A stretch of 64,000 bases of DNA from Methanospirillum hungatei JF-1. GTDB taxonomy: Archaea > Halobacteriota > Methanomicrobia > Methanomicrobiales > Methanospirillaceae. Under the pieces are notes generated by a model. The model saw nothing but the letters and a program-made list of their open reading frames with translations, did not search any database and was not told the origin of the DNA. Positions 1-64,000 of this stretch are shown here, piece by piece (positions within the stretch are counted from its first letter, which is position 1; each line of letters opens with the position of its first letter). The position numbers and the translations under genes are program-made. The stretch spans positions 842,936-906,935 of the forward strand of contig NC_007796.1 of the NCBI RefSeq assembly GCF_000013445.1, read 5' to 3'.

Positions 1-387
1 CCATACCCTTCTATTTTCGGGTCACTTGCAACTCTCAAATGTAGTGCCCCTTCCCACAAGATTTATTGTTGCCATACCCTTCTATTTTCGGGTCACTTGC
101 AACTGTACCGTCCTTCCATGCTGCAAATCATTAACAGGTTGCCATACCCTTCTATTTTCGGGTCACTTGCAACTCATAAGGTTGATCTCATGTTCTAACC
201 AGGTTACGTTGCCATACCCTTCTATTTTCGGGTCACTTGCAACACCCCAAAATTCCATCTGAACGATAAATATTTTTTCGTTGCCATACCCTTCTATTTT
301 CGGGTCACTTGCAACCGTGTAACCTAATTATCAGTCATTCAGTCTCACATTGTTGCCATACCCTTCTATTTTCGGGTCACTTGCAAC

Positions 388-395
388 TAAAAATC
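388..395. repeat. Target-site duplication, left copy (second at 1493-1500)
   Basis: TAAAAATC occurs directly before the left inverted repeat of the IS1-type element, and the same eight bases follow its right end at 1493-1500. This fixes the element's boundaries. Confidence 0.95.
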
Positions 396-1492
396 GGTAG
401 TGCCCTGTTAGCAAGCTGGTAATACTAAGTGCAAATAAAGTATTAAATTTTATGTACTAAAAATTAATATAAGTTTAGATATAATTATTTTCATGGTTGG
501 AAAACGTGGTCCTATATTGATTACGTGTCAAAATCCGGATTGTACTTATTTTCAAATTGAAGATGGAAAGAATATTACTAAAAATGGGCATAATTCTGCA
601 GGCAATCAACAGTACTATTGCCATCACTGTCGACGTTTTTTTATTGAAACTAAAAATACTCCTCTGTATGATTCTCGTTTACCACGAACTGCTGTTCTCA
701 TAATTGCGAAACACTCGACTGAAAAAACTTCAATTCGAGGAGTATCTCGAGTTACCGGACACCATCGCGACACTATATCTCGATATTATCACTTAATCGG
801 TGAACATGCTGAAAAACTCAACGATTATTTTATTCATGACATTTCCGCGGGGGATTGTGAGATGGATGAAATTTGGGAGTTTGTTCAAAAAAAAACAAGA
901 ATCTCCTAACAACTGACTCTGAAGAATTAGGTGATTGTTGGTCCTATACTTGTTTTAAAAGGGATTCTGGATTATTTTTAGCATTTGAATCTGGAAAAAG
1001 AAATATTGATACTTGTGCAGATATGTTAGTTCGATTTTTTAACCGAATGGAACTTCCAACGCCAGAAAACAAAATATCGATTTTTACTGATGGAAACGTC
1101 CAATATAGCATTTGTTTACCTGAATTATATTGTGAGCCATGCTTGGATTATGGTCAGGTGATCAAAGTAAAAGAGAAGAATAAACTTGTTTATGTCATTC
1201 GAGAGAAAATTATGGGAAATCCAGATAGTAAAGCAATCTCTACCTCAGTCATTGAGGGCTACAATAATAAAATCAGACAACGATTGAGCCGTTTTGGAAG
1301 GAAAACTGCCTCTTTTTCAAAAAAACTCAATAGATTCATTTCAGCGCTAAATATCTTTCAATTTGTGCATAATTTTATCGAAGTAAAAAGTAGTCACAAG
1401 TCTCCAGCAATGTTAGAAAGTATTACTGATCATCTTTGGAATTGGAGTGAGTTTTTAAACTACCATGTTCAGTTCTAAAGGAGGCCAGTACC
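396..1492 (+). mobile_element. IS1-family insertion sequence in a CRISPR spacer
   Basis: The element is 1,097 bp. Its ends are imperfect inverted repeats: GGTAGTGCCCTGTTAG on the left against GGTACTGGCCTCCTTTAG read from the right. It is flanked by an exact 8-bp target duplication, TAAAAATC, at 388-395 and 1493-1500. Removing the element and one duplication copy restores a 35-bp spacer between the repeats at 352 and 1528. IS1 elements are known for 8-9 bp duplications and for a frameshifted transposase, and both are seen here. The base composition is more AT-rich than the flanking cas genes. Confidence 0.95.
493..1478 (+). CDS. IS1-family transposase, two frames joined by a -1 frameshift
   Basis: The first frame (493-909, 138 aa) is InsA-like: a zinc finger (CQNPDC and CHHC pairs) followed by a helix-turn-helix segment. 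The second frame (873-1478) carries the rest of the catalytic domain, with a TDGN motif and the C-terminal SVIEGYNNKIRQRLSRFGRKT signature of IS1 transposases. The two overlap at a run of nine A followed by C near 887-896, and the second lies in the -1 frame. IS1 transposase is classically made by -1 slippage on an A-run before C, so the joined product is probably the active enzyme and the frame change is programmed. The first acidic catalytic residue is likely in the MDE motif just before the slip site. An accidental mutation cannot be excluded from sequence alone. Confidence 0.9.
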
Positions 1493-2053
1493 TAAAAATC
1501 CCATAAAAACGAAAAAGAAGGTTGTAAGTTGCCATACCCTTCTATTTTCGGGTCACTTGCAACTGCAATACTACCATATCCACCAAATACTCTAAGTTGC
1601 CATACCCTTCTATTTTCGGGTCACTTGCAACTTTGTATTATATCATCGAGTAAAAAACTTGAAACAGTTGCCATACCCTTCTATTTTCGGGTCACTTGCA
1701 ACTTAAATGGTGAACAGTATAATTGACGAAAAATGTTGCCATACCCTTCTATTTTCGGGTCACTTGCAACCCACCAACCGTTATATTCCTTATGATTCAT
1801 TTTTAGTTGCCATACCCTTCTATTTTCGGGTCACTTGCAACTAAAGAAGCCTACCGATACAGGAGGAAAGATAAAGTTGCCATACCCTTCTATTTTCGGG
1901 TCACTTGCAACTGAAAAACACTCCCCCGTCAGAACCCGCCGTTCGGTTGCCATACCCTTCTATTTTCGGGTCACTTGCAACAACGACAGCCTGTTCTCCT
2001 GTATCACTGGTGATGATGTTGCCATACCCTTCTATTTTCGGGTCACTTGCAAC

Positions 2054-2290
2054 CGCCACTTTTTTCGCTTAGATTGGCTCAAAACCTATCTCTCCATCCC
2101 CCGATTTTCAAAGATCCTACCCGGATCAATTTTGAGCCTTCAGTATTTAAAGAAGTAGGCATAATATATAAATTTTATGTTTCGATCTAAGCCCATTCCG
2201 GCCTCCGTTAGGATATTTTTTACCCGGATCGATTTTGAGCCTTGAGTTTATAAAGAACTGGGTAGTCCCTCTAACAGGCCCTGAAAAACC
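2054..2290 (-). promoter_or_regulatory. Leader of CRISPR array 1
   Basis: This 237-bp stretch between the last repeat and cas2 is very similar along its whole length to the leader of array 2 at 12528-12770. It begins CGCCACTTTTTTCGCTTAG right at the repeat in both arrays. It contains two imperfect direct repeats of about 42 bp (2116-2159 and 2221-2262). Read on the minus strand, each has an archaeal TATA-like element (TTTATAAA or TTTAAATA) followed by GGCTCAAAAT and a GATCCGGGTA core. This is consistent with array promoters firing leftwards and with adaptation signals for Cas1-Cas2. Confidence 0.85.
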
Positions 2291-2296
2291 CTTCTT

Positions 2297-2584
2297 TTAG
2301 ATCACCTCAAACTGCCGGTTCACCTTGGGTAACTCTTCATGAACGAGAAGAGCACGCTCCATACAGGCATTGCAGACTTCAATCACCAGTATCTTAATAC
2401 TAGGCTTTGTAAATTCCCGTTTGATTCGTGCATTCATCTGATGAAGTCTCGTTTCCGTAAGGCTTCCCATGAACACACTGTACTGCACCCGGATCAGTCC
2501 ATAATATTCCAGGACTTTTATCACCTTGTTCCGGTCCTTTGTCTTCTCCACGTCATAACAGACGATCAGATGTTTCACTGTCAT
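2297..2584 (-). CDS. cas2: CRISPR-associated protein Cas2
   Basis: This is a 95-residue protein of normal Cas2 length. The N-terminus (LIVCYDVEKTKDRNKVIKVL) shows the first ferredoxin-fold strand with the conserved YDV aspartate, followed by YGLIRVQYSVFMG. Cas2 forms the central dimer of the Cas1-Cas2 integrase that inserts new spacers at the leader end of the array. The start codon overlaps the cas1 stop by four bases (ATGA), so the two are translationally coupled, and the gene ends beside the leader of array 1. Confidence 0.97.
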   Translation of the reverse strand: MTVKHLIVCYDVEKTKDRNKVIKVLEYYGLIRVQYSVFMGSLTETRLHQMNARIKREFTKPSIKILVIEVCNACMERALLVHEELPKVNRQFEVI

Positions 2585-3576
2585 GTCCGGTACCGGTACG
2601 GAACATACTCATCCCCTTCAGTCAGTGCTTTTCCAATCCTTTCCGCCTGCCTTTTGAAAATATCCTGAAATGTTTGTTCTTCATATTTTACTTTCCCATG
2701 TATTCGAGTAAGTACAGCAGCTGCATACTTCTTCTTTGCCATCGTTCCGATCATACAACCACCCTCATCTGGATAGGTAAAATCATCAGGTGTGGCCATA
2801 TGTTTAGCAAGAAATGTCACAACGGTCCGGTCAACCACTGGTTGTCTGAACTCCTCAACCAGATCGTATACCAGTGCCTCCTGCTTTTTATATGTTTCAT
2901 GATATGCCCCATAATAAGGAGAATACCCTGACAGCACCAGTGCCTGCCTGGCCTGAATATAGAGCATCCCGTATCCGTAACTGAGTAAACTGTTCACTGG
3001 ATCAGTTGCAGGATTCTGCGACCTGCCCAAAAAACCCCATTCCTCATCAAAAGCCAATGAAAAACCCTGAAAATACGCATGAGCACCTGATCCTTCTACG
3101 CCCCGGAGACTATCAAGACTCTGACATTCGAGAGCCTTATCCTGTGCATCCTCAACAAGTCTAATCTCTCGTGAGAGATCAAATCCACGGATACGTTCAA
3201 GATTTGAAAGAAGCGTTCGTTTATTCTCCAGTGCCCCAGTGCATATCGACCGGGCAATCTCAAGTCTTCTCTCCTCCGGAGCAGAAGCCTGAGCCTCATA
3301 TTGTTCAATGAGAGCAGATCTTCCAAGAGGGAGAAAATGTCCAAAAGGATTTCCTAGTCCGTCCATGAGTGCAATGGCCCCACCATGAGAGGTTACCAGA
3401 CGAACCGCAGCAGTGGAAATTGAGTGATCGCCCGCTATTGCCAGCAGGTCAAGACCAAGTGGTGAGAGGGTCCTGGGAGGTTCAGCAGTATCACTATCCT
3501 TCCCCGTTTCAATCGTCAACACATCCCCACGCTTGCGAATTCGATAGCCGGCACCTGTAATCAGCACCGAATTCAT
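2581..3576 (-). CDS. cas1: CRISPR-associated integrase Cas1
   Basis: This is a 331-residue Cas1, the metal-dependent integrase of spacer acquisition. The N-terminal beta domain (MNSVLITGAGYRIRKRGDVL) is followed by the helical catalytic domain. Candidate active-site residues are the glutamate in RGVEGSGAHAYF, the histidine in SPYYGAYHE and the acidic pair in LVYDLVEEFRQPVVD. The gene is first in a cas1-cas2 pair and diverges from the Mre11-like gene at 3733. No Shine-Dalgarno site precedes the start, but an AT-rich TTAATTTTTT lies about 28 bp upstream, which would fit a leaderless transcript. It probably serves both arrays, as they share repeat and leader. Confidence 0.97.
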   Translation of the reverse strand: MNSVLITGAGYRIRKRGDVLTIETGKDSDTAEPPRTLSPLGLDLLAIAGDHSISTAAVRLVTSHGGAIALMDGLGNPFGHFLPLGRSALIEQYEAQASAPEERRLEIARSICTGALENKRTLLSNLERIRGFDLSREIRLVEDAQDKALECQSLDSLRGVEGSGAHAYFQGFSLAFDEEWGFLGRSQNPATDPVNSLLSYGYGMLYIQARQALVLSGYSPYYGAYHETYKKQEALVYDLVEEFRQPVVDRTVVTFLAKHMATPDDFTYPDEGGCMIGTMAKKKYAAAVLTRIHGKVKYEEQTFQDIFKRQAERIGKALTEGDEYVPYRYRT

Positions 3577-3732
3577 ACGGAGGTATTCTGCCGCTGAAAA
3601 AAATTAATCTTTGCATGAACATTCATATCAGTGAGGACTGTAGGAGCATCAGGTTCAAATCGTATTATTAATACCTGATGAGGGTCGAAATGAAGTTATA
3701 AACCTAAAGGATTGCTTATGGTGGAATAACCC

Positions 3733-5040
3733 ATGCAATTTTATAATAAGGAGATATCCTTCATTCATACAGCAGACCTTCATCTGGCAAGCCCGTTTTC
3801 AGGAATATCTGAAAAAAACCGTTCTCTAGCTGATTTTCTTCACCGTTCCATATTTCAGTCATTTGACGCCATCATTGATCTGTGTATTGCAAAGGAAGTC
3901 GATGTACTCCTCATAGCAGGAGATGTCTTTGACAGCAGGGAAAAAAACCTCCGTGCACTGCATCATTTTATCAGGGGGCTTGCCCGTTTGAAAGAACACC
4001 ATATCCAGGTTATCATCGCAACCGGCAACCATGATCCTTTGAGACCAGGACCGGGAGAATCTGCCATATGGGATGATATCCTAAATATCGCAGGAGATAA
4101 CCCGCCATTTTTCCTGGTACAGTCTGACATGTGTGAATCGATAGATATCAGTCACAACAATAAAATCGTGGCACGAGTATGCGGAAGAAGTTATGCAAGC
4201 GCTGAGACATTTGATAATCCTGTCACGAATTTCCCCCGAAAACATGATACATCCATTCCATGGATAGGGCTGGTTCATTGTACCATCGGGTCACCTGGTG
4301 ATCATATTCCCTATGCACCCCTTGGAATAACAGATCTAACCGGCCTTGGATATGATTACTGGGCACTTGGCCATATCCATGCCGGATATACGGTGCAAGA
4401 GAAAGACCCGGTTATCATCTATCCTGGAAATATTCAGGGGAGGAACTGGCGGGAGACCGGGGCAAGGGGCTGCATTTATGGGAAAATACATACTGATGGA
4501 ACCGTGCATACAGAATTTTTAGAGACTGCTCCGGTCAGGTTTGAAACAAGGGAGATCTCTATTCAGGGAATGGAACAGGAAGATGAATTAAATACTGCCA
4601 TAGAAAAGGTTATCAATACATCATCGGCAGGCAAGGGGAAAACATCCATTATTCTCTCAATAATCCTTACCGGTAGTGGAAAACTCCACCAAAGCCTAGT
4701 ACAAACAGACCTGTTAAACGAGATACTCCAGACATACCAGGAATATACGCCTCACCCGCCATTTTGTTATCTTTCCACCGTGATTGACGCGACGACAGGA
4801 ACAATGGACCGGGATGCAATCAGAGGAAAAGGGGATATCTTTGATGAGATATGCAAAAGTGCAGAATCTCTTGCTGCAGAACCGGACTGTGCGAAAACCC
4901 GGGAGATACTCGCTCCCCTCTTCCATCACCATACATTACGTCAGATTTTAGGAGAGATGTCAGAAGAGGAGATAAAACTCCTGATACAAAAGGCTGAAGA
5001 TCACCTTCTTTTAAGTCTGGGTGCAGCAGATGAAGATTGA
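3733..5040 (+). CDS. Mre11/SbcD-like (YhaO-type) DNA phosphoesterase
   Basis: This 435-residue protein has all calcineurin-type phosphoesterase motifs in order: D15-H17 (TADLHL), D64 (AGDVFD), N99-H100 (GNHD), H182 (LVHC) and H214/H216 (GHIH). Mre11/SbcD enzymes are Mn-dependent nucleases that process DNA ends with a Rad50/SbcC ATPase. The C-terminal region (about 290-435) is helical and would contact its partner. A GGTGG site lies eight bases before the chosen ATG. The downstream Rad50-like gene starts inside its last codons, so the two form a coupled pair. The pair diverges from cas1 and lies between the adaptation genes and array 2, which is unusual for a housekeeping mre11-rad50 locus. 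Confidence 0.9.
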   Translation: MQFYNKEISFIHTADLHLASPFSGISEKNRSLADFLHRSIFQSFDAIIDLCIAKEVDVLLIAGDVFDSREKNLRALHHFIRGLARLKEHHIQVIIATGNHDPLRPGPGESAIWDDILNIAGDNPPFFLVQSDMCESIDISHNNKIVARVCGRSYASAETFDNPVTNFPRKHDTSIPWIGLVHCTIGSPGDHIPYAPLGITDLTGLGYDYWALGHIHAGYTVQEKDPVIIYPGNIQGRNWRETGARGCIYGKIHTDGTVHTEFLETAPVRFETREISIQGMEQEDELNTAIEKVINTSSAGKGKTSIILSIILTGSGKLHQSLVQTDLLNEILQTYQEYTPHPPFCYLSTVIDATTGTMDRDAIRGKGDIFDEICKSAESLAAEPDCAKTREILAPLFHHHTLRQILGEMSEEEIKLLIQKAEDHLLLSLGAADED

Positions 5041-8000
5041 AGAACTTGACATCAAAGGGTTTGGCACCCTCATTAACCGGAAATTTTCATTTCCCAGAAC
5101 CGGGGTGACCATCCTTACCGGCAAAAATGAAGCCGGGAAGACTACATTTTTGGAATTTGTCAGAAGAATGCTCTTTGGATTTCCCACCGGAAGAGTTGCT
5201 TCAAAAGAGTATGAACCCATTACAGGTTTGGTGAAAGGAGGAGAATTATCTGTCATATTTCAAGACGGCACAAGATATACCATCCACCGGGTAAAAGCTT
5301 CAAATCGGAAAATTCAACAGTATCTTCTGCTGGAAGATGGAACATCAGCCTCGATAGAAGATCTGGATGCTCATATGGGAAAGATCAGAAAAGACTTTTA
5401 CAACCGAATATTTGCCCTAACGCACCTTGATCTCTGGAACGGGGGTACTCTGGTGAATGACAACTCGGTAAAAGATTTCCTTATCGGCGGACTTCTGAGC
5501 ATCAAAAAGTCGAATCCTCATGTCATCGCTGAAAATTGTCTCAAAGAAGCGAATAAACTTTTCCTCCAAAGAGGCAGCGCACCTATTATCAATGCTCTCA
5601 TTGCTGAAATAAAAAAGATAAATAGAAAAATTCGTGAGATAGAGGCAAAAACTGAAGAGTATCATGACAAGAGTAAAAAACTTGAAGAACTTCAGCAGGA
5701 GAAGAAAAGACTGGAGGAACAAGAGTTAATCGTTCAAAAAGAACTCTCCCATTACCGGATGCTCTCCGAGGCGCGGGATTCCTGGGTCACCATTGCACAA
5801 AAGAAGAATGAACTCAACGAAATAATCATACCTGATACCTTCTCAATAGATCAGGATCGACGAATTGAGGAACTGCAGGAAAAAAAGAGAGAGATTGATA
5901 AGGAACTAAAACGACAGATAGAGAAATATGATGATCTGAATTTACAAATCGAACAGATTATATCGAATGAAGCAATTCTGTCGAAAGAATCAGAGATCAT
6001 ACAAATAAATCGTCTCTATCAGCAGTACATAGCCGATATAGGAAAATTGCCCACCATCAGGTCAAAACTATCCGGGAAAAGGCGTGATCTGGACATCGCT
6101 CTCGAAGGTCTCGGCCCATTCTGGACTGAAGAGAAATTGGATACCATCATTCTTACTTCTGAGATAAAAAATGCCCTGTTTACCGCCAAAGTAACCCTGG
6201 AAAATTCTGAACGGGAACTATTACAGATAAATAATCATATAAAGAGTCTTGAAGAGGAGATTTTTCGAATCAAACAGGATATTCCGATTCCTGACAAAGA
6301 AAAACTTACCGCAGCGGATTCAATCATCGAGATAAAGAAAACCATATCTGAAATTCAATCTCTCGAACAGGAAGCGACCCTCCTCTCAAGACAGGTTGAG
6401 GAAGCACAGAGAAGGTATGACAATTCCCTCTCATACCTTGTGAATGAAGGCCTAGAAATCTCTCCAGCGTTTACAACCACCTTCCAATACGATGCCGTCA
6501 GTTCGTCGGTTCGTGCCTTTGAAGAAGAGATACAAAATCATGAAGAACAACTACGGGCATATAAGACAGCAGATACTCTGTTAGAACGGGATCTCAATCA
6601 GTGCAGTAATGATCAAAAGGAGACGGAGGCCACAATAGAATCGCTGGGAAAAATATACCCGGTCGATGCATTAAAAAGACGGCAAAAAGCCCTCTATGAA
6701 CTTAAAGAACTTCTCAATCGAAGAGATAAACGAAGAGAATCCGGAATTTCTCCCGGTTTTGCTAGTAATTTTACAATATTCGCCCTCTTGTTCATAGGTA
6801 GTTTTCTCTGTATTACTGCAGGATTCATCTCCGGCCAGTTTATTTTTATTGGTGTTGGCATTGGTATCCTTCTCATTTCAGGTGTGCTATATCTGAACGA
6901 CAGGAATACCCAAAATATACGGGCAGAAGAAGATGACAAGCTTGAGCAGGAGATTGAAACCTATTCCAAAAGACTCAATATTAAAATCCTAAAGTCGGAT
7001 GAGATAGACCGGATAATTAGCCAGACTGAACTACTATCCGATAGATCACGACAGGCAGAAGCATTACAGATTACTCTGTCTCAGATTCTGAAAAGAAAAG
7101 CCAAGTCAGAAGAAAATATTCAATATCTGGAAGGAAAGCTGCAAGAAGCGAAACGGGAACTCGATATCACTTTACAGAAGTGGCATGCTTTTCTTGTAGA
7201 AATGCTTTCCCCTGGTTTGGCAGAGAGAAATCCATCTCCCCGTAATGTATACTCACTTCTTTCCATGATACAGGTCGTATCCAGAGAATCATCTGAAATC
7301 AACCGGATTAATCAGGAGATAGCCAGGATACAAAATAAAAAACAAGTTGCATTGGCCAAATGTCAGGAGATGCTGACTCCACTCATCATAATTTTTTCAA
7401 TTGAAAAACTTCCTGCCGACATTACCGAGCTTTCAGCATCTATCGATCTCATAACCGAGCAGGTACAGACAGAACTCAATAAACAAGAGAGAGCCAACAC
7501 TCTTCTTGAGGAAATTAAAAGACGAAAACAGAAAATTGATCAGGCACACCAATATCACACCTCAATCTCTGACCGTATTGTACAAGAACGGGAAAACTTC
7601 AATAAAATATTGACTCGGTCAGGACTTCCTGCAGAATGCAACCCAGACCGTCTAGAAAGTCTAATTCAGGAAGTTCTGGCCGCCCGGACACAGTATACAG
7701 GGTTGAAAGAGACGCAGCACGAGCTGAATGAATTAGAAAAACAGATTCGGTCATACGAGGAGCAGGTGTATTCTCTTCGTCAACTTATCGAAGAATCAAC
7801 CAAAGATAGTACGATTAATTTCCTCACTGAACGGCTAGTATCACTACTTTCAAATGAGAAAGATATTGTACGCAAAAGAGATTCCATGATCGAGAGGATA
7901 AAAGGGTGTAAAGAGAGGATCGATAATCAGAAGAAAGAACGGGAATTGGTTCAAATGGAGGAGGAATCTCTCCTATCCGAATCAGGTGTTCCAGATTATG

Positions 8001-8878
8001 ACTCATATTGTGAATACCGTTCCATGTTGCAGAGAAAAAAGAATGTTATTCAGGAGATAGACCAGGAAATAGCAATAATAAACAGGATTTGTGGAGATCC
8101 TCAAGGATATAATCAAGTCTCCCATGAGCTGTCATTGCAGTCAAAAGATGAGGTTATGGCTGCAATTGAAACAGGTTCATCCAGAGTGAGTAAACTAAGG
8201 GAGCAGATAAGTATTATAGACAGAGAGATAGGAAGCATCGGAACCGAGATAGAGATACTCAAACAGTCAGAAGAGCATAACAGGCTCCTACTTGAGAGAA
8301 ATATTATTCATACGTCAATTCATGAGTACGCACAGAAATGGGCGGTCCAGACCTTGGCTGCGGAAATGCTCAGGCAGTCTCTTGAGAAGTTTGAGAGAGA
8401 GAAGCAACCTGCCGTCGTTTCAAAGGCGACAGAATACTTCCGTATGATGACAAACGGTGCATACAGCCGGATTATTCTTCCGATATCCGGAGACGAGTTT
8501 GAGGTTATCATGGATAACAGTATCATGAAAGGTCCTGATATTCTGAGTCAGGGGACTGCTGAACAACTGTATATTTCCCTTCGTCTTGCCTACGCAACTG
8601 AATACTGCCTGCAAAATGAACCCATGCCTGTGGTGCTTGATGATATTCTTATCAACTGTGATGAGGATCGACATGCACGAGCAATTCGTGCAATCGGTTC
8701 GGTTGCAGAACATACCCAGGTTATCTATTGTACCTGCCATAATAAAACCGTGGAACAATTCTCCGATATTCTCGATGATGTCCATGTTATCGATCTTGAT
8801 TCACCAGATTCAGTATACCAGAGGAGAGAAGATCCTGATGGCATGACGATAGAGGGAGAGGGATATTTCGTGCTTTGA
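5030..8878 (+). CDS. Rad50/SbcC-like ATPase with membrane segments (YhaN-type)
   Basis: This is an SMC-like ATPase of about 1,282 residues. Walker A is GKNEAGKTT (31-39). The ABC signature (LSQGTAEQLYISLRLA) and Walker B (PVVLDDILINCDED, near 1200) lie at the C-terminus, separated by long coiled coils. At about 580-622 there are two adjacent hydrophobic stretches (FALLFIGSFLCITAGFI and FIGVGIGILLISGVLYL) in place of the CxxC zinc hook of true Rad50. This is the layout of Bacillus YhaN. The complex may therefore be tethered to the membrane through the coiled-coil tip. ATG 5030 is preferred over GTG 5021 because the protein then starts MKIEELDIKGFG, as is usual in this family. It overlaps the Mre11-like stop. 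Confidence 0.9.
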   Translation: MKIEELDIKGFGTLINRKFSFPRTGVTILTGKNEAGKTTFLEFVRRMLFGFPTGRVASKEYEPITGLVKGGELSVIFQDGTRYTIHRVKASNRKIQQYLLLEDGTSASIEDLDAHMGKIRKDFYNRIFALTHLDLWNGGTLVNDNSVKDFLIGGLLSIKKSNPHVIAENCLKEANKLFLQRGSAPIINALIAEIKKINRKIREIEAKTEEYHDKSKKLEELQQEKKRLEEQELIVQKELSHYRMLSEARDSWVTIAQKKNELNEIIIPDTFSIDQDRRIEELQEKKREIDKELKRQIEKYDDLNLQIEQIISNEAILSKESEIIQINRLYQQYIADIGKLPTIRSKLSGKRRDLDIALEGLGPFWTEEKLDTIILTSEIKNALFTAKVTLENSERELLQINNHIKSLEEEIFRIKQDIPIPDKEKLTAADSIIEIKKTISEIQSLEQEATLLSRQVEEAQRRYDNSLSYLVNEGLEISPAFTTTFQYDAVSSSVRAFEEEIQNHEEQLRAYKTADTLLERDLNQCSNDQKETEATIESLGKIYPVDALKRRQKALYELKELLNRRDKRRESGISPGFASNFTIFALLFIGSFLCITAGFISGQFIFIGVGIGILLISGVLYLNDRNTQNIRAEEDDKLEQEIETYSKRLNIKILKSDEIDRIISQTELLSDRSRQAEALQITLSQILKRKAKSEENIQYLEGKLQEAKRELDITLQKWHAFLVEMLSPGLAERNPSPRNVYSLLSMIQVVSRESSEINRINQEIARIQNKKQVALAKCQEMLTPLIIIFSIEKLPADITELSASIDLITEQVQTELNKQERANTLLEEIKRRKQKIDQAHQYHTSISDRIVQERENFNKILTRSGLPAECNPDRLESLIQEVLAARTQYTGLKETQHELNELEKQIRSYEEQVYSLRQLIEESTKDSTINFLTERLVSLLSNEKDIVRKRDSMIERIKGCKERIDNQKKERELVQMEEESLLSESGVPDYDSYCEYRSMLQRKKNVIQEIDQEIAIINRICGDPQGYNQVSHELSLQSKDEVMAAIETGSSRVSKLREQISIIDREIGSIGTEIEILKQSEEHNRLLLERNIIHTSIHEYAQKWAVQTLAAEMLRQSLEKFEREKQPAVVSKATEYFRMMTNGAYSRIILPISGDEFEVIMDNSIMKGPDILSQGTAEQLYISLRLAYATEYCLQNEPMPVVLDDILINCDEDRHARAIRAIGSVAEHTQVIYCTCHNKTVEQFSDILDDVHVIDLDSPDSVYQRREDPDGMTIEGEGYFVL

Positions 8879-8934
8879 GTATACATATCAATCCGGGAAT
8901 ATCGGTAAAAAAGCTGAGGTATGATCTGATGATC

Positions 8935-9786
8935 TTATCCTTGATCGCAGATGGCTTTGAAGGCACAATCAATACAATGGTTTGAACTCGGATTGCGGGG
9001 GAATTTTTCGTATTCATAGGTGCTGTTCATTATTCTGAACTCATCGGTTATGAGTGCCCAGATATCATCAAGATCGGTTTCAGTAAAGAGATAAGGATGG
9101 ATAGAGCCGGTTGAAAGAAAATTCAGTTCACTCCGGATATCACGTGGGTCCTTCTGGAAATATTCACTGGCCCAGAGGACATACACTCCCATTTGTAACC
9201 TGTTGATCGGTGAATCTTCCATCTCTGCACCTGTCTTCCAGTCGGTGATGATCAAAATTCCTCCAGGATCCTGGCTGATGTAATCTACCTTCAGTAATAC
9301 TTTTGTGGAATCGACCAGAACTTTGTCGAAGGTTTCATGCCTGATATAGATGTTACCTTTGATATGTGGCCAGAGATCCGAAAAAAACGTATGTATTTGA
9401 GTGACACCGGTCTCCCTGATCTGGTCAAAGAAGGTCTCATCTGGTGCTCCGTTGTAGAATTCCGCAATGGTTGTTCGTGAGGTATTCTCGTACATCTGAA
9501 CCTTTTTCAGATACTGAGATATCATAGCTTCCTGATCTGGTTCTCTTCCTAGATTGTGTTTGTTCATCTGGTCTTCAAGAATCTCATGGATAATCCTGCC
9601 CTGGAGAGCATATTTAGGAGTGAGAGATTTGAGCATACTTATTTTTCCAACATCCAGATTACCAGGATCGAGAAGGTACGGGGCAATATTCTGATACCAG
9701 AATTTTCTTTTGCAGCGATGCCAGAGCTCATATTTCGTGTGTGACCAGGAGTTGTTATTGTAAAACCAGTCTTTTAATTTTGTCAT
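8935..9786 (-). CDS. Cas4/AddB-like PD-(D/E)XK nuclease with four iron-sulfur cysteines
   Basis: This 283-residue protein has RecB-type nuclease motifs: H67 (GRIIHEIL), D168 (LLKVDYI), D182-x-K184 (TDWKTG) and Q198 (RLQMGVYVLW). Four cysteines, C25 near the N-terminus and C271, C274 and C280 at the C-terminus, match the 4Fe-4S arrangement of Cas4 and AddB. It is longer than typical Cas4 (about 180-200 residues), so a stand-alone PDDEXK_1 exonuclease is an alternative. A GGTG site precedes the ATG by about eight bases. It converges on the Rad50-like gene and its 5' end faces the old end of array 2. Its position between the two arrays suggests a role in spacer precursor trimming or DNA degradation. 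Confidence 0.8.
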   Translation of the reverse strand: MTKLKDWFYNNNSWSHTKYELWHRCKRKFWYQNIAPYLLDPGNLDVGKISMLKSLTPKYALQGRIIHEILEDQMNKHNLGREPDQEAMISQYLKKVQMYENTSRTTIAEFYNGAPDETFFDQIRETGVTQIHTFFSDLWPHIKGNIYIRHETFDKVLVDSTKVLLKVDYISQDPGGILIITDWKTGAEMEDSPINRLQMGVYVLWASEYFQKDPRDIRSELNFLSTGSIHPYLFTETDLDDIWALITDEFRIMNSTYEYEKFPRNPSSNHCIDCAFKAICDQG

Positions 9787-9890
9787 TGGATTTCACCGGT
9801 GTATTGGATTAACGTTTAATCTGGGTGGTATGCAATGTAATATTTTTTTTAATTTAATAGAACAGGGTTTTATTCAGATTTCATTAAAAT

Positions 9891-9926
9891 GGTGGAATAT
9901 ACTTCTAATTTCGGGTCTCTTGCAAC
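9891..9926 (-). repeat. Degenerate terminal CRISPR repeat
   Basis: These 36 bases align without gaps to the repeat but differ at about eight positions, mostly in the outer half that faces away from the array. Decay of the leader-distal repeat is usual in old arrays and supports the stated polarity. A 34-bp spacer separates it from the first intact repeat. Confidence 0.9.
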
Positions 9927-10277
9927 ATCGTAATGACTGCGCGAACGATCTTATGAGTTAGTTGCCATACCCTTCTATTTTCGGGTCACTTGCAACTGGT
10001 ACTTGTTCAACCCAATAACGGGTATGGTGGGTTGCCATACCCTTCTATTTTCGGGACACTTGCAACCTACCCAATATTAACCTCATACATCTGTATACCA
10101 GTTGCCATACCCTTCTATTTTCGGGTCACTTGCAACTATGTAGATCATTATGGTGATATATCGAGTGTAAGTTGCCATACCCTTCTATTTTAGGGTCACT
10201 TGCAACAAGAAAACCCCACATTAAACATTTACATAGATGTAGTTGCCATACCCTTCTATTTTCGGGTCACTTGCAAC

Positions 10278-10297
10278 ATTTTAGGGTGACTTGTAAC
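10278..10297 (-). repeat. Mutated half-repeat inside a spacer slot
   Basis: The 35-bp slot between the repeats at 10242 and 10313 opens with 20 bases matching the inner half of the repeat except for three substitutions. One of these is the TAGGG variant that also marks the neighbouring repeat at 10171. The remaining 15 bases (10298-10312) are unrelated. Confidence 0.85.
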
Positions 10298-10977
10298 TTA
10301 CAAAGGTCAGTGGTTGCCATACCCTTCTATTTTCGGGTCACTTGCAACAGGGTAGGTATGGCACATTATGGACCGATTATAGTTGCCATACCCTTCTATT
10401 TTCGGGTCACTTGCAACACGTAAGGATGAGTGATTATGGTACGGATACAGAGTTGCCATACCCTTCTATTTTCGGGTCACTTGCAACATTAGATAGAGCC
10501 ACATTACATGAGGTCTATTATGTTGCCATACCCTTCTATTTTCGGGTCACTTGCAACAGGGAATGTTCGAGAAATGAAATAGAAACAACGTCGTTGCCAT
10601 ACCCTTCTATTTTCGGGTCACTTGCAACTAACATGCTTGACAAAATAGTGGAATGATTTCCTGGTTGCCATACCCTTCTATTTTCGGGTCACTTGCAACT
10701 GAACTCATGGAGCTTATCCGATTTCTGGATAAGTTGCCATACCCTTCTATTTTCGGGTCACTTGCAACCAGGTGCTGCACAGGGCAACTGGTGGTATCAG
10801 GAGTTGCCATACCCTTCTATTTTCGGGTCACTTGCAACGTTAATGATACGTTCTGCGATTTGTGCGGTAAAGTTGCCATACCCTTCTATTTTCGGGTCAC
10901 TTGCAACTGTGTACTCGCGTTTCCATTTGCCGTCTGTCCCGGTTGCCATACCCTTCTATTTTCGGGTCACTTGCAAC

Positions 10978-11255
10978 ATAATGGATCATGTTATGTTCCC
11001 GCCTTTCATGGTTGCCATACCCTTCTATTTTCGGGTCACTTGCAACCTCAAAATAACCCATAATGAGATCTTTGATTCTGGTTGCCATACCCTTCTATTT
11101 TCGGGTCACTTGCAACATAATGGATCATGTTATGTTCCCGCCTTTCATGGTTGCCATACCCTTCTATTTTCGGGTCACTTGCAACCTCAAAATAACCCAT
11201 AATGAGATCTTTGATTCTGGTTGCCATACCCTTCTATTTTCGGGTCACTTGCAAC
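10978..11255. repeat. 139-bp tandem duplication of two spacer-repeat units
   Basis: Positions 10978-11116 and 11117-11255 are the same: a 33-bp spacer, a repeat, a 34-bp spacer and a repeat. It is the only exact spacer duplication I see in either array, and is best explained by unequal recombination between repeats. Confidence 0.95.
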
Positions 11256-12527
11256 GAACTGGCAGAATAATGATCCAGCCCCAGTATGTGTTGCCATACC
11301 CTTCTATTTTCGGGTCACTTGCAACATCTCACTCTCTTATAAGTGAGATGAATGAGGATGAGTTGCCATACCCTTCTATTTTCGGGTCACTTGCAACAAG
11401 AGTCTAATGAGAAGTATAAAAAAATTGTAAAGTTGCCATACCCTTCTATTTTCGGGTCACTTGCAACCAGGTGCACAACCTGATGGAAGAACAGAGGGAA
11501 AGTTGCCATACCCTTCTATTTTCGGGTCACTTGCAACAGGTTGCTGCAGGTGTTATAGATCTCCCTGATGTAGTTGCCATACCCTTCTATTTTCGGGTCA
11601 CTTGCAACCTGCCTCCGTTGGTGCTGCAAGGCCCTGCATGAGGTTGTTGCCATACCCTTCTATTTTCGGGTCACTTGCAACTACATTCTGCTTTTAGGTT
11701 GGAAAGGGGCTTCCAAGTTGCCATACCCTTCTATTTTCGGGTCACTTGCAACTATATCACACTAAAGTAAAAAACAGATGAAATCAGGTTGCCATACCCT
11801 TCTATTTTCGGGTCACTTGCAACAGCCACACGCGGTCCTATCCTGTAACCTGATAACGTTGCCATACCCTTCTATTTTCGGGTCACTTGCAACCGTAAGA
11901 CTGCGTAAACATGACGTAACTATATCCGTGTTGCCATACCCTTCTATTTTCGGGTCACTTGCAACTTACACTTGACGAGATTGAAGCCGCTAAGGACTTG
12001 TTGCCATACCCTTCTATTTTCGGGTCACTTGCAACGAAATACCACAAAGGAGCGTGGTTAGATGATGCCCCGTTGCCATACCCTTCTATTTTCGGGTCAC
12101 TTGCAACTTTAAAGCGCGCCGAAATTGAGGCGCAGTATAAGAGTTGCCATACCCTTCTATTTTCGGGTCACTTGCAACTATTAAAGATGAAATAAAAATT
12201 CTATTGTATTAAGTTGCCATACCCTTCTATTTTCGGGTCACTTGCAACATTCTAGAGGGCTTCTGATTATCCTCAAAGCATGTTGCCATACCCTTCTATT
12301 TTCGGGTCACTTGCAACTGCGTATGACAAGTTAACCTTATTAAACGCTAAGGTTGCCATACCCTTCTATTTTCGGGTCACTTGCAACAAATCAGATACTA
12401 GAATAACTATATGGTAAATATCGTTGCCATACCCTTCTATTTTCGGGTCACTTGCAACCCCGATTGAGCTCGTACAAGCGGGCGCGGGCGTGTTGCCATA
12501 CCCTTCTATTTTCGGGTCACTTGCAAC

Positions 12528-12770
12528 CGCCACTTTTTTCGCTTAGATTGGCTCAAAACCCATCTTTCCATCCCCCGATTTTCAGGGAACCTACCTGGAT
12601 CGATTTTGAGCTTTCAGTATTTAAAGAAGTAGGCATAATATATAAATGTAATGGTTCAATTTACGCCCAAATCGGCCTTCGTTCAGAATATTTTTACCCG
12701 GATCGATCTCGAACCTTTAGTTTATAAAGAACTGGGCAACCCCTCTAAAAGGGCCCAATTTTTTCTCCTT
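12528..12770 (-). promoter_or_regulatory. Leader of CRISPR array 2
   Basis: This is nearly the same sequence as the leader of array 1, including the segment touching the repeat and the two promoter-like direct repeats (12590-12633 and 12695-12736) with minus-strand TATA boxes TTTAAATA and TTTATAAA. It sits between the array and the 3' end of the type III operon. Similarity fades after about 12750, where T-rich tracts begin. Confidence 0.85.
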
Positions 12771-12816
12771 TTTTTATGATAATAGATAACTCATATCTCC
12801 TGAAAAAAGGGGATAC

Positions 12817-14106
12817 TTATTCTGCAAGGAACTTTTTTGCTGAAAACCGGTTCACCGATTCTACCCGAATTTTAACCCTGTTTTTCGGACTCCCCTGATT
12901 ATATTTCGAAATCCCGGCACTCGTATTCCCGGTGATCTGAATTTCCTTATCAAAAAACTGAGTAATATGCTCCATTTCATTTTGAGTCATATTATCAAAG
13001 ACCATATACATCATGAGCGCTGATCGCTTCGGTATATACTCATTCCCAATTCCTTTTTTACCAGCATACCAGGCATCTGATACGATGAGCCGGCCCCGTT
13101 GGTTTAATCCTCCAAAAATGGAATCGATGATTTTTTTATCGGTTTCTCTCTGTTCAAGCTTGTGCCGTAAGAACCCTTTAATCGTCGAACCGGGAATAAC
13201 CGGCCCAAGCCCGTTTGTGACCGTAGGCTCATCAAGCCCTTTCATCGAAAAATCAGTTATACAGGTAACAATCAGCGTAGCGACAACATGTCCGTCATCA
13301 AACCGGTTAACCGGTTCTGAGAATGCTTTCCAGTACCGATCAAACCCTCTGTCGCTATCAGGTGAGCTGTTTATCCCGGCAAGATATCGTTTCGCAGCAG
13401 ATAAACAATCTTTTCCTGAAACCTTATCCCTGGATATAACTCCATCCTGCAGAGATAACTTCGTAAGAGTGACACCTTTCATTGAACAAAACCCGTGACC
13501 CCTCGTAGAACCGCCGCCCAGATGTGCCCGAAAATAATTAAACTCTCGAAGAACGAGCATCATGAGCCCTGCCTCTTCGTCAGTCCCGTTATCAAGATCA
13601 ATATGAAACCGAAATTCAGTACCTGCAGATACCGACTCTTCCGGTCGCATCAGTCCTTTTCCACCAGGTCTGGGACTACCAAAGTGCGGTTGTTCCCGAA
13701 GATATCCCTGCCAGTCCTCCTTGGTTCGGCACTCATCGGTCAGGTGTGAATCCCTAATTCTCACCTTTGCACCCCCGTTCATCGAACCAAACATACGGCA
13801 GGAAATACAGGTGTCATTTCCGCAAAGAACCATTCCTTCTTTTTTATTCCCGACACTGACACAGCACTTTGAGTCATCAAATGTCCTTACCAGACGCTCA
13901 AGTGTACTGCGAAGGATCCCTTTCAGGCTGCTTCCTGGAATATATGGCTCAAATACGCCTGAACCTGCATCAAAACACTCAATTACAGGAGCAGGAGAGA
14001 GCGAATACATCGCCGCATTCTGACCCCCGCCAATCCGCATCGGTGTCTTCAGTTCGATAGTCCCTTCAATCTCGTACCGGTTTGAAAACCGGTCTAACGA
14101 ATCCAT
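12817..14106 (-). CDS. Fused double Cas7 (Csm3-like) RAMP of the type III effector
   Basis: This 429-residue protein holds two Cas7 units. The first (about 12-215) has the IGGG loop, the YIPGSSLKGILR motif, a zinc-type cysteine cluster (C95, C100, C103) and a glycine-rich GGGSTRGHGF loop, but lacks an aspartate where Csm3 has its catalytic one. The second (about 275-420) has VIPGSTIKGFLR and keeps an aspartate in GLDEPTV (D292). Cas7 subunits form the crRNA-binding backbone and, when the aspartate is present, cut target RNA. One cleaving and one apparently inactive unit are inferred. A GGGGAGG site precedes the ATG. The gene is last in the operon. Fused Cas7 units are a feature of some III-D variants and of III-E. 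Confidence 0.85.
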   Translation of the reverse strand: MDSLDRFSNRYEIEGTIELKTPMRIGGGQNAAMYSLSPAPVIECFDAGSGVFEPYIPGSSLKGILRSTLERLVRTFDDSKCCVSVGNKKEGMVLCGNDTCISCRMFGSMNGGAKVRIRDSHLTDECRTKEDWQGYLREQPHFGSPRPGGKGLMRPEESVSAGTEFRFHIDLDNGTDEEAGLMMLVLREFNYFRAHLGGGSTRGHGFCSMKGVTLTKLSLQDGVISRDKVSGKDCLSAAKRYLAGINSSPDSDRGFDRYWKAFSEPVNRFDDGHVVATLIVTCITDFSMKGLDEPTVTNGLGPVIPGSTIKGFLRHKLEQRETDKKIIDSIFGGLNQRGRLIVSDAWYAGKKGIGNEYIPKRSALMMYMVFDNMTQNEMEHITQFFDKEIQITGNTSAGISKYNQGSPKNRVKIRVESVNRFSAKKFLAE

Positions 14107-14117
14107 ACGATCCTCCC

Positions 14118-14891
14118 CTACTCCTTCTTCCCGGCGACACAGGTTCTCCAGGCAGCTAATGCCTGACTGACAAACGCATCATACTGGGGAGTTCCAAATC
14201 CATAGGTTGTACCGGAATAATTCCCATTCAGATAATCATTCGCTGAGATCACCGAAATCTCTTTGATCCTGACCTCAACCTCCCCATATCCCCGGGAGAC
14301 CCCATGACCCATCGTCCCTGCACAGGCATTGAAAAACTCTACCAGGGAGAGAAGCCCACCAAGACGGGCATAATCTTGTCCATACAATGAACAATTCTCT
14401 AGCATTACATAACCGGAAAAAACCGTGCCCTTTGGCACCGCCTCAAGATCGTACTTACTGCCTGGTTTAGCCTTTCTTGATTTTCTATCAATTGCAACCC
14501 CGTCTCTGATAACGGTAAACTTTTCCTTTGCAGTTGCATCCCGGATCCGGGCAGGTGATGAATTCCCCCCACTCCCGAAGATCTGACAGACAAGACAGGG
14601 ATCCACTGCTTTATCTCTTTTTTCTGGGTGTTCCTTCAGCCATCGCGATGAATAACACACATCCGGAATCGTGCAGACCTCAATGGAGCATCCTCGCAAA
14701 AGCCGTTCAAGTTCAGTCCGAAGCACCCCCTTGATACTACTCCCGGGAATTATTGGAAAATCCTCACTATTCCTAAGCACTGGAAGATCAACATCAGCCG
14801 GCCCAGATGATCCGTGACCTCCGATATGCAGATCAGACTTCGTCACAATATCCCAGGAGATCACCGCCCTGTTCTCAAACGATGAAAACAT
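14118..14891 (-). CDS. Cas7 (Csm3-like) backbone subunit, probable RNA-cleaving
   Basis: This 257-residue single-unit RAMP has LHIGGHGSSG, the PIIPGSSIKGVLR motif, a CLVCQIFGSGG cysteine motif and a GHGVSRGYGEV glycine-rich loop. The segment VDLPVLR keeps D35 at the position of the Csm3 catalytic aspartate, so target-RNA cleavage is expected. Its ATG overlaps the previous stop (TGATG) and GGAGGT lies four bases upstream. It is closest to the Csm3-type Cas7 of subtypes III-A and III-D. Confidence 0.87.
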   Translation of the reverse strand: MFSSFENRAVISWDIVTKSDLHIGGHGSSGPADVDLPVLRNSEDFPIIPGSSIKGVLRTELERLLRGCSIEVCTIPDVCYSSRWLKEHPEKRDKAVDPCLVCQIFGSGGNSSPARIRDATAKEKFTVIRDGVAIDRKSRKAKPGSKYDLEAVPKGTVFSGYVMLENCSLYGQDYARLGGLLSLVEFFNACAGTMGHGVSRGYGEVEVRIKEISVISANDYLNGNYSGTTYGFGTPQYDAFVSQALAAWRTCVAGKKE

Positions 14892-15478
14892 CAGTACCTC
14901 CCCCTCTGGGAATATCCGCCTCTATCCTGATTCCTCTGCCTGTTCTGATCACCACTCTGATGATATCCCCCTTCATTCTTCACCCATTTCTGAATCTGTG
15001 AAAACACCTGATCAACCTCATGATCAGCACCAACAACTTTGAGTTCTGCTTCAAGCATCTTCCTGATAGTATCCTGCGACTTTAACTCACCCATGGCAGT
15101 GAGAATCGCACAAACTGCATCGGCATTCCAGTTTGCATACCCGATCAGATACTTGAGCTGCTCCCTCACCCGCTCAGGCTCACCACCGGATCTGTTCAAT
15201 TCATCCACCTGTTCCATTAGTTTGTTCATGAACGGGAGCATCTGTTCCGGTTTCGTTCCTGCATCTTTCCGGGGCAGAAAATACGCGGCACTCTTGACAA
15301 AATGGGTGATAGACGCTGCTGCATCATCCATCTGACGAAGAGCTTCAGGGAGAGTTTTGAATTTACTCCGTGAATCAATAACAAACTTATCATCCTTCTT
15401 TATTGGCTTGGGCATAAGCACCGTAAGCTCATATGACATGAGCACTATCTTCTTTAGTTCATCAGCATTCATCTGCAT
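14891..15478 (-). CDS. Small helical subunit with RG-rich tail, Cas11 candidate
   Basis: This 195-residue protein is predicted mostly helical up to about residue 165 (DDAAASITHFVKSAAYFL and YLIGYANWNADAVCAIL) and ends in a low-complexity tail rich in Gln, Asn, Arg and Gly (QNRQRNQDRGGYSQRGRY). It sits inside the effector operon next to Cas7 genes, where type III operons carry the small subunit Csm2/Cmr5 (Cas11) that lines the target strand. I infer that role from position and fold type only. The tail could bind RNA. Confidence 0.6.
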   Translation of the reverse strand: MQMNADELKKIVLMSYELTVLMPKPIKKDDKFVIDSRSKFKTLPEALRQMDDAAASITHFVKSAAYFLPRKDAGTKPEQMLPFMNKLMEQVDELNRSGGEPERVREQLKYLIGYANWNADAVCAILTAMGELKSQDTIRKMLEAELKVVGADHEVDQVFSQIQKWVKNEGGYHQSGDQNRQRNQDRGGYSQRGRY

Positions 15479-15481
15479 CTC

Positions 15482-15961
15482 TCATCTCCTCCCCGAAACT
15501 TTGCAACTTTGTTGAAACTTCGGCTTTGGTATCTTTTCAAGAACTGCATCCGGGTTCCTGACCTGCTCGGCACGAAGAATCTGGCGTATCTTTGATTCAT
15601 CCCCACGAAGTTGTTCAATAATTCTGATATTCCAGAGCAGGTACTGGACAAATCTCATCCTATCTCGGGCAGAAAGATCTTTCATTGCCGAAATAACTTC
15701 AGATCCGACCTTCTTATGGATCCCCTTGCGTATTTTCATTTCATCTATCACTTTTGGATCATTTCCACCCCTTCCATCAGAGGGCTGAGGCGAGTACCGA
15801 TCCTGCTGCTCCTTGATTATATGCTCAAACCTTGATGATCTGGCCTGTTCGAAAAAGAACCTCACCTGACCGGTTGAATAACACTCAATCTCTTTTCCTT
15901 TCCGGATCATTGCTGAAGCGGCAATCTCCCAGGCCTTCTGATTCATATCAATCATATCCAT
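15482..15961 (-). CDS. Small effector-operon protein, second Cas11 candidate
   Basis: This 159-residue protein is helical and basic, with no motif I recognise. Segments such as ISAMKDLSARDRMRFVQYLLWNIRIIEQL suggest a helical bundle in the C-terminal half. Its start overlaps the stop of the Csx10-like gene by one base, and it ends four bases before the next small gene, so it is part of the complex or its assembly. It could be a Csm2-like subunit, or one of the poorly characterised extra proteins of III-D operons. Confidence 0.6.
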   Translation of the reverse strand: MDMIDMNQKAWEIAASAMIRKGKEIECYSTGQVRFFFEQARSSRFEHIIKEQQDRYSPQPSDGRGGNDPKVIDEMKIRKGIHKKVGSEVISAMKDLSARDRMRFVQYLLWNIRIIEQLRGDESKIRQILRAEQVRNPDAVLEKIPKPKFQQSCKVSGRR

Positions 15962-17043
15962 CAGATCACCCCTGAGACAAACATCTCACCATACCCTGAA
16001 CTTTGCATATCACCGATTCCAAACACCTCCAAAGCCGCAAGAGACGACGGAGAACCCGTGACCATGATGCAACTCCCCGGACCGGTAGCAGGAACAATCT
16101 CATCCACCATATTTCCATTCTTCAGCGACCAGCCCCTGACAACCGACCGGGTAATATACGGACTGGGATCAGAACCTGGAGCGATATCTCCTTTATAACC
16201 TCTTGATTCCAATCGTTTATTAATCGCTTCGAAAAACGACCTGTCAAGCCCAATCGTCGAGTTGGCCCCTGATCGCAGGATACAGGGAGCATTCAGAATG
16301 AGAAGATATTCATCCCCTTTTGAAAACTCTGACGACCGGGATGCAATATGCTCATCATCTGAAACCTGCGAATCCACGGAAATATCAACCAGCCCATACC
16401 CCCGTGATCGAAAACCTCCAAGCCCACAGGCATACGAAGCATCATTCAAAATATGAACCACATCATCAGCAACTGTATCCTCTGCAAGCATCACAAACCC
16501 AAAAGGAACCCCCGGTTCGATTCCTTCCACATGGTACGGTGAAAGTTGCCAGCCACTTCCCATACTTGTATGACCATCCCTGGTAATCGGACACTTTGTC
16601 TCCAGTCTTTTCGGAACTGGATCAGGCTGTACCAGTTTTCTCTCGGAAAAAGATTTAATCCCAACGAGACCGGTATGTTTCTTCCCTTCCTGCAGACACA
16701 GTCTTCCATCTACCATTTGAGTGCATTCATTCTCATCATTCTCGATAAGACTGCCACATTTTTTGCACCAACGACTCTTAAGAGGGGCATAAACAGAGCG
16801 TTTTTTATCTGAAAGAGGATATCCATTCCTGAAAAAGAGGTGCATCTTTTCAGGTTCATGATCCTCTGCCAGACCACATGCATCAAATAGATCCCGGTAA
16901 TTCTGATACAGGTACCAGCCGATCATACCCCGGATGGTCCGCCCCGGAACATATGAAAGCGTCTGAGAAAAGGTCCCTCTTGCCCGACCATTTCCAAAAT
17001 GGAGTGGTGAGACTGATGTTATCGTTCCCTTCATCACCTGCAT
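15961..17043 (-). CDS. csx10: Csx10-like RAMP (Cas5-type) of subtype III-D
   Basis: This 360-residue protein starts with a RAMP strand and the YVPGRTIRGMIGWYL motif typical of Csx10, where PG is followed by IRG. A cysteine cluster (WCKKCGSLIEND and ECT...LC, about 92-118) comes next, and then a GLGGFRSRGYGLVDI glycine-rich loop. The C-terminal part repeats a RAMP-like layout (ITRSVVRGWSLKNG, SSGYGEMFVSG). Csx10 is the signature protein of III-D and takes the Cas5/Csm4 place, holding the crRNA 5' handle beside Cas10. A full GGAGGTG site lies seven bases before the chosen ATG. The family call is from motifs and context. Confidence 0.75.
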   Translation of the reverse strand: MQVMKGTITSVSPLHFGNGRARGTFSQTLSYVPGRTIRGMIGWYLYQNYRDLFDACGLAEDHEPEKMHLFFRNGYPLSDKKRSVYAPLKSRWCKKCGSLIENDENECTQMVDGRLCLQEGKKHTGLVGIKSFSERKLVQPDPVPKRLETKCPITRDGHTSMGSGWQLSPYHVEGIEPGVPFGFVMLAEDTVADDVVHILNDASYACGLGGFRSRGYGLVDISVDSQVSDDEHIASRSSEFSKGDEYLLILNAPCILRSGANSTIGLDRSFFEAINKRLESRGYKGDIAPGSDPSPYITRSVVRGWSLKNGNMVDEIVPATGPGSCIMVTGSPSSLAALEVFGIGDMQSSGYGEMFVSGVI

Positions 17044-17047
17044 CTAT

Positions 17048-17710
17048 TTACACCTCCGAAATTACAGTCCCATCAGACTTTTTAATTTCACCAATTTTCA
17101 GAGCGCCAAACCCCCGTGATCGGTTCTTCCCAAGCCCATAACAGGCCATAGTATGCAGACTAGCCAGGAAAACCCGTTTTTCTTCATCAGTCAGACCTGT
17201 CCTTATAATAATATCTCCCGTAAAAATCGTACCTGAAGGAATGGCCTCTTCAGAATAGAGAGCATGTTCCTCTTTAACCTGGAATTCACGGTTGATCATC
17301 ACATGACTCCTTCTGAGAATATTCACTTCCTCTTTCCCTTTGGACGGATAAAAATCCAAAAAACGTAACTTTCCTTCACGAAAACCGCCTCCGCCGTCGA
17401 TATTGGGAACACCAAAGAGTGAGCAGACAGGACATCCATATCCTCCTGCCTTCACCTCATCACATACCATAATTTCATGATCAGTAGAATAAGGATTGCC
17501 GGTAATAAAACACGATATCCCTGCAGAACCCTTCATAATCCGTTCTGCTTCACATCGCATCACCCCTTTCAGGTGGGTTGCAGGAATATAGGGAATGCTG
17601 TTCCCTTTACGGTCCTGATTTCGGGCAATCTGAATAAAAGAACCCATATTATTCCCGGTTGTATGAAATGGAGAGATAAAACAGAGATCAATCGTCCATA
17701 TTTCCATCAT
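17048..17710 (-). CDS. Cas7-family RAMP, probably non-cleaving
   Basis: This 220-residue RAMP has YIPATHLKGVMRCEAERIM, the GCPVCSLFGVPN cysteine motif and a LGKNRSRGFGALKIG glycine-rich loop. The stretch where Csm3 carries its aspartate reads GSFIQIARN, so the catalytic residue seems absent. This suggests a structural backbone subunit. The ATG overlaps the cas10 stop (ATGATG) behind GAGGTG. The start could be either of the two adjacent ATG codons. Confidence 0.82.
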   Translation of the reverse strand: MMEIWTIDLCFISPFHTTGNNMGSFIQIARNQDRKGNSIPYIPATHLKGVMRCEAERIMKGSAGISCFITGNPYSTDHEIMVCDEVKAGGYGCPVCSLFGVPNIDGGGGFREGKLRFLDFYPSKGKEEVNILRRSHVMINREFQVKEEHALYSEEAIPSGTIFTGDIIIRTGLTDEEKRVFLASLHTMACYGLGKNRSRGFGALKIGEIKKSDGTVISEV

Positions 17711-20178
17711 TCTTCACCTCTTGTATGCCAGAGAAGGGGAACAACCATCTTGACCGCACCATGGATATTAGTCCCATAATCTTCCCGTCCAGGACTATTC
17801 ACCACGTCTGCCATCACCCTGGCAGCTTCAATTCTCTCCCTTCCACCCTGTTGCTTCCGAAGAGCCGATGCATAATTGTATTTTATAAAGTTCAGTTTCT
17901 CAAAAACCGTGTCACCACAGGTAATCAGATCACGAACCCCTGAACGGTTATCAGAATCAAGACCGTCATGAATGATCTTCATCAGCATATCCATCTCATT
18001 CTTATCATCAGGAAGCACATAGCAGGCATAATCTGAAGAAGGCATAGCTCCCTGCACCGCAGTAAATGCGACAGCTCCGGCAGGAAGGCGGATAAGATTC
18101 AACTCATCTGTAGAACTCCTCTTCCTGAATGCCTCTTTGGCCTTTGATTCCATGGATCGTGCCCGATCAAGCAGGAAATAGATAGGGAATTTATTATCCG
18201 CAATAGCAATGCCACAGGAAATTGTAACCGTATGGTACTGATACGTGTCATACTGAGAACCCTTTGTCAGACTATTTTGAAACGAAAATGCCTGAGCCAC
18301 CCGGGTGATCAGTTCCTGACAGAATATCAGGGCAGCTCTTGCATTCATGATAATCAGAAGATCGTCTCCCCCGTCATAAATGATATCAAACCCACAGCTG
18401 GTTCCAGGAAACTTCTCTCCATTCTCTTTTGATTTAGGGTTATAGAGTAGTAATCTCTGTCTTGGATCCTTTTTATTCTGATCCGCTGCCATCAAATCCT
18501 CAAGTGTCTTTCCGACAACACCCATAAAACGACGAGAAAACTGCTCACTCTTAAACGTATACTCGGCAGGTGTCAGAGTATGAGAAAAAAGACGTCCCAT
18601 CATATTCCCATCAACCGCGATAACCGCAATAGAATCTCCGATATCTGTCAATTCATGAGGATATTGGAGATTATTATCCTTAATGAATGTAAATGGCCAG
18701 GGACTAATCCTGCTGGTTCTTCCTTTCCTTGCCTCATTGCGTTGTATTCGTCCAAAATTCTCCTTTTTAGCACAAACTGAACAATACCTCTCTGTCTTAT
18801 CTTCAATCTGAAGACTTCCGGTAATAAGCCGGTTCCTGCAGGCATCACAGATCTGATCTTTTTTAGGAGGGTGAATGATAGAGACTGAATATGAATGTTG
18901 TTTTATCATATTAAGTTCATTAACAACATCTTTCAGGAAATCATAAAATGACCCTGCAAGATTTTTTAACGGTATCGTACCTGTCGTGACTGCAGCACGA
19001 AGTACCCCATCACTTGCAAATGTGACCTTCTCTTCAGCCTTCTCCTTTATTTTATTCAGCCATGCTGCATTTGAAGGACAAAAAGCCAGAAGATTGCCAC
19101 CGTCAGAGAACAAAACAGCCTCATCTCCCAGATCATCAGCAATAAATTTCCTGATATCCTGGAGAACATTCGAAACGATCTCGCTCCCTCCACGGAGCAT
19201 CGGCAATTTATCCGCTTCCATGATAAAGTCCTGGATCTGCATTATATCAAGAGAGAGGTACCCGATTCTGCCACCTGGAAAAGACCATTCCCCAAGGAAT
19301 TCTCCAGGACCGCCCTGAACTACCGAATCTCTGAAGAGTATCCGGTACTTTTCATTCTCATTCTTCGGTCTGACTGGAACCGTTCTGTCCTGTTTATATC
19401 CCAATAGGATGGTATGAGGAGTGATAGAGCAAGCATAATCGCCGTCATTACAATTAATCTTATGAGGAAAAACGGGATCTTTAGAATATAAAACTAGGTT
19501 TCCGTCTTTTACCTCTCCAGTAACCTCATACTGCCGATCTGCAGAAGAAGAGATCACATCACCGGCATGAATTAGTTTTTCAAGCCTTGTTGTTGTTTCT
19601 TTGGCATGATGTCTCCGAGCAAGGAGGGGAAGGACAGCATCAAGACCAAACCGTGAGACAAAGGAAGGATCTACCTTTGATAGTATCTCCCTGACGATTT
19701 CTTCAGTCAATGACACATGTTCATAAAACCTAACATATTTTCGTTCAGAAGAAAATGAACGAACCTTTCCTAAATCATGAAGTAATGAACCAATACGCAC
19801 AAGACCCACCAGGTCCTCCTTTCGATATTGACCGATCTGATCAGAAGTCAGGCCATATTCAGAAAGGGAACCCTGTATAAACTGTTCATCATCAAGGATT
19901 TTATCAACAAGTAAACAGACCGCAATAGCTGCAGTATTACGAAGATGATGATATAGTGAACAGACAGGGAGCCTTGTATCCGAACAGACAGATTGTAAAA
20001 AATCATTCTGTTCTAATACTTTACTTATCCGGTTTGCAGCATCATAAAGGCTTTTTGATCCAAAAGATAAAGCAATTTCATTGATGAGCAAACCTGTCTT
20101 CCCATCACTTTCATGACCATATGTTACATCAGACCGGACTTTGGTAAACCAGTCTATAACACCAATTTTTTCACTCAT
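17707..20178 (-). CDS. cas10: Cas10 with HD nuclease domain and GGDD cyclase
   Basis: This 823-residue large subunit has a complete-looking HD domain (H77/H78, H134-D135 in LLHDLGK, H154, H190-H191, D207), a first palm domain with SDGGNLL near 358, a treble-clef zinc site (C444, C447, C466, C469) and a second palm domain with YDGGDDLL (GGDD 603-606). Cas10 of this form cuts single-stranded DNA through HD and makes cyclic oligoadenylates through GGDD when target RNA is bound. I chose the ATG at 20178, just behind GAGGTC and two bases from the cas6 stop. The longer open frame to 20298 lies inside cas6. No CARF-type receptor for the second messenger is recognised in this window. Confidence 0.95.
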   Translation of the reverse strand: MSEKIGVIDWFTKVRSDVTYGHESDGKTGLLINEIALSFGSKSLYDAANRISKVLEQNDFLQSVCSDTRLPVCSLYHHLRNTAAIAVCLLVDKILDDEQFIQGSLSEYGLTSDQIGQYRKEDLVGLVRIGSLLHDLGKVRSFSSERKYVRFYEHVSLTEEIVREILSKVDPSFVSRFGLDAVLPLLARRHHAKETTTRLEKLIHAGDVISSSADRQYEVTGEVKDGNLVLYSKDPVFPHKINCNDGDYACSITPHTILLGYKQDRTVPVRPKNENEKYRILFRDSVVQGGPGEFLGEWSFPGGRIGYLSLDIMQIQDFIMEADKLPMLRGGSEIVSNVLQDIRKFIADDLGDEAVLFSDGGNLLAFCPSNAAWLNKIKEKAEEKVTFASDGVLRAAVTTGTIPLKNLAGSFYDFLKDVVNELNMIKQHSYSVSIIHPPKKDQICDACRNRLITGSLQIEDKTERYCSVCAKKENFGRIQRNEARKGRTSRISPWPFTFIKDNNLQYPHELTDIGDSIAVIAVDGNMMGRLFSHTLTPAEYTFKSEQFSRRFMGVVGKTLEDLMAADQNKKDPRQRLLLYNPKSKENGEKFPGTSCGFDIIYDGGDDLLIIMNARAALIFCQELITRVAQAFSFQNSLTKGSQYDTYQYHTVTISCGIAIADNKFPIYFLLDRARSMESKAKEAFRKRSSTDELNLIRLPAGAVAFTAVQGAMPSSDYACYVLPDDKNEMDMLMKIIHDGLDSDNRSGVRDLITCGDTVFEKLNFIKYNYASALRKQQGGRERIEAARVMADVVNSPGREDYGTNIHGAVKMVVPLLWHTRGEE

Positions 20179-20179
20179 A

Positions 20180-20968
20180 TTAGACCTCACATTTGACAAT
20201 AAAACCACCAAAACCATAGGTACTATGCTTACCAATCTGAAGATGAGAACCCAAATGAAGGATTTTCCCTGCTTCTGGCGAAACAGTGGATGTATCATAC
20301 AGAATATTCCCGCAAATCCCTTTAAGGGAAATCATCCTGCCATCCATAGATTTATGAGCAATCTGAACGGTTTTTATATCATAATCAAGAATAGGGGCAT
20401 GAAGGTTCTTTAAATCAATTTCAGTCCGATAGGGATATGAATCTCTTGCATAAAATTTACATACACGATTGTAAGCACGAATTGATGCAGAGAGAATATG
20501 TGCTAATTCAGGCAGAATCTCCATCCTCTCATTCTTTTCAAGATATAAAGGAGAAAGAGACTGAATCCTTACCCTGTCACCCCATTCGGGAGGAGAAGGA
20601 TCTAACTTTCTGACCGATATTTCTTCCACTGAATAATGATGACCTTTAAAATGAACGGCATTCGAATGATCATTTATCCTAGAAACGATTTCTGGAACAA
20701 ATTCCTGCTTATCACCATGCACTTTAATGAACCCACGGATCAGATCACCTGCCCGGAATGAAAGAAGAGAATATGGTTTAATATCATTTTTTTCCTTAAA
20801 TACCATATTGTATGGGCACGAAGTCTTATCAGGACAATTACGAACACAGTCTCCATGCTTTGTACAGTGCAAAGATGCACCAAGCCATCCTCTGAAGATC
20901 GTTCCGGTATAATCCTCTCCGAGCTGGGGATGTGTCCTGATATCAACAGATATTATCGTAGTTTGCAT
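20180..20968 (-). CDS. cas6: Cas6 crRNA-processing endoribonuclease
   Basis: This 262-residue Cas6 ends in the C-terminal glycine-rich loop LQIGKHSTYGFGGFIVKCEV of the family. Residues around 26-52 carry four cysteines (HCTKHGDC, NC, SCPYNMVF) after FRGWLGASL, as in the type III-linked Cas6 group. It cuts pre-crRNA within repeats, probably at the base of the GTTGC/GCAAC hairpin. The start is ATG 20968, three bases after GAGGTG; the GTG at 20974 lies within that site. It is the first gene of the operon, and an AT-rich promoter region lies upstream (20975-21120). Confidence 0.9.
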   Translation of the reverse strand: MQTTIISVDIRTHPQLGEDYTGTIFRGWLGASLHCTKHGDCVRNCPDKTSCPYNMVFKEKNDIKPYSLLSFRAGDLIRGFIKVHGDKQEFVPEIVSRINDHSNAVHFKGHHYSVEEISVRKLDPSPPEWGDRVRIQSLSPLYLEKNERMEILPELAHILSASIRAYNRVCKFYARDSYPYRTEIDLKNLHAPILDYDIKTVQIAHKSMDGRMISLKGICGNILYDTSTVSPEAGKILHLGSHLQIGKHSTYGFGGFIVKCEV

Positions 20969-20974
20969 AGACAC

Positions 20975-21145
20975 CTCATATATGGATAATTTTTTTCGGA
21001 GTAATTATGTCTGTCGATTTTTGATTTGGAAATAATTCTCGATACGCATGGCTCTTTATGAACAAAAAATTCTTTTTAACTTTTATATTCTATCATTTAT
21101 TTTTTAAGTACTTTAAATGAATAAAATAACAATTTCATAAGGCAA
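20975..21145 (-). promoter_or_regulatory. Promoter region of the type III operon
   Basis: This is an AT-rich gap between cas6 and the DUF2225-like gene, both of which are read leftwards. Several A/T tracts (21060-21130) could serve as TATA/BRE elements, but I cannot single out one start site. It also holds the 3' end of the upstream transcript. Confidence 0.4.
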
Positions 21146-21778
21146 TCAGGGTAAGGTATCCCAGCGGTTAATTCGTGAACTTGTAAATTCAAGGGAAGAT
21201 TTCAGGATAGGCTCTACTACCTTGCTTAATCCAACCTGAATCATCTTACTTCCTTTCTCAAATTGCGCTGTTCTTCGGTAAAGATCGGCGAGCATGAGTT
21301 CAAAAAATCCCGGGTGATTCCAGATATAATCTCCATTATTTTTACATTTTATCATAAATTCAATCGCTTTCTCTCTACACTTTTTACCCAGTCTCATCTC
21401 ATTCGTATCATCACATATCCATGATGCAGTCAGGTATCCAAAAAATGCAGTTTTGTTGTCTTCAAGTACCTCGGCACAGTATGAATATTGCAAGTATCGT
21501 CGAATTAAAGCTGATATTTCGCCATTATTTGCAATCTGAAGATAATTCCCGGATTTTACAATATCTTTTATCTTCACATCTGCAAAGGTAATATCAGGAG
21601 CACAGTATCGACATGTGGGACATTCCTGGATCTGATACATCAAGGTATTCCGTGCCAGAGGGACTGAATAAAATCCCGAATTAAAACTGCTGTTTGAATT
21701 TGAAACCAACAGAACATCCTGTAAACTAGACGATCCACATACTGCACAGGTAACTTCTTTGGGATGATGATTATTCAT
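21146..21778 (-). CDS. DUF2225-like zinc-binding protein
   Basis: This 210-residue protein opens with a CAVCGSSSL knuckle followed about 45 residues later by CPTCRYCAPDITF, the layout of DUF2225 proteins, which are thought to bind zinc. The remainder is helical (EKAIEFMIKCKNNGDYIW, ADLYRRTAQFEKG) and TPR-like. The ATG at 21778 is chosen because GAGGTG lies five bases upstream. It is read in the same direction as the type III operon, 171 bp upstream of it, so readthrough into cas6 is possible. No established CRISPR role is known to me. Confidence 0.6.
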   Translation of the reverse strand: MNNHHPKEVTCAVCGSSSLQDVLLVSNSNSSFNSGFYSVPLARNTLMYQIQECPTCRYCAPDITFADVKIKDIVKSGNYLQIANNGEISALIRRYLQYSYCAEVLEDNKTAFFGYLTASWICDDTNEMRLGKKCREKAIEFMIKCKNNGDYIWNHPGFFELMLADLYRRTAQFEKGSKMIQVGLSKVVEPILKSSLEFTSSRINRWDTLP

Positions 21779-22447
21779 TCTTTCACCTCTATTTTCATTC
21801 AAGAGAATATTTACAGGTTTTTTAGATTCACTCCGCCAGGATTTCGTTAGAGAAATCTCACCAAGTTGGTTTACTCTTTAACTATCCATGACTTTGAGAG
21901 GGAAACAAAATATTACCTGATATTCCTTTAGTGAAAGGAACATGTATACTGCTCACATACCGTGCTGCAAATACTGCTTGAGAGGAATGAGCAATACATA
22001 ACCGGGCAGATGAGTTCTGCATAATAGATATCAGAGAGTAAGAGTATATAAATTTTCTATGAAAAAGCACATAAAAGTATACAAAAATACATAAATATGT
22101 AAAAATTTTTTATCTATGATATGGTCGAAAACCCTAGAATCTACAATATTATAAGAAAATATAGCCTAAATTTAGAAAGAAGATTCTCATTAAAACAATG
22201 AAAAGCGCAATAAAAGATAGGGTAAAAGTGAATAACATGAATCAAAAAATGTCTTCACCAAAAATGAAAAAAAGGTAAATCTAAATTATTATAAAATTAT
22301 ATCATTTTCATCTCATTTCTATGCTAAAATGGAATTTAACATCCTCCGGCATACAGGTATAGGAATACCGACGAAAATTTATACACTACCTTATCACAAT
22401 ACATTCAAGTAGATATCATACAAATACCTATAAGACGATATGAAATA
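21779..22447. other. AT-rich intergenic region
   Basis: About 670 bp lie between two divergent genes. I see a TATATAAA-type element near 22043, which may serve the DUF2225-like gene on the minus strand, and a perfect 7-bp inverted repeat at 21923-21940 (TTCCTTT-AGTG-AAAGGAA). A 62-codon open frame at 21882-22070 has no ribosome binding site or recognisable sequence. Nothing else is supportable. Confidence 0.5.
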
Positions 22448-22762
22448 ATGACTTCACAGAGGATCAATAAAAATACAACTACAGAATCTGAACCCGATAA
22501 TGGCCCATATATAGTGCAGTTATCTCCAGAACGTAAAGTGAGAAACTACTTTGAACTAAAAAAGGGTAAATTCTTCCGGACAGATACCGTTGCCGAGATT
22601 CTTGATATTGAACCTGAGGTAATTCGTGATCTGATAAGAAAAAAGGAACTATCCGCAATAAAAATCGGGAAATCATATAGAATTGCAGAATCAGACCTTC
22701 AGGAATTTTTACAAGCGCGATATACTATGAAACCAAAAGAAAAAATTGAACCTGATAAATAG
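22448..22762 (+). CDS. Small HTH DNA-binding protein (excisionase/MerR-like)
   Basis: This 104-residue protein has, at about 42-88, the HTH_17 pattern: TDTVAEILDIEPEVIRDLIRKKELSAIKIGKSYRIAESDLQEFL. This fold is found in excisionases and in many archaeal small regulators. The N-terminal 35 residues are polar and probably disordered. It stands alone, divergent from the DUF2225-like gene and converging on the TPR gene. It could regulate nearby genes, but no target is visible. Confidence 0.75.
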   Translation: MTSQRINKNTTTESEPDNGPYIVQLSPERKVRNYFELKKGKFFRTDTVAEILDIEPEVIRDLIRKKELSAIKIGKSYRIAESDLQEFLQARYTMKPKEKIEPDK

Positions 22763-22843
22763 TTGGAGAGATAATTACACCATTTTGAATTCATATGCCT
22801 CCACAACCAAATATCCATGAAATTAAAAAAAGTTTACGTTTTA

Positions 22844-25819
22844 TCACAAATATCCATCCATATACCCTGCTACCGTCTCAAAAACTCTTCTCCTCCCTGA
22901 AGGATTTTTAATTTCATCATTGTCATCATTACCATACTCATCTCTCGAAAAATTGATATTTCCGAATCTAACGATCAGATCACCATACACATCTTGAGCG
23001 TCGTCACTCTTCAGTTCCATGAGCGTTGCCAGAAGACCTAACCTCCCAATTTTTTCTGATGGTAAGCATCTGATTGCCTGCCTGAAATCGGATGCCGCAT
23101 CTTCGAAATTACCAAGACCGAATTTCGCCATTCCACGATTATTCCAGGATGCCCATATATGAGGTATCAATGAAACAGCCCTATTTCCTAACTCCAGGGC
23201 TTCCTCATTTTTCTCCAGACAGGAAAGGGACCAGCATAAAGCAGAGGATGCAAAACCGGACAAAGGATTCAGTTCGACTGCTTTTTGAAGAATCGTTTCC
23301 GCCTCCCCGAACCTATTCAAATTATTCAGAATAAGTCCTTTTTCAGTTAGTAGTACAATATTATCAGGATCTTCAGCCAGCAGTTCGTTGTAGACAACCA
23401 GTGCCTCATTAAACCGATCAGGATTCTCCTCAAGATCTCCAAGCATATGAAAAGCATCGGCTATAAAACGACGAATGACTGAATCTTTCGTAGTTTGATT
23501 GATAATCCATCTATATGCCTCAATAGCGAGCTTATCAATCCCGAAATCCTTAAGCCTGGTCGCTCGCTCATGTATCAGTTCAACCTGCCTAGTCAGAGAA
23601 TCGCCGCCAAGCCTGACCAAATCCGCAAGTCCGGTCTCAAGGCAGAGAGATTCGGATCCCTCTTTCAACAGCATCTGTACCTGATCATCACTGCTCATAT
23701 GATCCGGGATCAGGGAGAGCTGATGCATCCCTTCAGAATACCGTTCCATTTTGAAAAGAACTCCGGCATAGGCTATCCGGAGCGAATAATCTAATGGTTC
23801 CTGAAAAATCTCAATTTCAAGCATTCGTGCAGCTGTCAGATAATCCCCGATATAAGTCCGGAGCGTCCCATTTTCTGCCTGAAATACATGTGCTGCATAT
23901 TCTGGAACCGATATATCCTGCTCATCGTTTCCTGAAAGAATTGCAGCGGCGGATTTCAGATATCTCACTTCCGGTGTGTCAGGAAGAGGTGCTCGTTGAT
24001 CCTGTAGTATTCCTGCTGCTTCGTCCGGATTTTTGGTCTGAAGAAGAGCTTTTACATAGGGGAGAAATAAATCTTGAGAAGCGCCAGTAGTAAGAATCCC
24101 TTCTCGTGCAGCAAATAATGCCGCAGAATAATCACCTTCAAGCATGAAAGAACGGATAAGAAGAGAGTAATCAAGGGGTCTTCCCCGGTTTTCCGTAAGA
24201 ATCAGAGATGCTGCTATTGATGCATCATGAAATGAACCTGCACGGATAAGACATCTGACATATACCTCCTGCAGGTTAGCATCAGGAATGACAGGAGGGT
24301 TTTGAGAGAGGAGGAGAGTATATCCCTCCCGGTACCGTTCCTGTTCCAGGAGAATTCGTGTATACATATTCAATGCAGCAGGATAATCAGGATACTTGTC
24401 CAGAATTTTCTTTCCTTCCATTTCTGCGTCATTGAGACATCCTGCAGTCCTGATAGCAAGGATCCGGATTAAGGCAAAATCTGGATTATCATGCCCTTCC
24501 AGATTATCTGAAGCCAAAACAGCATCAACATAGCGACAGGTAAATGAATAAAGCAGAACAAGCATGGCATGATATTCAGGTATGTCCGGATGTGCATCGC
24601 TTAGAGCTTCAAAGAGTGGAATTGCAGATTCCAGACCATCCTGTATCATACCCTGAAATGCTAGTGCGTCACCTGAAAGGTTATCTGTGGTTTTAAACCA
24701 CCCTTCCTGTTCCATGCCGAACAGAGTGTAGAATATAAATCCACGATCTCTGGCTCCAGCTGAACATATACACTGGAATGATTCGATCACCTTTCCCTGC
24801 TGGTACAAAGATGCATCTTTCAAATAGATTGCTTTCCACGCTTTTGGATTATGGTCAGCTTTCTCTGCATAGACTATTGCCTGATCATATTTACCGCTGA
24901 AATGAAGAGCAGTAATGAATGGGATGAGAAACTCCGGATTATCAGGATCTTCCTCACATATTCTCTTGTAGATTAGAAAAGCCTCTTCAAACCGCCCGGC
25001 CATAAGCAGTTCTTCCCCCCGAAGTCCTGGCCATGGATCACTCTCTTCTGCTCCAAAGAATCCTGTTATGCTCTGCCTGAAAGTCATCCCCTCTTCGATT
25101 TTACCAAGATGCATAAGAACATCTGCTAAATCCGATCTAGCTCGCATGTCAAGTGGCTGTACTTCAACTGCCTTTTTCAAATACATGACAGCATGGTCAA
25201 GATCACCAACAGCCCTGGCTGATATGCCTGCTGCGTATGCTACGAGTGGGCAATCAGGATATGAATACATGATAAGATCACTAAGGTCCTGGGCTTCCTT
25301 TTCTTCTCCTCTTGTGAGCAGACATAATATTTTCAAAGCCCGGAATGTAGCGAGAAATTCACCATATTGTTCATCATCCGTATGGAATCCCAAAACCAGG
25401 TCACAGAATTTTTCTGCCTCTTGAGTGTCACCAGTGAAAAACCTGCATACATGCAGAGTAAGGGAGGATTCTCCTGCTGACCCTATCGACATAACATCAA
25501 AGTGGGAAAGGGTCTTAAGGGCAGTATAATAATACCCCTGGAGCATAAGATTTTTCCCGATATAATCCTGAATTCTCATATCAAACGGAATTACTGATTG
25601 AATCTTTCGAAGCACCCTGATTGCTTCACCCGGAAGCTGAAGATCAAGGAGGATTAAGGATTTATAAAAGAGCAGGACCGGGTCATCAACCCAGACTTTT
25701 AGGCTTTCATCAGCAACAGCCATAGCCTCATCATATAATCCGGATTTTTGCAGATCTGATATCCGGAATAATTGATATTCTCTCCAGTTCTGACCCTCCT
25801 GGGTAAATATATCCTCCAT
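22844..25819 (-). CDS. Large TPR-repeat protein
   Basis: This 991-residue protein is made almost wholly of tetratricopeptide-like helical pairs, for example DNIVLLTEKGLILNNLNRFG and HIWASWNNRGMAKFGLGNFE near the C-terminus. There is no signal peptide or membrane segment, so it is cytoplasmic, and no enzymatic domain is seen. TPR arrays act as protein-binding scaffolds. GGAGGGGGAAG lies directly before the ATG. It is monocistronic. Methanospirillum-type genomes are rich in such proteins, so a precise role cannot be given. Confidence 0.85.
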   Translation of the reverse strand: MEDIFTQEGQNWREYQLFRISDLQKSGLYDEAMAVADESLKVWVDDPVLLFYKSLILLDLQLPGEAIRVLRKIQSVIPFDMRIQDYIGKNLMLQGYYYTALKTLSHFDVMSIGSAGESSLTLHVCRFFTGDTQEAEKFCDLVLGFHTDDEQYGEFLATFRALKILCLLTRGEEKEAQDLSDLIMYSYPDCPLVAYAAGISARAVGDLDHAVMYLKKAVEVQPLDMRARSDLADVLMHLGKIEEGMTFRQSITGFFGAEESDPWPGLRGEELLMAGRFEEAFLIYKRICEEDPDNPEFLIPFITALHFSGKYDQAIVYAEKADHNPKAWKAIYLKDASLYQQGKVIESFQCICSAGARDRGFIFYTLFGMEQEGWFKTTDNLSGDALAFQGMIQDGLESAIPLFEALSDAHPDIPEYHAMLVLLYSFTCRYVDAVLASDNLEGHDNPDFALIRILAIRTAGCLNDAEMEGKKILDKYPDYPAALNMYTRILLEQERYREGYTLLLSQNPPVIPDANLQEVYVRCLIRAGSFHDASIAASLILTENRGRPLDYSLLIRSFMLEGDYSAALFAAREGILTTGASQDLFLPYVKALLQTKNPDEAAGILQDQRAPLPDTPEVRYLKSAAAILSGNDEQDISVPEYAAHVFQAENGTLRTYIGDYLTAARMLEIEIFQEPLDYSLRIAYAGVLFKMERYSEGMHQLSLIPDHMSSDDQVQMLLKEGSESLCLETGLADLVRLGGDSLTRQVELIHERATRLKDFGIDKLAIEAYRWIINQTTKDSVIRRFIADAFHMLGDLEENPDRFNEALVVYNELLAEDPDNIVLLTEKGLILNNLNRFGEAETILQKAVELNPLSGFASSALCWSLSCLEKNEEALELGNRAVSLIPHIWASWNNRGMAKFGLGNFEDAASDFRQAIRCLPSEKIGRLGLLATLMELKSDDAQDVYGDLIVRFGNINFSRDEYGNDDNDEIKNPSGRRRVFETVAGYMDGYL

Positions 25820-26377
25820 CTTCCCCCTCCTTATGATATTAGATTGACGGTTTGGGATAAATACATTTGTATAAAAAAAGGTTCAAAAATATACATAAAG
25901 TTATAAATTACTATATTAATAACATTACATTGATTTCATAAGCGGAAATATAAATACATTATCAAGTGATTTTCTTGATTCCCGTAATAAATCTATAATA
26001 AATTCCTACCTAATCCCGGAAGAAACAATATTGGCCCGGTAACAATAAAATCAAAGAGAGGGAATTTTTATAAATGTTGTAAATAAGGTAATTCAAGGAT
26101 TTTTAGTGTAATTTATTCACCTTGAGGATTAAATATCCCTTAATCTTTCTTCTAACTATTCAGAAGAATCATATATCCTTTGTAGATATCCGACGCACAA
26201 GTGAAATCTAGTATTATTTGCGTACAGGTCTCATAGGTGGTCCGAATACTGATGATAACAGAAGTCATCCGGAAATCATCTATCACCAAGACCATTCTTT
26301 TAAAGCATCAGAAAATTTAGCGAAGACCATTATATGTCTGTCAGGTCATGTCCATCTTAAACTTAAAAGATTCTGAA
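25820..26377. other. Intergenic region with a possible coding relic
   Basis: The first 400 bp are AT-rich with no gene. From about 26206 to 26376 the plus strand stays open and reads GGPNTDDNRSHPEII, then HQDHSFKASENLAKTI, without a start codon. It looks like a decayed fragment but matches no family I know. Confidence 0.3.
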
Positions 26378-26647
26378 TTATATGGAAGCACAGGCAATCC
26401 GACATCCCCTGATATCTTCCAAAATACCAACCTTGACATCATATTCAGCAATAGACAGGAACGTATCAGTAATCTCTTCATTCAGATATTCTTCGCCAGA
26501 GGTATTACACACTATGGCTGTGATCTGTTTGATTACCACGGTGGTAGATTCTCGTTCTAATGTGACAGCAATATTGCCTGGTTCACAAATTCCATGTTTA
26601 CAAATTCCATGTTTACAAATTCCATGTTTACAAATTGCACATTTCAT
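26378..26647 (-). CDS. YgiT-type zinc-finger protein with expanded CxxC repeat
   Basis: This 89-residue protein resembles the small YgiT/MqsA N-terminal zinc-finger family (MKCxxCKHG, then VTLERESTTVVIK, then GEEYLNEE). The first knuckle has been multiplied: ICKHG occurs three times through a 15-bp tandem repeat (26591-26635). The second knuckle reads CNTSGEEY, so one of its two cysteines is lost. GGAGGAG precedes the ATG. Such proteins are often antitoxins, but no partner toxin adjoins it, only an antitoxin relic upstream. It may be non-functional as a zinc finger. Confidence 0.65.
   Translation of the reverse strand: MKCAICKHGICKHGICKHGICEPGNIAVTLERESTTVVIKQITAIVCNTSGEEYLNEEITDTFLSIAEYDVKVGILEDIRGCRIACASI
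26591..26635. repeat. 15-bp tandem repeat, three units, in-frame
   Basis: TCCATGTTTACAAAT occurs three times in a row inside the YgiT-like gene and adds Ile-Cys-Lys-His-Gly units. As the unit is a multiple of three, changes in copy number leave the frame intact. Confidence 0.95.
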
Positions 26648-26718
26648 ACTCTCCTCCGGTATTCACTATCCGATACCTGAGCATACGGTTCATATACAAT
26701 AATAATATGAATTATGGG

Positions 26719-26784
26719 ACCTCGTGATCTTTCGATAGATTTCACATCAGGGCGGTTTTTTATATGTTCAATCAGATGCATCAC
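26719..26784 (-). pseudogene. Remnant of a second copy of the antitoxin gene
   Basis: Read on the minus strand this encodes VMHLIEHIKNRPDVKSIE, nearly the same as residues 11-28 of the intact antitoxin at 27081-27308, and the DNA is also clearly similar. Start and end are missing. It marks a duplicated toxin-antitoxin module that has mostly been lost. Confidence 0.85.
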
Positions 26785-26802
26785 AATATCCCAAGATCGA
26801 AA

Positions 26803-27081
26803 TTATCCCTTTCCACCATATTTTTTATAAATAATTCTTCTCGGTCCTATATCGATGACCAGAACAACCAGTTCATTATCATAAAGAGACATTATTACCC
26901 GATACTCTCCGATTCTGTACTTATATAGTATTTCAGCACCTTTCGGACGTTTCATCTCCTCAATATGGGCTCGGGGATTCTCCTTTATTGATTCAAGGAT
27001 CTGGTATATCCGTTTACCAACTTGGTGATCAAGATTTTTTAGTGCCCGTTTGGCATGATTTGAATAATGGAGAGTATACAT
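26803..27081 (-). CDS. RelE/ParE-family toxin
   Basis: This 92-residue protein has the RelE-fold pattern: YTLHYSNHAKRALKNLDHQVGKRIYQIL, then a central ENPRAHIEEMKRPKGAEILYKYRIGEYRVIMSL with the conserved YRIGEYRV strand, then the LVVLVIDIGPRRIIYKK C-terminal strand. RelE toxins cut mRNA at the ribosome. The start overlaps the antitoxin stop by one base, giving the usual antitoxin-first order. Confidence 0.88.
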   Translation of the reverse strand: MYTLHYSNHAKRALKNLDHQVGKRIYQILESIKENPRAHIEEMKRPKGAEILYKYRIGEYRVIMSLYDNELVVLVIDIGPRRIIYKKYGGKG

Positions 27082-27308
27082 TAGATAAATCCTAATTCCT
27101 TCCCAAGATCCTCATGAGAAGTTGATTTACCCTCTTTATATTCTTCTATGCCTTCTTTTATGGCTATTTCTGTCTCTTCATCGATATAATCATCGCTATA
27201 AAATTCCAGAACCCTCGTGATCACCTCGATAGGTTTTTCATCAGGCCTATTTTTTAAATGTTCAATCAGATGCATCACGGGGTCCGGGATCTCCACTGCT
27301 TCACTCAT
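27081..27308 (-). CDS. Antitoxin partner of the RelE-like toxin
   Basis: This 75-residue acidic protein has a helical N-terminus (DPVMHLIEHLKNRPDEKPIEVITRVLEFY) and a charged C-terminus (EELGKEL-type helices) that would wrap the toxin. It matches the small archaeal antitoxins found before RelE toxins. A degraded second copy of its first third lies at 26719-26784. Confidence 0.8.
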   Translation of the reverse strand: MSEAVEIPDPVMHLIEHLKNRPDEKPIEVITRVLEFYSDDYIDEETEIAIKEGIEEYKEGKSTSHEDLGKELGFI

Positions 27309-27438
27309 TATTATTTCATCTTCCTTCTGACTTCATCAACTTTTCAATAGAACCAAAACTATGGATTCTTAATCCCCAGATATGTGACTTCCACAGGAAT
27401 AAAATGATTCATAACACAAAGCATAGTTTTGGCTCCTT

Positions 27439-27603
27439 ATGAGTAAAAGAAGAGTGAATAGAGAAAATATTCCGTTTGGTTCATCCCTCACCGGAATACG
27501 GGATTACAGAACCGGGAACTGGAACGATGTTGCATTCTCCGGACTTATTGAGAAAAGCAAATATCTCATTGATACCAGAGGATATCCTGCATGGACCCTG
27601 TAA
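27439..27603 (+). CDS. Small unknown ORF, 54 residues
   Basis: An ATG-to-TAA frame encodes a basic N-terminus (MSKRRVNRENIPFGSSL) and then GIRDYRTGNWNDVAFSGLIE. The YRTG-x-W segment faintly recalls the N-terminus of 2-oxoacid oxidoreductase delta subunits, but no iron-sulfur cysteines follow. It overlaps the start of the HIT relic at 27591. It may be a genuine small gene or another fragment in this decayed patch. Confidence 0.35.
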   Translation: MSKRRVNRENIPFGSSLTGIRDYRTGNWNDVAFSGLIEKSKYLIDTRGYPAWTL

Positions 27604-27792
27604 CCTGTATCTTCTGCACTCCCGAACCGGAAATATTCTCCGGACGGGTATAATATCGGGATAAACGAAGGTAAACCGGCAAGTCAGACGCTAATGCACC
27701 TGCATATTCATGTCATCCCCCGGTATTTCGGGGATATGGCAGATCAAAGGGGAGGGGTCAGCGGAGTGATTCCGGAAAAACAGAAGGATTAA
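27591..27792 (+). pseudogene. HIT-family gene with its middle deleted
   Basis: The 5' part reads MDPVTCIFCTPEPEIFSG, a typical HIT start with a CxxC pair, and hits a stop at 27651. In another frame from about 27644 the sequence continues DGYNIGINEGKPASQT and HLHIHVIPRYFGDM, the HIT active-site region with its histidine triad, to a stop at 27790. About 50 middle residues are missing, so a deletion has joined the two ends out of frame. Confidence 0.85.
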
Positions 27793-27837
27793 TAAAAAAT
27801 GACATGAGAAATCGAATATTTCCCATGAAAATCGGGA

Positions 27838-28496
27838 TCAAGTAGGTTGACATGAACTATTAATTCGCATAATCTCCTTACCTTCCTCTTGAACAATTAT
27901 CTCAGCTCCCCTGGACAAAAGCTGAATAATCTTTGTGAATCCAACTCTCTCAATTTTTTCTGGAAAATTGGGAATCTTAACAGTTTTCACTCTAGGAATT
28001 CCATCTTCAAATATTTCATTATTGATGAGAAGATACCAAACAATCCGTAAAATCTTACGAGCAACAGCAACAATTGCTTTTTTGTAACCCTTTCGGGGTA
28101 AGAGACCGTTGAAATAGTCATTCAATTTCCCTGGTCTTCTAATCGCAGAGTGTGCAGCTTCAATAAGAGCCCATCGAAGATAATTGGAACCATGTTTCGT
28201 GATGATCCAGTGTAATTGGTATTTGTAGACTGGTAAACAGATGGGGTAAGTCCTGCCCATTTGGCTAATTTATCTGCGGTTGGAAAATCATGGATATCAC
28301 CTATTTCTGCCAACAAATTAGATCCAATTACTATTCCAATCTCTGGAACTGACATCAAAATTCGTAATTCATTCTCTTTATCCTTGAGGTAAAATTTGAT
28401 TCTTTCCTCGATCCTTTTAATCTCAACCTGGAGGTTGTCATATATTTTTAACATCGAATCTATGAGGAATATAGCTGAATCAGGAATATAATAATC
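27838..28496 (-). mobile_element. IS110-family transposase remnant, frameshifted
   Basis: The sequence encodes only the C-terminal Transposase_20 half of an IS110-type enzyme: ILMSVPEIGIVIGSNLLAEI, then ADKLAKWAGLTPSVYQS, then, after a frame change near 28200, ITKHGSNYLRWALIEAAHSA and ARKILRIVWYLLINNE. The N-terminal DEDD catalytic half is missing. The remnant is joined in frame at about 28496 to an unrelated broken gene, which implies deletion or imprecise insertion. Confidence 0.88.
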
Positions 28497-29237
28497 CGGT
28501 TCTCCTTCAATAGTCGGAGTCAGACGGTAGACGATACCAGGAGTACTGTTGATGAAATTTTCCCCTTCAGACTGATCTTTGAATAACGCAATCCGGCTCA
28601 GTGTTGAAAACGTGTCTGATTCAGCAACAAGTCCCATGCAAACAAGGTCCTTTGGAATGACCAGCGTGTGCATAATCTCCTCCGGATATCCGGCATTCAT
28701 GAGGGCCTCTCGTGCATTTTGATCTGCAACCTTGTCAGCGGTGAAGATAATGATAATCGGTTCGGAGAAGACATTGGTTTTGTATGCCGGTTCACTCTGT
28801 AACCTGGATAAACTGATAGAATCTCCAAGACTTGTAAATATCCGGTGATACGTGCTCAGTTCTTCTGAATATCGTAAGGCAATATATTCAATATAGCTGA
28901 AATATTCACATTCCGGCGGTGTGATCCCAACATAGACGATGGCTTTATCAGGCCTCATCCGGTAATCAAGCCACAATCATGCATCCTGCGGATTGATCGG
29001 TGCATCGGAGATGGTGTTATTTACCGTCTGACCAGGTGCTTTTGGAACCTTAAATTGCATATAAGGATTGGTTGGATTGTTCCCGTAACAAGAAGGAGTA
29101 ATGCCCGCTTCAAACAGACCGATGGGGTTTGTAGTGGCCAAGAACCCTTCCTGTACTTCGAACCCCTGTTCCTCAAATGCTGTAATTGTGGCATTATTAT
29201 CTATCCCCGCAACGTCTCGAAAACCTGATGTACTCAA
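28497..29237 (-). pseudogene. Broken hypothetical gene truncated by the IS110 remnant
   Basis: Two open pieces form one coding region. The first (28977-29237, GFRDVAGIDNNATITAFEEQG to NNTISDAPINPQD) ends at a TGA, and the second continues directly (WLDYRMRPDKAIVYVGITPP to LFKDQSEGENFINSTPGIVY). I take the TGA as an in-frame nonsense change. No proper start exists at 29237 (TTG right after a stop), so the 5' end and signal region are missing, and the 3' end is replaced by IS110 sequence. The protein resembles secreted hypothetical proteins with no assigned function. Confidence 0.7.
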
Positions 29238-29337
29238 GAGTCATCAGGAGAAGGAGACTGCAGGCATCCTGAAAAAATATTTCATAGATGAGGTCATTAG
29301 TAGTCTCGTGGTATAAGTGTTGTTATTTGAGAAAAAA

Positions 29338-30000
29338 TTACCTCATCTTCTTCTCAAACGGCGGAGTTCTAAAAAAAACCCCTAATACCACAAAAGGAAC
29401 ATAATAGAGAATCTCGATGTTTTCTAGATCTGCATAGACCCAGAGAATACCGATAAAAGCAACAACTGGAGGAATCAGACATTTCATGAAGAGAAAATGA
29501 GCATCTTCATCAGTCAGTAATGGTTCACGAAGATGAGGGGAAGAACTAGCATAATGCCAGAGATAGAGAAGAATAATGCCGAGAATAAAATAATTTATCT
29601 GAAAGAAATAATCTGCAAAGGTGTACTTCTCAAGGCCCAGATTACTAAATGCTGAAGAGAATGGGATGACCACAATTGCCATCAGAGCCAGCATATGCAC
29701 ATGAAGAAAATGATAATCGTATGTCTTCATCCGATGAAACATCTGAAAGAAGAGCATCCAGAACATCGCAAGAATGACAAAAACTCCAAAAAAGTCTAAC
29801 ATTGATGATATCGTGTTTGAAAAAAACTGATCTACAGTAATTGTAGACGCTTTTGCATATTGATCTGGAGTTACAATATCCCTGGCGAGCAGGGTCATAG
29901 TAAATGCAAAAATCCCATTGGTGATCCGCTCCAGATTTACTTTAGATATGGGTTCTGTGATCGTCATCGTTCTCCTGAAAGAATAATGGCAAAGGGACAT
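29338..30000 (-). CDS. TMEM175-like (DUF1211) six-helix membrane protein
   Basis: This 220-residue protein has six likely membrane segments. The first carries NGIFAFTMTLLARD, which aligns to the FSDGVFAIAxTLL signature of TMEM175/DUF1211 potassium channels, but FSD is replaced by ITN. Two related genes occur at 47601-48886 with the same type of change. The start may be internal (MTITEPISKVN, ATG near 29967). It stands alone between the decayed patch and a small gene read on the other strand. Confidence 0.75.
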   Translation of the reverse strand: MSLCHYSFRRTMTITEPISKVNLERITNGIFAFTMTLLARDIVTPDQYAKASTITVDQFFSNTISSMLDFFGVFVILAMFWMLFFQMFHRMKTYDYHFLHVHMLALMAIVVIPFSSAFSNLGLEKYTFADYFFQINYFILGIILLYLWHYASSSPHLREPLLTDEDAHFLFMKCLIPPVVAFIGILWVYADLENIEILYYVPFVVLGVFFRTPPFEKKMR

Positions 30001-30138
30001 ATATATTGTTATCAGTCACGGATGGTATGATTCTCTTATCTCTTGAAAAATTTAGCCCGTAAGGTATATGAGATATAAAAAAAATCCTGATCGGATTAAT
30101 CACAATATATTAATACCAGATAGATCAATTATCACCTT

Positions 30139-30369
30139 ATGCTCGGAATGGAAAATATGGCCAAACAATTTCTTTCCTCTCCAGAAGGCCAGAAGATGAT
30201 TATGGACTTTATCTCATCTCCTGATGGAATAAACACCATCAAGAAGATGGTAGGAACCCCGGAAGGGAAAAGGGCCTTCGGGTCTCTTATTAAAACAGTT
30301 CTTCCAGCGTTGGGGGTTGGCAATGAGGAGATGGGAATGATCACTGGAATTATTGATAAATTCTTGTAA
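30139..30369 (+). CDS. Small conserved-looking protein, unknown function
   Basis: This 76-residue protein contains two similar segments, SSPEGQKMIMDFISSPDGI and GTPEGKRAFGSLIKTVLP, suggesting a short internal duplication of an amphipathic helical unit. It has no membrane segment or known motif. It converges on the ABC ATPase gene and ends one base before that gene's stop, so their transcripts are convergent. Confidence 0.6.
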   Translation: MLGMENMAKQFLSSPEGQKMIMDFISSPDGINTIKKMVGTPEGKRAFGSLIKTVLPALGVGNEEMGMITGIIDKFL

Positions 30370-31083
30370 TCACTTATATTTACACGCTTTTTCCAAAATC
30401 TCTTCCGGTGGAGGACCATCGGATACAATTTTTCCGTCACGAAGGATTATCACCCGGTCAAAATACTCCATATGCCAGTCCTCATGGGAGACCATCACAA
30501 TCGTCTGGGCCATCTCCTTGTTAATCTGTTTAAAGAGATCAAGCACGTTTCTTGAACTCTCTGAATCAAGATTTGCACATGGTTCATCTGCAAAGAGGAT
30601 CTCCGGTTTATTCACCATCGCCCGTGCAATGGCCACTCGTTGCTGCTGTCCTCCTGAGAGCTCATTATGCTTATGAGTCAGCCGATCTGATAGACCAATC
30701 CGGTCAAGAATCTGTAATGTCTGTGCCTGGTACTCTTCCTTTGAAGTTCCCCGGATCATTGATGTCAGATAAACGTTCTCTTCGACGGTTAATTCAGGCA
30801 CGAGAGCATAATCCTGAAACACATAACCCAGTCTCTTCAGCCTGAACCGCGTTCTTTGTCGTTCGTCTAAGGTCCTGACATCAATACCGCCAAGAAGTAT
30901 CTTCCCTTCTGTTGGTCTGTCCAAAAGACCGAGCAGATGGAGTAAGGTGGACTTTCCAGATCCGCTTGCACCCATGATACCGACAAATTCACCCTTCTGT
31001 ATGGTAAGGGATACTCCCCGGAGTGCATGAACCGTCACTTTTCCCATATCATACACTCTGGTCAGGTTCTCTGCGATAATCAT
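30370..31083 (-). CDS. ABC transporter ATPase (LolD/MacB type)
   Basis: This 237-residue ATPase has Walker A GASGSGKST (about 36-44), a Q-loop (VFQDYALVPELTVEENV), the signature LSGGQQQRVAIARAM, Walker B EILFADEPCANLD and the H-loop VMVSHEDWH. It is of the MacB/LolD subfamily that powers mechanotransmission on FtsX-type permeases without moving substrate across the bilayer. It follows the permease gene by two bases behind GGAG, as the third gene of an exporter operon. Confidence 0.95.
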   Translation of the reverse strand: MIIAENLTRVYDMGKVTVHALRGVSLTIQKGEFVGIMGASGSGKSTLLHLLGLLDRPTEGKILLGGIDVRTLDERQRTRFRLKRLGYVFQDYALVPELTVEENVYLTSMIRGTSKEEYQAQTLQILDRIGLSDRLTHKHNELSGGQQQRVAIARAMVNKPEILFADEPCANLDSESSRNVLDLFKQINKEMAQTIVMVSHEDWHMEYFDRVIILRDGKIVSDGPPPEEILEKACKYK

Positions 31084-31085
31084 TG

Positions 31086-32291
31086 TCAGCTCCTCATTGC
31101 GGTAAGAATATCTTCAGATGCGACCCGCCAGGCAGGAATGTAGCCGGCTATAAATGACGCAATATACAACATAATTGTATTATTGATAAGATCTGATGTG
31201 GCAACCACGGGTGTCACCTCACCATCAGGGAACTGAAATGGGTACACCGTCAATATTGCAACCATGGACTCCACGAGTGTCGTCCCGACAATAATCCCAA
31301 GCGTAGTCAGAATCAGAACCTGGAAGACATAATTATGAATAATGATACTCTTCTCAACTCCAAGCGCTTTTAAGACACCTATCTGCCTTCTGCTGTTCAA
31401 TGTCTTTATCATAATAACGATGAAAAGCACCACAATGGCAATAATCAACGATACAACAATGGTAATTGAGTTGAGCATAGCAAAGTTCTGAACCGCACGT
31501 CCCATCGCCTCTTCAAGAATATCCTGCCAGGTCTGGACTTTCTCCCTGATCCCAAACCTGTATATCTGTGTTTTCACATCCGGTTCATAGGAGTCAGGGT
31601 CGGTTTTAATTATGACATCGGTCGCATAATCAACTTTTCTCCCAAAAACCGATTCCAATTCATCCCAGGTGATATAGGCTCCCTGGTCTGCATAATATGA
31701 ACCAGTCTCTATGATACCCTTGACATGATACACCTTGCTTACCCCATTGGTATACTCAACAGTGACCGGGTCACCTGCTTTCAGATATCCAAGAGTGGGT
31801 CCCATGTCAAGACTTTCATCCTTATGACCGGAGGTCTGTATACCGATGATTATCTCGTCATTCTCTCCATCTGCCAGATAATCTCCATCCGCCATCTTCC
31901 GGTATACGTCGGTCACGAGGCGTTCATCATCCGGTTTTATCGCAACAACTGTCGATCCCAGGCTGTTCCCTTTGTACCTGAGCGTCACTCCGGTCCCATA
32001 ATGGGCGGATGCCCTGAGAACTCCGGGAATTCTGTTTATCTTCTCCAGTAGTGAAAAGACATCCTCAATATAGAGTTCATCCTCATGAGGAGAGATGAGA
32101 ATATTCCCGGTCTGATAGGTGATGATCTGGTCTTCAGCGACCTTGATAAACCCAAGGATAATAGAGGGCATGAAGATCATATTGGTAAAGACCATGGCGA
32201 TGATCAGTACCGTCAGATACAGGCTCCCCCTGCTCCCTCTGAGAATTCCCCGGAGTGCTAAAAAAAATGAAACCCTGAGGTCGAGAAGCAT
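31086..32291 (-). CDS. FtsX/MacB-type ABC permease
   Basis: This 401-residue permease has an N-terminal membrane helix (about 20-45), a large extracytoplasmic MacB-like domain (50-270), and three C-terminal helices (IVVSLIIAIVVLFIVIMI, FQVLILTTLGIIVGTTLV, the last after LINNTIMLYIASF). The segment LNSRRQIGVLKALGVEKSIII is the coupling motif of FtsX-type permeases. The start overlaps the stop of the COG1361 gene. It probably exports a lipid-linked or surface substrate, which is unknown. Confidence 0.93.
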   Translation of the reverse strand: MLLDLRVSFFLALRGILRGSRGSLYLTVLIIAMVFTNMIFMPSIILGFIKVAEDQIITYQTGNILISPHEDELYIEDVFSLLEKINRIPGVLRASAHYGTGVTLRYKGNSLGSTVVAIKPDDERLVTDVYRKMADGDYLADGENDEIIIGIQTSGHKDESLDMGPTLGYLKAGDPVTVEYTNGVSKVYHVKGIIETGSYYADQGAYITWDELESVFGRKVDYATDVIIKTDPDSYEPDVKTQIYRFGIREKVQTWQDILEEAMGRAVQNFAMLNSITIVVSLIIAIVVLFIVIMIKTLNSRRQIGVLKALGVEKSIIIHNYVFQVLILTTLGIIVGTTLVESMVAILTVYPFQFPDGEVTPVVATSDLINNTIMLYIASFIAGYIPAWRVASEDILTAMRS

Positions 32292-33574
32292 CAGTCATCC
32301 TCGTTTTTATGCCTCATGTACAAAAATCCCCCTGCACAGGCAATGACAATAAGCAGGATCAGGATAATCATTCCGGATGAATCGCCACCGGATGCAATGG
32401 TAAGGATGAGATCCTTATCGAGGGTATGGGTGCCCCAGTCATCAGTATAGGTAATGGTTGTGTGATAGGTGTACTCTCCCGCTTCAGTTCCTTCAAGAAC
32501 AAATGTGGCAGGAGCATCATTTCCTGATTTAATACGTCCGATAAAAGCCTCTTTTGCTCCCTGGATAGGGAGATCAATCGTTGCACTGACTGATTTCGCC
32601 TCACCAGTTCCGGTATTCTGAACCCTGATGATGAGATTAAATGGTTCACCAGGGTTTACTCTGGATGGCGTTGTCTCAACAGAGGTGATACTGATCTCAG
32701 ATTCCCCTCTGACATCAAGCCCTATAGATCCGGTATCTTCAATAATAGTACCATCAAGCAGAGCATAGGTCATTCGGACCGGTACCTCGATGATTCCTGT
32801 CGGAGTGTTCTTGTCAATGAGAAGAGAGAGGTTCTTTTCTTTTGACATGCCTGATGCAAGTCTATCAATCATGAATGAACTGATTCCTGCCGGGATTGCC
32901 ATGGGCGGACTGCCATTCACAAAAACACGGATATTATCTGCCTGCGTTGAACCTTCATTTGAAATTCTGATGGTGCCCTCAACTTTTGTTCCAGGTTTCA
33001 CCGGTATCGGAAATGTGTTTTCAAGTGCAAGAGATGGGGTTTTCAAAACTGATAACTGGGTGTTGACATTGACCGGAACCGGATATTTCAGACTTTGACC
33101 ATCACGTACCCGAATCCAGACTTCCGGGAAATACATCCCGCTTCGTTGTGGTGCACGAATCAGGAATGTAACGGGAACCGGCTGGTCAGGGCCGATATTT
33201 CCTTCAAACTTTGAGTCTCCTCCCAATATGTCAAAGTCTTTGGATTTCAGGACCACACTGTCAATATATGGCGTGATACTGGATGTTGTCTGACTTATAT
33301 CCTGTCCATATGATACTGAACTGGTAGTTGTACCCGTTGCAACGCTCTTTAGAGTGACCGTCAGAGTACCCTCTTCCCCTGGTAGAAGAACTGCCGGAGA
33401 TACTTTGTAATCAGCAACAATAACTGATATCTGAGGTGCGGCAGATACCAGGGGGAGCATGCAGACAAGAGCGAGAAGAATAAACGTTCCTGTTTTCGCA
33501 TATCTGTGTACTTTTGTTCTTGTGTGGTTTTTGCTCGTCTTCATAATAATCTTTGTATGATGTATACTATTCAT
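32291..33574 (-). CDS. COG1361-type surface protein, exporter partner
   Basis: This 427-residue protein has a signal segment (FILLALVCMLPLVSAA, about 31-46), several CARDB/NEW1-like beta domains (for example VNPGEPFNLIIRVQNTGTGEAKSVS) and a C-terminal membrane helix (GMIILILLIVIACAGGFLYM) with a short charged tail. It is therefore displayed outside and anchored at its C-terminus. It is first in the operon with the MacB-type permease and ATPase, so it may present substrate to the exporter. The start may be the later ATG at 33544. Confidence 0.85.
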   Translation of the reverse strand: MNSIHHTKIIMKTSKNHTRTKVHRYAKTGTFILLALVCMLPLVSAAPQISVIVADYKVSPAVLLPGEEGTLTVTLKSVATGTTTSSVSYGQDISQTTSSITPYIDSVVLKSKDFDILGGDSKFEGNIGPDQPVPVTFLIRAPQRSGMYFPEVWIRVRDGQSLKYPVPVNVNTQLSVLKTPSLALENTFPIPVKPGTKVEGTIRISNEGSTQADNIRVFVNGSPPMAIPAGISSFMIDRLASGMSKEKNLSLLIDKNTPTGIIEVPVRMTYALLDGTIIEDTGSIGLDVRGESEISITSVETTPSRVNPGEPFNLIIRVQNTGTGEAKSVSATIDLPIQGAKEAFIGRIKSGNDAPATFVLEGTEAGEYTYHTTITYTDDWGTHTLDKDLILTIASGGDSSGMIILILLIVIACAGGFLYMRHKNEDD

Positions 33575-33641
33575 TCATCTATCTATTCCATAGTTACTGC
33601 ACCCTATTCTGATATACTCTCATCACAGGGATAATAGTCAT

Positions 33642-34400
33642 TCACTCCACCGTCCGTAAAGTGATATCTCCAATTCCCTGCGAGATCGTGACATGAATGA
33701 CTGGGGCATCAGGATCTCTTGTCTCATGATAATATCCAGTGTCATCTCCGGTAAACCCGGTCAGGAATATATTCCCGATCGCCCTGTCAAGAGCTACATT
33801 TACCCGGGATCTTTCTGGAAACAGGATGGTAATATCGCCAGCCCCATTCTCAATCCTGATGGGAAGGGAATCCCCCTTCCATTCATGAATATCCAAATAG
33901 AGTGAACCTGCTCCCGATTCAAGAGACAGCTCTGAAATCTGCGCATTACCTGGTTGTATGTAAATATCCCCTGTCCCGACAGAGAGGAGAAGACTTATTG
34001 GAGTCTGGTTATGGATTTTGACATCCCATCTCTCCTCTCCGCCGATGATATCATGGAATATGTCACGTGGTCGGTCAATTGCAATATTCATCGTCTTATT
34101 GGTAACCGAATGAGTGAGACGGGGAAGATAATGCTTTGCCTCAACATGAACATCTCCTGAAAGAAGATATTCCATCGATTGGTCGGAAATGTGTATAGAT
34201 CCGGTATCTACGGCCAGATTGACTCTCGCTTTCTCAATGTCCTTAGAGGGGAAATTGAATTCAGAATACCCTTCACGGAGCGAATTTGGTGAATCGGTTT
34301 CCAGGATCAAAAGGACACCGCCGATTCCAAAACTCAGAATCATGATGATGAAGAGCCACCCGAAAACCTGTCGCAGATTTGGAAGATGGAATGCTATCAT
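33642..34400 (-). CDS. Membrane-anchored toastrack (DUF4097-like) protein
   Basis: This 252-residue protein has one N-terminal helix (VFGWLFIIMILSFGIGGVLLIL) followed by a repetitive beta domain with the pattern LSLESGAGSLYLDI, IRIENGAGDITILF and ISQGIGDITL, typical of the toastrack fold. Such domains occur with HAAS and PadR proteins in envelope-stress operons and are thought to sense or signal outside the membrane. Its ATG overlaps the HAAS-gene stop. Confidence 0.85.
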   Translation of the reverse strand: MIAFHLPNLRQVFGWLFIIMILSFGIGGVLLILETDSPNSLREGYSEFNFPSKDIEKARVNLAVDTGSIHISDQSMEYLLSGDVHVEAKHYLPRLTHSVTNKTMNIAIDRPRDIFHDIIGGEERWDVKIHNQTPISLLLSVGTGDIYIQPGNAQISELSLESGAGSLYLDIHEWKGDSLPIRIENGAGDITILFPERSRVNVALDRAIGNIFLTGFTGDDTGYYHETRDPDAPVIHVTISQGIGDITLRTVE

Positions 34401-34978
34401 ATGCTCTCACTCCCGTGGATAATGGCAATATTCCATTTCAGATATCTTATCCCGATACGATACAAAATCCGGGCAAGCCAGAATTCTCCAATAACGATCA
34501 ATAATCCAAGACAAGTAAGCCCAATTCCGAGAAATATCCCTGCGGGGGCTGAGAAGAAAATGACTCCCGAAACAATTCCGAGCATCTCAAGCACTGCTCC
34601 CCCGGTGAGAATCGGTCCTGCACAGCAGAGAGAAAATCCGACTACCAATAAAACGGCAAGAATGGTGATGATACAGATGAACGGAATTAATACGACGATA
34701 AGATTGAAGAGACCTAGACCAATTGTTGCCAGAATTGCTCTTCCAATACCTCCGACCGATGGGGAATGTTCTGCTCTTTTCACGAATGATAGGGCAGTAT
34801 ATTCTTTGCCGATAGTTTTGGGATCTCCTAATGATTCTGCGATTTCTTCTTCAGTTCTGCCATCCAAAGCACCCATTTCAAAGTGTTCGGCATAATCGGC
34901 GAGGATATCCTGCCGTTCAGTTTCTGAAATTCCTGAAAGTGCCAGGCCTAATTTTTTCAGATATTCATCCTTCTGCAT
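34397..34978 (-). CDS. HAAS (DUF1700) membrane protein
   Basis: This 193-residue protein starts with a HAAS helical domain (MQKDEYLKKLGLALSGISETERQDILADYAEHF to IAESLGDPKTIGKEY), which usually bridges a PadR regulator and membrane partners. About four hydrophobic segments follow (from about residue 80: IGLGLFNLIVVLIPFICIIT and onwards). The start lies inside the padR 3' end, so translation is coupled. Confidence 0.9.
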   Translation of the reverse strand: MQKDEYLKKLGLALSGISETERQDILADYAEHFEMGALDGRTEEEIAESLGDPKTIGKEYTALSFVKRAEHSPSVGGIGRAILATIGLGLFNLIVVLIPFICIITILAVLLVVGFSLCCAGPILTGGAVLEMLGIVSGVIFFSAPAGIFLGIGLTCLGLLIVIGEFWLARILYRIGIRYLKWNIAIIHGSESI

Positions 34979-35291
34979 TGGTCATTTCTCCGATGAGATC
35001 GCTTACCGCAGCCGAAAATTCTCTCCATTCCCTGATTAATTCATCACGGGCAATGATACCCTGCGTTGTAAGTGAGTAGTATTTTCGTGCAGGTCCTTCA
35101 TCTGATTCCTGGAGATATGTGGTGACATATCCTTCGGTTAAGAGACGACGAAGGAGTGGGTAGATACTCCCTTCAGATATCTCAAACCGCTCTGAAATTT
35201 CATGAACCAATTCATATCCGTACCGGTCACGAAGTCCGAGTAATGCCATGACACACATATCCAGAACACCTTTCTTAAATTGCGCGTTCAT
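34965..35291 (-). CDS. PadR-family transcriptional regulator
   Basis: This 108-residue protein has the PadR winged helix: KKGVLDMCVMALLGLRDRYGYELVHEISERFEISEGSIYPLLRRL, then the wing EGYVTTYLQESDEGPARKYYSLT, and a short C-terminal dimer helix. PadR proteins paired with HAAS genes usually repress their own operon. A perfect palindrome lies 85 bp upstream at 35376. GGGAGGGAATG gives a strong start. Confidence 0.95.
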   Translation of the reverse strand: MNAQFKKGVLDMCVMALLGLRDRYGYELVHEISERFEISEGSIYPLLRRLLTEGYVTTYLQESDEGPARKYYSLTTQGIIARDELIREWREFSAAVSDLIGEMTNAEG

Positions 35292-35375
35292 TCCCTCCCC
35301 CGATCAGGTTTCGAATGATTAATGTCGATATTTGTTTTTTCATCTCTAAATTGACAGGTTCCTTTTGTTTTTATG

Positions 35376-35394
35376 TATCTTGTATTACAAGATA
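35376..35394. promoter_or_regulatory. Perfect palindrome, probable PadR operator
   Basis: TATCTTGTATTACAAGATA is a perfect 9-bp inverted repeat around one central base, upstream of padR. A weaker related element (ACTTGTACACAA) follows near 35404. PadR-family operators are AT-rich palindromes of this type, so autoregulation is inferred. Confidence 0.75.
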
Positions 35395-35543
35395 GTGAAT
35401 AATACTTGTACACAATCCTATTAATGGTTTCCTGTACAATACGATGAGAATACCATTATTTTTATGAGAATCGTGTAGGATATCCTTATATGCGACCTAT
35501 TCTAACCTTCTCCTGATAGATCATGGATTAATAAAATGCCCTC

Positions 35544-36200
35544 ATGGATGCTGCACAATTTACCCATGACACAGTATGGGGAAATTGGAAGCGATGGATT
35601 CTTTTAGTTATCTGGACGATCATATTCCCACTTCTTGGTGGATACATCATGGATATATTCCGTGGGAGTACTGTTCCTCCGGAATGCAATGACTGGGTAA
35701 GACGGTTTATCGACGGAATCAAGTACCTGGTTGCAGGACTCATATACTCAATTCCTGTGATAATCGTCCTTCTTATTACGTTTATCCCTGTAATTAAGGA
35801 ATTCATCAGCCAGATAACTTCTGAATCGGCTGAATTAAATTACGAAGCTTTTCTCCCCTTCTTGATGCCGGTCATTGGAGGAGTAATCGTTGCCATCATC
35901 CTTGGGATCATCGTTACCCTGATATTTACCATTGGAATCATTAGAATGGCACGAATGAACCGTTTTTTTGAGGTCTTCAATTTCCGTGAGATTTTAAAGA
36001 CAATCGGAAAGATCGGATGGGGAACATACATCATCGCTCTTATCATCATCTATGTGATCTCCTTCATCCTGGGGATGCTCATCAATCTGGTAATGGAAGC
36101 TCCATTTATTGGCATAATCATCGCATTATTCCTCTGGCCATTACTCACCATCTTTGAATCCCGGTACTTTACCCGGTTGTATGATGAATCAGGGGAGTAA
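35544..36200 (+). CDS. DUF4013-type membrane protein
   Basis: This 218-residue protein has a soluble N-terminus (DAAQFTHDTVWGNWKRW) and about five hydrophobic segments, including LVIWTIIFPLLGGYIMDIF, LVAGLIYSIPVIIVLLITFI and a C-terminal pair in the YIIALIIIYVISFILGML region. The layout matches the archaeal DUF4013 family, whose function is unknown. It is divergent from padR and may share the palindrome-bearing intergenic region. Confidence 0.75.
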   Translation: MDAAQFTHDTVWGNWKRWILLVIWTIIFPLLGGYIMDIFRGSTVPPECNDWVRRFIDGIKYLVAGLIYSIPVIIVLLITFIPVIKEFISQITSESAELNYEAFLPFLMPVIGGVIVAIILGIIVTLIFTIGIIRMARMNRFFEVFNFREILKTIGKIGWGTYIIALIIIYVISFILGMLINLVMEAPFIGIIIALFLWPLLTIFESRYFTRLYDESGE

Positions 36201-36247
36201 TCCCCTCATTATTTCTTATAACATGAGCAGGATATATCCATAAGTGC

Positions 36248-36751
36248 ATGGAGTCTGCCATGGGTGAGAGTTCAGAAAAAGTGAGTAGAACAAATGCAAA
36301 TAGCTCATTTTTTACCCGGCCGGTGTTTCTGTCACTTACGATTGGGGTTCCGTTCTGCTTGTTCAAAATTCTCTTTGGAATCCAGTTTATTCGGGCAGCA
36401 GAGATTCATAGTCAGCCTTATTTTATCTATGCCGGATGGGTTCTCATGATCTGGGCTGGGGCTGATCTTCTCATGAATCTTACCAGAGCCGGATTTGATA
36501 TAATTGGCAGTGCGGGAAAGATTGAATTCTGTACTCTGGCTCAGATAGGAAGATATCTGAATGCTTCAACTCTTTTCCTCGCAATAGATACTTTGATCAC
36601 CTTTTCAATCATTTGCCTTGCCTTATGGTCCGGGTGGATAGTCTATCTGAATAAGAATGAGGCTATTTTATGGTATAGTGCAACCACACTGAATCTGATA
36701 AGTCTCTCACTCGTGAGTTTATGGACCGAGATAAAACGGAAACTGGAATAA
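36248..36751 (+). CDS. Four-helix membrane protein, unknown function
   Basis: This protein has 167 residues (or 163 from the second ATG, at 36260). Four membrane segments are predicted (FLSLTIGVPFCLFKILFGI, YFIYAGWVLMIWAGADLLM, FLAIDTLITFSIICLALWSG, and ILWYSATTLNLISLSLVSL) with a charged C-terminal tail. I recognise no family. It follows the DUF4013 gene by 47 bp and may be co-transcribed. Confidence 0.7.
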   Translation: MESAMGESSEKVSRTNANSSFFTRPVFLSLTIGVPFCLFKILFGIQFIRAAEIHSQPYFIYAGWVLMIWAGADLLMNLTRAGFDIIGSAGKIEFCTLAQIGRYLNASTLFLAIDTLITFSIICLALWSGWIVYLNKNEAILWYSATTLNLISLSLVSLWTEIKRKLE

Positions 36752-36765
36752 TTATTGGTACTCTT

Positions 36766-37140
36766 TTATGCACCAGGAATTGGTGATTGATACCATTTCT
36801 GGTCATCCCATAATTTTCTATAACCATAGAGATATTCACATAAAGCCGCCTTATCTGGTGAATATATGAGAATCCCTTGTGTTAAAACCCTAATTTGAAT
36901 GAATAATGGAAGTAGTTCAAAAATTCGGATGTCATATTTTTCTGATTTGATATTTCTCCAAGCCAGTGATTGGAGATCCTGGGGCTCAAACTCCTTACCA
37001 GATACGATACAAATGTCAATATCACTTCTCGCATCAGCAGAGTCTGTAGCATATGAACCGTATAAAAAAACTCCAGGTATACTTTGAGGAATAAATGATA
37101 AATCTCCAAGTATTGATGAAATTAACTGTTGTCTATCCAT
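36766..37140 (-). CDS. mntA: MntA-type nucleotidyltransferase antitoxin
   Basis: This 124-residue protein has the minimal nucleotidyltransferase signature GS-x10-D-x-D (GSYATDSADARSDID) and a downstream aspartate in EKYDIRIFE. MntA-type antitoxins AMPylate or otherwise neutralise their HEPN toxin partner. I chose ATG 37140 since the longer frame runs into the HEPN gene; even so the two overlap by 19 bases. The order toxin then antitoxin is usual for this pair. Confidence 0.87.
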   Translation of the reverse strand: MDRQQLISSILGDLSFIPQSIPGVFLYGSYATDSADARSDIDICIVSGKEFEPQDLQSLAWRNIKSEKYDIRIFELLPLFIQIRVLTQGILIYSPDKAALCEYLYGYRKLWDDQKWYQSPIPGA

Positions 37141-37541
37141 ACCTGGAGCGTCTTGGTTAATGAGATCATATCTGATAAAGATTGACATATTCCTGTCAGT
37201 GCCAGAGTATCATCGGTCCCATTATATCGGTGAATGATACGGTTTCGAAGACCATTCATCTCTCTGAGTAGTTGTTTTTGTTCGTTCGAAAATAAATCGA
37301 CACGATCAATATTCGTATAATCATCTCTGGGAGGGATGTTATTATCCCTCAGATACATGGCAATACAATCCATAAAAGCTTCTGTTATCTCCTGAAATGC
37401 TTTAAAAATAGCTAAAACCGTTTTGATATCCTGTAGTGTTTGAAAATCGGAAAGATCTTCCTGCCAGATACCGATAAGTCTGGATCGATCATAAATCCAA
37501 TTTAGTTTATCAAGGTAGCGATCTTTCCGCACCTGATCCAT
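37122..37541 (-). CDS. hepT: HepT-type HEPN toxin
   Basis: This 139-residue all-helical protein of the DUF86/HepT family carries the RNase motif R-x4-H in MNGLRNRIIHRYNG. HEPN toxins cut RNA, including tRNA, and are held in check by the adjacent nucleotidyltransferase. The tyrosine three residues after the motif start of HRYNG is the usual AMPylation site in this family (RX4HXY). The full motif is present, so an active toxin is expected. Confidence 0.87.
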   Translation of the reverse strand: MDQVRKDRYLDKLNWIYDRSRLIGIWQEDLSDFQTLQDIKTVLAIFKAFQEITEAFMDCIAMYLRDNNIPPRDDYTNIDRVDLFSNEQKQLLREMNGLRNRIIHRYNGTDDTLALTGICQSLSDMISLTKTLQVWIDNS

Positions 37542-37589
37542 ACTATCATGTTAGTTTTAACAGGTAATGAGAGTATCAGAAAAATTGGG

Positions 37590-39833
37590 TTATTCTTTAT
37601 GAGGATGATGAAGAACTTTATCCTCAATAGTATGGACATCCTTGATAAGTTCATCAAGAACAGACAGCACAGCCGGCATTATCGCAACCGCTCCAATCAG
37701 TGAGAATAACACGGCAATAACGGTTGTCAGACCAAAATTACTTATCATATTAAAGTTCGAGAGCATGAGTGCAGAAAATCCAAAGAATGTTGCAAATCCG
37801 GATACCATAATAGCGGACCCAATCTTTCGAACACTCTCACGAATTGCATCAATAGTGCTTGCTGCTGTCTCTCGTTCTTCAAGATATCGTTCCATAATAA
37901 GAATCGTGTATTCTGCTGCAACCCCTATGGTCATAGAACCAAGACAAGCAGTCATCGGTGTATAATCGATGTTTAGGATGAGCATGGCTACAGCATTCCA
38001 CCCGACAATACAGACGATGGGAACGATAGGAGTAACGGCATGAATCTTCCGATAAATAAGTGCAAGGAACGCCACTATCAGAATAAAGCCCAGTAATGTC
38101 ATCTGCTCCTTACTTTCAGAAATATCTGATATCAAAGTCGTAAAGAGATCAAAACTTCCGGTGATTGAAGCACTAATACCGGGTGGCGGAGTGAGAAGAA
38201 CCAGATCATTCGTCATCTGTGTCTTGAGTTCATCCTGCTGAGGCATCTCAAGACGCTTTGTAGAAAATTCAATAATTGTCTCTGTTCTGCCATTTAAAAA
38301 CTCGTTCCTGACTCCCTCTGGTATTTTGGATATTACTTCATCAATTTCAAACTGCGTTTGCGGCACGGTCCCATTGTTGTAAATTTTGATATAATCTACA
38401 ATACTGGTGGACCCGGTAATCTCCATATACAAACTGAGTTCGTTCTTTTGGAAGGTCTCTATCCATGTAAGTACATCAGGAGAGAGGACATTATTACCAG
38501 TAACAAGGATGGGAACCGGTGTAGTCGAACCGATAGTTCTGCTGACTTTATCAAGAGAGATCTTCGCCGGCATATCAGACGGAACAAAGGTCCGTTCGCT
38601 TGTGGAGATGGGAATTGATGGATCAACCTGAAGCCCGATAAACGCAAAGAGAATGGCAACCATAAGGATAGGAAGCGGATTTTTCGCAATGGTGACTGCA
38701 ATCTTTGAAAGAACCAAATCTGCTTTTGTCGGCTTCTCCTCTCCAGATATTCCTTTCGGTTTATATTTGATTAATATCGCGATAAGTGGAATGCCTATGA
38801 GCGACGTCATATAACAGACGGCAACCCCGATGATTGCGACCAGACCAAATGAACGGATCATGGGCACCGGAGAGATGAACATTGCAATAAAACCCATCGT
38901 CGTTGCAATCATTGCAAAAAGAACTGCCGGACCGGTTCTGGTAATAGTAATTCTGACCGCATCAATTAATGATCCTTTTCGTGCCTCCTCTTCCAACCGG
39001 GCATGGAATTGTATCGCATAATCAATACCAAGCCCTATAAGGACCGGGAATGCGGCAATAACTGCAGTGTTAAGATGTACACCGCATAGTCCCATGATAC
39101 CAAAGGTAAGGATTAATCCGATTGCAACAATTAAAACCGGAATGAACCGGTGACTGACGTAGGCAAATAGAAGACCGAGCACTATAACCATCAGGACCAT
39201 GGCACCCATAATCAGGGTTCCCATGGATTTACTCAGTTCCTGCCCCATCTCCTGCTGGAATACCGGATTACCGGTTAATGTTACCGTAACACCCGGTGGA
39301 GGATGTGAACTGTTCAGAAATGACCTGACATTATTCATGACACTCTTCTGTTTCTGATCGGTCATTCCCACATCAAGTTTGACCATCATCATAGTCAGCA
39401 GATTGGAAGGAATGTAATGGTTTAAAACTTCCGAGGAAATACTCTCTTTAATATTTTTAATTTCTCCTGAAGACCTTGGTATATTCCCGTTATTTGCCTG
39501 TTTTACAAGGTCTGCTATACTTGAAACCGAGTTAATATACTGTAAATTCTTCAGTCCCGGAGTAATTTTATCCAGGTATGCGATAACATCAGGGTTTAAT
39601 GGATCATTACTCTCAATAAGAATGACGAGAGTATCCTGACTGAAAGTATCCTCATAATGAGAGAATGCAATACCTTTCGGGGTATTCTTGTCAAGGTATG
39701 TTTCATTTCCGGTTTGCATCTTAAGCATCGACATTCCCACAATCGAGGCAATAAAAATGAGACAAAGTGCTCCAAGAACCAGTTTAGGCCGGTTCACTAC
39801 GAGGGATGAGATGCTTTCAAAAATGGAACGCAT
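37590..39833 (-). CDS. RND-superfamily exporter (HAE3/MMPL-like)
   Basis: This exporter has about 747 residues in two similar halves. Each half has one helix, a large external domain (about 45-200 and 405-580) and a five-helix bundle (for example LIMGAMVLMVIVLGLLFAYV and VLIGLGIDYAIQFHARLEEE; SMTIGVAAEYTILIMERYLEE in the second half). The acidic residues GIDYAI and AAEYTI in helix 4 mark the proton-relay position. I chose ATG 39833, behind GGAG. It follows a COG1361 gene by 21 bp, as exporters of this family often do in methanogens. The substrate may be a lipid or surface component. Confidence 0.92.
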   Translation of the reverse strand: MRSIFESISSLVVNRPKLVLGALCLIFIASIVGMSMLKMQTGNETYLDKNTPKGIAFSHYEDTFSQDTLVILIESNDPLNPDVIAYLDKITPGLKNLQYINSVSSIADLVKQANNGNIPRSSGEIKNIKESISSEVLNHYIPSNLLTMMMVKLDVGMTDQKQKSVMNNVRSFLNSSHPPPGVTVTLTGNPVFQQEMGQELSKSMGTLIMGAMVLMVIVLGLLFAYVSHRFIPVLIVAIGLILTFGIMGLCGVHLNTAVIAAFPVLIGLGIDYAIQFHARLEEEARKGSLIDAVRITITRTGPAVLFAMIATTMGFIAMFISPVPMIRSFGLVAIIGVAVCYMTSLIGIPLIAILIKYKPKGISGEEKPTKADLVLSKIAVTIAKNPLPILMVAILFAFIGLQVDPSIPISTSERTFVPSDMPAKISLDKVSRTIGSTTPVPILVTGNNVLSPDVLTWIETFQKNELSLYMEITGSTSIVDYIKIYNNGTVPQTQFEIDEVISKIPEGVRNEFLNGRTETIIEFSTKRLEMPQQDELKTQMTNDLVLLTPPPGISASITGSFDLFTTLISDISESKEQMTLLGFILIVAFLALIYRKIHAVTPIVPIVCIVGWNAVAMLILNIDYTPMTACLGSMTIGVAAEYTILIMERYLEERETAASTIDAIRESVRKIGSAIMVSGFATFFGFSALMLSNFNMISNFGLTTVIAVLFSLIGAVAIMPAVLSVLDELIKDVHTIEDKVLHHPHKE

Positions 39834-39854
39834 GGTGGTTCTCCACAAGGTTCC

Positions 39855-41204
39855 TTAAACAGACGCAGATTTTCTGCGGGAGGTGTGGTACCGGTAAGCG
39901 GCACCAATGATTATAATCAAAATGACGGCGATGATGATTGGGTTGGAGAGTAATGCTGAGAAACCCTCTGGTTTGCCAGCGGTTATCTGTACTTTGATGG
40001 TATCTGATATCTGGCTGTTATCAAGAGCATCGCGGTATCTGATCTCTGAGTCAAGTCCGTATGTTTTTTCGATTGCCTCAGCATTGGTTGTCATTTTAAA
40101 TCTGGCTATTGCAGATTCACCCGGTTTTATGTCTCCCAGGTATGCAAGGTCATCATCACTTGAGAAAGGATCAACCGCACTGATACGGGCTTCAGAGCTG
40201 TACGCCGTTGCATCGCCATCATTACGGTATTCCACCTCAATCACCTGTTTGCTGCCTATCGTAACTTTTGGCGGATCATTTACCATGGTGAACTTGATCT
40301 TTCCGCCGACCGGGATACCGATCTGTTCAGCGGGAGTCTCAAGGTTCTCTCCATCAGCATTCTGATAGGTTACCAGTACTTCAAGCGGGTATTCCTGTGG
40401 TTCTGCATCGCGGGTGACTGATACCTTGAATTTTGCATCGAACTCGTCTCCAGGTTTAAAGTCACCAATGTATACCGTACTATCTACAGGAACTACCGGA
40501 GAATTTCCAAATCTGGATAATTTTGCAATCGCCTTACGACCGGTGTCTGCCCCACTGTTCCGCAGGGTAATGGTTACAAATCCCTCACCGCCTGCATTGA
40601 TATCTTCAGGGGTGACTTTTATAACGTCCAGGTTTATTGCAGATTTTACGATAAAAGGAACGTTCAGTTCGATCTTCTTGGTATTATATCGGTTGACAAC
40701 ACTGTCGGTTCCAACCTGCTCAGCTGCAGCAAGATAGGTATATTCAATTCTGACCGGGAGGCTGTATGTTCCTGCCTGACCATCATCTTTGACACGTATC
40801 TGGAACTTCACCGGTTTAGATTCAGAACCTTCAATATCACCGACCATCTGGGTATCTGACTTGATAAGGATAGGTGCCCCGTCAGGGAGAAGGGTTACTC
40901 TGACCATTTTGGCAGTAGATGGAATATCATCCCGATCAACGATTCCTGACTGAACCATTTTTATATAATTCAGACCGCTGTTTTCTATCAGAATCGGGAG
41001 TTCTATCGTCGATCCCGGGGTAAACTCATTAATTCCGGAGATGGCAGCAGATAAATTCGGCTCACCTGAAAGATATTTTGTTCCGGCTGATACCGGAGAA
41101 ATACAAAATACTGCCAGACATAACCCAATAAGGATAATAGATGGCACCCTGAAAGAATCCAGGTTTTTTTTCGAGATACATTCTGAAAACACTGGTTTTA
41201 TCAT
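39855..41204 (-). CDS. COG1361-type surface protein, RND exporter partner
   Basis: This is a 449-residue protein. A signal peptide (VPSIILIGLCLAVFCISPVSAG) is followed by beta-sandwich CARDB-like domains (INAGGEGFVTITLRNSGADTG, VTIGSKQVIEVEYRNDGDAT) and a C-terminal anchor helix (LLSNPIIIAVILIIIIGAAYRY) before a basic tail. I chose ATG 41204, preceded by AGGTG. It is in an operon with the RND exporter, the same pairing seen for the ABC exporter at 30-33 kb. It is divergent from the HTH-PAS regulator. Confidence 0.87.
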   Translation of the reverse strand: MIKPVFSECISKKNLDSFRVPSIILIGLCLAVFCISPVSAGTKYLSGEPNLSAAISGINEFTPGSTIELPILIENSGLNYIKMVQSGIVDRDDIPSTAKMVRVTLLPDGAPILIKSDTQMVGDIEGSESKPVKFQIRVKDDGQAGTYSLPVRIEYTYLAAAEQVGTDSVVNRYNTKKIELNVPFIVKSAINLDVIKVTPEDINAGGEGFVTITLRNSGADTGRKAIAKLSRFGNSPVVPVDSTVYIGDFKPGDEFDAKFKVSVTRDAEPQEYPLEVLVTYQNADGENLETPAEQIGIPVGGKIKFTMVNDPPKVTIGSKQVIEVEYRNDGDATAYSSEARISAVDPFSSDDDLAYLGDIKPGESAIARFKMTTNAEAIEKTYGLDSEIRYRDALDNSQISDTIKVQITAGKPEGFSALLSNPIIIAVILIIIIGAAYRYHTSRRKSASV

Positions 41205-41355
41205 GTATGGTACACCTGAGTTGGTTTCACTTGTGTATAAGTTCGTGGTATAGATGAGTATATAATTGTTTTGTTTATATGTAACAAATGAATGTATCAT
41301 ATGTGTGTTAGTAATATGGGTAACTTATTTGTGTAACGAATGCAAATCACTAGGT

Positions 41356-42675
41356 ATGCATCGGTTGGCTGATGAACTGGCCCACATCAAGGATCTACTC
41401 CGTAATCATCCGCAAGGGATGAGTGTAACTGAGATAGCATCTGCTCTTGGGCGGAACAAGCACTCAACCGGGCGTTACCTGGATATCCTCCATGCTGCAG
41501 GACATGTAGACCTGAGGACTTTTGGAATGGCGAAAGTGTTCACCCTTTCATCACGAGTCCCCCTCTCAGCCCTTCTCTCCTACACGACTGATCTTGTCCT
41601 TGTTCTGGACTGTGACATGAGAATTATCCAGGGAAATGATCCTTTTTTTGACTTACTTGAAATCCAAGGAAGTTCTGCTCTTCAGAAAAAAATTGACCAG
41701 ATACTCCCCCCGAATCCGGAAAATAAAAAATTCTTAAAAATTCTGTCAGATTTACTCATATCAAGGCAGGAGACTTTTGAAATTGTTCGAGAGGGCCATG
41801 AACGAAGATTTTTTCGGGGGAAAATTATCCCAACCGTCTTTGAGGATGGCAGCTCTGCTGATACCATAATTCTTGAAGATGTGACATTGGAAAAGGAAGC
41901 ACTTACAACCCTTCAGGAAAGTGAGGAGTTCTTCCGCAGTGTTTCAGATCACCTCTCTGATGGTCTTATTGTATCTGAGATAAAATCCGGAAAGAAGAAA
42001 GTAATCTTTCATAATCAGCGCCTGTGTGAGATTACGGGATATTCAGCAGATGAAATCCATAAGATGCGACCAGAAAATCTGGCGATACCAGAAGAGAAGG
42101 AACGATTTGAAAAGGCTCTCAGGGATGCCGAGCACAATAAAGGATCCATGAGAGAACTGCGGTTCTGGGCAAAAAGAAAAGACGGAGAGTCGATCTATCT
42201 CTCAATTCGTGTCAAACTTGTTCCCTTTGGTGATGCAATCCGTGGATATATTCTTATCACTGATATGACACAGTGGAAAGAACAAGAAGAGGCCCAATTA
42301 CTCCAGGCAAATCTGATACAGCGTCTTATGACGAATTTTCCGCATCCCATTTTTATCATCCGGGAGGATGGAGTATTTTTTATTGCAAATGCAGCATTTT
42401 GTGAGCTGATAAAGGCAGAATCTGATTCAGTAATCGGAAAAAATGTATATCAGGTAATGCCCGATGAGATTGCTCAGGAATTTTTGAAAGGAAATGATGA
42501 TCTGGTAAAACAAAGTGCTGTTTCTCATATACATATGGTAACCCGGTTTTTCAGACCTGATGGAACAATCGGAGATGTAATTATTGAAAAGTCTCCGGTA
42601 TCCGCAGGTGATAACACTCCGAATTACATCTTCGGTGTTGTAATTACTGAAGATATGTGCCCTCTTAAAAATTAG
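41356..42675 (+). CDS. HTH-PAS sensory regulator
   Basis: This is a 439-residue protein. An N-terminal winged HTH (HRLADELAHIKDLLRNHPQG, VTEIASALGRNKHSTGRYLDIL) is followed by three PAS domains at about 70-185, 190-310 and 315-435 (for example IFHNQRLCEITGYSADEI and FIANAAFCELIKAESDSVIG). There is no histidine kinase domain, so it looks like a one-component regulator that senses a small ligand and binds DNA. ATG 41356 fits the domain boundary better than the upstream frame. It is divergent from the COG1361-RND operon, a likely target. Two TGTAAC-x-AATG direct repeats lie just upstream. Confidence 0.85.
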   Translation: MHRLADELAHIKDLLRNHPQGMSVTEIASALGRNKHSTGRYLDILHAAGHVDLRTFGMAKVFTLSSRVPLSALLSYTTDLVLVLDCDMRIIQGNDPFFDLLEIQGSSALQKKIDQILPPNPENKKFLKILSDLLISRQETFEIVREGHERRFFRGKIIPTVFEDGSSADTIILEDVTLEKEALTTLQESEEFFRSVSDHLSDGLIVSEIKSGKKKVIFHNQRLCEITGYSADEIHKMRPENLAIPEEKERFEKALRDAEHNKGSMRELRFWAKRKDGESIYLSIRVKLVPFGDAIRGYILITDMTQWKEQEEAQLLQANLIQRLMTNFPHPIFIIREDGVFFIANAAFCELIKAESDSVIGKNVYQVMPDEIAQEFLKGNDDLVKQSAVSHIHMVTRFFRPDGTIGDVIIEKSPVSAGDNTPNYIFGVVITEDMCPLKN

Positions 42676-42702
42676 TTACACCAGATATCTCTACAAAATT
42701 CC

Positions 42703-42719
42703 ATTCATGTAAATACATT
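42703..42719. promoter_or_regulatory. Possible operator upstream of the ammonium transporter
   Basis: ATTCATGTA-AA-TACAT is a short inverted repeat whose left half equals that of the palindrome between glnA and the glutamate synthase operon (52828). The gap between half-sites differs by two bases, so a common regulator is only suggested. A TATA-type TTTATATATGG lies near 42812. Confidence 0.35.
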
Positions 42720-42891
42720 TTCCCAATTACTTCTGCGCTCTTAAGGTTTTTCTAAATAATTCTCTCAATAAATATCGATAAGGATAGTTTCCCTTCCACA
42801 ATTTAATAAATTTTATATATGGTGGAAATTACTTTCTTTCTATCACGTGATCCTAAGAATACCGGGATCTGTTGTGTATGGTGAATATTGT

Positions 42892-44082
42892 ATGCAGGCA
42901 GTTGATACCGCATTTGTATTGCTTTGTACAGCACTTGTCATTTTGATGACATTTGGAGTTGGATTTTTTTATGCAGGTCTCGTCCATCGGAAAAACATTA
43001 TCTCAATGATTACTCTTTCTTTTATATCATTTGCATTAATCTCATTACAATGGATATTTTTCGGATATACCCTGTCATTTGGAACCGATATCATGGGGAT
43101 AATCGGTTCAACAGAAAAAATTGCCCTGATGAATGTCTCGTTAGATGGGGATAAGCTTCCGGAGATGGTATTCATGGTATTCCAGATGGCATTTGCAGGT
43201 ATTACTTTAGCCATAGTAACGTCCGCAGTAGCAGAACGTATTAAATTATCCTCATTTCTCCTATTTGGATTAGCATGGTCTACGATAATTTATGATCCTA
43301 TCGCCCACTGGGTCTGGGGAGGCGGCTGGGCACAACAGATGGGAGTTCTTGATTTTGCAGGGGGTATTGTTGTTCATATTTGTGCCGGCTTTTCTGCCCT
43401 TGCTCTGGCATTTGTCATCGGAAAACGAAGAGGGTTTGGAGAATATACTCTTTCACCATATAATATTCCATTAACGCTTCTTGGAGGCGGATTACTCTGG
43501 TTTGGATGGTTTGGGTTTAACGCAGGATCAGCTCTTGCTGTGAACACGATTGCAGTCAATGCATTTATTGTCACCAATATCTCTGCAGCTGCAGGAACTT
43601 TTTCCTATATGCTCACATCCTGGTATTATGGAAAACCAAGTTCTCTCTCTATGATATCCGGAACAATCGCCGGTCTTGGTGCAATTACCCCTGCTGCGGG
43701 GTTTGTAGGGCCCATGGAAGCTTTTATCATAGGGACTGTTTCAGGAATTATCTGTTATTATGCTCTGGTTTTCAGACTTGCCCGTCAATGGGATGAAAGT
43801 CTTGATGCCTGGGCTATTCATGGATCAGGAGGGCTTTGGGGAACTTTGGCAGCAGGCATTTTTGCAACGGCTGCAATAGGCGGGGTTAATGGACTTATTG
43901 CAGGTAACCCACAGCAACTCATCACTCAAGCAGGAGCTGCATTTGTCATTCTTGCCTATTCATTCATAGGAACATGGATCCTTGCATTAGCTATAGATAA
44001 AATTATAGGCCTGCGGGTTAAAGAAGAGGAAGAATATGTTGGTCTGGATATTTCCCAGCATGGGGAGAGCTCCAGAGCCTGA
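42892..44082 (+). CDS. amt: Ammonium transporter, Amt family
   Basis: This membrane protein has about 396 residues and eleven predicted helices. Family motifs are FYAGLVHRKN near the start, DPIAHWVWGGGW (pore aspartate and first pore histidine) and AWAIHGSGGLWGTL (second pore histidine). It moves ammonium into the cell under nitrogen limitation, feeding glutamine synthetase at 51430. ATG 42892 gives a normal N-terminus (MQAVDTAFVLLCTALV). No glnK/PII gene adjoins it, which is unusual in archaea, where amt and glnK are commonly paired. Confidence 0.95.
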   Translation: MQAVDTAFVLLCTALVILMTFGVGFFYAGLVHRKNIISMITLSFISFALISLQWIFFGYTLSFGTDIMGIIGSTEKIALMNVSLDGDKLPEMVFMVFQMAFAGITLAIVTSAVAERIKLSSFLLFGLAWSTIIYDPIAHWVWGGGWAQQMGVLDFAGGIVVHICAGFSALALAFVIGKRRGFGEYTLSPYNIPLTLLGGGLLWFGWFGFNAGSALAVNTIAVNAFIVTNISAAAGTFSYMLTSWYYGKPSSLSMISGTIAGLGAITPAAGFVGPMEAFIIGTVSGIICYYALVFRLARQWDESLDAWAIHGSGGLWGTLAAGIFATAAIGGVNGLIAGNPQQLITQAGAAFVILAYSFIGTWILALAIDKIIGLRVKEEEEYVGLDISQHGESSRA

Positions 44083-44120
44083 ATTATTTTAATATCACTA
44101 AAATTTTTAACAAATAATCA

Positions 44121-45128
44121 TCAGGACTGTAATAGCACCGTATCTATGGTAATGGTCTCACCTGGTCCGGGAAATATCCATTCTATATGATCAGTGTAGC
44201 CGGAATGGGATATTACAAGTTTATATCGGTTTAGAGGAATGTCATTCAGCTCCAGATATCCCTGAGCAGGCACTTCACCAAACCAGATACCATTCAGAAG
44301 AACATCTGATCCTGACGGAATTGACCGTATCTTTACAGTTGATGACACAGGCATGAGAGTTATTGGGATCATATTCAGATGAACATTTGATGAAAGATCA
44401 TGCCGGGTAAATACCATCTCTTTTTTCTCCTGATATCCGGCAATACGTCCAAGTACAGTATGCTGACCATCATTCAGTGGTCCAATCATAAGAGGAATAT
44501 TTCCTGAGGTAGTTCCTCTGAAGATGCCATCTACAAGAACTTCTGTATCCGACGGAGTAGAAGTAACGACAAGTTCTTTCCGCTCATAATTTGGAATAAG
44601 GATAACCTTCATCGTAGTGTTTGAGCCTGACCGGACTGATAATTGTTCATTTAGATATGATTTATAGCCGGTTTTATACACAAGAAGGGTATGGGTTCCT
44701 TCAGAAACGGATGTGAAAGAATAGGGGAGAGGAACAGATGAACCCCCATCTAATTGAGCAAGACAATCATCAGGATCAGAACTGACAAAAATGGAGGTAA
44801 ATTTAGGAGCAGGAGAGAGGTGAGCAAATACTTCCTTCTGAGTTCCGGGAGTAATATTCTCATTAATTGAAAGGATGCTGCTATTATATCCATCTTTTCG
44901 AAATTCTATTATATATGGGTGATCTGCTGTATTATCCGGGATGTAAAGGAGAGGGGTTTTCCCATAATATTTCTCAAGAATGTATACATCAGCCCCTGAT
45001 GGTTCTGAATTAATCATATAGGAACCAAATAATCCTGATGAATAATTTGTATCTGCATACACATTGGAAATTGCCATACAGGTAAAAATCAAGACTAACC
45101 CCCATCTTATCAATGAAAAAATTTTCAT
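44121..45128 (-). CDS. Secreted PEGA-domain protein
   Basis: This 335-residue protein has a signal peptide (RWGLVLIFTCMAISNVYA) and four PEGA-type beta units, each with a pattern such as INSEPSGADVYILEKYYGKTP, VTSTPSDTEVLVDGIFRGTT and IRSIPSGSDVLLNGIWFGEVP. PEGA domains are surface modules related to S-layer proteins. The protein is monocistronic and probably lies in the envelope. No enzymatic motif is seen. Confidence 0.87.
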   Translation of the reverse strand: MKIFSLIRWGLVLIFTCMAISNVYADTNYSSGLFGSYMINSEPSGADVYILEKYYGKTPLLYIPDNTADHPYIIEFRKDGYNSSILSINENITPGTQKEVFAHLSPAPKFTSIFVSSDPDDCLAQLDGGSSVPLPYSFTSVSEGTHTLLVYKTGYKSYLNEQLSVRSGSNTTMKVILIPNYERKELVVTSTPSDTEVLVDGIFRGTTSGNIPLMIGPLNDGQHTVLGRIAGYQEKKEMVFTRHDLSSNVHLNMIPITLMPVSSTVKIRSIPSGSDVLLNGIWFGEVPAQGYLELNDIPLNRYKLVISHSGYTDHIEWIFPGPGETITIDTVLLQS

Positions 45129-45208
45129 GCAGATTCACTGAAATGAAATGGTATGTGAATATATTAAATTATTCGGAATCAATGATTAATTAATCAATGA
45201 ATAAAAAT

Positions 45209-45583
45209 TTAATGGGTTATCCAGAATCCATGTTTATTACAAAAGATTCTAACTTTCTTCACCGAATCAAATGGAACACAAAATTCTTTTAGAGGAGCAT
45301 CACCCGGTTTTAACGTTGATGTCTGTAGATACGTATCCCCAATTACTTCTATCCACTTGATATAATGATCATCTACCATTGGATGAGGTACCGATCCAAC
45401 TTTTACCTTAATTCCTGAATTAGTTTTTTCAATAACTGGAATATGTTTCTCTGTCCCTTCTTCTTCACCCATTTTCTCTGGAATGTGTATCATCGGCTGA
45501 TTACAGCAAACCAGGGTTCCTTTTCCTTCATTAACAATAAGCACCATCTGCCCGCAGATGTTACAATGATACAACTCTAGCAT
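45209..45583 (-). CDS. dfx: Desulfoferrodoxin (superoxide reductase)
   Basis: This 124-residue protein has both iron centres. Center I has C7, C10, C26 and C27 in the desulforedoxin domain. Center II has H47 (EKHIP), H67 and H73 (VPHPMVDDHYI), C115 and H118 (CNKHGF). It reduces superoxide to peroxide without making oxygen, which suits a strict anaerobe. The glutamate-lysine pair before H47, which assists catalysis, is present. Monocistronic. Confidence 0.96.
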   Translation of the reverse strand: MLELYHCNICGQMVLIVNEGKGTLVCCNQPMIHIPEKMGEEEGTEKHIPVIEKTNSGIKVKVGSVPHPMVDDHYIKWIEVIGDTYLQTSTLKPGDAPLKEFCVPFDSVKKVRIFCNKHGFWITH

Positions 45584-45731
45584 GATATATCTGATTGTGA
45601 ATAGTATGTTTTAACTTTTATACTTTTCATAAAAGAGGCAGGGTATCTGAAACAGAATTTAAAAAATATTCCTCATATGAATTTAGATAGACTTAAATAT
45701 ATCCTTTAAATCGTTAGTTTTGATATAAAAA

Positions 45732-45848
45732 ATGAAGATAAAATTAGGAGAAGAATTCAATGAAGATGACGAGCCCGTATTGAAGAAAGGATCTTTTTCA
45801 CGGGTCTCATCAATCCCCCCAGCTTATCTGCCTTTTATGAATATATAA
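45732..45848 (+). CDS. Possible 38-residue small protein
   Basis: An ATG-to-TAA frame encodes MKIKLGEEFNEDDEPVL followed by KKGSFSRVSSIPPAYLP. AT-rich promoter-like sequence (AAATATATCCTTTAAAT) lies just upstream. The charged N-terminus and proline-rich end look protein-like, but I recognise no family. It is otherwise the only content of the 380-bp gap between the superoxide reductase and TPR genes. Confidence 0.4.
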   Translation: MKIKLGEEFNEDDEPVLKKGSFSRVSSIPPAYLPFMNI

Positions 45849-45964
45849 AAATATGCCATGCAATAGGGCATATAAAATTACATAAATATTAATAAAAGCC
45901 TGAATTTAAATCCTATTTTTATTATAAATAAATTATTGGGTTTTGACATCGAAATCATCATGTA

Positions 45965-47524
45965 CTAATCATGAACCAGTGATCCAGCCATCTGATTTGT
46001 AATATCTGGATCAAGGCTCTTCGCTTTATGAACCATTTGATAAGCCTGTTGTTTTTTTCCTAGTTCATTTAGAATTTTAGCTTTGTAGATCATAGCTTTT
46101 ACATGTCGTGGATCAATCCGGAGTACCTGATCAAAACACACGATTGCTTCGGCTAGTCTGACAAGATTTGTATAAATCTGTCCTAAATAAAACCAGGCAT
46201 CTGAATTTTCAGGGTGTATATGGATAACCTGCTTAAATAAGGTAATGGCTTTATGCGTTTCATGCAATGCCTGATGCGCCCGTCCTTTATTTAAAAGTGC
46301 ACGGGAATCTGCAGGATTCTTATTCAACACTTTCTGATAACTTTCAATAGCTTCAAGAAAACGACCTGCACGATGTAACAACACCCCCCTGTTAAACCAG
46401 GCTTTCAGATTATCTGGTTCTTCTTCAGTGAGGTATTCATAATATTGGAGAAGATCTCCATACCTCTTCAATTTTCTAAGAGCGATGATACGATATGCCT
46501 GAGATGCTGAGTCATGCGGATTTATCTGAAGCGCTCGTTCAAGTGGTTTGAGTGCATCCTGAAATTTGTTTAAACCCATATATGCAAGCCCCATAAGATT
46601 CCATCCTGTCGAATGAAGCGGATAATAGGTCGTGATAAGGCGGGAAGTATTCAGTGCTTCTTCATATCGGTTCATTTTCAAAAGTGAAAAACAGGATATC
46701 CAGAGTCCTGCATATGCCTTTGGTTTTAGCCACAGCAACCTCTTCGTTGAAGATAACGCCTCAGAATATCTCTCCAGTTTAATGAGTATACGGGATTTTA
46801 ACTCCCAGGCATGCACAAATCGATCATCGAGTTCGAGCAGATGATCAACATTCTTTAATGCTTCCTCTGGGAAATTTGACAGGAGCTGACTATATGCAAT
46901 AAGAAAAAGAGTTCTTTTGTGGTCCGGATCGCTTATAAGAAGTTCATGGAATTCCTGTATTGCCGACTGATATTGACGAAGTTTAAAATGACAAAGGCCT
47001 TTAAGGAATAATTTCTTTTCATTTTTAATATCACCTGCTGGTATCTGCTCAAGATATGTGAGGGCTTTTTGAAAATCAGATTGACGATATTCCCCAAATG
47101 CAAGATAATATAATGAAATGGATCGAGTTCTTTCAAAACTGAATGCTTTCTGCAGATACTCCCGGGCTTGCTCAAAATTACTTAAATGTAAATGAATCAT
47201 GCCAAGATATAACCATCCAAGTGGTGCCTCCTCATCAGAATCAATGACTTTTGAAAGGTAAGGAAGAGCTTTAATCCATTCATGATCCCTGATAAGCTGA
47301 ATCCCTATTGCGAGATAGGGATGAGAGGCTGATTCAGAATTTTCTTGTAGATCTGGTTCTTCTTTAAATTGTATTTCATCGGATTCTTCCTGAATCAGGG
47401 CTTGATCATCAGGTATTTCAGGTTCTTCAGTCACCTCCTGAATAATTACTTCAGAACCAAACAGGTTGAGCGAATCAGATGTAATACGATCTATTGTATT
47501 ATCTGATGGCATATCCTGATCCAT
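45965..47524 (-). CDS. TPR-repeat protein
   Basis: This 519-residue protein has an acidic disordered N-terminus (about 1-65) followed by twelve or more canonical TPR units (for example PDNLKAWFNRGVLLHRAGRF and PENSDAWFYLGQIYTNLVRL). It is cytoplasmic with no other domain, and is probably a scaffold. Monocistronic. Confidence 0.88.
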   Translation of the reverse strand: MDQDMPSDNTIDRITSDSLNLFGSEVIIQEVTEEPEIPDDQALIQEESDEIQFKEEPDLQENSESASHPYLAIGIQLIRDHEWIKALPYLSKVIDSDEEAPLGWLYLGMIHLHLSNFEQAREYLQKAFSFERTRSISLYYLAFGEYRQSDFQKALTYLEQIPAGDIKNEKKLFLKGLCHFKLRQYQSAIQEFHELLISDPDHKRTLFLIAYSQLLSNFPEEALKNVDHLLELDDRFVHAWELKSRILIKLERYSEALSSTKRLLWLKPKAYAGLWISCFSLLKMNRYEEALNTSRLITTYYPLHSTGWNLMGLAYMGLNKFQDALKPLERALQINPHDSASQAYRIIALRKLKRYGDLLQYYEYLTEEEPDNLKAWFNRGVLLHRAGRFLEAIESYQKVLNKNPADSRALLNKGRAHQALHETHKAITLFKQVIHIHPENSDAWFYLGQIYTNLVRLAEAIVCFDQVLRIDPRHVKAMIYKAKILNELGKKQQAYQMVHKAKSLDPDITNQMAGSLVHD

Positions 47525-47600
47525 AGGTTATCCTTGGATAGTAAGGGTATAAGTATTATCCGTTGAACATAGAGAATAATTGGATATAATGGTATTAAAA

Positions 47601-48236
47601 TCAGAAATCTCGAGAATTTCTGACACAAATAACTATTGGTATAAGATATAGGATTATTATTGGAATAATCCCGAAAGAAATTTCATTTCCATCAATAAGA
47701 ATACCGATCAATGCAGTAAGGGGAAAGATGCCTATCCGAAATGATAAATTTTTTATATATCCTTGAGACGTGCCTTTAAAAAGAATCCCGGGTGAGTTGA
47801 ATATATGAACCCACAAACACAAAAGAGTCAACCCGGAGATTAAAATATTTGCATGGAAAAGAATCCCATAAGGAATAGGAGCATCAGAAATGCTCCAGAG
47901 CAGGGATGATAAGGGAATAAAAATAATTGTCAGAAGAAAACCAAAAATCAAATATACACAGATGCGGTCTACCGAAACACAATGACGCATGATTTCAAAA
48001 GCCAGTATGTAAAATATTGCGAGCAGAATAAAAGTGAAAATAAAACTAAACCCGTCGAAAAATATCGAGAAAAAAAATTCAATAAAAAAATAAATGTCTT
48101 CTGATACATTTCCCGAAGGTAATGGAATATTATTTTTTACAATGAGTGTCATCGCAAATGCAAATATCCCATTCATAAGAATTTCCAGCATATCCTGAGG
48201 AACCGGACCTTTACATGATAGTACCGGCTTTTTCAT
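47601..48236 (-). CDS. TMEM175-like membrane protein, copy 2
   Basis: This 211-residue protein has six predicted helices. Helix 1 reads MNGIFAFAMTLIVKNN, aligned to the DUF1211 signature with LMN where channels have FSD. Its start overlaps the stop of the following related gene (48233-48886) by four bases, so the two are co-translated and may form a heteromer. Confidence 0.72.
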   Translation of the reverse strand: MKKPVLSCKGPVPQDMLEILMNGIFAFAMTLIVKNNIPLPSGNVSEDIYFFIEFFFSIFFDGFSFIFTFILLAIFYILAFEIMRHCVSVDRICVYLIFGFLLTIIFIPLSSLLWSISDAPIPYGILFHANILISGLTLLCLWVHIFNSPGILFKGTSQGYIKNLSFRIGIFPLTALIGILIDGNEISFGIIPIIILYLIPIVICVRNSRDF

Positions 48237-48886
48237 CTCTTCCTCCTCCTCTCATTACAAGGATACCTGGTTGTCAGGAACCAGTCCAGAAAGAAGATTA
48301 TCATGGTTCCATAATACAAATTTCTGGTAAGAGCAATATCATATAGCGACAGGAGAATACCGATGACAGCAGTTAACGGTATATATGATATTTTTCTAGA
48401 GAAACACCCGTAATTCTGGGTATTTTCAACAGCAGAAATTATATTTGGAGTATGTGTACAATGATACCATTCACCCATCAGAAATATACTGATAAAAAAA
48501 ATATTCGTATGTAAAAAGAAGGCAATTATTGAGTTTTCTTCAAATATCTGATATAAATGGCTTGTTATCGGGATGAAAATGATTAAGATTAGTAAGCCGA
48601 AATGTATGGAGATATATCTTCGATCAACCTTTTTTATTTGATGAAAAATATGAAAAGTCATTATCCAAATGAGTGCAATAATGAGAAAGGCATTTACGAA
48701 ACTCAAAATATCAGGGATTTGCATCAGTCCAAACGTATCAATTTTTGTTTCATGCATCGTATCAGCAAAAGAGGGAAGCCGGACATTTTTAAATAATAAT
48801 AGTAAAGTAAATACGAATATTCCGTTGGTCAATCGGCCAATATTTGTCTTTGTGACCGGCCCCTCATCAAAGGTTTCTATTGCCAT
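48233..48886 (-). CDS. TMEM175-like membrane protein, copy 3
   Basis: This 217-residue six-helix protein has NIGRLTNGIFVFTLLLLFKNV at helix 1, with LTN in place of FSD. Helices 2 and 3 (FLIIALIWIMTFHIFHQI, YISIHFGLLILIIFIPITS) match those of the gene at 29338. It is first in a two-gene operon with copy 2. Such proteins are potassium or proton channels in other organisms; selectivity here is unknown. Confidence 0.72.
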   Translation of the reverse strand: MAIETFDEGPVTKTNIGRLTNGIFVFTLLLLFKNVRLPSFADTMHETKIDTFGLMQIPDILSFVNAFLIIALIWIMTFHIFHQIKKVDRRYISIHFGLLILIIFIPITSHLYQIFEENSIIAFFLHTNIFFISIFLMGEWYHCTHTPNIISAVENTQNYGCFSRKISYIPLTAVIGILLSLYDIALTRNLYYGTMIIFFLDWFLTTRYPCNERRRKR

Positions 48887-49703
48887 ATACCTTATGGATC
48901 ATATGATGTGTGAGATTATATAGTGGATTTTCCGCTTCGGGTATGGTATGGAGTTAAATAGATCTCCCAATTCACATAAAAAGGCCCCGGATTCTAAAAC
49001 AATAATTTTCTCTGTTTAATTTTATATTCCTCTAATAATATGTATCGAAATGTCAGACAAGAAATTATCTCATCTAAATAAAAGGTAATTCGCCAGATAT
49101 GCAGTATACTTCAGACAATATAAAGAGACTATTATATGAAAAACATCTCCTGATTTATAATCTTTCTCTATATATTCTGAAATATAAATCAGCATAAAAG
49201 AGCAGACAAATAAATTTGGAGATCATATGGAATATTTCCAAATACTTCTAATATGAGAAAAATTTTAGCATTAAAAGCGGGATAAATCTCAATTTTATAC
49301 TCAATATAAGAGTTCATCAAAATAAGGGTGGTATAATTTCATTCAGTAAAGGAAATTTTAATAATACTTTACATTCATCTTATGATTATTCTATAATTTC
49401 TATATTTATTCAATTATCTTTAGTAGACCCTTACGGTTGAACCCATAATTTATCGAAATTTGCAATATCGAGAGGTTGTTGCATAACTTTAAACCGCTGG
49501 TACAATGAGGAAAAAACCAGATTTTTTATCGCCGATTTTAGGTTCCACTCGAATGGAAATTATCCTCTTGCGGAAATGACATTTTAGTTATGCAACAGCC
49601 TTTCTAACGAATACTAAAAAAGCATTAAAAATTTTAAAAATTCTTCTGATAGTAAAATAAGATCTATTCTTATATTATTTATGCAATATAATAAAGGACT
49701 ACT
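48887..49703. other. AT-rich intergenic region
   Basis: About 820 bp have no gene I can support. The left part is very AT-rich with promoter-like tracts, and the right part contains the MITE-like element at 49474-49600. The last 100 bp hold a TATA-like element (TTATATTATTT near 49673) for the regulator that follows. Confidence 0.5.
49474..49600. mobile_element. MITE-like element, 127 bp with terminal inverted repeats
   Basis: The ends are GGTTGTTGCATAACT on the left and, read from the right, GGCTGTTGCATAACT, with one mismatch. The 97-bp interior does not encode a protein. These ends resemble those of IS5-type elements, so it is probably a non-autonomous derivative. I see no clear target duplication. 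Confidence 0.75.
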
Positions 49704-50090
49704 ATGACCGACTCGAGTCTTCCAATAAAAATATCTAAAGAATTAGAAGAGGTCGCTGACCTGTTCAGAGATATTGGAATGAAAAAAAATTGTGCTCTGG
49801 TCCTGGTCGCGTTACTTCAGGATGTCGATCTTTCTTCGCGGGAGATTGAACGGATTACAGGTCTCAGACAACCAGAAGTAAGTCTGGCAATAACCGAACT
49901 CATGAAGCGGAGATGGATCGATGTGGTTTGTCTTATAACGGAAAAAAAAGGCAGGCCTGTTAAAATCTATCACATCATTAAAAAGCCAGAAGATATCCTC
50001 GAAGAATTGAGGGAAGAAGTTGTTGATGATTATGAAAGAAGAATACAGGAAATTGAACATATAAAAGAGATAATTTTAAAAAACAATTGA
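49704..50090 (+). CDS. MarR/TrmB-like HTH regulator
   Basis: This 128-residue protein has a winged HTH: ALVLVALLQDVDLSSREIERITGLRQPEVSLAITELMKRRWI with wing VCLITEKKGRPVKIYHIIK, ending in a coiled C-terminal helix for dimer formation. It matches archaeal predicted regulators of the TrmB/COG2512 type. It stands alone, so its targets are not evident. Confidence 0.82.
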   Translation: MTDSSLPIKISKELEEVADLFRDIGMKKNCALVLVALLQDVDLSSREIERITGLRQPEVSLAITELMKRRWIDVVCLITEKKGRPVKIYHIIKKPEDILEELREEVVDDYERRIQEIEHIKEIILKNN

Positions 50091-50250
50091 TCTATTCCCT
50101 GTATACTATCTTATCTTCAACTGATATTGATCTGAATTATTTTCATAAAGTTCCTCATTATTCTACTATTCAGAATATGACTCATATGCTGAACATTCAG
50201 ATATGTATAGAGGAATCAGATTTCAAGGAAATACAAGAATTATAAAATAA

Positions 50251-50321
50251 TGCGGTAACCGGGGATCGAACCCGGGCTAAGGGCTTGGGAAGCCCCTGTC
50301 CTGCCGCTAGACTATTACCGC
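50251..50321 (-). tRNA. tRNA-Gly (CCC)
   Basis: The minus strand folds as a cloverleaf: acceptor GCGGTAA with TTACCGC, anticodon stem GGGGC with GCCCT around loop TTCCCAA (anticodon CCC), T-arm CCGGG-TTCGATC-CCCGG, and discriminator A. CCA is not encoded. No intron is seen. A tRNA end is a common integration site, but no integrase or att repeat is present nearby. Confidence 0.95.
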
Positions 50322-50379
50322 AGGTGCACCAAATATATTATCGATTATCCTTGATAAATGTTACAATTTGTTCCGGAAT

Positions 50380-51297
50380 CTACTTCTCTTTCCTTAGCTT
50401 TTGAATTTCATGAAGAAATTCTCGCTGATTTGCGAGTTGAATGTCAGCCTGAATGCCAAACATGACAATTTGAATGCCTACAATAATAAGGGTTACTGAA
50501 AGTATTGTCAGCGGAATATGATCAATCTTTAAAAGCCACTCATAAACGATATATATCCCAATTCCTCCACCCGCCAAAAGGAAGATGAGACCGATGAGAC
50601 CAAAATAAAACATCGGGTTATTCAGCTTGGCCAACCGGTAGATGGTTCGTCCTATTTTTATCCCGTCATGGATAGGATCCAATTTGGTATCACTTCCAAT
50701 TCGAACACCATACGATACAGGTACTATTGCAACCTTGTCATCATTTCGAACAGATTCAGAAGATATCTCAGTTTCAATACCAAATCCCTCCTCATATAAT
50801 CGCATTCTTTGAAGAGATGCAAGGGTAAATGCTCTGTATCCTGTCAGGATATCATACAGGTACCGCCCATGACTGATCTTAAATAACCAGTTTAATATAC
50901 GGTTCCCTGTTAAATTCAGGCGATTAAATGAGACATGGTTAGATGGGATCAGACGATTTCCTAATGTCTGATCATATCCGGATAAAAGTGGAAGAACCAA
51001 GGCATCTGCATCTGCAGGATCATATGTATTATCACCGTCAATAAGGATTACATAGGGTTTTGATATCTGTTCTATAGCCTGAATAAATGCAGCTCCTTTA
51101 CCTTTACCTTTTTGTATGATTACTTTGGCCCCGGCTTGATAAGCCTTGTCTCTGGTATTATCAGTGCTATTTCCATCGATAACGAGAATATCATAATACC
51201 CGGCATTATGAAACTTCTGAATAAGAGGGCCGATTGTCGGCTCTTCATTCAGGGTAGGAATAAGGACGCAGACCTGTTCCTTAGGAATTTCCATCAT
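50380..51297 (-). CDS. aglJ: AglJ-like dolichyl-phosphate glycosyltransferase
   Basis: This 305-residue GT2-family protein starts CVLIPTLNEEPTIGPLI, has a DGDNTYDPADAD metal-binding motif near 87-98 and DILTGYRAF, and ends with two membrane helices (FGLIGLIFLLAGGGIGIYIV and ILSVTLIIVGIQIVMFGI). It is like AglJ, which loads the first sugar on dolichol phosphate for archaeal N-glycosylation. The cis-prenyltransferase pair at 58-60 kb would supply the polyprenol. A DPM1-like mannosyltransferase is an alternative. Confidence 0.8.
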   Translation of the reverse strand: MMEIPKEQVCVLIPTLNEEPTIGPLIQKFHNAGYYDILVIDGNSTDNTRDKAYQAGAKVIIQKGKGKGAAFIQAIEQISKPYVILIDGDNTYDPADADALVLPLLSGYDQTLGNRLIPSNHVSFNRLNLTGNRILNWLFKISHGRYLYDILTGYRAFTLASLQRMRLYEEGFGIETEISSESVRNDDKVAIVPVSYGVRIGSDTKLDPIHDGIKIGRTIYRLAKLNNPMFYFGLIGLIFLLAGGGIGIYIVYEWLLKIDHIPLTILSVTLIIVGIQIVMFGIQADIQLANQREFLHEIQKLRKEK

Positions 51298-51429
51298 ATA
51301 TAGGTTATTTTAGAAACTATATAGTCCAATCCTCTCATTCTGTCCATATAACGAAAGAAGACATATTTTTGAGAGAAAAATTATAAATAAGAAACCTGAA
51401 AATTCAAAATTCTGAAAAATTAAAAAAAA

Positions 51430-52761
51430 TTAGAAATTATTGATATATCGCTCAATTTCCCAGGGATGGACAGTAAGGCGGAATTCGTCATTTTCTGCAA
51501 TAGCAATCTTGGTCAGATTTTCGACGATATGTGGGCCGAGAGCATCACAGATAACTTTATCTTTTAAGAGCTCATCATTCGCCTCAATAAGGGAACCTGG
51601 GAGCATCTCGATACCTCTGCTTTTTCTCTCTTCTTCACTCAGATGATAAATATTGACATCAGTTGGTGCAGGAGGAAGAATCTTGTTCTTAATGCCATCA
51701 AGTCCTGCTGCAATCATACCGGCAAAGAGCAGGTAGGGATTACAGGTTGGATCAGGGCTTCTAAATTCTGCACGAGTACTGTTACCACGAGCAGCAGGGA
51801 CACGAATCATTGCAGATCGGTTTGCTGCACTCCAGGTAATATATACTGGGGCTTCATATCCGGGTACCAGACGTTTATATGAGTTAATGGTCGGATTGCC
51901 AAGTCGGGTAAGAGCCTTTGCATGCTTCATAAGACCCCCGATATAGTAGAGCATGGTTTCTGATAGCTGGTTTTCTGCATTTGGATCATAGAATGCGTTC
52001 TTTCCATCTTTGCTGAGTGAACCATGAGTATGCATACCGGTACCGTTTATCCGGCCGATTGGTTTTGCCATAAAGGTTGCATGCATACCATTCATAAGTG
52101 CAAGAGTTTTCGCTGCAAATTTGAAGGTAATAACTTTATCAGCAACCGAGAGAGCATCTCCATATTTGAAATCAATCTCATGCTGTGAGTCTGCAACTTC
52201 ATGATGAGATGCTTCGATTTCAAAACCCATATCAGTCAATGCAAGAACAATCTCACGTCTGAGATCTTCTGCAGCATCACTAGGAGCCAGGTCAAAATAT
52301 CCCCCATGGTCTACAAATTCTGTAGTGGCCTGTCCTTTTTCATCTCTCTTAAAGACAAAGAATTCTAATTCAGGACCACAGTTGAAAGTAAACCCTAATT
52401 TTGCTGCTTCATCTAGATTTCTTTTCAGAACAGATCTTGGATCACCTTCAAATGGTTTGTTACCATATGTGTAAACATCACAGATAAACCGTGCAACCCG
52501 CTTATCTGCCGGTCTCCAGGGAAGAATCTGGTAGGTACTGATATCCGGTTTTAGAATCATATCTGATTCATCAATCCGTGCAAATCCTTCGATTGAAGAA
52601 CCATCAATCCAGATACCTTCAGTAAGGGCCTTCTCAACCTGAACGACAGGTATTGCAACATTCTTGGGGATGCCAAGGATATCATTGAACTGCAGGCGGA
52701 TGAATTTAACATTATCAGCCTTTATCCGTGCGATCATTTCGCTGACCTTTGCATCAGACAT
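51430..52761 (-). CDS. glnA: Glutamine synthetase, type I
   Basis: This 443-residue protein is of GSI length for archaea and Gram-positive bacteria (alpha type). Motifs are the N-terminal DGSSIEGFARIDESDM, NCGPELEFF, the ATP-binding KPIGRINGTGMHTH and NRSAMIRVPA. It lacks the adenylylation insertion of beta-type enzymes, so control is by expression and effectors. It adds ammonium to glutamate. It is divergent from the glutamate synthase operon, with a shared palindrome at 52828. Confidence 0.97.
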   Translation of the reverse strand: MSDAKVSEMIARIKADNVKFIRLQFNDILGIPKNVAIPVVQVEKALTEGIWIDGSSIEGFARIDESDMILKPDISTYQILPWRPADKRVARFICDVYTYGNKPFEGDPRSVLKRNLDEAAKLGFTFNCGPELEFFVFKRDEKGQATTEFVDHGGYFDLAPSDAAEDLRREIVLALTDMGFEIEASHHEVADSQHEIDFKYGDALSVADKVITFKFAAKTLALMNGMHATFMAKPIGRINGTGMHTHGSLSKDGKNAFYDPNAENQLSETMLYYIGGLMKHAKALTRLGNPTINSYKRLVPGYEAPVYITWSAANRSAMIRVPAARGNSTRAEFRSPDPTCNPYLLFAGMIAAGLDGIKNKILPPAPTDVNIYHLSEEERKSRGIEMLPGSLIEANDELLKDKVICDALGPHIVENLTKIAIAENDEFRLTVHPWEIERYINNF

Positions 52762-53071
52762 TGAAACATACTTCTACCTAATTACATTTAAATTTAACTT
52801 ATCTCTCTCATTTTTTTCTTCATGCTTATTCATGTAGGTTTACATGAATGATCACCAATCAATTTAGAGTGGGGGACTATTCAAAAAAAAAAGGTAAGGA
52901 TTTCAGAGAAATGAGATAAAATTTCAGCGTTTTAAGTTGATACCGGAAGCGAACAGGTTAATAAAGATGAAAAGCTTATAAGAATCATACAAGCAGTTAG
53001 CTTCCATGCCGGAAATATCCGGAATTTGCTCGTTGCCTTATAATGCCTGTCAATGAGACTTATGTGATCTT
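52762..53071. promoter_or_regulatory. Divergent control region of glnA and glutamate synthase
   Basis: This 310-bp gap has a TATA-like element for glnA (minus strand, near 52790), one for glutamate synthase (GCTTATAAG near 52975) and a perfect inverted repeat at 52828-52849. The layout suggests joint nitrogen control of both operons. Confidence 0.6.
52828..52849. promoter_or_regulatory. Perfect 9-bp palindrome between glnA and glutamate synthase
   Basis: ATTCATGTA-GGTT-TACATGAAT has two perfect 9-bp arms. It lies upstream of the TATA regions of both operons. It differs from the published NrpR operators of Methanococcus (GGAA-N6-TTCC) and Methanosarcina (GGTA-N6-TACC), so the binding protein is unknown. 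Confidence 0.6.
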
Positions 53072-54124
53072 ATGTGTGGAATAATCGGAGTAATAGATAA
53101 ACAGCGTGAGCTCATGGATGGCTCCTCCATCAGAGATGCCCTCTCGATAATGGATGAGCGCGGAAGTGGGGAAGGTGCCGGATATGCAGCATATGGAGTA
53201 TACCCGGACTACGCCGATCTTTATGCTATTCATGTTTTTTATGATAATCTGGTAGAACCCAAGACCCAGGTAGAGGATCTCCTCGAAACATGGGGGATGA
53301 TAGAGCATGATGAAGAGATACCAACCTGGGAACAGGCTGGAATACCAAAAATCCATACGCCCTGGAGGTACTTTTTCCGCCCCAAAACACGGTTAATGCA
53401 GCGGAGCAGAACTCCTGATGATGAAATTGTAAAACACATTGTCATGGAAGTGAATAAATCCATAAAGGGAGCACTGATATTCTCATCAGGAAAAAATATT
53501 GGAGTATTCAAAGCATCCGGATGGCCTGAGGAGGTTGCTGATTTTTACCGGGTCGAGAAATATGAAGGATATCTCTGGCTTGCCCATAATCGTTACCCGA
53601 CAAATACACCCGGATGGTGGGGTGGAGCACATCCATTTAACCTCCTGAACTGGAGTGTTGTCCACAATGGTGAAATTACGTCATATGGAACCAACAGGAG
53701 ATATATCGAGAGTTTTGGATATGACTGCACGATGTATACCGACACGGAAGTTGTTGCATATCTCATGGATCTCCTCGTCCGACGACACGGACTGACCCAG
53801 GAACTGGCAGTACGAGCTCTTGCTCCTCCCTTCTGGGATGAAATTGAACGAATGCCAGAAGACATTCAGAGATTAAATACTGCTCTTCGTCTCACATATG
53901 GTTCGGCGATGATGAACGGACCTTTTGCTATTGCTGTTGCTTCTCCAGACTCGATTGTCGGATTTTCAGACAGAATTAAACTCAGGCCTCTTGTAATCGG
54001 TGAACATGACAACAAGGTATTTATCTCCAGTGAAGAAGCAGCAATCAGAACGGTAGATTCTGCGATTAAGAATATCTACATGCCCAAAGCAGGCCATCCA
54101 ATTGTTGGGAGGACGGTGGCATGA
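53072..54124 (+). CDS. Glutamate synthase glutaminase domain (stand-alone)
   Basis: This 350-residue class II glutamine amidotransferase has Cys2 (MCGIIGVID) as nucleophile, HNRYPTNTPGWWGGAHPF and VVHNGEITSYGTNRRY. In bacteria this is the first domain of GltB; in archaea it is a separate gene. It releases ammonia from glutamine for the FMN subunit encoded next, whose ATG overlaps its stop (ATGA). Confidence 0.95.
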   Translation: MCGIIGVIDKQRELMDGSSIRDALSIMDERGSGEGAGYAAYGVYPDYADLYAIHVFYDNLVEPKTQVEDLLETWGMIEHDEEIPTWEQAGIPKIHTPWRYFFRPKTRLMQRSRTPDDEIVKHIVMEVNKSIKGALIFSSGKNIGVFKASGWPEEVADFYRVEKYEGYLWLAHNRYPTNTPGWWGGAHPFNLLNWSVVHNGEITSYGTNRRYIESFGYDCTMYTDTEVVAYLMDLLVRRHGLTQELAVRALAPPFWDEIERMPEDIQRLNTALRLTYGSAMMNGPFAIAVASPDSIVGFSDRIKLRPLVIGEHDNKVFISSEEAAIRTVDSAIKNIYMPKAGHPIVGRTVA

Positions 54125-55632
54125 TCATTGGATCCCGACCAACTAAATTCCAGGTTGTTGTTGACAAGAACCAGTGCATGCTCTGTGGAAGATGTGTAGA
54201 TAACTGTTCATATGGCGTATTTCGGATGGAACCAGAAGAAATCATCACGAATACCAGAAATTGTGTAGCCTGTCACCGGTGTATATCACAATGTCCCCGG
54301 GATGCTATTACTATCAAGGAACGTCCCTGTGATTACCGGTCACATCCGGTCTGGACTGCCCAGGTGAAAGAAAACATCTTTAAACAGGCAGAAAGCGGAA
54401 AAATTCTCCTTGGAGGTATGGGGAATGCAGCACAATACCCAATCTTATTCGATCACCTGGTTCTCGATGCCTGTCAGGTAACAAATCCTTCAATCGATCC
54501 ACTTCGTGAGCCGATGGAACTTCGGACGTACATCGGAAAAAAACCCAGACAACTCGAGTTCATCCAAAAATCTGACACCGACATCAGTCTTGTAACAGAG
54601 CTTGTACCGAATCTCAAACTTGAGACTCCGATAATGATCGGTCATATGAGTTATGGAGCTATCTCTTTGAATGCTCACAAAGCCATGGCAAAAGCCGTAT
54701 CTGATATTGGGACATTTATGGGAACCGGAGAGGGAGGTCTCCATGAAGCTTTGTATCCGTATCAGGATCATATGATTGTGCAGGTTGCATCAGGAAGATT
54801 TGGCGTTGATGTCAATTACCTTGAACGGGGAGCAGCCATAGAAATTAAGATAGGTCAGGGAGCAAAACCCGGAATCGGAGGACATCTGCCAGGTGAGAAA
54901 GTATGTGCTGATGTCTCATGTACACGGATGATACCGGAAGGCAGTGATGCCATAAGTCCGGCACCTCATCATGATATTTACTCCATTGAAGATCTTAAAC
55001 AGCTGGTAATCAGTCTGAAGGAAGCAACTGAATGGAAAAAACCAGTCTTTGTCAAAATTGCAGCGGTTCATAATGTAGCAGCGATTGCAGCAGGGATTGC
55101 CAGGTCAGGAGCAGATGCAGTTGTAATCGATGGCTTCAGAGGAGGAACAGGAGCAGCACCATCTGTCTTCAGGGATCATGTCGGTATCCCGATAGAAGCT
55201 GCTGTCGCAGCTGTTGATACAAAACTACGAAGACAGGGAATCAGAAACGAAGTCTCCATCATTGCATCAGGCGGAATCAGGCAGAGTGCAGATGTTGCAA
55301 AAGCCATCTGTCTTGGAGCAGATGCAGTCTATATCGGGACTGCAGCTCTTGTAGCGATGGGATGCAGGGTGTGTGGAACCTGTTATCGTGGTCTATGTAC
55401 ATGGGGAATAGCAACGCAGCGTCCGGATCTTGTCGCAAGATTGGATCCTGAAGAAGCGTCACATAATGTAAAAAACCTCATTGAGGCATGGACACTGGAA
55501 CTTGCTGAACTGATGGGTGCTGCAGGAATCAATAGTATTGAATCTCTTCGTGGGAACCGTGACCGTCTCAGAGGGTATATGCTTGATCAGTCAATGCTTG
55601 ATGTTCTGGATGTCAAACCGATAGGAGCCTGA
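54121..55632 (+). CDS. gltB: Glutamate synthase FMN domain with two 4Fe-4S clusters
   Basis: This is a 503-residue protein. The N-terminus carries two ferredoxin motifs (CMLCGRCVDNC and CVACHRCISQC), followed by the FMN-binding barrel (GHMSYGAISLNAHKAMAKA, GEGGLHEALYPYQD, IKIGQGAKPGIGGHLPG, VVIDGFRGGTGAAP, ASGGIRQSADVAKAI and a CxxC-rich MGCRVCGTCYRGLC loop). It joins ammonia to 2-oxoglutarate and reduces the imine. Unlike bacterial GltB it is a separate polypeptide with its own electron-entry clusters. Confidence 0.96.
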   Translation: MIIGSRPTKFQVVVDKNQCMLCGRCVDNCSYGVFRMEPEEIITNTRNCVACHRCISQCPRDAITIKERPCDYRSHPVWTAQVKENIFKQAESGKILLGGMGNAAQYPILFDHLVLDACQVTNPSIDPLREPMELRTYIGKKPRQLEFIQKSDTDISLVTELVPNLKLETPIMIGHMSYGAISLNAHKAMAKAVSDIGTFMGTGEGGLHEALYPYQDHMIVQVASGRFGVDVNYLERGAAIEIKIGQGAKPGIGGHLPGEKVCADVSCTRMIPEGSDAISPAPHHDIYSIEDLKQLVISLKEATEWKKPVFVKIAAVHNVAAIAAGIARSGADAVVIDGFRGGTGAAPSVFRDHVGIPIEAAVAAVDTKLRRQGIRNEVSIIASGGIRQSADVAKAICLGADAVYIGTAALVAMGCRVCGTCYRGLCTWGIATQRPDLVARLDPEEASHNVKNLIEAWTLELAELMGAAGINSIESLRGNRDRLRGYMLDQSMLDVLDVKPIGA

Positions 55633-55633
55633 A

Positions 55634-56374
55634 ATGACAACTATTACTATAGATGCTGCAGGAATTCACTATACTCCGCTCAATAAACAGATCAGGCAGG
55701 CTGTCCGCGACGGAGTCTCTGAAATAATTTTAAAAAATGTCATGGGACAGCGTTTTATCGGAGATGGGCTTATCGGCAATGTAAAAATTACCATTCATGG
55801 AGTACCCGGAGGCGATCTTGGGATGTTCATGAAAGGGCCCACTATTGAGGTATTCGGGAATGCAGATCACGCACCTGGAAATACCATGGATGAAGGTACA
55901 ATTATCATTCACGGTGCCAGTGGTGATGCAACCGCTCATAGCATGAGGGGAGGGAAAGTCTTCATCCGGGATGATATCGGCTACCGTGGCGGAATTCACA
56001 TGAAACAATATCAGGATAAACGTCCGGTCCTGATTATTGGAGGGACTGCCAAGGCATTCTTAGGAGAATATATGGCTGGCGGACTTGTTATCATGTTCCG
56101 GATGCAGGATGAAGAACCATATGCAGAGATGGGGCTCGCAAGCGGTATTCATGGTGGTGAAATTTTCATAAGAGGGTCAGTTGAAGAATGGACATTGGGT
56201 ATCGGAAGTAGTGCGAGACCGGCAACATCAGAGGATATTGATAGAATAAAATCATTCATCTTTGAATTCTCTCAATATTATGGCAATGACCCTGCGAAAT
56301 TGATGAACAGCTCCTATACCCGGATAGCACCCGTGAGTGCCCGGCCATTTGCCGGTAAATATACCTGGGAGTGA
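55634..56374 (+). CDS. Glutamate synthase GXGXG (structural) domain
   Basis: This 246-residue right-handed beta-helix protein has repeated glycine patterns (IHGVPGGDLGMFMKGPT, IIHGASGDATAHSMRGGK, GEYMAGGLVIMF). In GltB this domain holds the other parts together and shapes the ammonia tunnel. It follows the FMN gene by one base. Confidence 0.95.
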   Translation: MTTITIDAAGIHYTPLNKQIRQAVRDGVSEIILKNVMGQRFIGDGLIGNVKITIHGVPGGDLGMFMKGPTIEVFGNADHAPGNTMDEGTIIIHGASGDATAHSMRGGKVFIRDDIGYRGGIHMKQYQDKRPVLIIGGTAKAFLGEYMAGGLVIMFRMQDEEPYAEMGLASGIHGGEIFIRGSVEEWTLGIGSSARPATSEDIDRIKSFIFEFSQYYGNDPAKLMNSSYTRIAPVSARPFAGKYTWE

Positions 56375-56378
56375 GGAC

Positions 56379-57392
56379 ATGACAAAGAAAAAAACCTACA
56401 CTGCATTACAGGAAGAAGTCTGGGATGCGGGTATATGCAGCGGATGTGGGGCATGTGTTGCGGTATGTCCTGCTGATGCTCTCTATGTTCCTGATGATCC
56501 TGGTATTGTCCGCCCTATCTCATCCGGATATTGTAAACAGGAGACTGATCAGGTACCATGTGGAGCGTGCTATGAAGTATGCCCCCGGACAAAGCCAGAA
56601 AATGGAGAACTGCTCGGTAATTATCTCTCCTGTATAGGTGCGCGTGCAACTACTGAAATTTCAAATAAACAAAGTGGAGGAGCAGTCACTGCGATACTTG
56701 CAGACGCATTCTCGAAAGGTCTCATCGATGGGGTTATTACTGTTACAGAGGATCGCTGGACTCATAAACCGATATCAGTTCTGGTTACCAGTGCCGGGGA
56801 GATGCTTGAACATGCAGGGAGCCGATATAACTGGAGTGTTCCAGTATTAAAGGCATTAAAAACAGCGGTCGTCACCAAAAAGTTAACCCGGATTGCCATC
56901 ATCGGCACCCCCTGTGTCATGCAGGCTGCCCGTCTCATGAAAGACTCTTCTCATGACTTGGTAAGGCCCTTCGGAAAAGCAATCAGACTGATGGTCGGTC
57001 TGTTCTGCACGGAGAGTTTCAATTATTATCCCTTAATGGAAGAGATACTAAAAAAGAACCACAATATACAACAGTATGAAATTGTTCGAATGGACATAAA
57101 GGGGAAGCTCGAGCTGACCCTGTCAGATGGAAATACTGAAAACATTCCACTGAAAGAGATAGAATCTGCAATAAGGGAAGGATGTAAATCCTGTAAGGAT
57201 TTTACTGCTCTAGATGCTGATATTTCCGCAGGCAGTGTTGGAACACCGGAGGGATGGACAACACTTCTCATCCGAACCGGAGTTGGCGATCAGTTTGTAA
57301 AAAGTGCGGTGCATTCAGGAATGCTTGAAGTTATGCAGGAAACTGATATCACTGCTGTTACAAGACTTGCTGAAAAGAAAATTTCTCATTAA
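56379..57392 (+). CDS. FrhB/FpoF-type F420-binding subunit of glutamate synthase
   Basis: This 337-residue protein has 4Fe-4S motifs (CSGCGACVAVCP and CGACYEVCP) followed by the FrhB-family FAD/F420 domain: NKQSGGAVTAILADA, IGTPCVMQAARLM, GLFCTESF and a cysteine pair in REGCKSCKDF with a DISAGSVGT motif. FrhB relatives oxidise F420H2. As the fourth gene of this operon it probably supplies electrons to the synthase in place of the NADPH-dependent GltD. ATG 56379 is chosen, five bases after the previous stop. F420-dependent glutamate synthase has been proposed for methanogens from such clusters. Confidence 0.88.
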   Translation: MTKKKTYTALQEEVWDAGICSGCGACVAVCPADALYVPDDPGIVRPISSGYCKQETDQVPCGACYEVCPRTKPENGELLGNYLSCIGARATTEISNKQSGGAVTAILADAFSKGLIDGVITVTEDRWTHKPISVLVTSAGEMLEHAGSRYNWSVPVLKALKTAVVTKKLTRIAIIGTPCVMQAARLMKDSSHDLVRPFGKAIRLMVGLFCTESFNYYPLMEEILKKNHNIQQYEIVRMDIKGKLELTLSDGNTENIPLKEIESAIREGCKSCKDFTALDADISAGSVGTPEGWTTLLIRTGVGDQFVKSAVHSGMLEVMQETDITAVTRLAEKKISH

Positions 57393-57461
57393 TTTTTAAC
57401 CTTTCTCCGGATACTATTTATCTCTCTATAGTGAATATAGAAGGAGATTATCTGATTTGCA

Positions 57462-58475
57462 ATGGATGATAACACTTCTGAAGACCTTCCCCCTCATAGT
57501 AGACTATCTGCAGGATGTAAACTCTGTTATGAGGGGGCAAAATTAGTTCTTTTCCTCACAGGATTATGTCATCGTGACTGCTGGTATTGTCCGCTTTCAC
57601 AGGAACGAAAAAACCGGGATGTCATCTATGCAAATGAACATCTTATTTCTTCTCCTGAAGAAATGATCCGGGTAGCACAACGGATGTCAGCTCTTGGAAC
57701 CGGCATAACCGGAGGGGAACCATTCTTTTTCCCGGACCGACTGATAGAGTATGCCAAAGCACTGAAAAAAGAGTTTGGTCCTGAACATCATATTCATCTC
57801 TATACCGGGATGGCTCCGGATAAGGATATCATTCGTTCTATTACCGGGCTTGTTGATGAAATCCGGTTCCACCCTCCTGGTGATCTATGGGCCAATCTGA
57901 AAGAAACACCCTTTCATCAGAGCATCCGGTTTGCAAAAGATGCCGGGCTGGATGTTGGTATTGAAGTTCCCTCGCTTCCCAATATTGATGATCTGAAAGA
58001 ATATCTTCAATGCATAGATTTTCTCAACATCAATGAATTGGAATGGGGAGATTTCAACGCTGATGAGATGCGAAGCAGAGGGTATCTCCTCAGGGGAGAT
58101 ATTTCCAATGCAGTTCAGGGTGGATGGGAAAGTGCGAAAAATATGGCTGATCTTCCAAAAGTTCACTGGTGTTCATCAGATTTTAAGGATCGGGTCCAGC
58201 TGAGGATGCGGCTTAGAAGAATTGCAGCCAATACTGCCAGAGAATTTGATGAGATCACCGATGACGGTACAATCATTTACGGAGTCTGGGAATGTGACGG
58301 GAAGCATGTATCTATACCCGGTGATCTGGATGATGATCTGTTCGAACGATTTGAAGATCGGATCGAAACCGGCTGGTGGATATTGGAAGAGATAGCGGAT
58401 AAGATAACAGGTTCAGCTTATTTTGTTGAACGGTATCCTGATGGCGGCATTATTATTGAGGTGACACCGGTATGA
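57462..58475 (+). CDS. Radical SAM protein, COG2108 type
   Basis: This 337-residue protein has the CX3CX2C cluster motif at C36, C40 and C43 (GLCHRDCWYCPLS), an extra CKLC pair before it (C19, C22), and ITGGEPFFFP as the SAM-binding motif. It is archaeal-type and related to pyruvate formate-lyase activators. The reaction is unknown. Its stop overlaps the uppS-like start by four bases (ATGA), so the two genes are co-translated. Confidence 0.88.
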   Translation: MDDNTSEDLPPHSRLSAGCKLCYEGAKLVLFLTGLCHRDCWYCPLSQERKNRDVIYANEHLISSPEEMIRVAQRMSALGTGITGGEPFFFPDRLIEYAKALKKEFGPEHHIHLYTGMAPDKDIIRSITGLVDEIRFHPPGDLWANLKETPFHQSIRFAKDAGLDVGIEVPSLPNIDDLKEYLQCIDFLNINELEWGDFNADEMRSRGYLLRGDISNAVQGGWESAKNMADLPKVHWCSSDFKDRVQLRMRLRRIAANTAREFDEITDDGTIIYGVWECDGKHVSIPGDLDDDLFERFEDRIETGWWILEEIADKITGSAYFVERYPDGGIIIEVTPV

Positions 58476-59248
58476 TTCGCAGATGTATCGAGCATATCTA
58501 TGAATACCTTATTTCAAGACAGTGCATGCATATCCCCCGGCATATTGCAATAATTCAGGATGGGAATCGCAGGTATGCAAAAAAACGAGGAATTGCCACA
58601 TCTTCAGGACATCGCGCAGGGGCTGATCGGACCGAAGAGGTTCTGGAATGGGCACAGGAACTGGGAATACGGCATATAACCCTGTATACTTTCTCTACAG
58701 AAAATTTTACTCGATCCGATGAAGAGGTTCAGAATCTGTTCGCACTGTTCAAAGAGAAATTAAGTCGTATCAGTATCGACGAGCGCGTCCATAAATATGG
58801 TATCAGAATCCAGATGATCGGGGATAAAGATATGCTTCCTGATGACCTCCGGGGTGCTGTTGAGCAGGCTGAAGCGGCGACAGCACACTATGATAATTTT
58901 TATCTGAACATGGCTCTGGCATACGGTGGACGAAATGAGATGCTCCGGACAACTGCCAAAATACTGGATGATGTCAGAAAAAAGAAGATAAAAAGAGAAG
59001 ACATCACTCCAGAACTCTTTGAAGAAAATCTCTACGGAAACAGTGTATCACTCCCGCCGGTGGATCTAATCATAAGGACAGGTAATGAGTGCAGAACTTC
59101 AAACTTTCTTCCATGGCTTGCAAATGGCCATGAGTCCGCAGTATATTTCTGTGCTCCCTATTGGCCGATGTTTCGAAAACTTGACATGCTCCGTGCAATC
59201 AGGGTGTATTCAGAACGACAGGAAATGAAAAAAAGATCGGCGTGTTAG
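58472..59248 (+). CDS. uppS: cis-Prenyltransferase, catalytic subunit
   Basis: This 258-residue protein has the cis-prenyltransferase motifs: AIIQDGNRRYAKKRG with catalytic D30, TLYTFSTENFTRS, LAYGGRNEML and VDLIIRTGNECRTSNFL. It would build the long-chain polyprenyl diphosphate for glycan carrier lipids. The C-terminus (SERQEMKKRSAC) lacks the RxG motif that homomeric enzymes need for substrate binding. The convergent neighbour keeps that motif but lacks the aspartate, so the two probably form a heteromer. Confidence 0.93.
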   Translation: MIRRCIEHIYEYLISRQCMHIPRHIAIIQDGNRRYAKKRGIATSSGHRAGADRTEEVLEWAQELGIRHITLYTFSTENFTRSDEEVQNLFALFKEKLSRISIDERVHKYGIRIQMIGDKDMLPDDLRGAVEQAEAATAHYDNFYLNMALAYGGRNEMLRTTAKILDDVRKKKIKREDITPELFEENLYGNSVSLPPVDLIIRTGNECRTSNFLPWLANGHESAVYFCAPYWPMFRKLDMLRAIRVYSERQEMKKRSAC

Positions 59249-59250
59249 GA

Positions 59251-59877
59251 TCAGGCTCCAAATCTTCTGTTTCGTGACTGGTAATCCCTAAACGCGCGAA
59301 TCAGATCTATTTTTCTAATTTTTTCCCAGTTCAGGTCCAAAAAGAAGAGTTCCGAATAGACTGACTGCCAGATAAGAAAATCAACCAGATGCGCCCCTCC
59401 TGTTTTAATGACACAGTCAGGGGTGTGGGAAAATGTCAGGTATTTTTCAAGAACGTCAGTTGTGACATCTTCAGGTGCTACATTATTATCGGCCATAGAC
59501 TGTATTGCATCAGATATCTCCTCCCGACCGGATTTTCCAATAGCGATAGTAACGGAAATGCCTGTTCCGAATGTTTCAGATGTATCATCATAGTGGAGAT
59601 GAACGGTTGCGAGATCAGATAATTCGTAGATATATGAGAGATATTGTGGTTTTGTATACGGCCTCTGTGTGCTGATATGTATAATAATTTCAGAAATTCC
59701 GATATTTTGTGGATCTTTCCTTCGGACTTTTTCTGATATCTCCAGACACCAGGAAATAATGTGCCTTATGTGTTTTGGATCATTCTCCATTTCAGCATCT
59801 GATATCATAAAGCAGATAACCTGAGGAATACTATCAAGATTGCGAAGAAGGTGCCATTCATAAAATTGGTAGATCAT
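59251..59877 (-). CDS. cis-Prenyltransferase-like non-catalytic partner (NgBR-like)
   Basis: This 208-residue protein is related to UppS over its C-terminal two thirds (IGKSGREEISDAIQSMA, PDCVIKTGGAHLVDFLIWQS, SELFFLDLNWEKIRKIDLI, AFRDYQSRNRRFGA). It lacks the DGN catalytic segment: the N-terminus begins MIYQFYEWHLL. It keeps the C-terminal RFG (RxG) motif at 205-207. This is the division of motifs seen in the yeast/human Nus1/NgBR subunit and in the two-part enzyme of Methanosarcina mazei. It converges on uppS with two bases between stops. Confidence 0.85.
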   Translation of the reverse strand: MIYQFYEWHLLRNLDSIPQVICFMISDAEMENDPKHIRHIISWCLEISEKVRRKDPQNIGISEIIIHISTQRPYTKPQYLSYIYELSDLATVHLHYDDTSETFGTGISVTIAIGKSGREEISDAIQSMADNNVAPEDVTTDVLEKYLTFSHTPDCVIKTGGAHLVDFLIWQSVYSELFFLDLNWEKIRKIDLIRAFRDYQSRNRRFGA

Positions 59878-60110
59878 AGTATCCTCTCAAATTTGCAGGT
59901 CAAACGTATGCATTGTCCTCTGAAATTTAGAATTCTCTTATTATACTCGGTTATATTATGAGATTTGCACATATCCTTTCAGAATAACTGGCCCTATAAC
60001 TTCTTTATGATAACTATAAAAGGATTCGATATGATAATGGTAGAATGTGTACGAAAACCCGGGAGATATCATTGGGTTAATATGATAGCAAAACCATTTT
60101 TTAAACACTG
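59878..60110. other. Short intergenic region
   Basis: This 233-bp gap separates two divergent genes. It contains AT-rich promoter-like tracts (near 59940 and 60015). Nothing else is visible. Confidence 0.5.
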
Positions 60111-60815
60111 ATGTACAAGTATCTGACTGGCATCGATATAATAGATCAGAAGGGAGGCGTTAATCCAGGAACGAATATCCTGGTTCTGGCACCATCATTC
60201 AGTGATGGAGAGCTGGTTGCATCATTTCTGGCTATGCCCAGAAAGAAAGAGTACATGATTGTTCTTGCAACCGAAACCCAGTCTGAAGACCTCATTGATT
60301 TCTTTGCAGGAAACGGATTTGATACGAATTATATCGGTATAATTGATGCAATCACCCGGACTTCATTTACCGCCATAGAGGATACGCAAAAGATAAAGTA
60401 TGTGGGAAGTCCGAGCGATCTGACCGGTATGGACATTAAATTTTCTCAATTAACTGAAGAGATAATGAAAGGGGACTTTACAGATGATCCTGATCAATTA
60501 TTCCCAACCCCAATCCGGTATTGTATTCTCTCCCTGACATCTATGCTCATGTTTCGAAAAATTGATATTATCTATCAGTTCCTTCATGTAGTAACATCAA
60601 AACTTCGAAAGATAGGCTCTATAGGAGTATTCTTACTGAATAATGAGTCATTTGATCAAAAGACGGTGGCTATCGTAAAACAACTTATGAATATCGTTGT
60701 TGAAATTCAGAACAACGACGAGGGGAAGAAAATCCGGATCCAGGGAAGCATGGGCCTTTCCATGAACTGGAGTCATTTCTCAATAGAAAATGGAAATTTA
60801 CTCATTACGCCATAA
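60111..60815 (+). CDS. RecA/KaiC-like protein with a lost P-loop
   Basis: This 234-residue protein has the outline of archaeal KaiC/RAD55-like domains ([21 protein letters not shown], then a middle [16 protein letters not shown] strand and [20 protein letters not shown]). The Walker A position reads APSFSDGE with no GKT, so ATP binding is doubtful. It lies six bases before dphB and is likely co-transcribed. Function is unknown; a regulatory or scaffold role is possible. Confidence 0.6.
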
Positions 60816-60820
60816 TTATC

Positions 60821-61579
60821 ATGCTAATTTTTGTCGGTCTTGGTCTTTATGACCTGGATGATATTTCATTAAAAGGATTACAGGCTATAAAAGAAGCAGA
60901 TGCTGTTTTCCTTGAAACATATACGTCTGTTCTCACTGGTACAACGATAGAACAGATGCGCGAGAAGTATGGCAAAGATCTCATTATTTTAAAACGACAA
61001 GATGTTGAGCAGAAACCCGAACCGATTCTGACCGCGGCTAAGAACGGAATAGCAGTATTTCTGACCGGTGGAGATCCTATGGTCTCAACCACCCATGCAG
61101 ATCTACGCATCAGGGCACATGAACAGGGTATCCCAACAAAGATAATTCATGGCTCTTCCATCGTAAGTGCGGTCTCCGGCCTTACCGGGCTGCAGAACTA
61201 CCGGTTTGGGAAGTCCTGCTCTATTCCATATCCAGCCCCCAAATGGTTTCCAAAAACTCCACTTGATACTATTCTTGCAAATCTGAAACAGAACCTGCAT
61301 ACTATTGTGTATCTGGATATACAGGAGAACCGATATATGTCGGTTCATGAAGGCATTGAACTTCTTGAAAAACTCATGGAGGGATCAACCGATTCAATTC
61401 CTTTATTTGTTGGGATAGCAAGAGCCGGATCAAACTCTCCGGTTGTTGCAGCAGGATCCAGTGAGAGACTAAAACTGGTTGATTTCGGTCCACCACTTCA
61501 CATTCTGGTAGTGCCAGCAAGCTTACATGAGATAGAAGAAGAATATCTGAAGAACTTTGCCGGATATGATCCTCAGTAA
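60821..61579 (+). CDS. dphB: Diphthine synthase
   Basis: This 252-residue tetrapyrrole-methylase-fold protein has [55 protein letters not shown] and [15 protein letters not shown]. It methylates the modified histidine of elongation factor 2 on the way to diphthamide, as in all archaea and eukaryotes. Confidence 0.96.
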
Positions 61580-61595
61580 TTATTATTTCATACTG

Positions 61596-62141
61596 ATGGA
61601 ATCAGCTAATAACATCACTCTTTTAAATTCAAGAGGATCTCCGTATCATGCTCTCGGAATCGAAATCTGCGAGATGATAACATCCTATCTTCAGGATTCG
61701 GTATATTTTCAAAAAAATGGCGATATCGTCAATCAGTATGCATCATTGGTATATGCACATGGATGGCTTTCAGCAGGGGTATTTTTGGGATTATATAATA
61801 TCTCTTTTGGGACACTTGATTTTTCAGACATTGAATTCCCTGATCACTATGATTCCCTTCATCTCTACGAAAAAACAGAGCGGTATCATTCAATGCTTGA
61901 AACTGCAATCAACTCCGTATCCTGCTTTCCGGGAAAAGGATCTCCTCTTACTCTGGCAGCAGATAAATCCCTGAATGAAGTCAAAAAATCGTTAAAAAGA
62001 GGTGAAGAATTGATGAAAGATGGAGAGACCATTCCTGCACTTGGATATCTCTGCTATGGATATGGCTGGCTCGATACCTCTGTCCGGGCCGGTCTTTTAC
62101 AGGTCCATCACAATTTTCATCTCTTCACAACAGAATTTTAA
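61596..62141 (+). CDS. Double DUF357-domain protein
   Basis: This protein has about 181 residues. Two copies of the archaeal DUF357 helical unit are seen: ICEMITSYLQDSVYFQKNGD and YASLVYAHGWLSAGVFLGL, then LKRGEELMKDGETIPALGYL and YGYGWLDTSVRAGLLQV. Usual family members have one unit. The start is uncertain: ATG 61596 avoids overlap with dphB, while ATG 61566 or TTG 61557 would overlap it. Function is unknown. Confidence 0.75.
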   Translation: MESANNITLLNSRGSPYHALGIEICEMITSYLQDSVYFQKNGDIVNQYASLVYAHGWLSAGVFLGLYNISFGTLDFSDIEFPDHYDSLHLYEKTERYHSMLETAINSVSCFPGKGSPLTLAADKSLNEVKKSLKRGEELMKDGETIPALGYLCYGYGWLDTSVRAGLLQVHHNFHLFTTEF

Positions 62142-62431
62142 TGACGCCTGGATTGTAATTCATCCCATACCGACTGGAGCGTAACTCCTGATCTCTTCAG
62201 AGCAAGCATAAAATGAAATAAAAGATCCGCACCCTCTTCTGAAATCCTGTTTTTATCACCGTTTTTTACAGCAATGATAAATTCGGTGCACTCTTCTCCT
62301 ATCTTTTCAAGAGACTTGTCTATTCCCTTACTATGAGTGAGAATTTTTGAGGTATATGACTCTTCAGATGGGTGAGCAGCTCTTTCTTCAATTACCGCCC
62401 AGATCTCATCCATAATTTCAGCTTTTTTCAA
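62138..62431 (-). CDS. hisE: Phosphoribosyl-ATP pyrophosphohydrolase
   Basis: This 97-residue MazG-fold protein has the HisE pattern (SYTSKILTHSKGIDKSLEKIGEECTEFIIAVKNG and EEGADLLFHFMLALKRSGV) with the conserved acidic residues of EExxE and ADLLxH. It hydrolyses PR-ATP in step two of histidine synthesis. Its ATG overlaps the stop of the KH-domain gene; no other his genes are nearby. Confidence 0.93.
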   Translation of the reverse strand: MKKAEIMDEIWAVIEERAAHPSEESYTSKILTHSKGIDKSLEKIGEECTEFIIAVKNGDKNRISEEGADLLFHFMLALKRSGVTLQSVWDELQSRRH

Positions 62432-62889
62432 GCTGCACTCTCCTCTGGAAAAACCTCACCAATTTCATATCCATGAAACCTTCGAATGAGGATTCGTGCT
62501 TTTTCAATGGTACAGCCCCCTTTCCCAATCGCAATACCAACATCATTTTTATCTGAAACATAGATATTCATCTTCTTTGTCTGATCATCACAGGCAAATC
62601 TTATCACCTGGGCTGGTTTGAAAATGTTTGAGAGAAATTCTTGAAGATCTTCAGCATATTCCACCATCTCAACTTTTCTTCCGGTTACTCCCTGGAGACG
62701 CCTGATATTATCCCCCTTTTTCCCGATGGCATATCCCATGTCACCGGCTTTAATAACATAAATGATTCGATCAAATTTATCGTCGATTAAACAATCAAGT
62801 GCTGTTGATTTTGTGAGAATTCTAAGCTCTTCAATATATCTACGTTCTTTAAATCCAAGATTTCTTTCCATAGGTAATTCAGACTCCAT
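62428..62889 (-). CDS. NusA-like KH-domain protein
   Basis: This protein has 153 residues, or 147 from the second ATG (62871). Two KH domains have GxxG loops in YAIGKKGDNIRRL and IAIGKGGCTIEKARIL. Archaeal NusA consists of just these KH domains and binds RNA; it is often encoded near RNA polymerase or ribosomal genes, but not here. The short C-terminus (EIGEVFPEESAA) is acidic. Confidence 0.9.
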   Translation of the reverse strand: MESELPMERNLGFKERRYIEELRILTKSTALDCLIDDKFDRIIYVIKAGDMGYAIGKKGDNIRRLQGVTGRKVEMVEYAEDLQEFLSNIFKPAQVIRFACDDQTKKMNIYVSDKNDVGIAIGKGGCTIEKARILIRRFHGYEIGEVFPEESAA

Positions 62890-63131
62890 ATTCGCAATCT
62901 AATGATATCCGATGGTAATCCAGCAGAGAGGTGAGTATAAAGATGATACTTATAGCCTTCAGATAACACTGGGTATGAAAATTTATGAGCCATCTCTTTG
63001 ATAGAAAACCGTGGAAATATTACCGGTTTAATTAATTAAAGGTTATGGTATAAAAGATGTTGATATCCAGGGCTGGTAAGGGGAACATCTTGGATATGAA
63101 AGAAGACGCATAAAATCCTCTTGTTAACCGG

Positions 63132-63542
63132 TCAGCAGGTAGCAAGTATGCTCTGAGTATCTCCAAGAATTGATGGATATTTGATAGCACTGCTCATCGG
63201 AAGCCGGGCAACCGGAGCATATGAAGAACGACGGCATAAAAGCGATTTCAGGGAATCAAGAGAAACTGTATACCGGTTTCCATCCATCAGTTCAATATTT
63301 AAGGCCTTCCCTGAATATGAAAGATATGCAAGTCCGGCGGTTGTACTGACATATTGCTTCCAGTTTAATCGTAACTGGAAAGTCCGTGCAGAGATTTTAC
63401 CCCGGATTGCATGGTTTAAATCTTCAAGGACAATTCCGAATCGTTTGCCGTCGATGACCAGTTCTATGATCTCAGTTGGAAGACCTTCCTCATCAATGGT
63501 AACGGCTTTTGCTTTCTGCATATATCCTGCTTTTTCGAGCAT
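63132..63542 (-). CDS. Hypothetical protein, beta-rich
   Basis: This 136-residue protein has no signal or membrane segment. A predicted beta domain reads EIIELVIDGKRFGIVLEDLNHAIRG, then NWKQYVSTTAGLAYLSYSGK and LNIELMDGNRYTVSLDSL. The repeated short strands could form a small barrel. I recognise no family. ATG 63542 is preferred over the upstream GTG since GGTGAT lies eight bases before it. Confidence 0.6.
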   Translation of the reverse strand: MLEKAGYMQKAKAVTIDEEGLPTEIIELVIDGKRFGIVLEDLNHAIRGKISARTFQLRLNWKQYVSTTAGLAYLSYSGKALNIELMDGNRYTVSLDSLKSLLCRRSSYAPVARLPMSSAIKYPSILGDTQSILATC

Positions 63543-63728
63543 TTTTATTATCACCCAGTTGATAATAGAGGGTCAGCAGTACCCTATTTAAATCTTTAAA
63601 AAGCAGGGTGAAAGTGAAAATTAATTTATAATGATTATAGAATAAAATTTAAATTATCTTTCAAAAGCATTTTTAACCAAAATTAATAGAGGAAATTTTT
63701 TCCTTTCACTTTCGGAAATGAGACTTTT

Positions 63729-64000
63729 TTAGTGATTGATTCCCTGATGATCGATCGTTGGAAGATAAGATCTGGCAAGTTTTTCAAGTTCTTCAATCTC
63801 TAGTGGTTTGGGGATTACGAAATCTGTATTCGTCATTATTTCTTCGGCAAGGGATTGATATGTTGCAGAGAGTGATGAATCAGGTGCAAATTCAATAACT
63901 GTCTGGTTATTTAATTCAGCATACTGTACCAGGCCACTCCTCGGGATATAGGCGATTATCTTCGAACCGACTTCAGATGCAAATGCTCCCACCAGTTTCT
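63729..64000 (-). CDS. NifH-family iron protein, C-terminal part (runs off the edge)
   Basis: The visible 90 or so residues match the C-terminus of NifH/CfbC-type iron proteins: SKIIAYIPRSGLVQYAELNNQTVIEFAPDSS, then YQSLAEEIMTN and PKPLEIEELEKLARSYL. The frame is open to the window end; the GTG at 63992 is an internal valine. The P-loop and cluster cysteines lie outside. NifH (dinitrogenase reductase) and CfbC (coenzyme F430 synthesis) cannot be told apart from this part. Confidence 0.75.
   Translation of the reverse strand, partial: KLVGAFASEVGSKIIAYIPRSGLVQYAELNNQTVIEFAPDSSLSATYQSLAEEIMTNTDFVIPKPLEIEELEKLARSYLPTIDHQGINH

What the first reader, a model, noticed from the sequence alone, without database searches (positions are those of the whole stretch)
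3733..9786. Membrane-tethered SMC/Mre11 pair plus Fe-S nuclease embedded between two CRISPR arrays
The YhaO/YhaN-like pair and the Cas4/AddB-like nuclease lie between cas1-cas2 with array 1 and array 2 with its effector operon. The ATPase has two hydrophobic segments at the coiled-coil tip in place of a zinc hook, so its DNA-processing complex would be held at the membrane. This is a natural place to meet incoming phage or plasmid DNA, and the set could form a spacer-precursor generator or a separate defence unit linked to CRISPR.
Basis: partly seen in the sequence, partly recalled or inferred. Interest (0 to 1): 0.7.

Follow-up and report, generated by a model that had tools for sequence, protein, structure and literature searches.

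The report
Membrane DNA-end nuclease beside CRISPR cas1
In one branch of the methane-producing archaeon Methanospirillum, a membrane-anchored DNA-end-cutting protein pair sits next to the genes that record new CRISPR memories, so it may help cut up invading DNA for storage; the third gene in the finding looks like an unrelated neighbour.

Summary
The genes are real and correctly placed. The window is from a 3,544,738-bp single-contig genome (size fits Methanospirillum hungatei JF-1). A YhaO-type Mre11-like nuclease (3733-5040) and a YhaN-type Rad50-like ATPase (start 5021 or 5030, to 8878) lie divergent from cas1-cas2. A stand-alone Cas4/RecB-like Fe-S nuclease (8935-9786) follows, inside one large type III CRISPR locus with two arrays. 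The membrane hairpin at the coiled-coil tip is real but is a trait of the YhaN family, not of this locus.

The trio splits. The pair stays beside the same cas1-cas2 in all three genus members that carry it; nine other genomes of the genus lack pair and cas1 alike. About 110 other YhaO-YhaN loci show no cas1 or cas2. The nuclease was not found in the two relatives (drafts), and its full-length homologues in about 20 genomes sit in varied places without CRISPR arrays.

Most likely the pair is a membrane-tethered DNA-end-processing complex that makes or trims prespacers for a Cas1-Cas2 lacking its own Cas4. That function is inferred. Passive carriage or an independent defence unit remain open. 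I found no published description in the papers searched.

The parts
1..2053 (-). CRISPR array 1 (extends left of the window to genome 841173); interrupted by an IS1-like transposase at 493-1478
2054..2281 (-). Leader of array 1, homologous to the leader of array 2 and to that of G202
2297..2584 (-). cas2
   Evidence: Pfam CRISPR_Cas2 7e-19
2581..3576 (-). cas1
   Evidence: Pfam Cas_Cas1 6.6e-68; 83% and 73% identical in G202 and G205
3577..3732 (.). Divergent intergenic region between cas1 and the Mre11-like gene, with blocks conserved in G202
3733..5040 (+). YhaO-type Mre11-like nuclease
5021..8878 (+). YhaN-type Rad50-like ATPase with tip membrane hairpin (start 5021 GTG, or more likely 5030 ATG)
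8935..9786 (-). Stand-alone PD-(D/E)XK Fe-S nuclease (Cas4/RecB/ACE1-like); neighbour, not shown to belong to the unit
9891..12526 (-). CRISPR array 2, same repeat, no spacers shared with array 1
12527..12755 (-). Leader of array 2
12817..20974 (-). Type III effector operon: Csm3-like RAMPs, Csm2-like small subunit, a 159-aa ORF, Csx10-like RAMP, Cas10 with HD and GGDD motifs, Cas6

Best explanation
The YhaO-YhaN pair is a genus-level accessory of one type III CRISPR-Cas locus in a sub-branch of Methanospirillum. By family it is a Mre11-Rad50-type complex: an ATP-driven coiled-coil ATPase plus a metallophosphoesterase nuclease. Its coiled-coil arms end in a two-helix membrane hairpin instead of a zinc hook, so it should sit at the cell membrane with its DNA-binding heads in the cytoplasm. 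The most likely job is to find free DNA ends of entering or replicating invaders and cut or trim them into fragments that the divergently encoded Cas1-Cas2, which has no clear Cas4 of its own in this locus, inserts as spacers. The Fe-S nuclease next door is a stand-alone Cas4/RecB-family gene that could act in the same step, but nothing shows that it does. Shown here: gene identities, conserved active-site motifs, hydrophobic tip hairpin, linkage to cas1(-cas2) in three genomes of the genus, no detected canonical Mre11 in the genus, dispensability of the pair in the genus. Inferred: complex formation, membrane location, DNA-end cutting, role in spacer acquisition.
For: The cas1|Mre11 divergent junction is kept in JF-1, G202 and G205 at 73-83% Cas1 identity, while the far side of cas2 differs in G205. 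Pair and this cas1 are present or absent together: 3 of 3 with, 9 of 9 without in the genus. The pair is dispensable in the genus: genomes about 99% complete lack both it and a canonical Mre11, so it behaves as an accessory. Mre11 and ATPase motifs are intact. Tip hairpin. Precedent: SbcCD and RecBCD are redundantly needed for primed adaptation in E. coli (PMC6896009); AddAB promotes type III-A adaptation (PMC9048733).
Against: The linkage is one clade and possibly one event; core gene order is also well kept between these genomes. About 110 other YhaO-YhaN pairs have no cas1/cas2 nearby, so the family does not need CRISPR. The tip hairpin is family-wide. G202 and G205 contigs end inside YhaN or Mre11. 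JF-1 also carries AddAB-sized PD-(D/E)XK proteins that could supply prespacers. No experiment.
Confidence: 0.4

Rival explanations
1. The pair is an independent defence or DNA-maintenance unit that cuts DNA ends at the membrane on its own and merely shares a defence island with the CRISPR locus.
For: YhaO-YhaN is a stable two-gene unit almost everywhere without CRISPR. SMC/Rad50-like complexes can act alone in immunity (PMC10586767).
Against: In this genus it is found only beside this cas1 and is absent where this cas1 is absent.
Confidence: 0.3
2. Passive neighbour: the pair landed next to cas1 once and was inherited with the locus, with no functional link.
For: Single clade; high background synteny; family not otherwise CRISPR-linked.
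Against: Kept across 65-74% protein identity while genes on the other side of cas2 changed; both genes stay intact in a genus where they are dispensable.
Confidence: 0.22
3. A three-gene machine: YhaO, YhaN and the Fe-S nuclease together form the spacer-precursor generator.
For: The nuclease lies 57 bp from YhaN (convergent), has a complete active site and Cas4-type cysteines, and this locus has no other Cas4-like gene.
Against: No homologue found in G202 or G205 (drafts). Full-length homologues (35-43%) sit without CRISPR arrays and without YhaN in about 20 genomes. Cas4 models are at or below cut-off. Best fold match is Argonaute-associated ACE1, not adaptation Cas4.
Confidence: 0.08

Closest known systems
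YhaO-YhaN pair (DNA repair exonuclease + AAA_27 ATPase; named from Bacillus)
   Same: Gene order, overlapping ORFs, Metallophos + AAA_27 domains, hydrophobic hairpin at the coil tip, no zinc hook.
   Different: Divergent lineage (closest outside the genus about 39% in Mre11), longer ATPase (1285 vs about 1050 aa), and fixed beside cas1-cas2.
Canonical Mre11-Rad50 / SbcCD
   Same: Phosphoesterase nuclease plus coiled-coil ABC ATPase; nearest solved structures are Mre11 and Rad50.
   Different: No CxxC zinc hook, membrane hairpin instead; far below NCBIfam equivalog cut-offs.
Lamassu (LmuB with LmuA, LmuC)
   Same: SMC/Rad50-like ATPase; LmuB models score it.
   Different: No LmuA or LmuC, about twice the usual LmuB length (about 650 aa, PMC10586767), Mre11 partner; LmuB models also score ordinary YhaN.
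Cas4 / Argonaute-associated ACE1 nuclease (for 8935-9786)
   Same: PD-(D/E)XK core and four conserved Cys; best fold match ACE1 9iab, E 7e-8.
   Different: 283 aa, below the NCBIfam cas4 cut-off (22.5 of 65 bits); homologues not next to cas1 or arrays.

Membership tests
YhaO-YhaN pair | Adjacent Metallophos and AAA_27 genes with intact motifs | tested here: met
YhaO-YhaN pair | Hydrophobic hairpin in the middle of the coiled coil, no CxxC hook | tested here: met
Canonical Mre11-Rad50/SbcCD | CxxC zinc hook | tested here: not met
Canonical Mre11-Rad50/SbcCD | NCBIfam equivalog cut-offs | tested here: not met
   (51 of 600 bits; 27.5 of 700 bits)
Lamassu | LmuA effector and LmuC beside LmuB | tested here: not met
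   No such genes in the neighbourhood; LmuB score is not specific
Cas4 (adaptation) | cas4 model score and linkage to cas1 | tested here: not met
   Pfam Cas_Cas4 exactly at cut-off, 22.7 bits
Cas4 (adaptation) | PD-(D/E)XK site and four Fe-S cysteines | tested here: met
Type III CRISPR-Cas locus | cas10, RAMP proteins, cas6, arrays, cas1-cas2 | tested here: met
CRISPR adaptation factor (working like one) | Conserved linkage to cas1-cas2 | tested here: inconclusive
   Three of three in one genus, none of about 110 elsewhere
CRISPR adaptation factor (working like one) | Loss changes spacer acquisition | not testable with these tools
   Needs an experiment

The most novel reading that the evidence does not exclude
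A CRISPR adaptation module with a dedicated, membrane-tethered Mre11-Rad50-type prespacer generator encoded as the divergent partner of cas1-cas2, in place of Cas4 and of borrowed housekeeping nucleases, in a type III system.
Probability: 0.33. Interest if true: 0.75.

Novelty: new variant of a known kind. Interest (0 to 1): 0.45.

Why it matters
How type III systems without Cas4 obtain and trim spacer precursors is poorly understood; host repair nucleases are usually borrowed. A locus that carries its own DNA-end-processing complex next to cas1-cas2, anchored at the membrane where invading DNA enters, would make prespacer generation directly testable. It would also suggest a role for the membrane hairpin of the widespread but little-studied YhaN family.

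Tried and rejected
- Lamassu membership rejected: the LmuB model also scores ordinary YhaN proteins.
- 'Membrane hairpin as a CRISPR adaptation' rejected: it is present across the family.
- Nuclease as a true cas4 of this locus rejected as membership.
- Back-up for a lost canonical Mre11-Rad50 considered: no genome of the genus shows a canonical Mre11, but nine of its genomes lack this pair as well, so it is not a general replacement.
Plasmid hits to Mre11 were weak (26-28% among those listed).
- Literature searches gave no report of YhaO/YhaN linked to cas1; most subscription papers are not held.
- A synteny query of 43 kb was too long and was repeated with 14 kb.
- An RNase_T-like exonuclease recurs near homologues of the nuclease in 9 of 20 loci but at no fixed position.

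Full report
What is there. The window is positions 842936-906935 of a 3,544,738-bp single-contig genome; that size is, from memory, that of Methanospirillum hungatei JF-1. From left to right the locus holds array 1 (interrupted by an IS1-like transposase), its leader, cas2, cas1, a divergent Mre11-like gene, a YhaN-like ATPase gene, a convergent PD-(D/E)XK nuclease gene, array 2, its leader, and a type III effector operon with cas10 and cas6. All 76 repeats found are one 36-mer on one strand. The two leaders are 83% identical to each other and about 69% identical to the leader in relative G202, so array 2 looks like a duplication, or a converted copy, made after those lineages split. The arrays share no spacers. 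Left of array 1, outside the window, lie two TM1812-family CARF proteins and a Csx14-like CARF protein, so the whole looks like one large type III locus.

The pair. The Mre11-like protein has the full set of phosphoesterase motifs, and its nearest solved relatives by sequence are archaeal Mre11 nucleases. The ATPase is AAA_27/Rad50-like. It has no CxxC zinc hook but two hydrophobic segments near the middle of the coiled coil; AlphaFold2 makes that region a helical hairpin at the turn (mean pLDDT 80, pTM 0.48). This is not special to the locus: nearly all of the full-length YhaN proteins checked in the class and across GTDB show hydrophobic segments at the matching place, and none has a CxxC motif.

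Linkage of the pair to CRISPR. Among 232 genomes of the class, the JF-1-type Cas1 occurs in three: JF-1, G202 (83%) and G205 (73%); the next best is 41%. In G202 the contig reads array, leader, cas2, cas1, Mre11, YhaN to the contig end. In G205 it reads Mre11 (contig end), cas1, cas2, then a TM1812-family CARF gene and a Csx14-like gene. So the cas1|Mre11 junction is kept in all three while the other side of cas2 differs. Nine other genomes of the genus have neither this Cas1 nor YhaN. Outside the genus, 18 class loci, 80 loci from the GTDB-wide scan and 20 phylum loci (about 110 distinct places after overlaps) show no cas1 or cas2 by the searches used. No array lies next to a pair, although one locus (L206) has a three-repeat array about 6.5 kb away. 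The positive cases are one clade, and core gene order is also well kept there, so linkage alone cannot tell function from inheritance.

Is the pair just housekeeping? No canonical Mre11 was found in any of the 12 genomes of the genus at the scores seen elsewhere in the family, and several genus members at about 99% completeness (G200, G201, G207, G208) lack the CRISPR-linked pair as well. The pair is therefore dispensable in the genus and behaves as an accessory of this locus. JF-1 has AddAB-sized PD-(D/E)XK proteins elsewhere in the genome. In a Mre11 tree the JF-1/G202 lineage has a long stem and falls near or within the archaeal YhaO group.

The nuclease. It has an intact PD-(D/E)XK site and four conserved cysteines. 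Its full-length homologues (35-43%) occur in about 20 genomes of the family with no CRISPR array, no YhaN and no fixed neighbour. No homologue was found in G202 or G205 (incomplete drafts). Cas4 models are at or below their cut-offs, and the best fold match is the Argonaute-associated Cas4-family protein ACE1 (both ends of the model are low-confidence). I treat it as a neighbour.

How the locus was built (inference). In G134, a more distant genome, the same kind of effector operon leads directly into Card1, cas1, cas2 and one array. In the Methanospirillum branch the place upstream of cas1 is taken by the divergent pair; in JF-1 the nuclease and a second array lie between the pair and the effector. 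The two arrays are same-strand direct repeats around the block cas2-cas1-Mre11-YhaN-nuclease, so recombination between them could delete it. G199 (core DNA 92-93% identical) has the effector but no detected JF-1-type cas1, Mre11 or YhaN, which would fit such a loss or an assembly gap.

Function. Best reading: a membrane-held DNA-end-processing complex that supplies or trims prespacers for Cas1-Cas2. Support is the position, the conserved enzyme motifs, the lack of a clear Cas4 in this locus, and precedent: SbcCD and RecBCD are redundantly required for primed adaptation in E. coli (PMC6896009), and AddAB promotes type III-A adaptation (PMC9048733). I give this about 0.4. An independent defence unit sharing the island gets about 0.3, passive inheritance about 0.2, and the three-gene machine under 0.1.

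Novelty. Each part belongs to a known family. The pairing of YhaO-YhaN with cas1-cas2 was not found in the papers searched and is best called a new variant of a type III locus.

Noticed in passing
window 1-2053, transposase 493-1478: Array 1 is interrupted by an IS1-like transposase gene, in two overlapping ORFs.
   Followed up: partly
L117 (genome 830000-845000): 1973-2746, 4381-6579, 6650-8332, 8344-9621, 9623-10876: Left of array 1: a Csx14-like CARF protein, a Tubulin_2 protein, an HD-CE protein and two TM1812-family CARF proteins. The same CARF families abut cas2 in G205.
   Followed up: partly
window 2018-12560 and G199: Same-strand arrays flank the cas2-cas1-Mre11-YhaN-nuclease block. 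Recombination between them could excise it; G199 keeps the effector but no detected block.
   Followed up: partly
L112 7970-9400 (G111): A reverse transcriptase gene lies directly upstream of a relative of this cas1.
   Followed up: no
Genus of the window (12 genomes): No canonical Mre11 detected in any genome of the genus, although about 40 of the other 96 genomes of the family have a strong match.
   Followed up: partly
L081-L100 (9 of 20 loci): An RNase_T-like exonuclease of about 193 aa recurs near homologues of the Fe-S nuclease, at varied positions.
   Followed up: partly
window 10941-11218: Two spacer-repeat units of array 2 are duplicated in tandem, 100% identical.
   Followed up: no
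window 15482-15961: A 159-aa ORF in the effector operon matches none of the libraries tried (Pfam, NCBIfam, PADLOC) but is kept in G134 and G205: perhaps an undescribed subunit of this type III complex.
   Followed up: no
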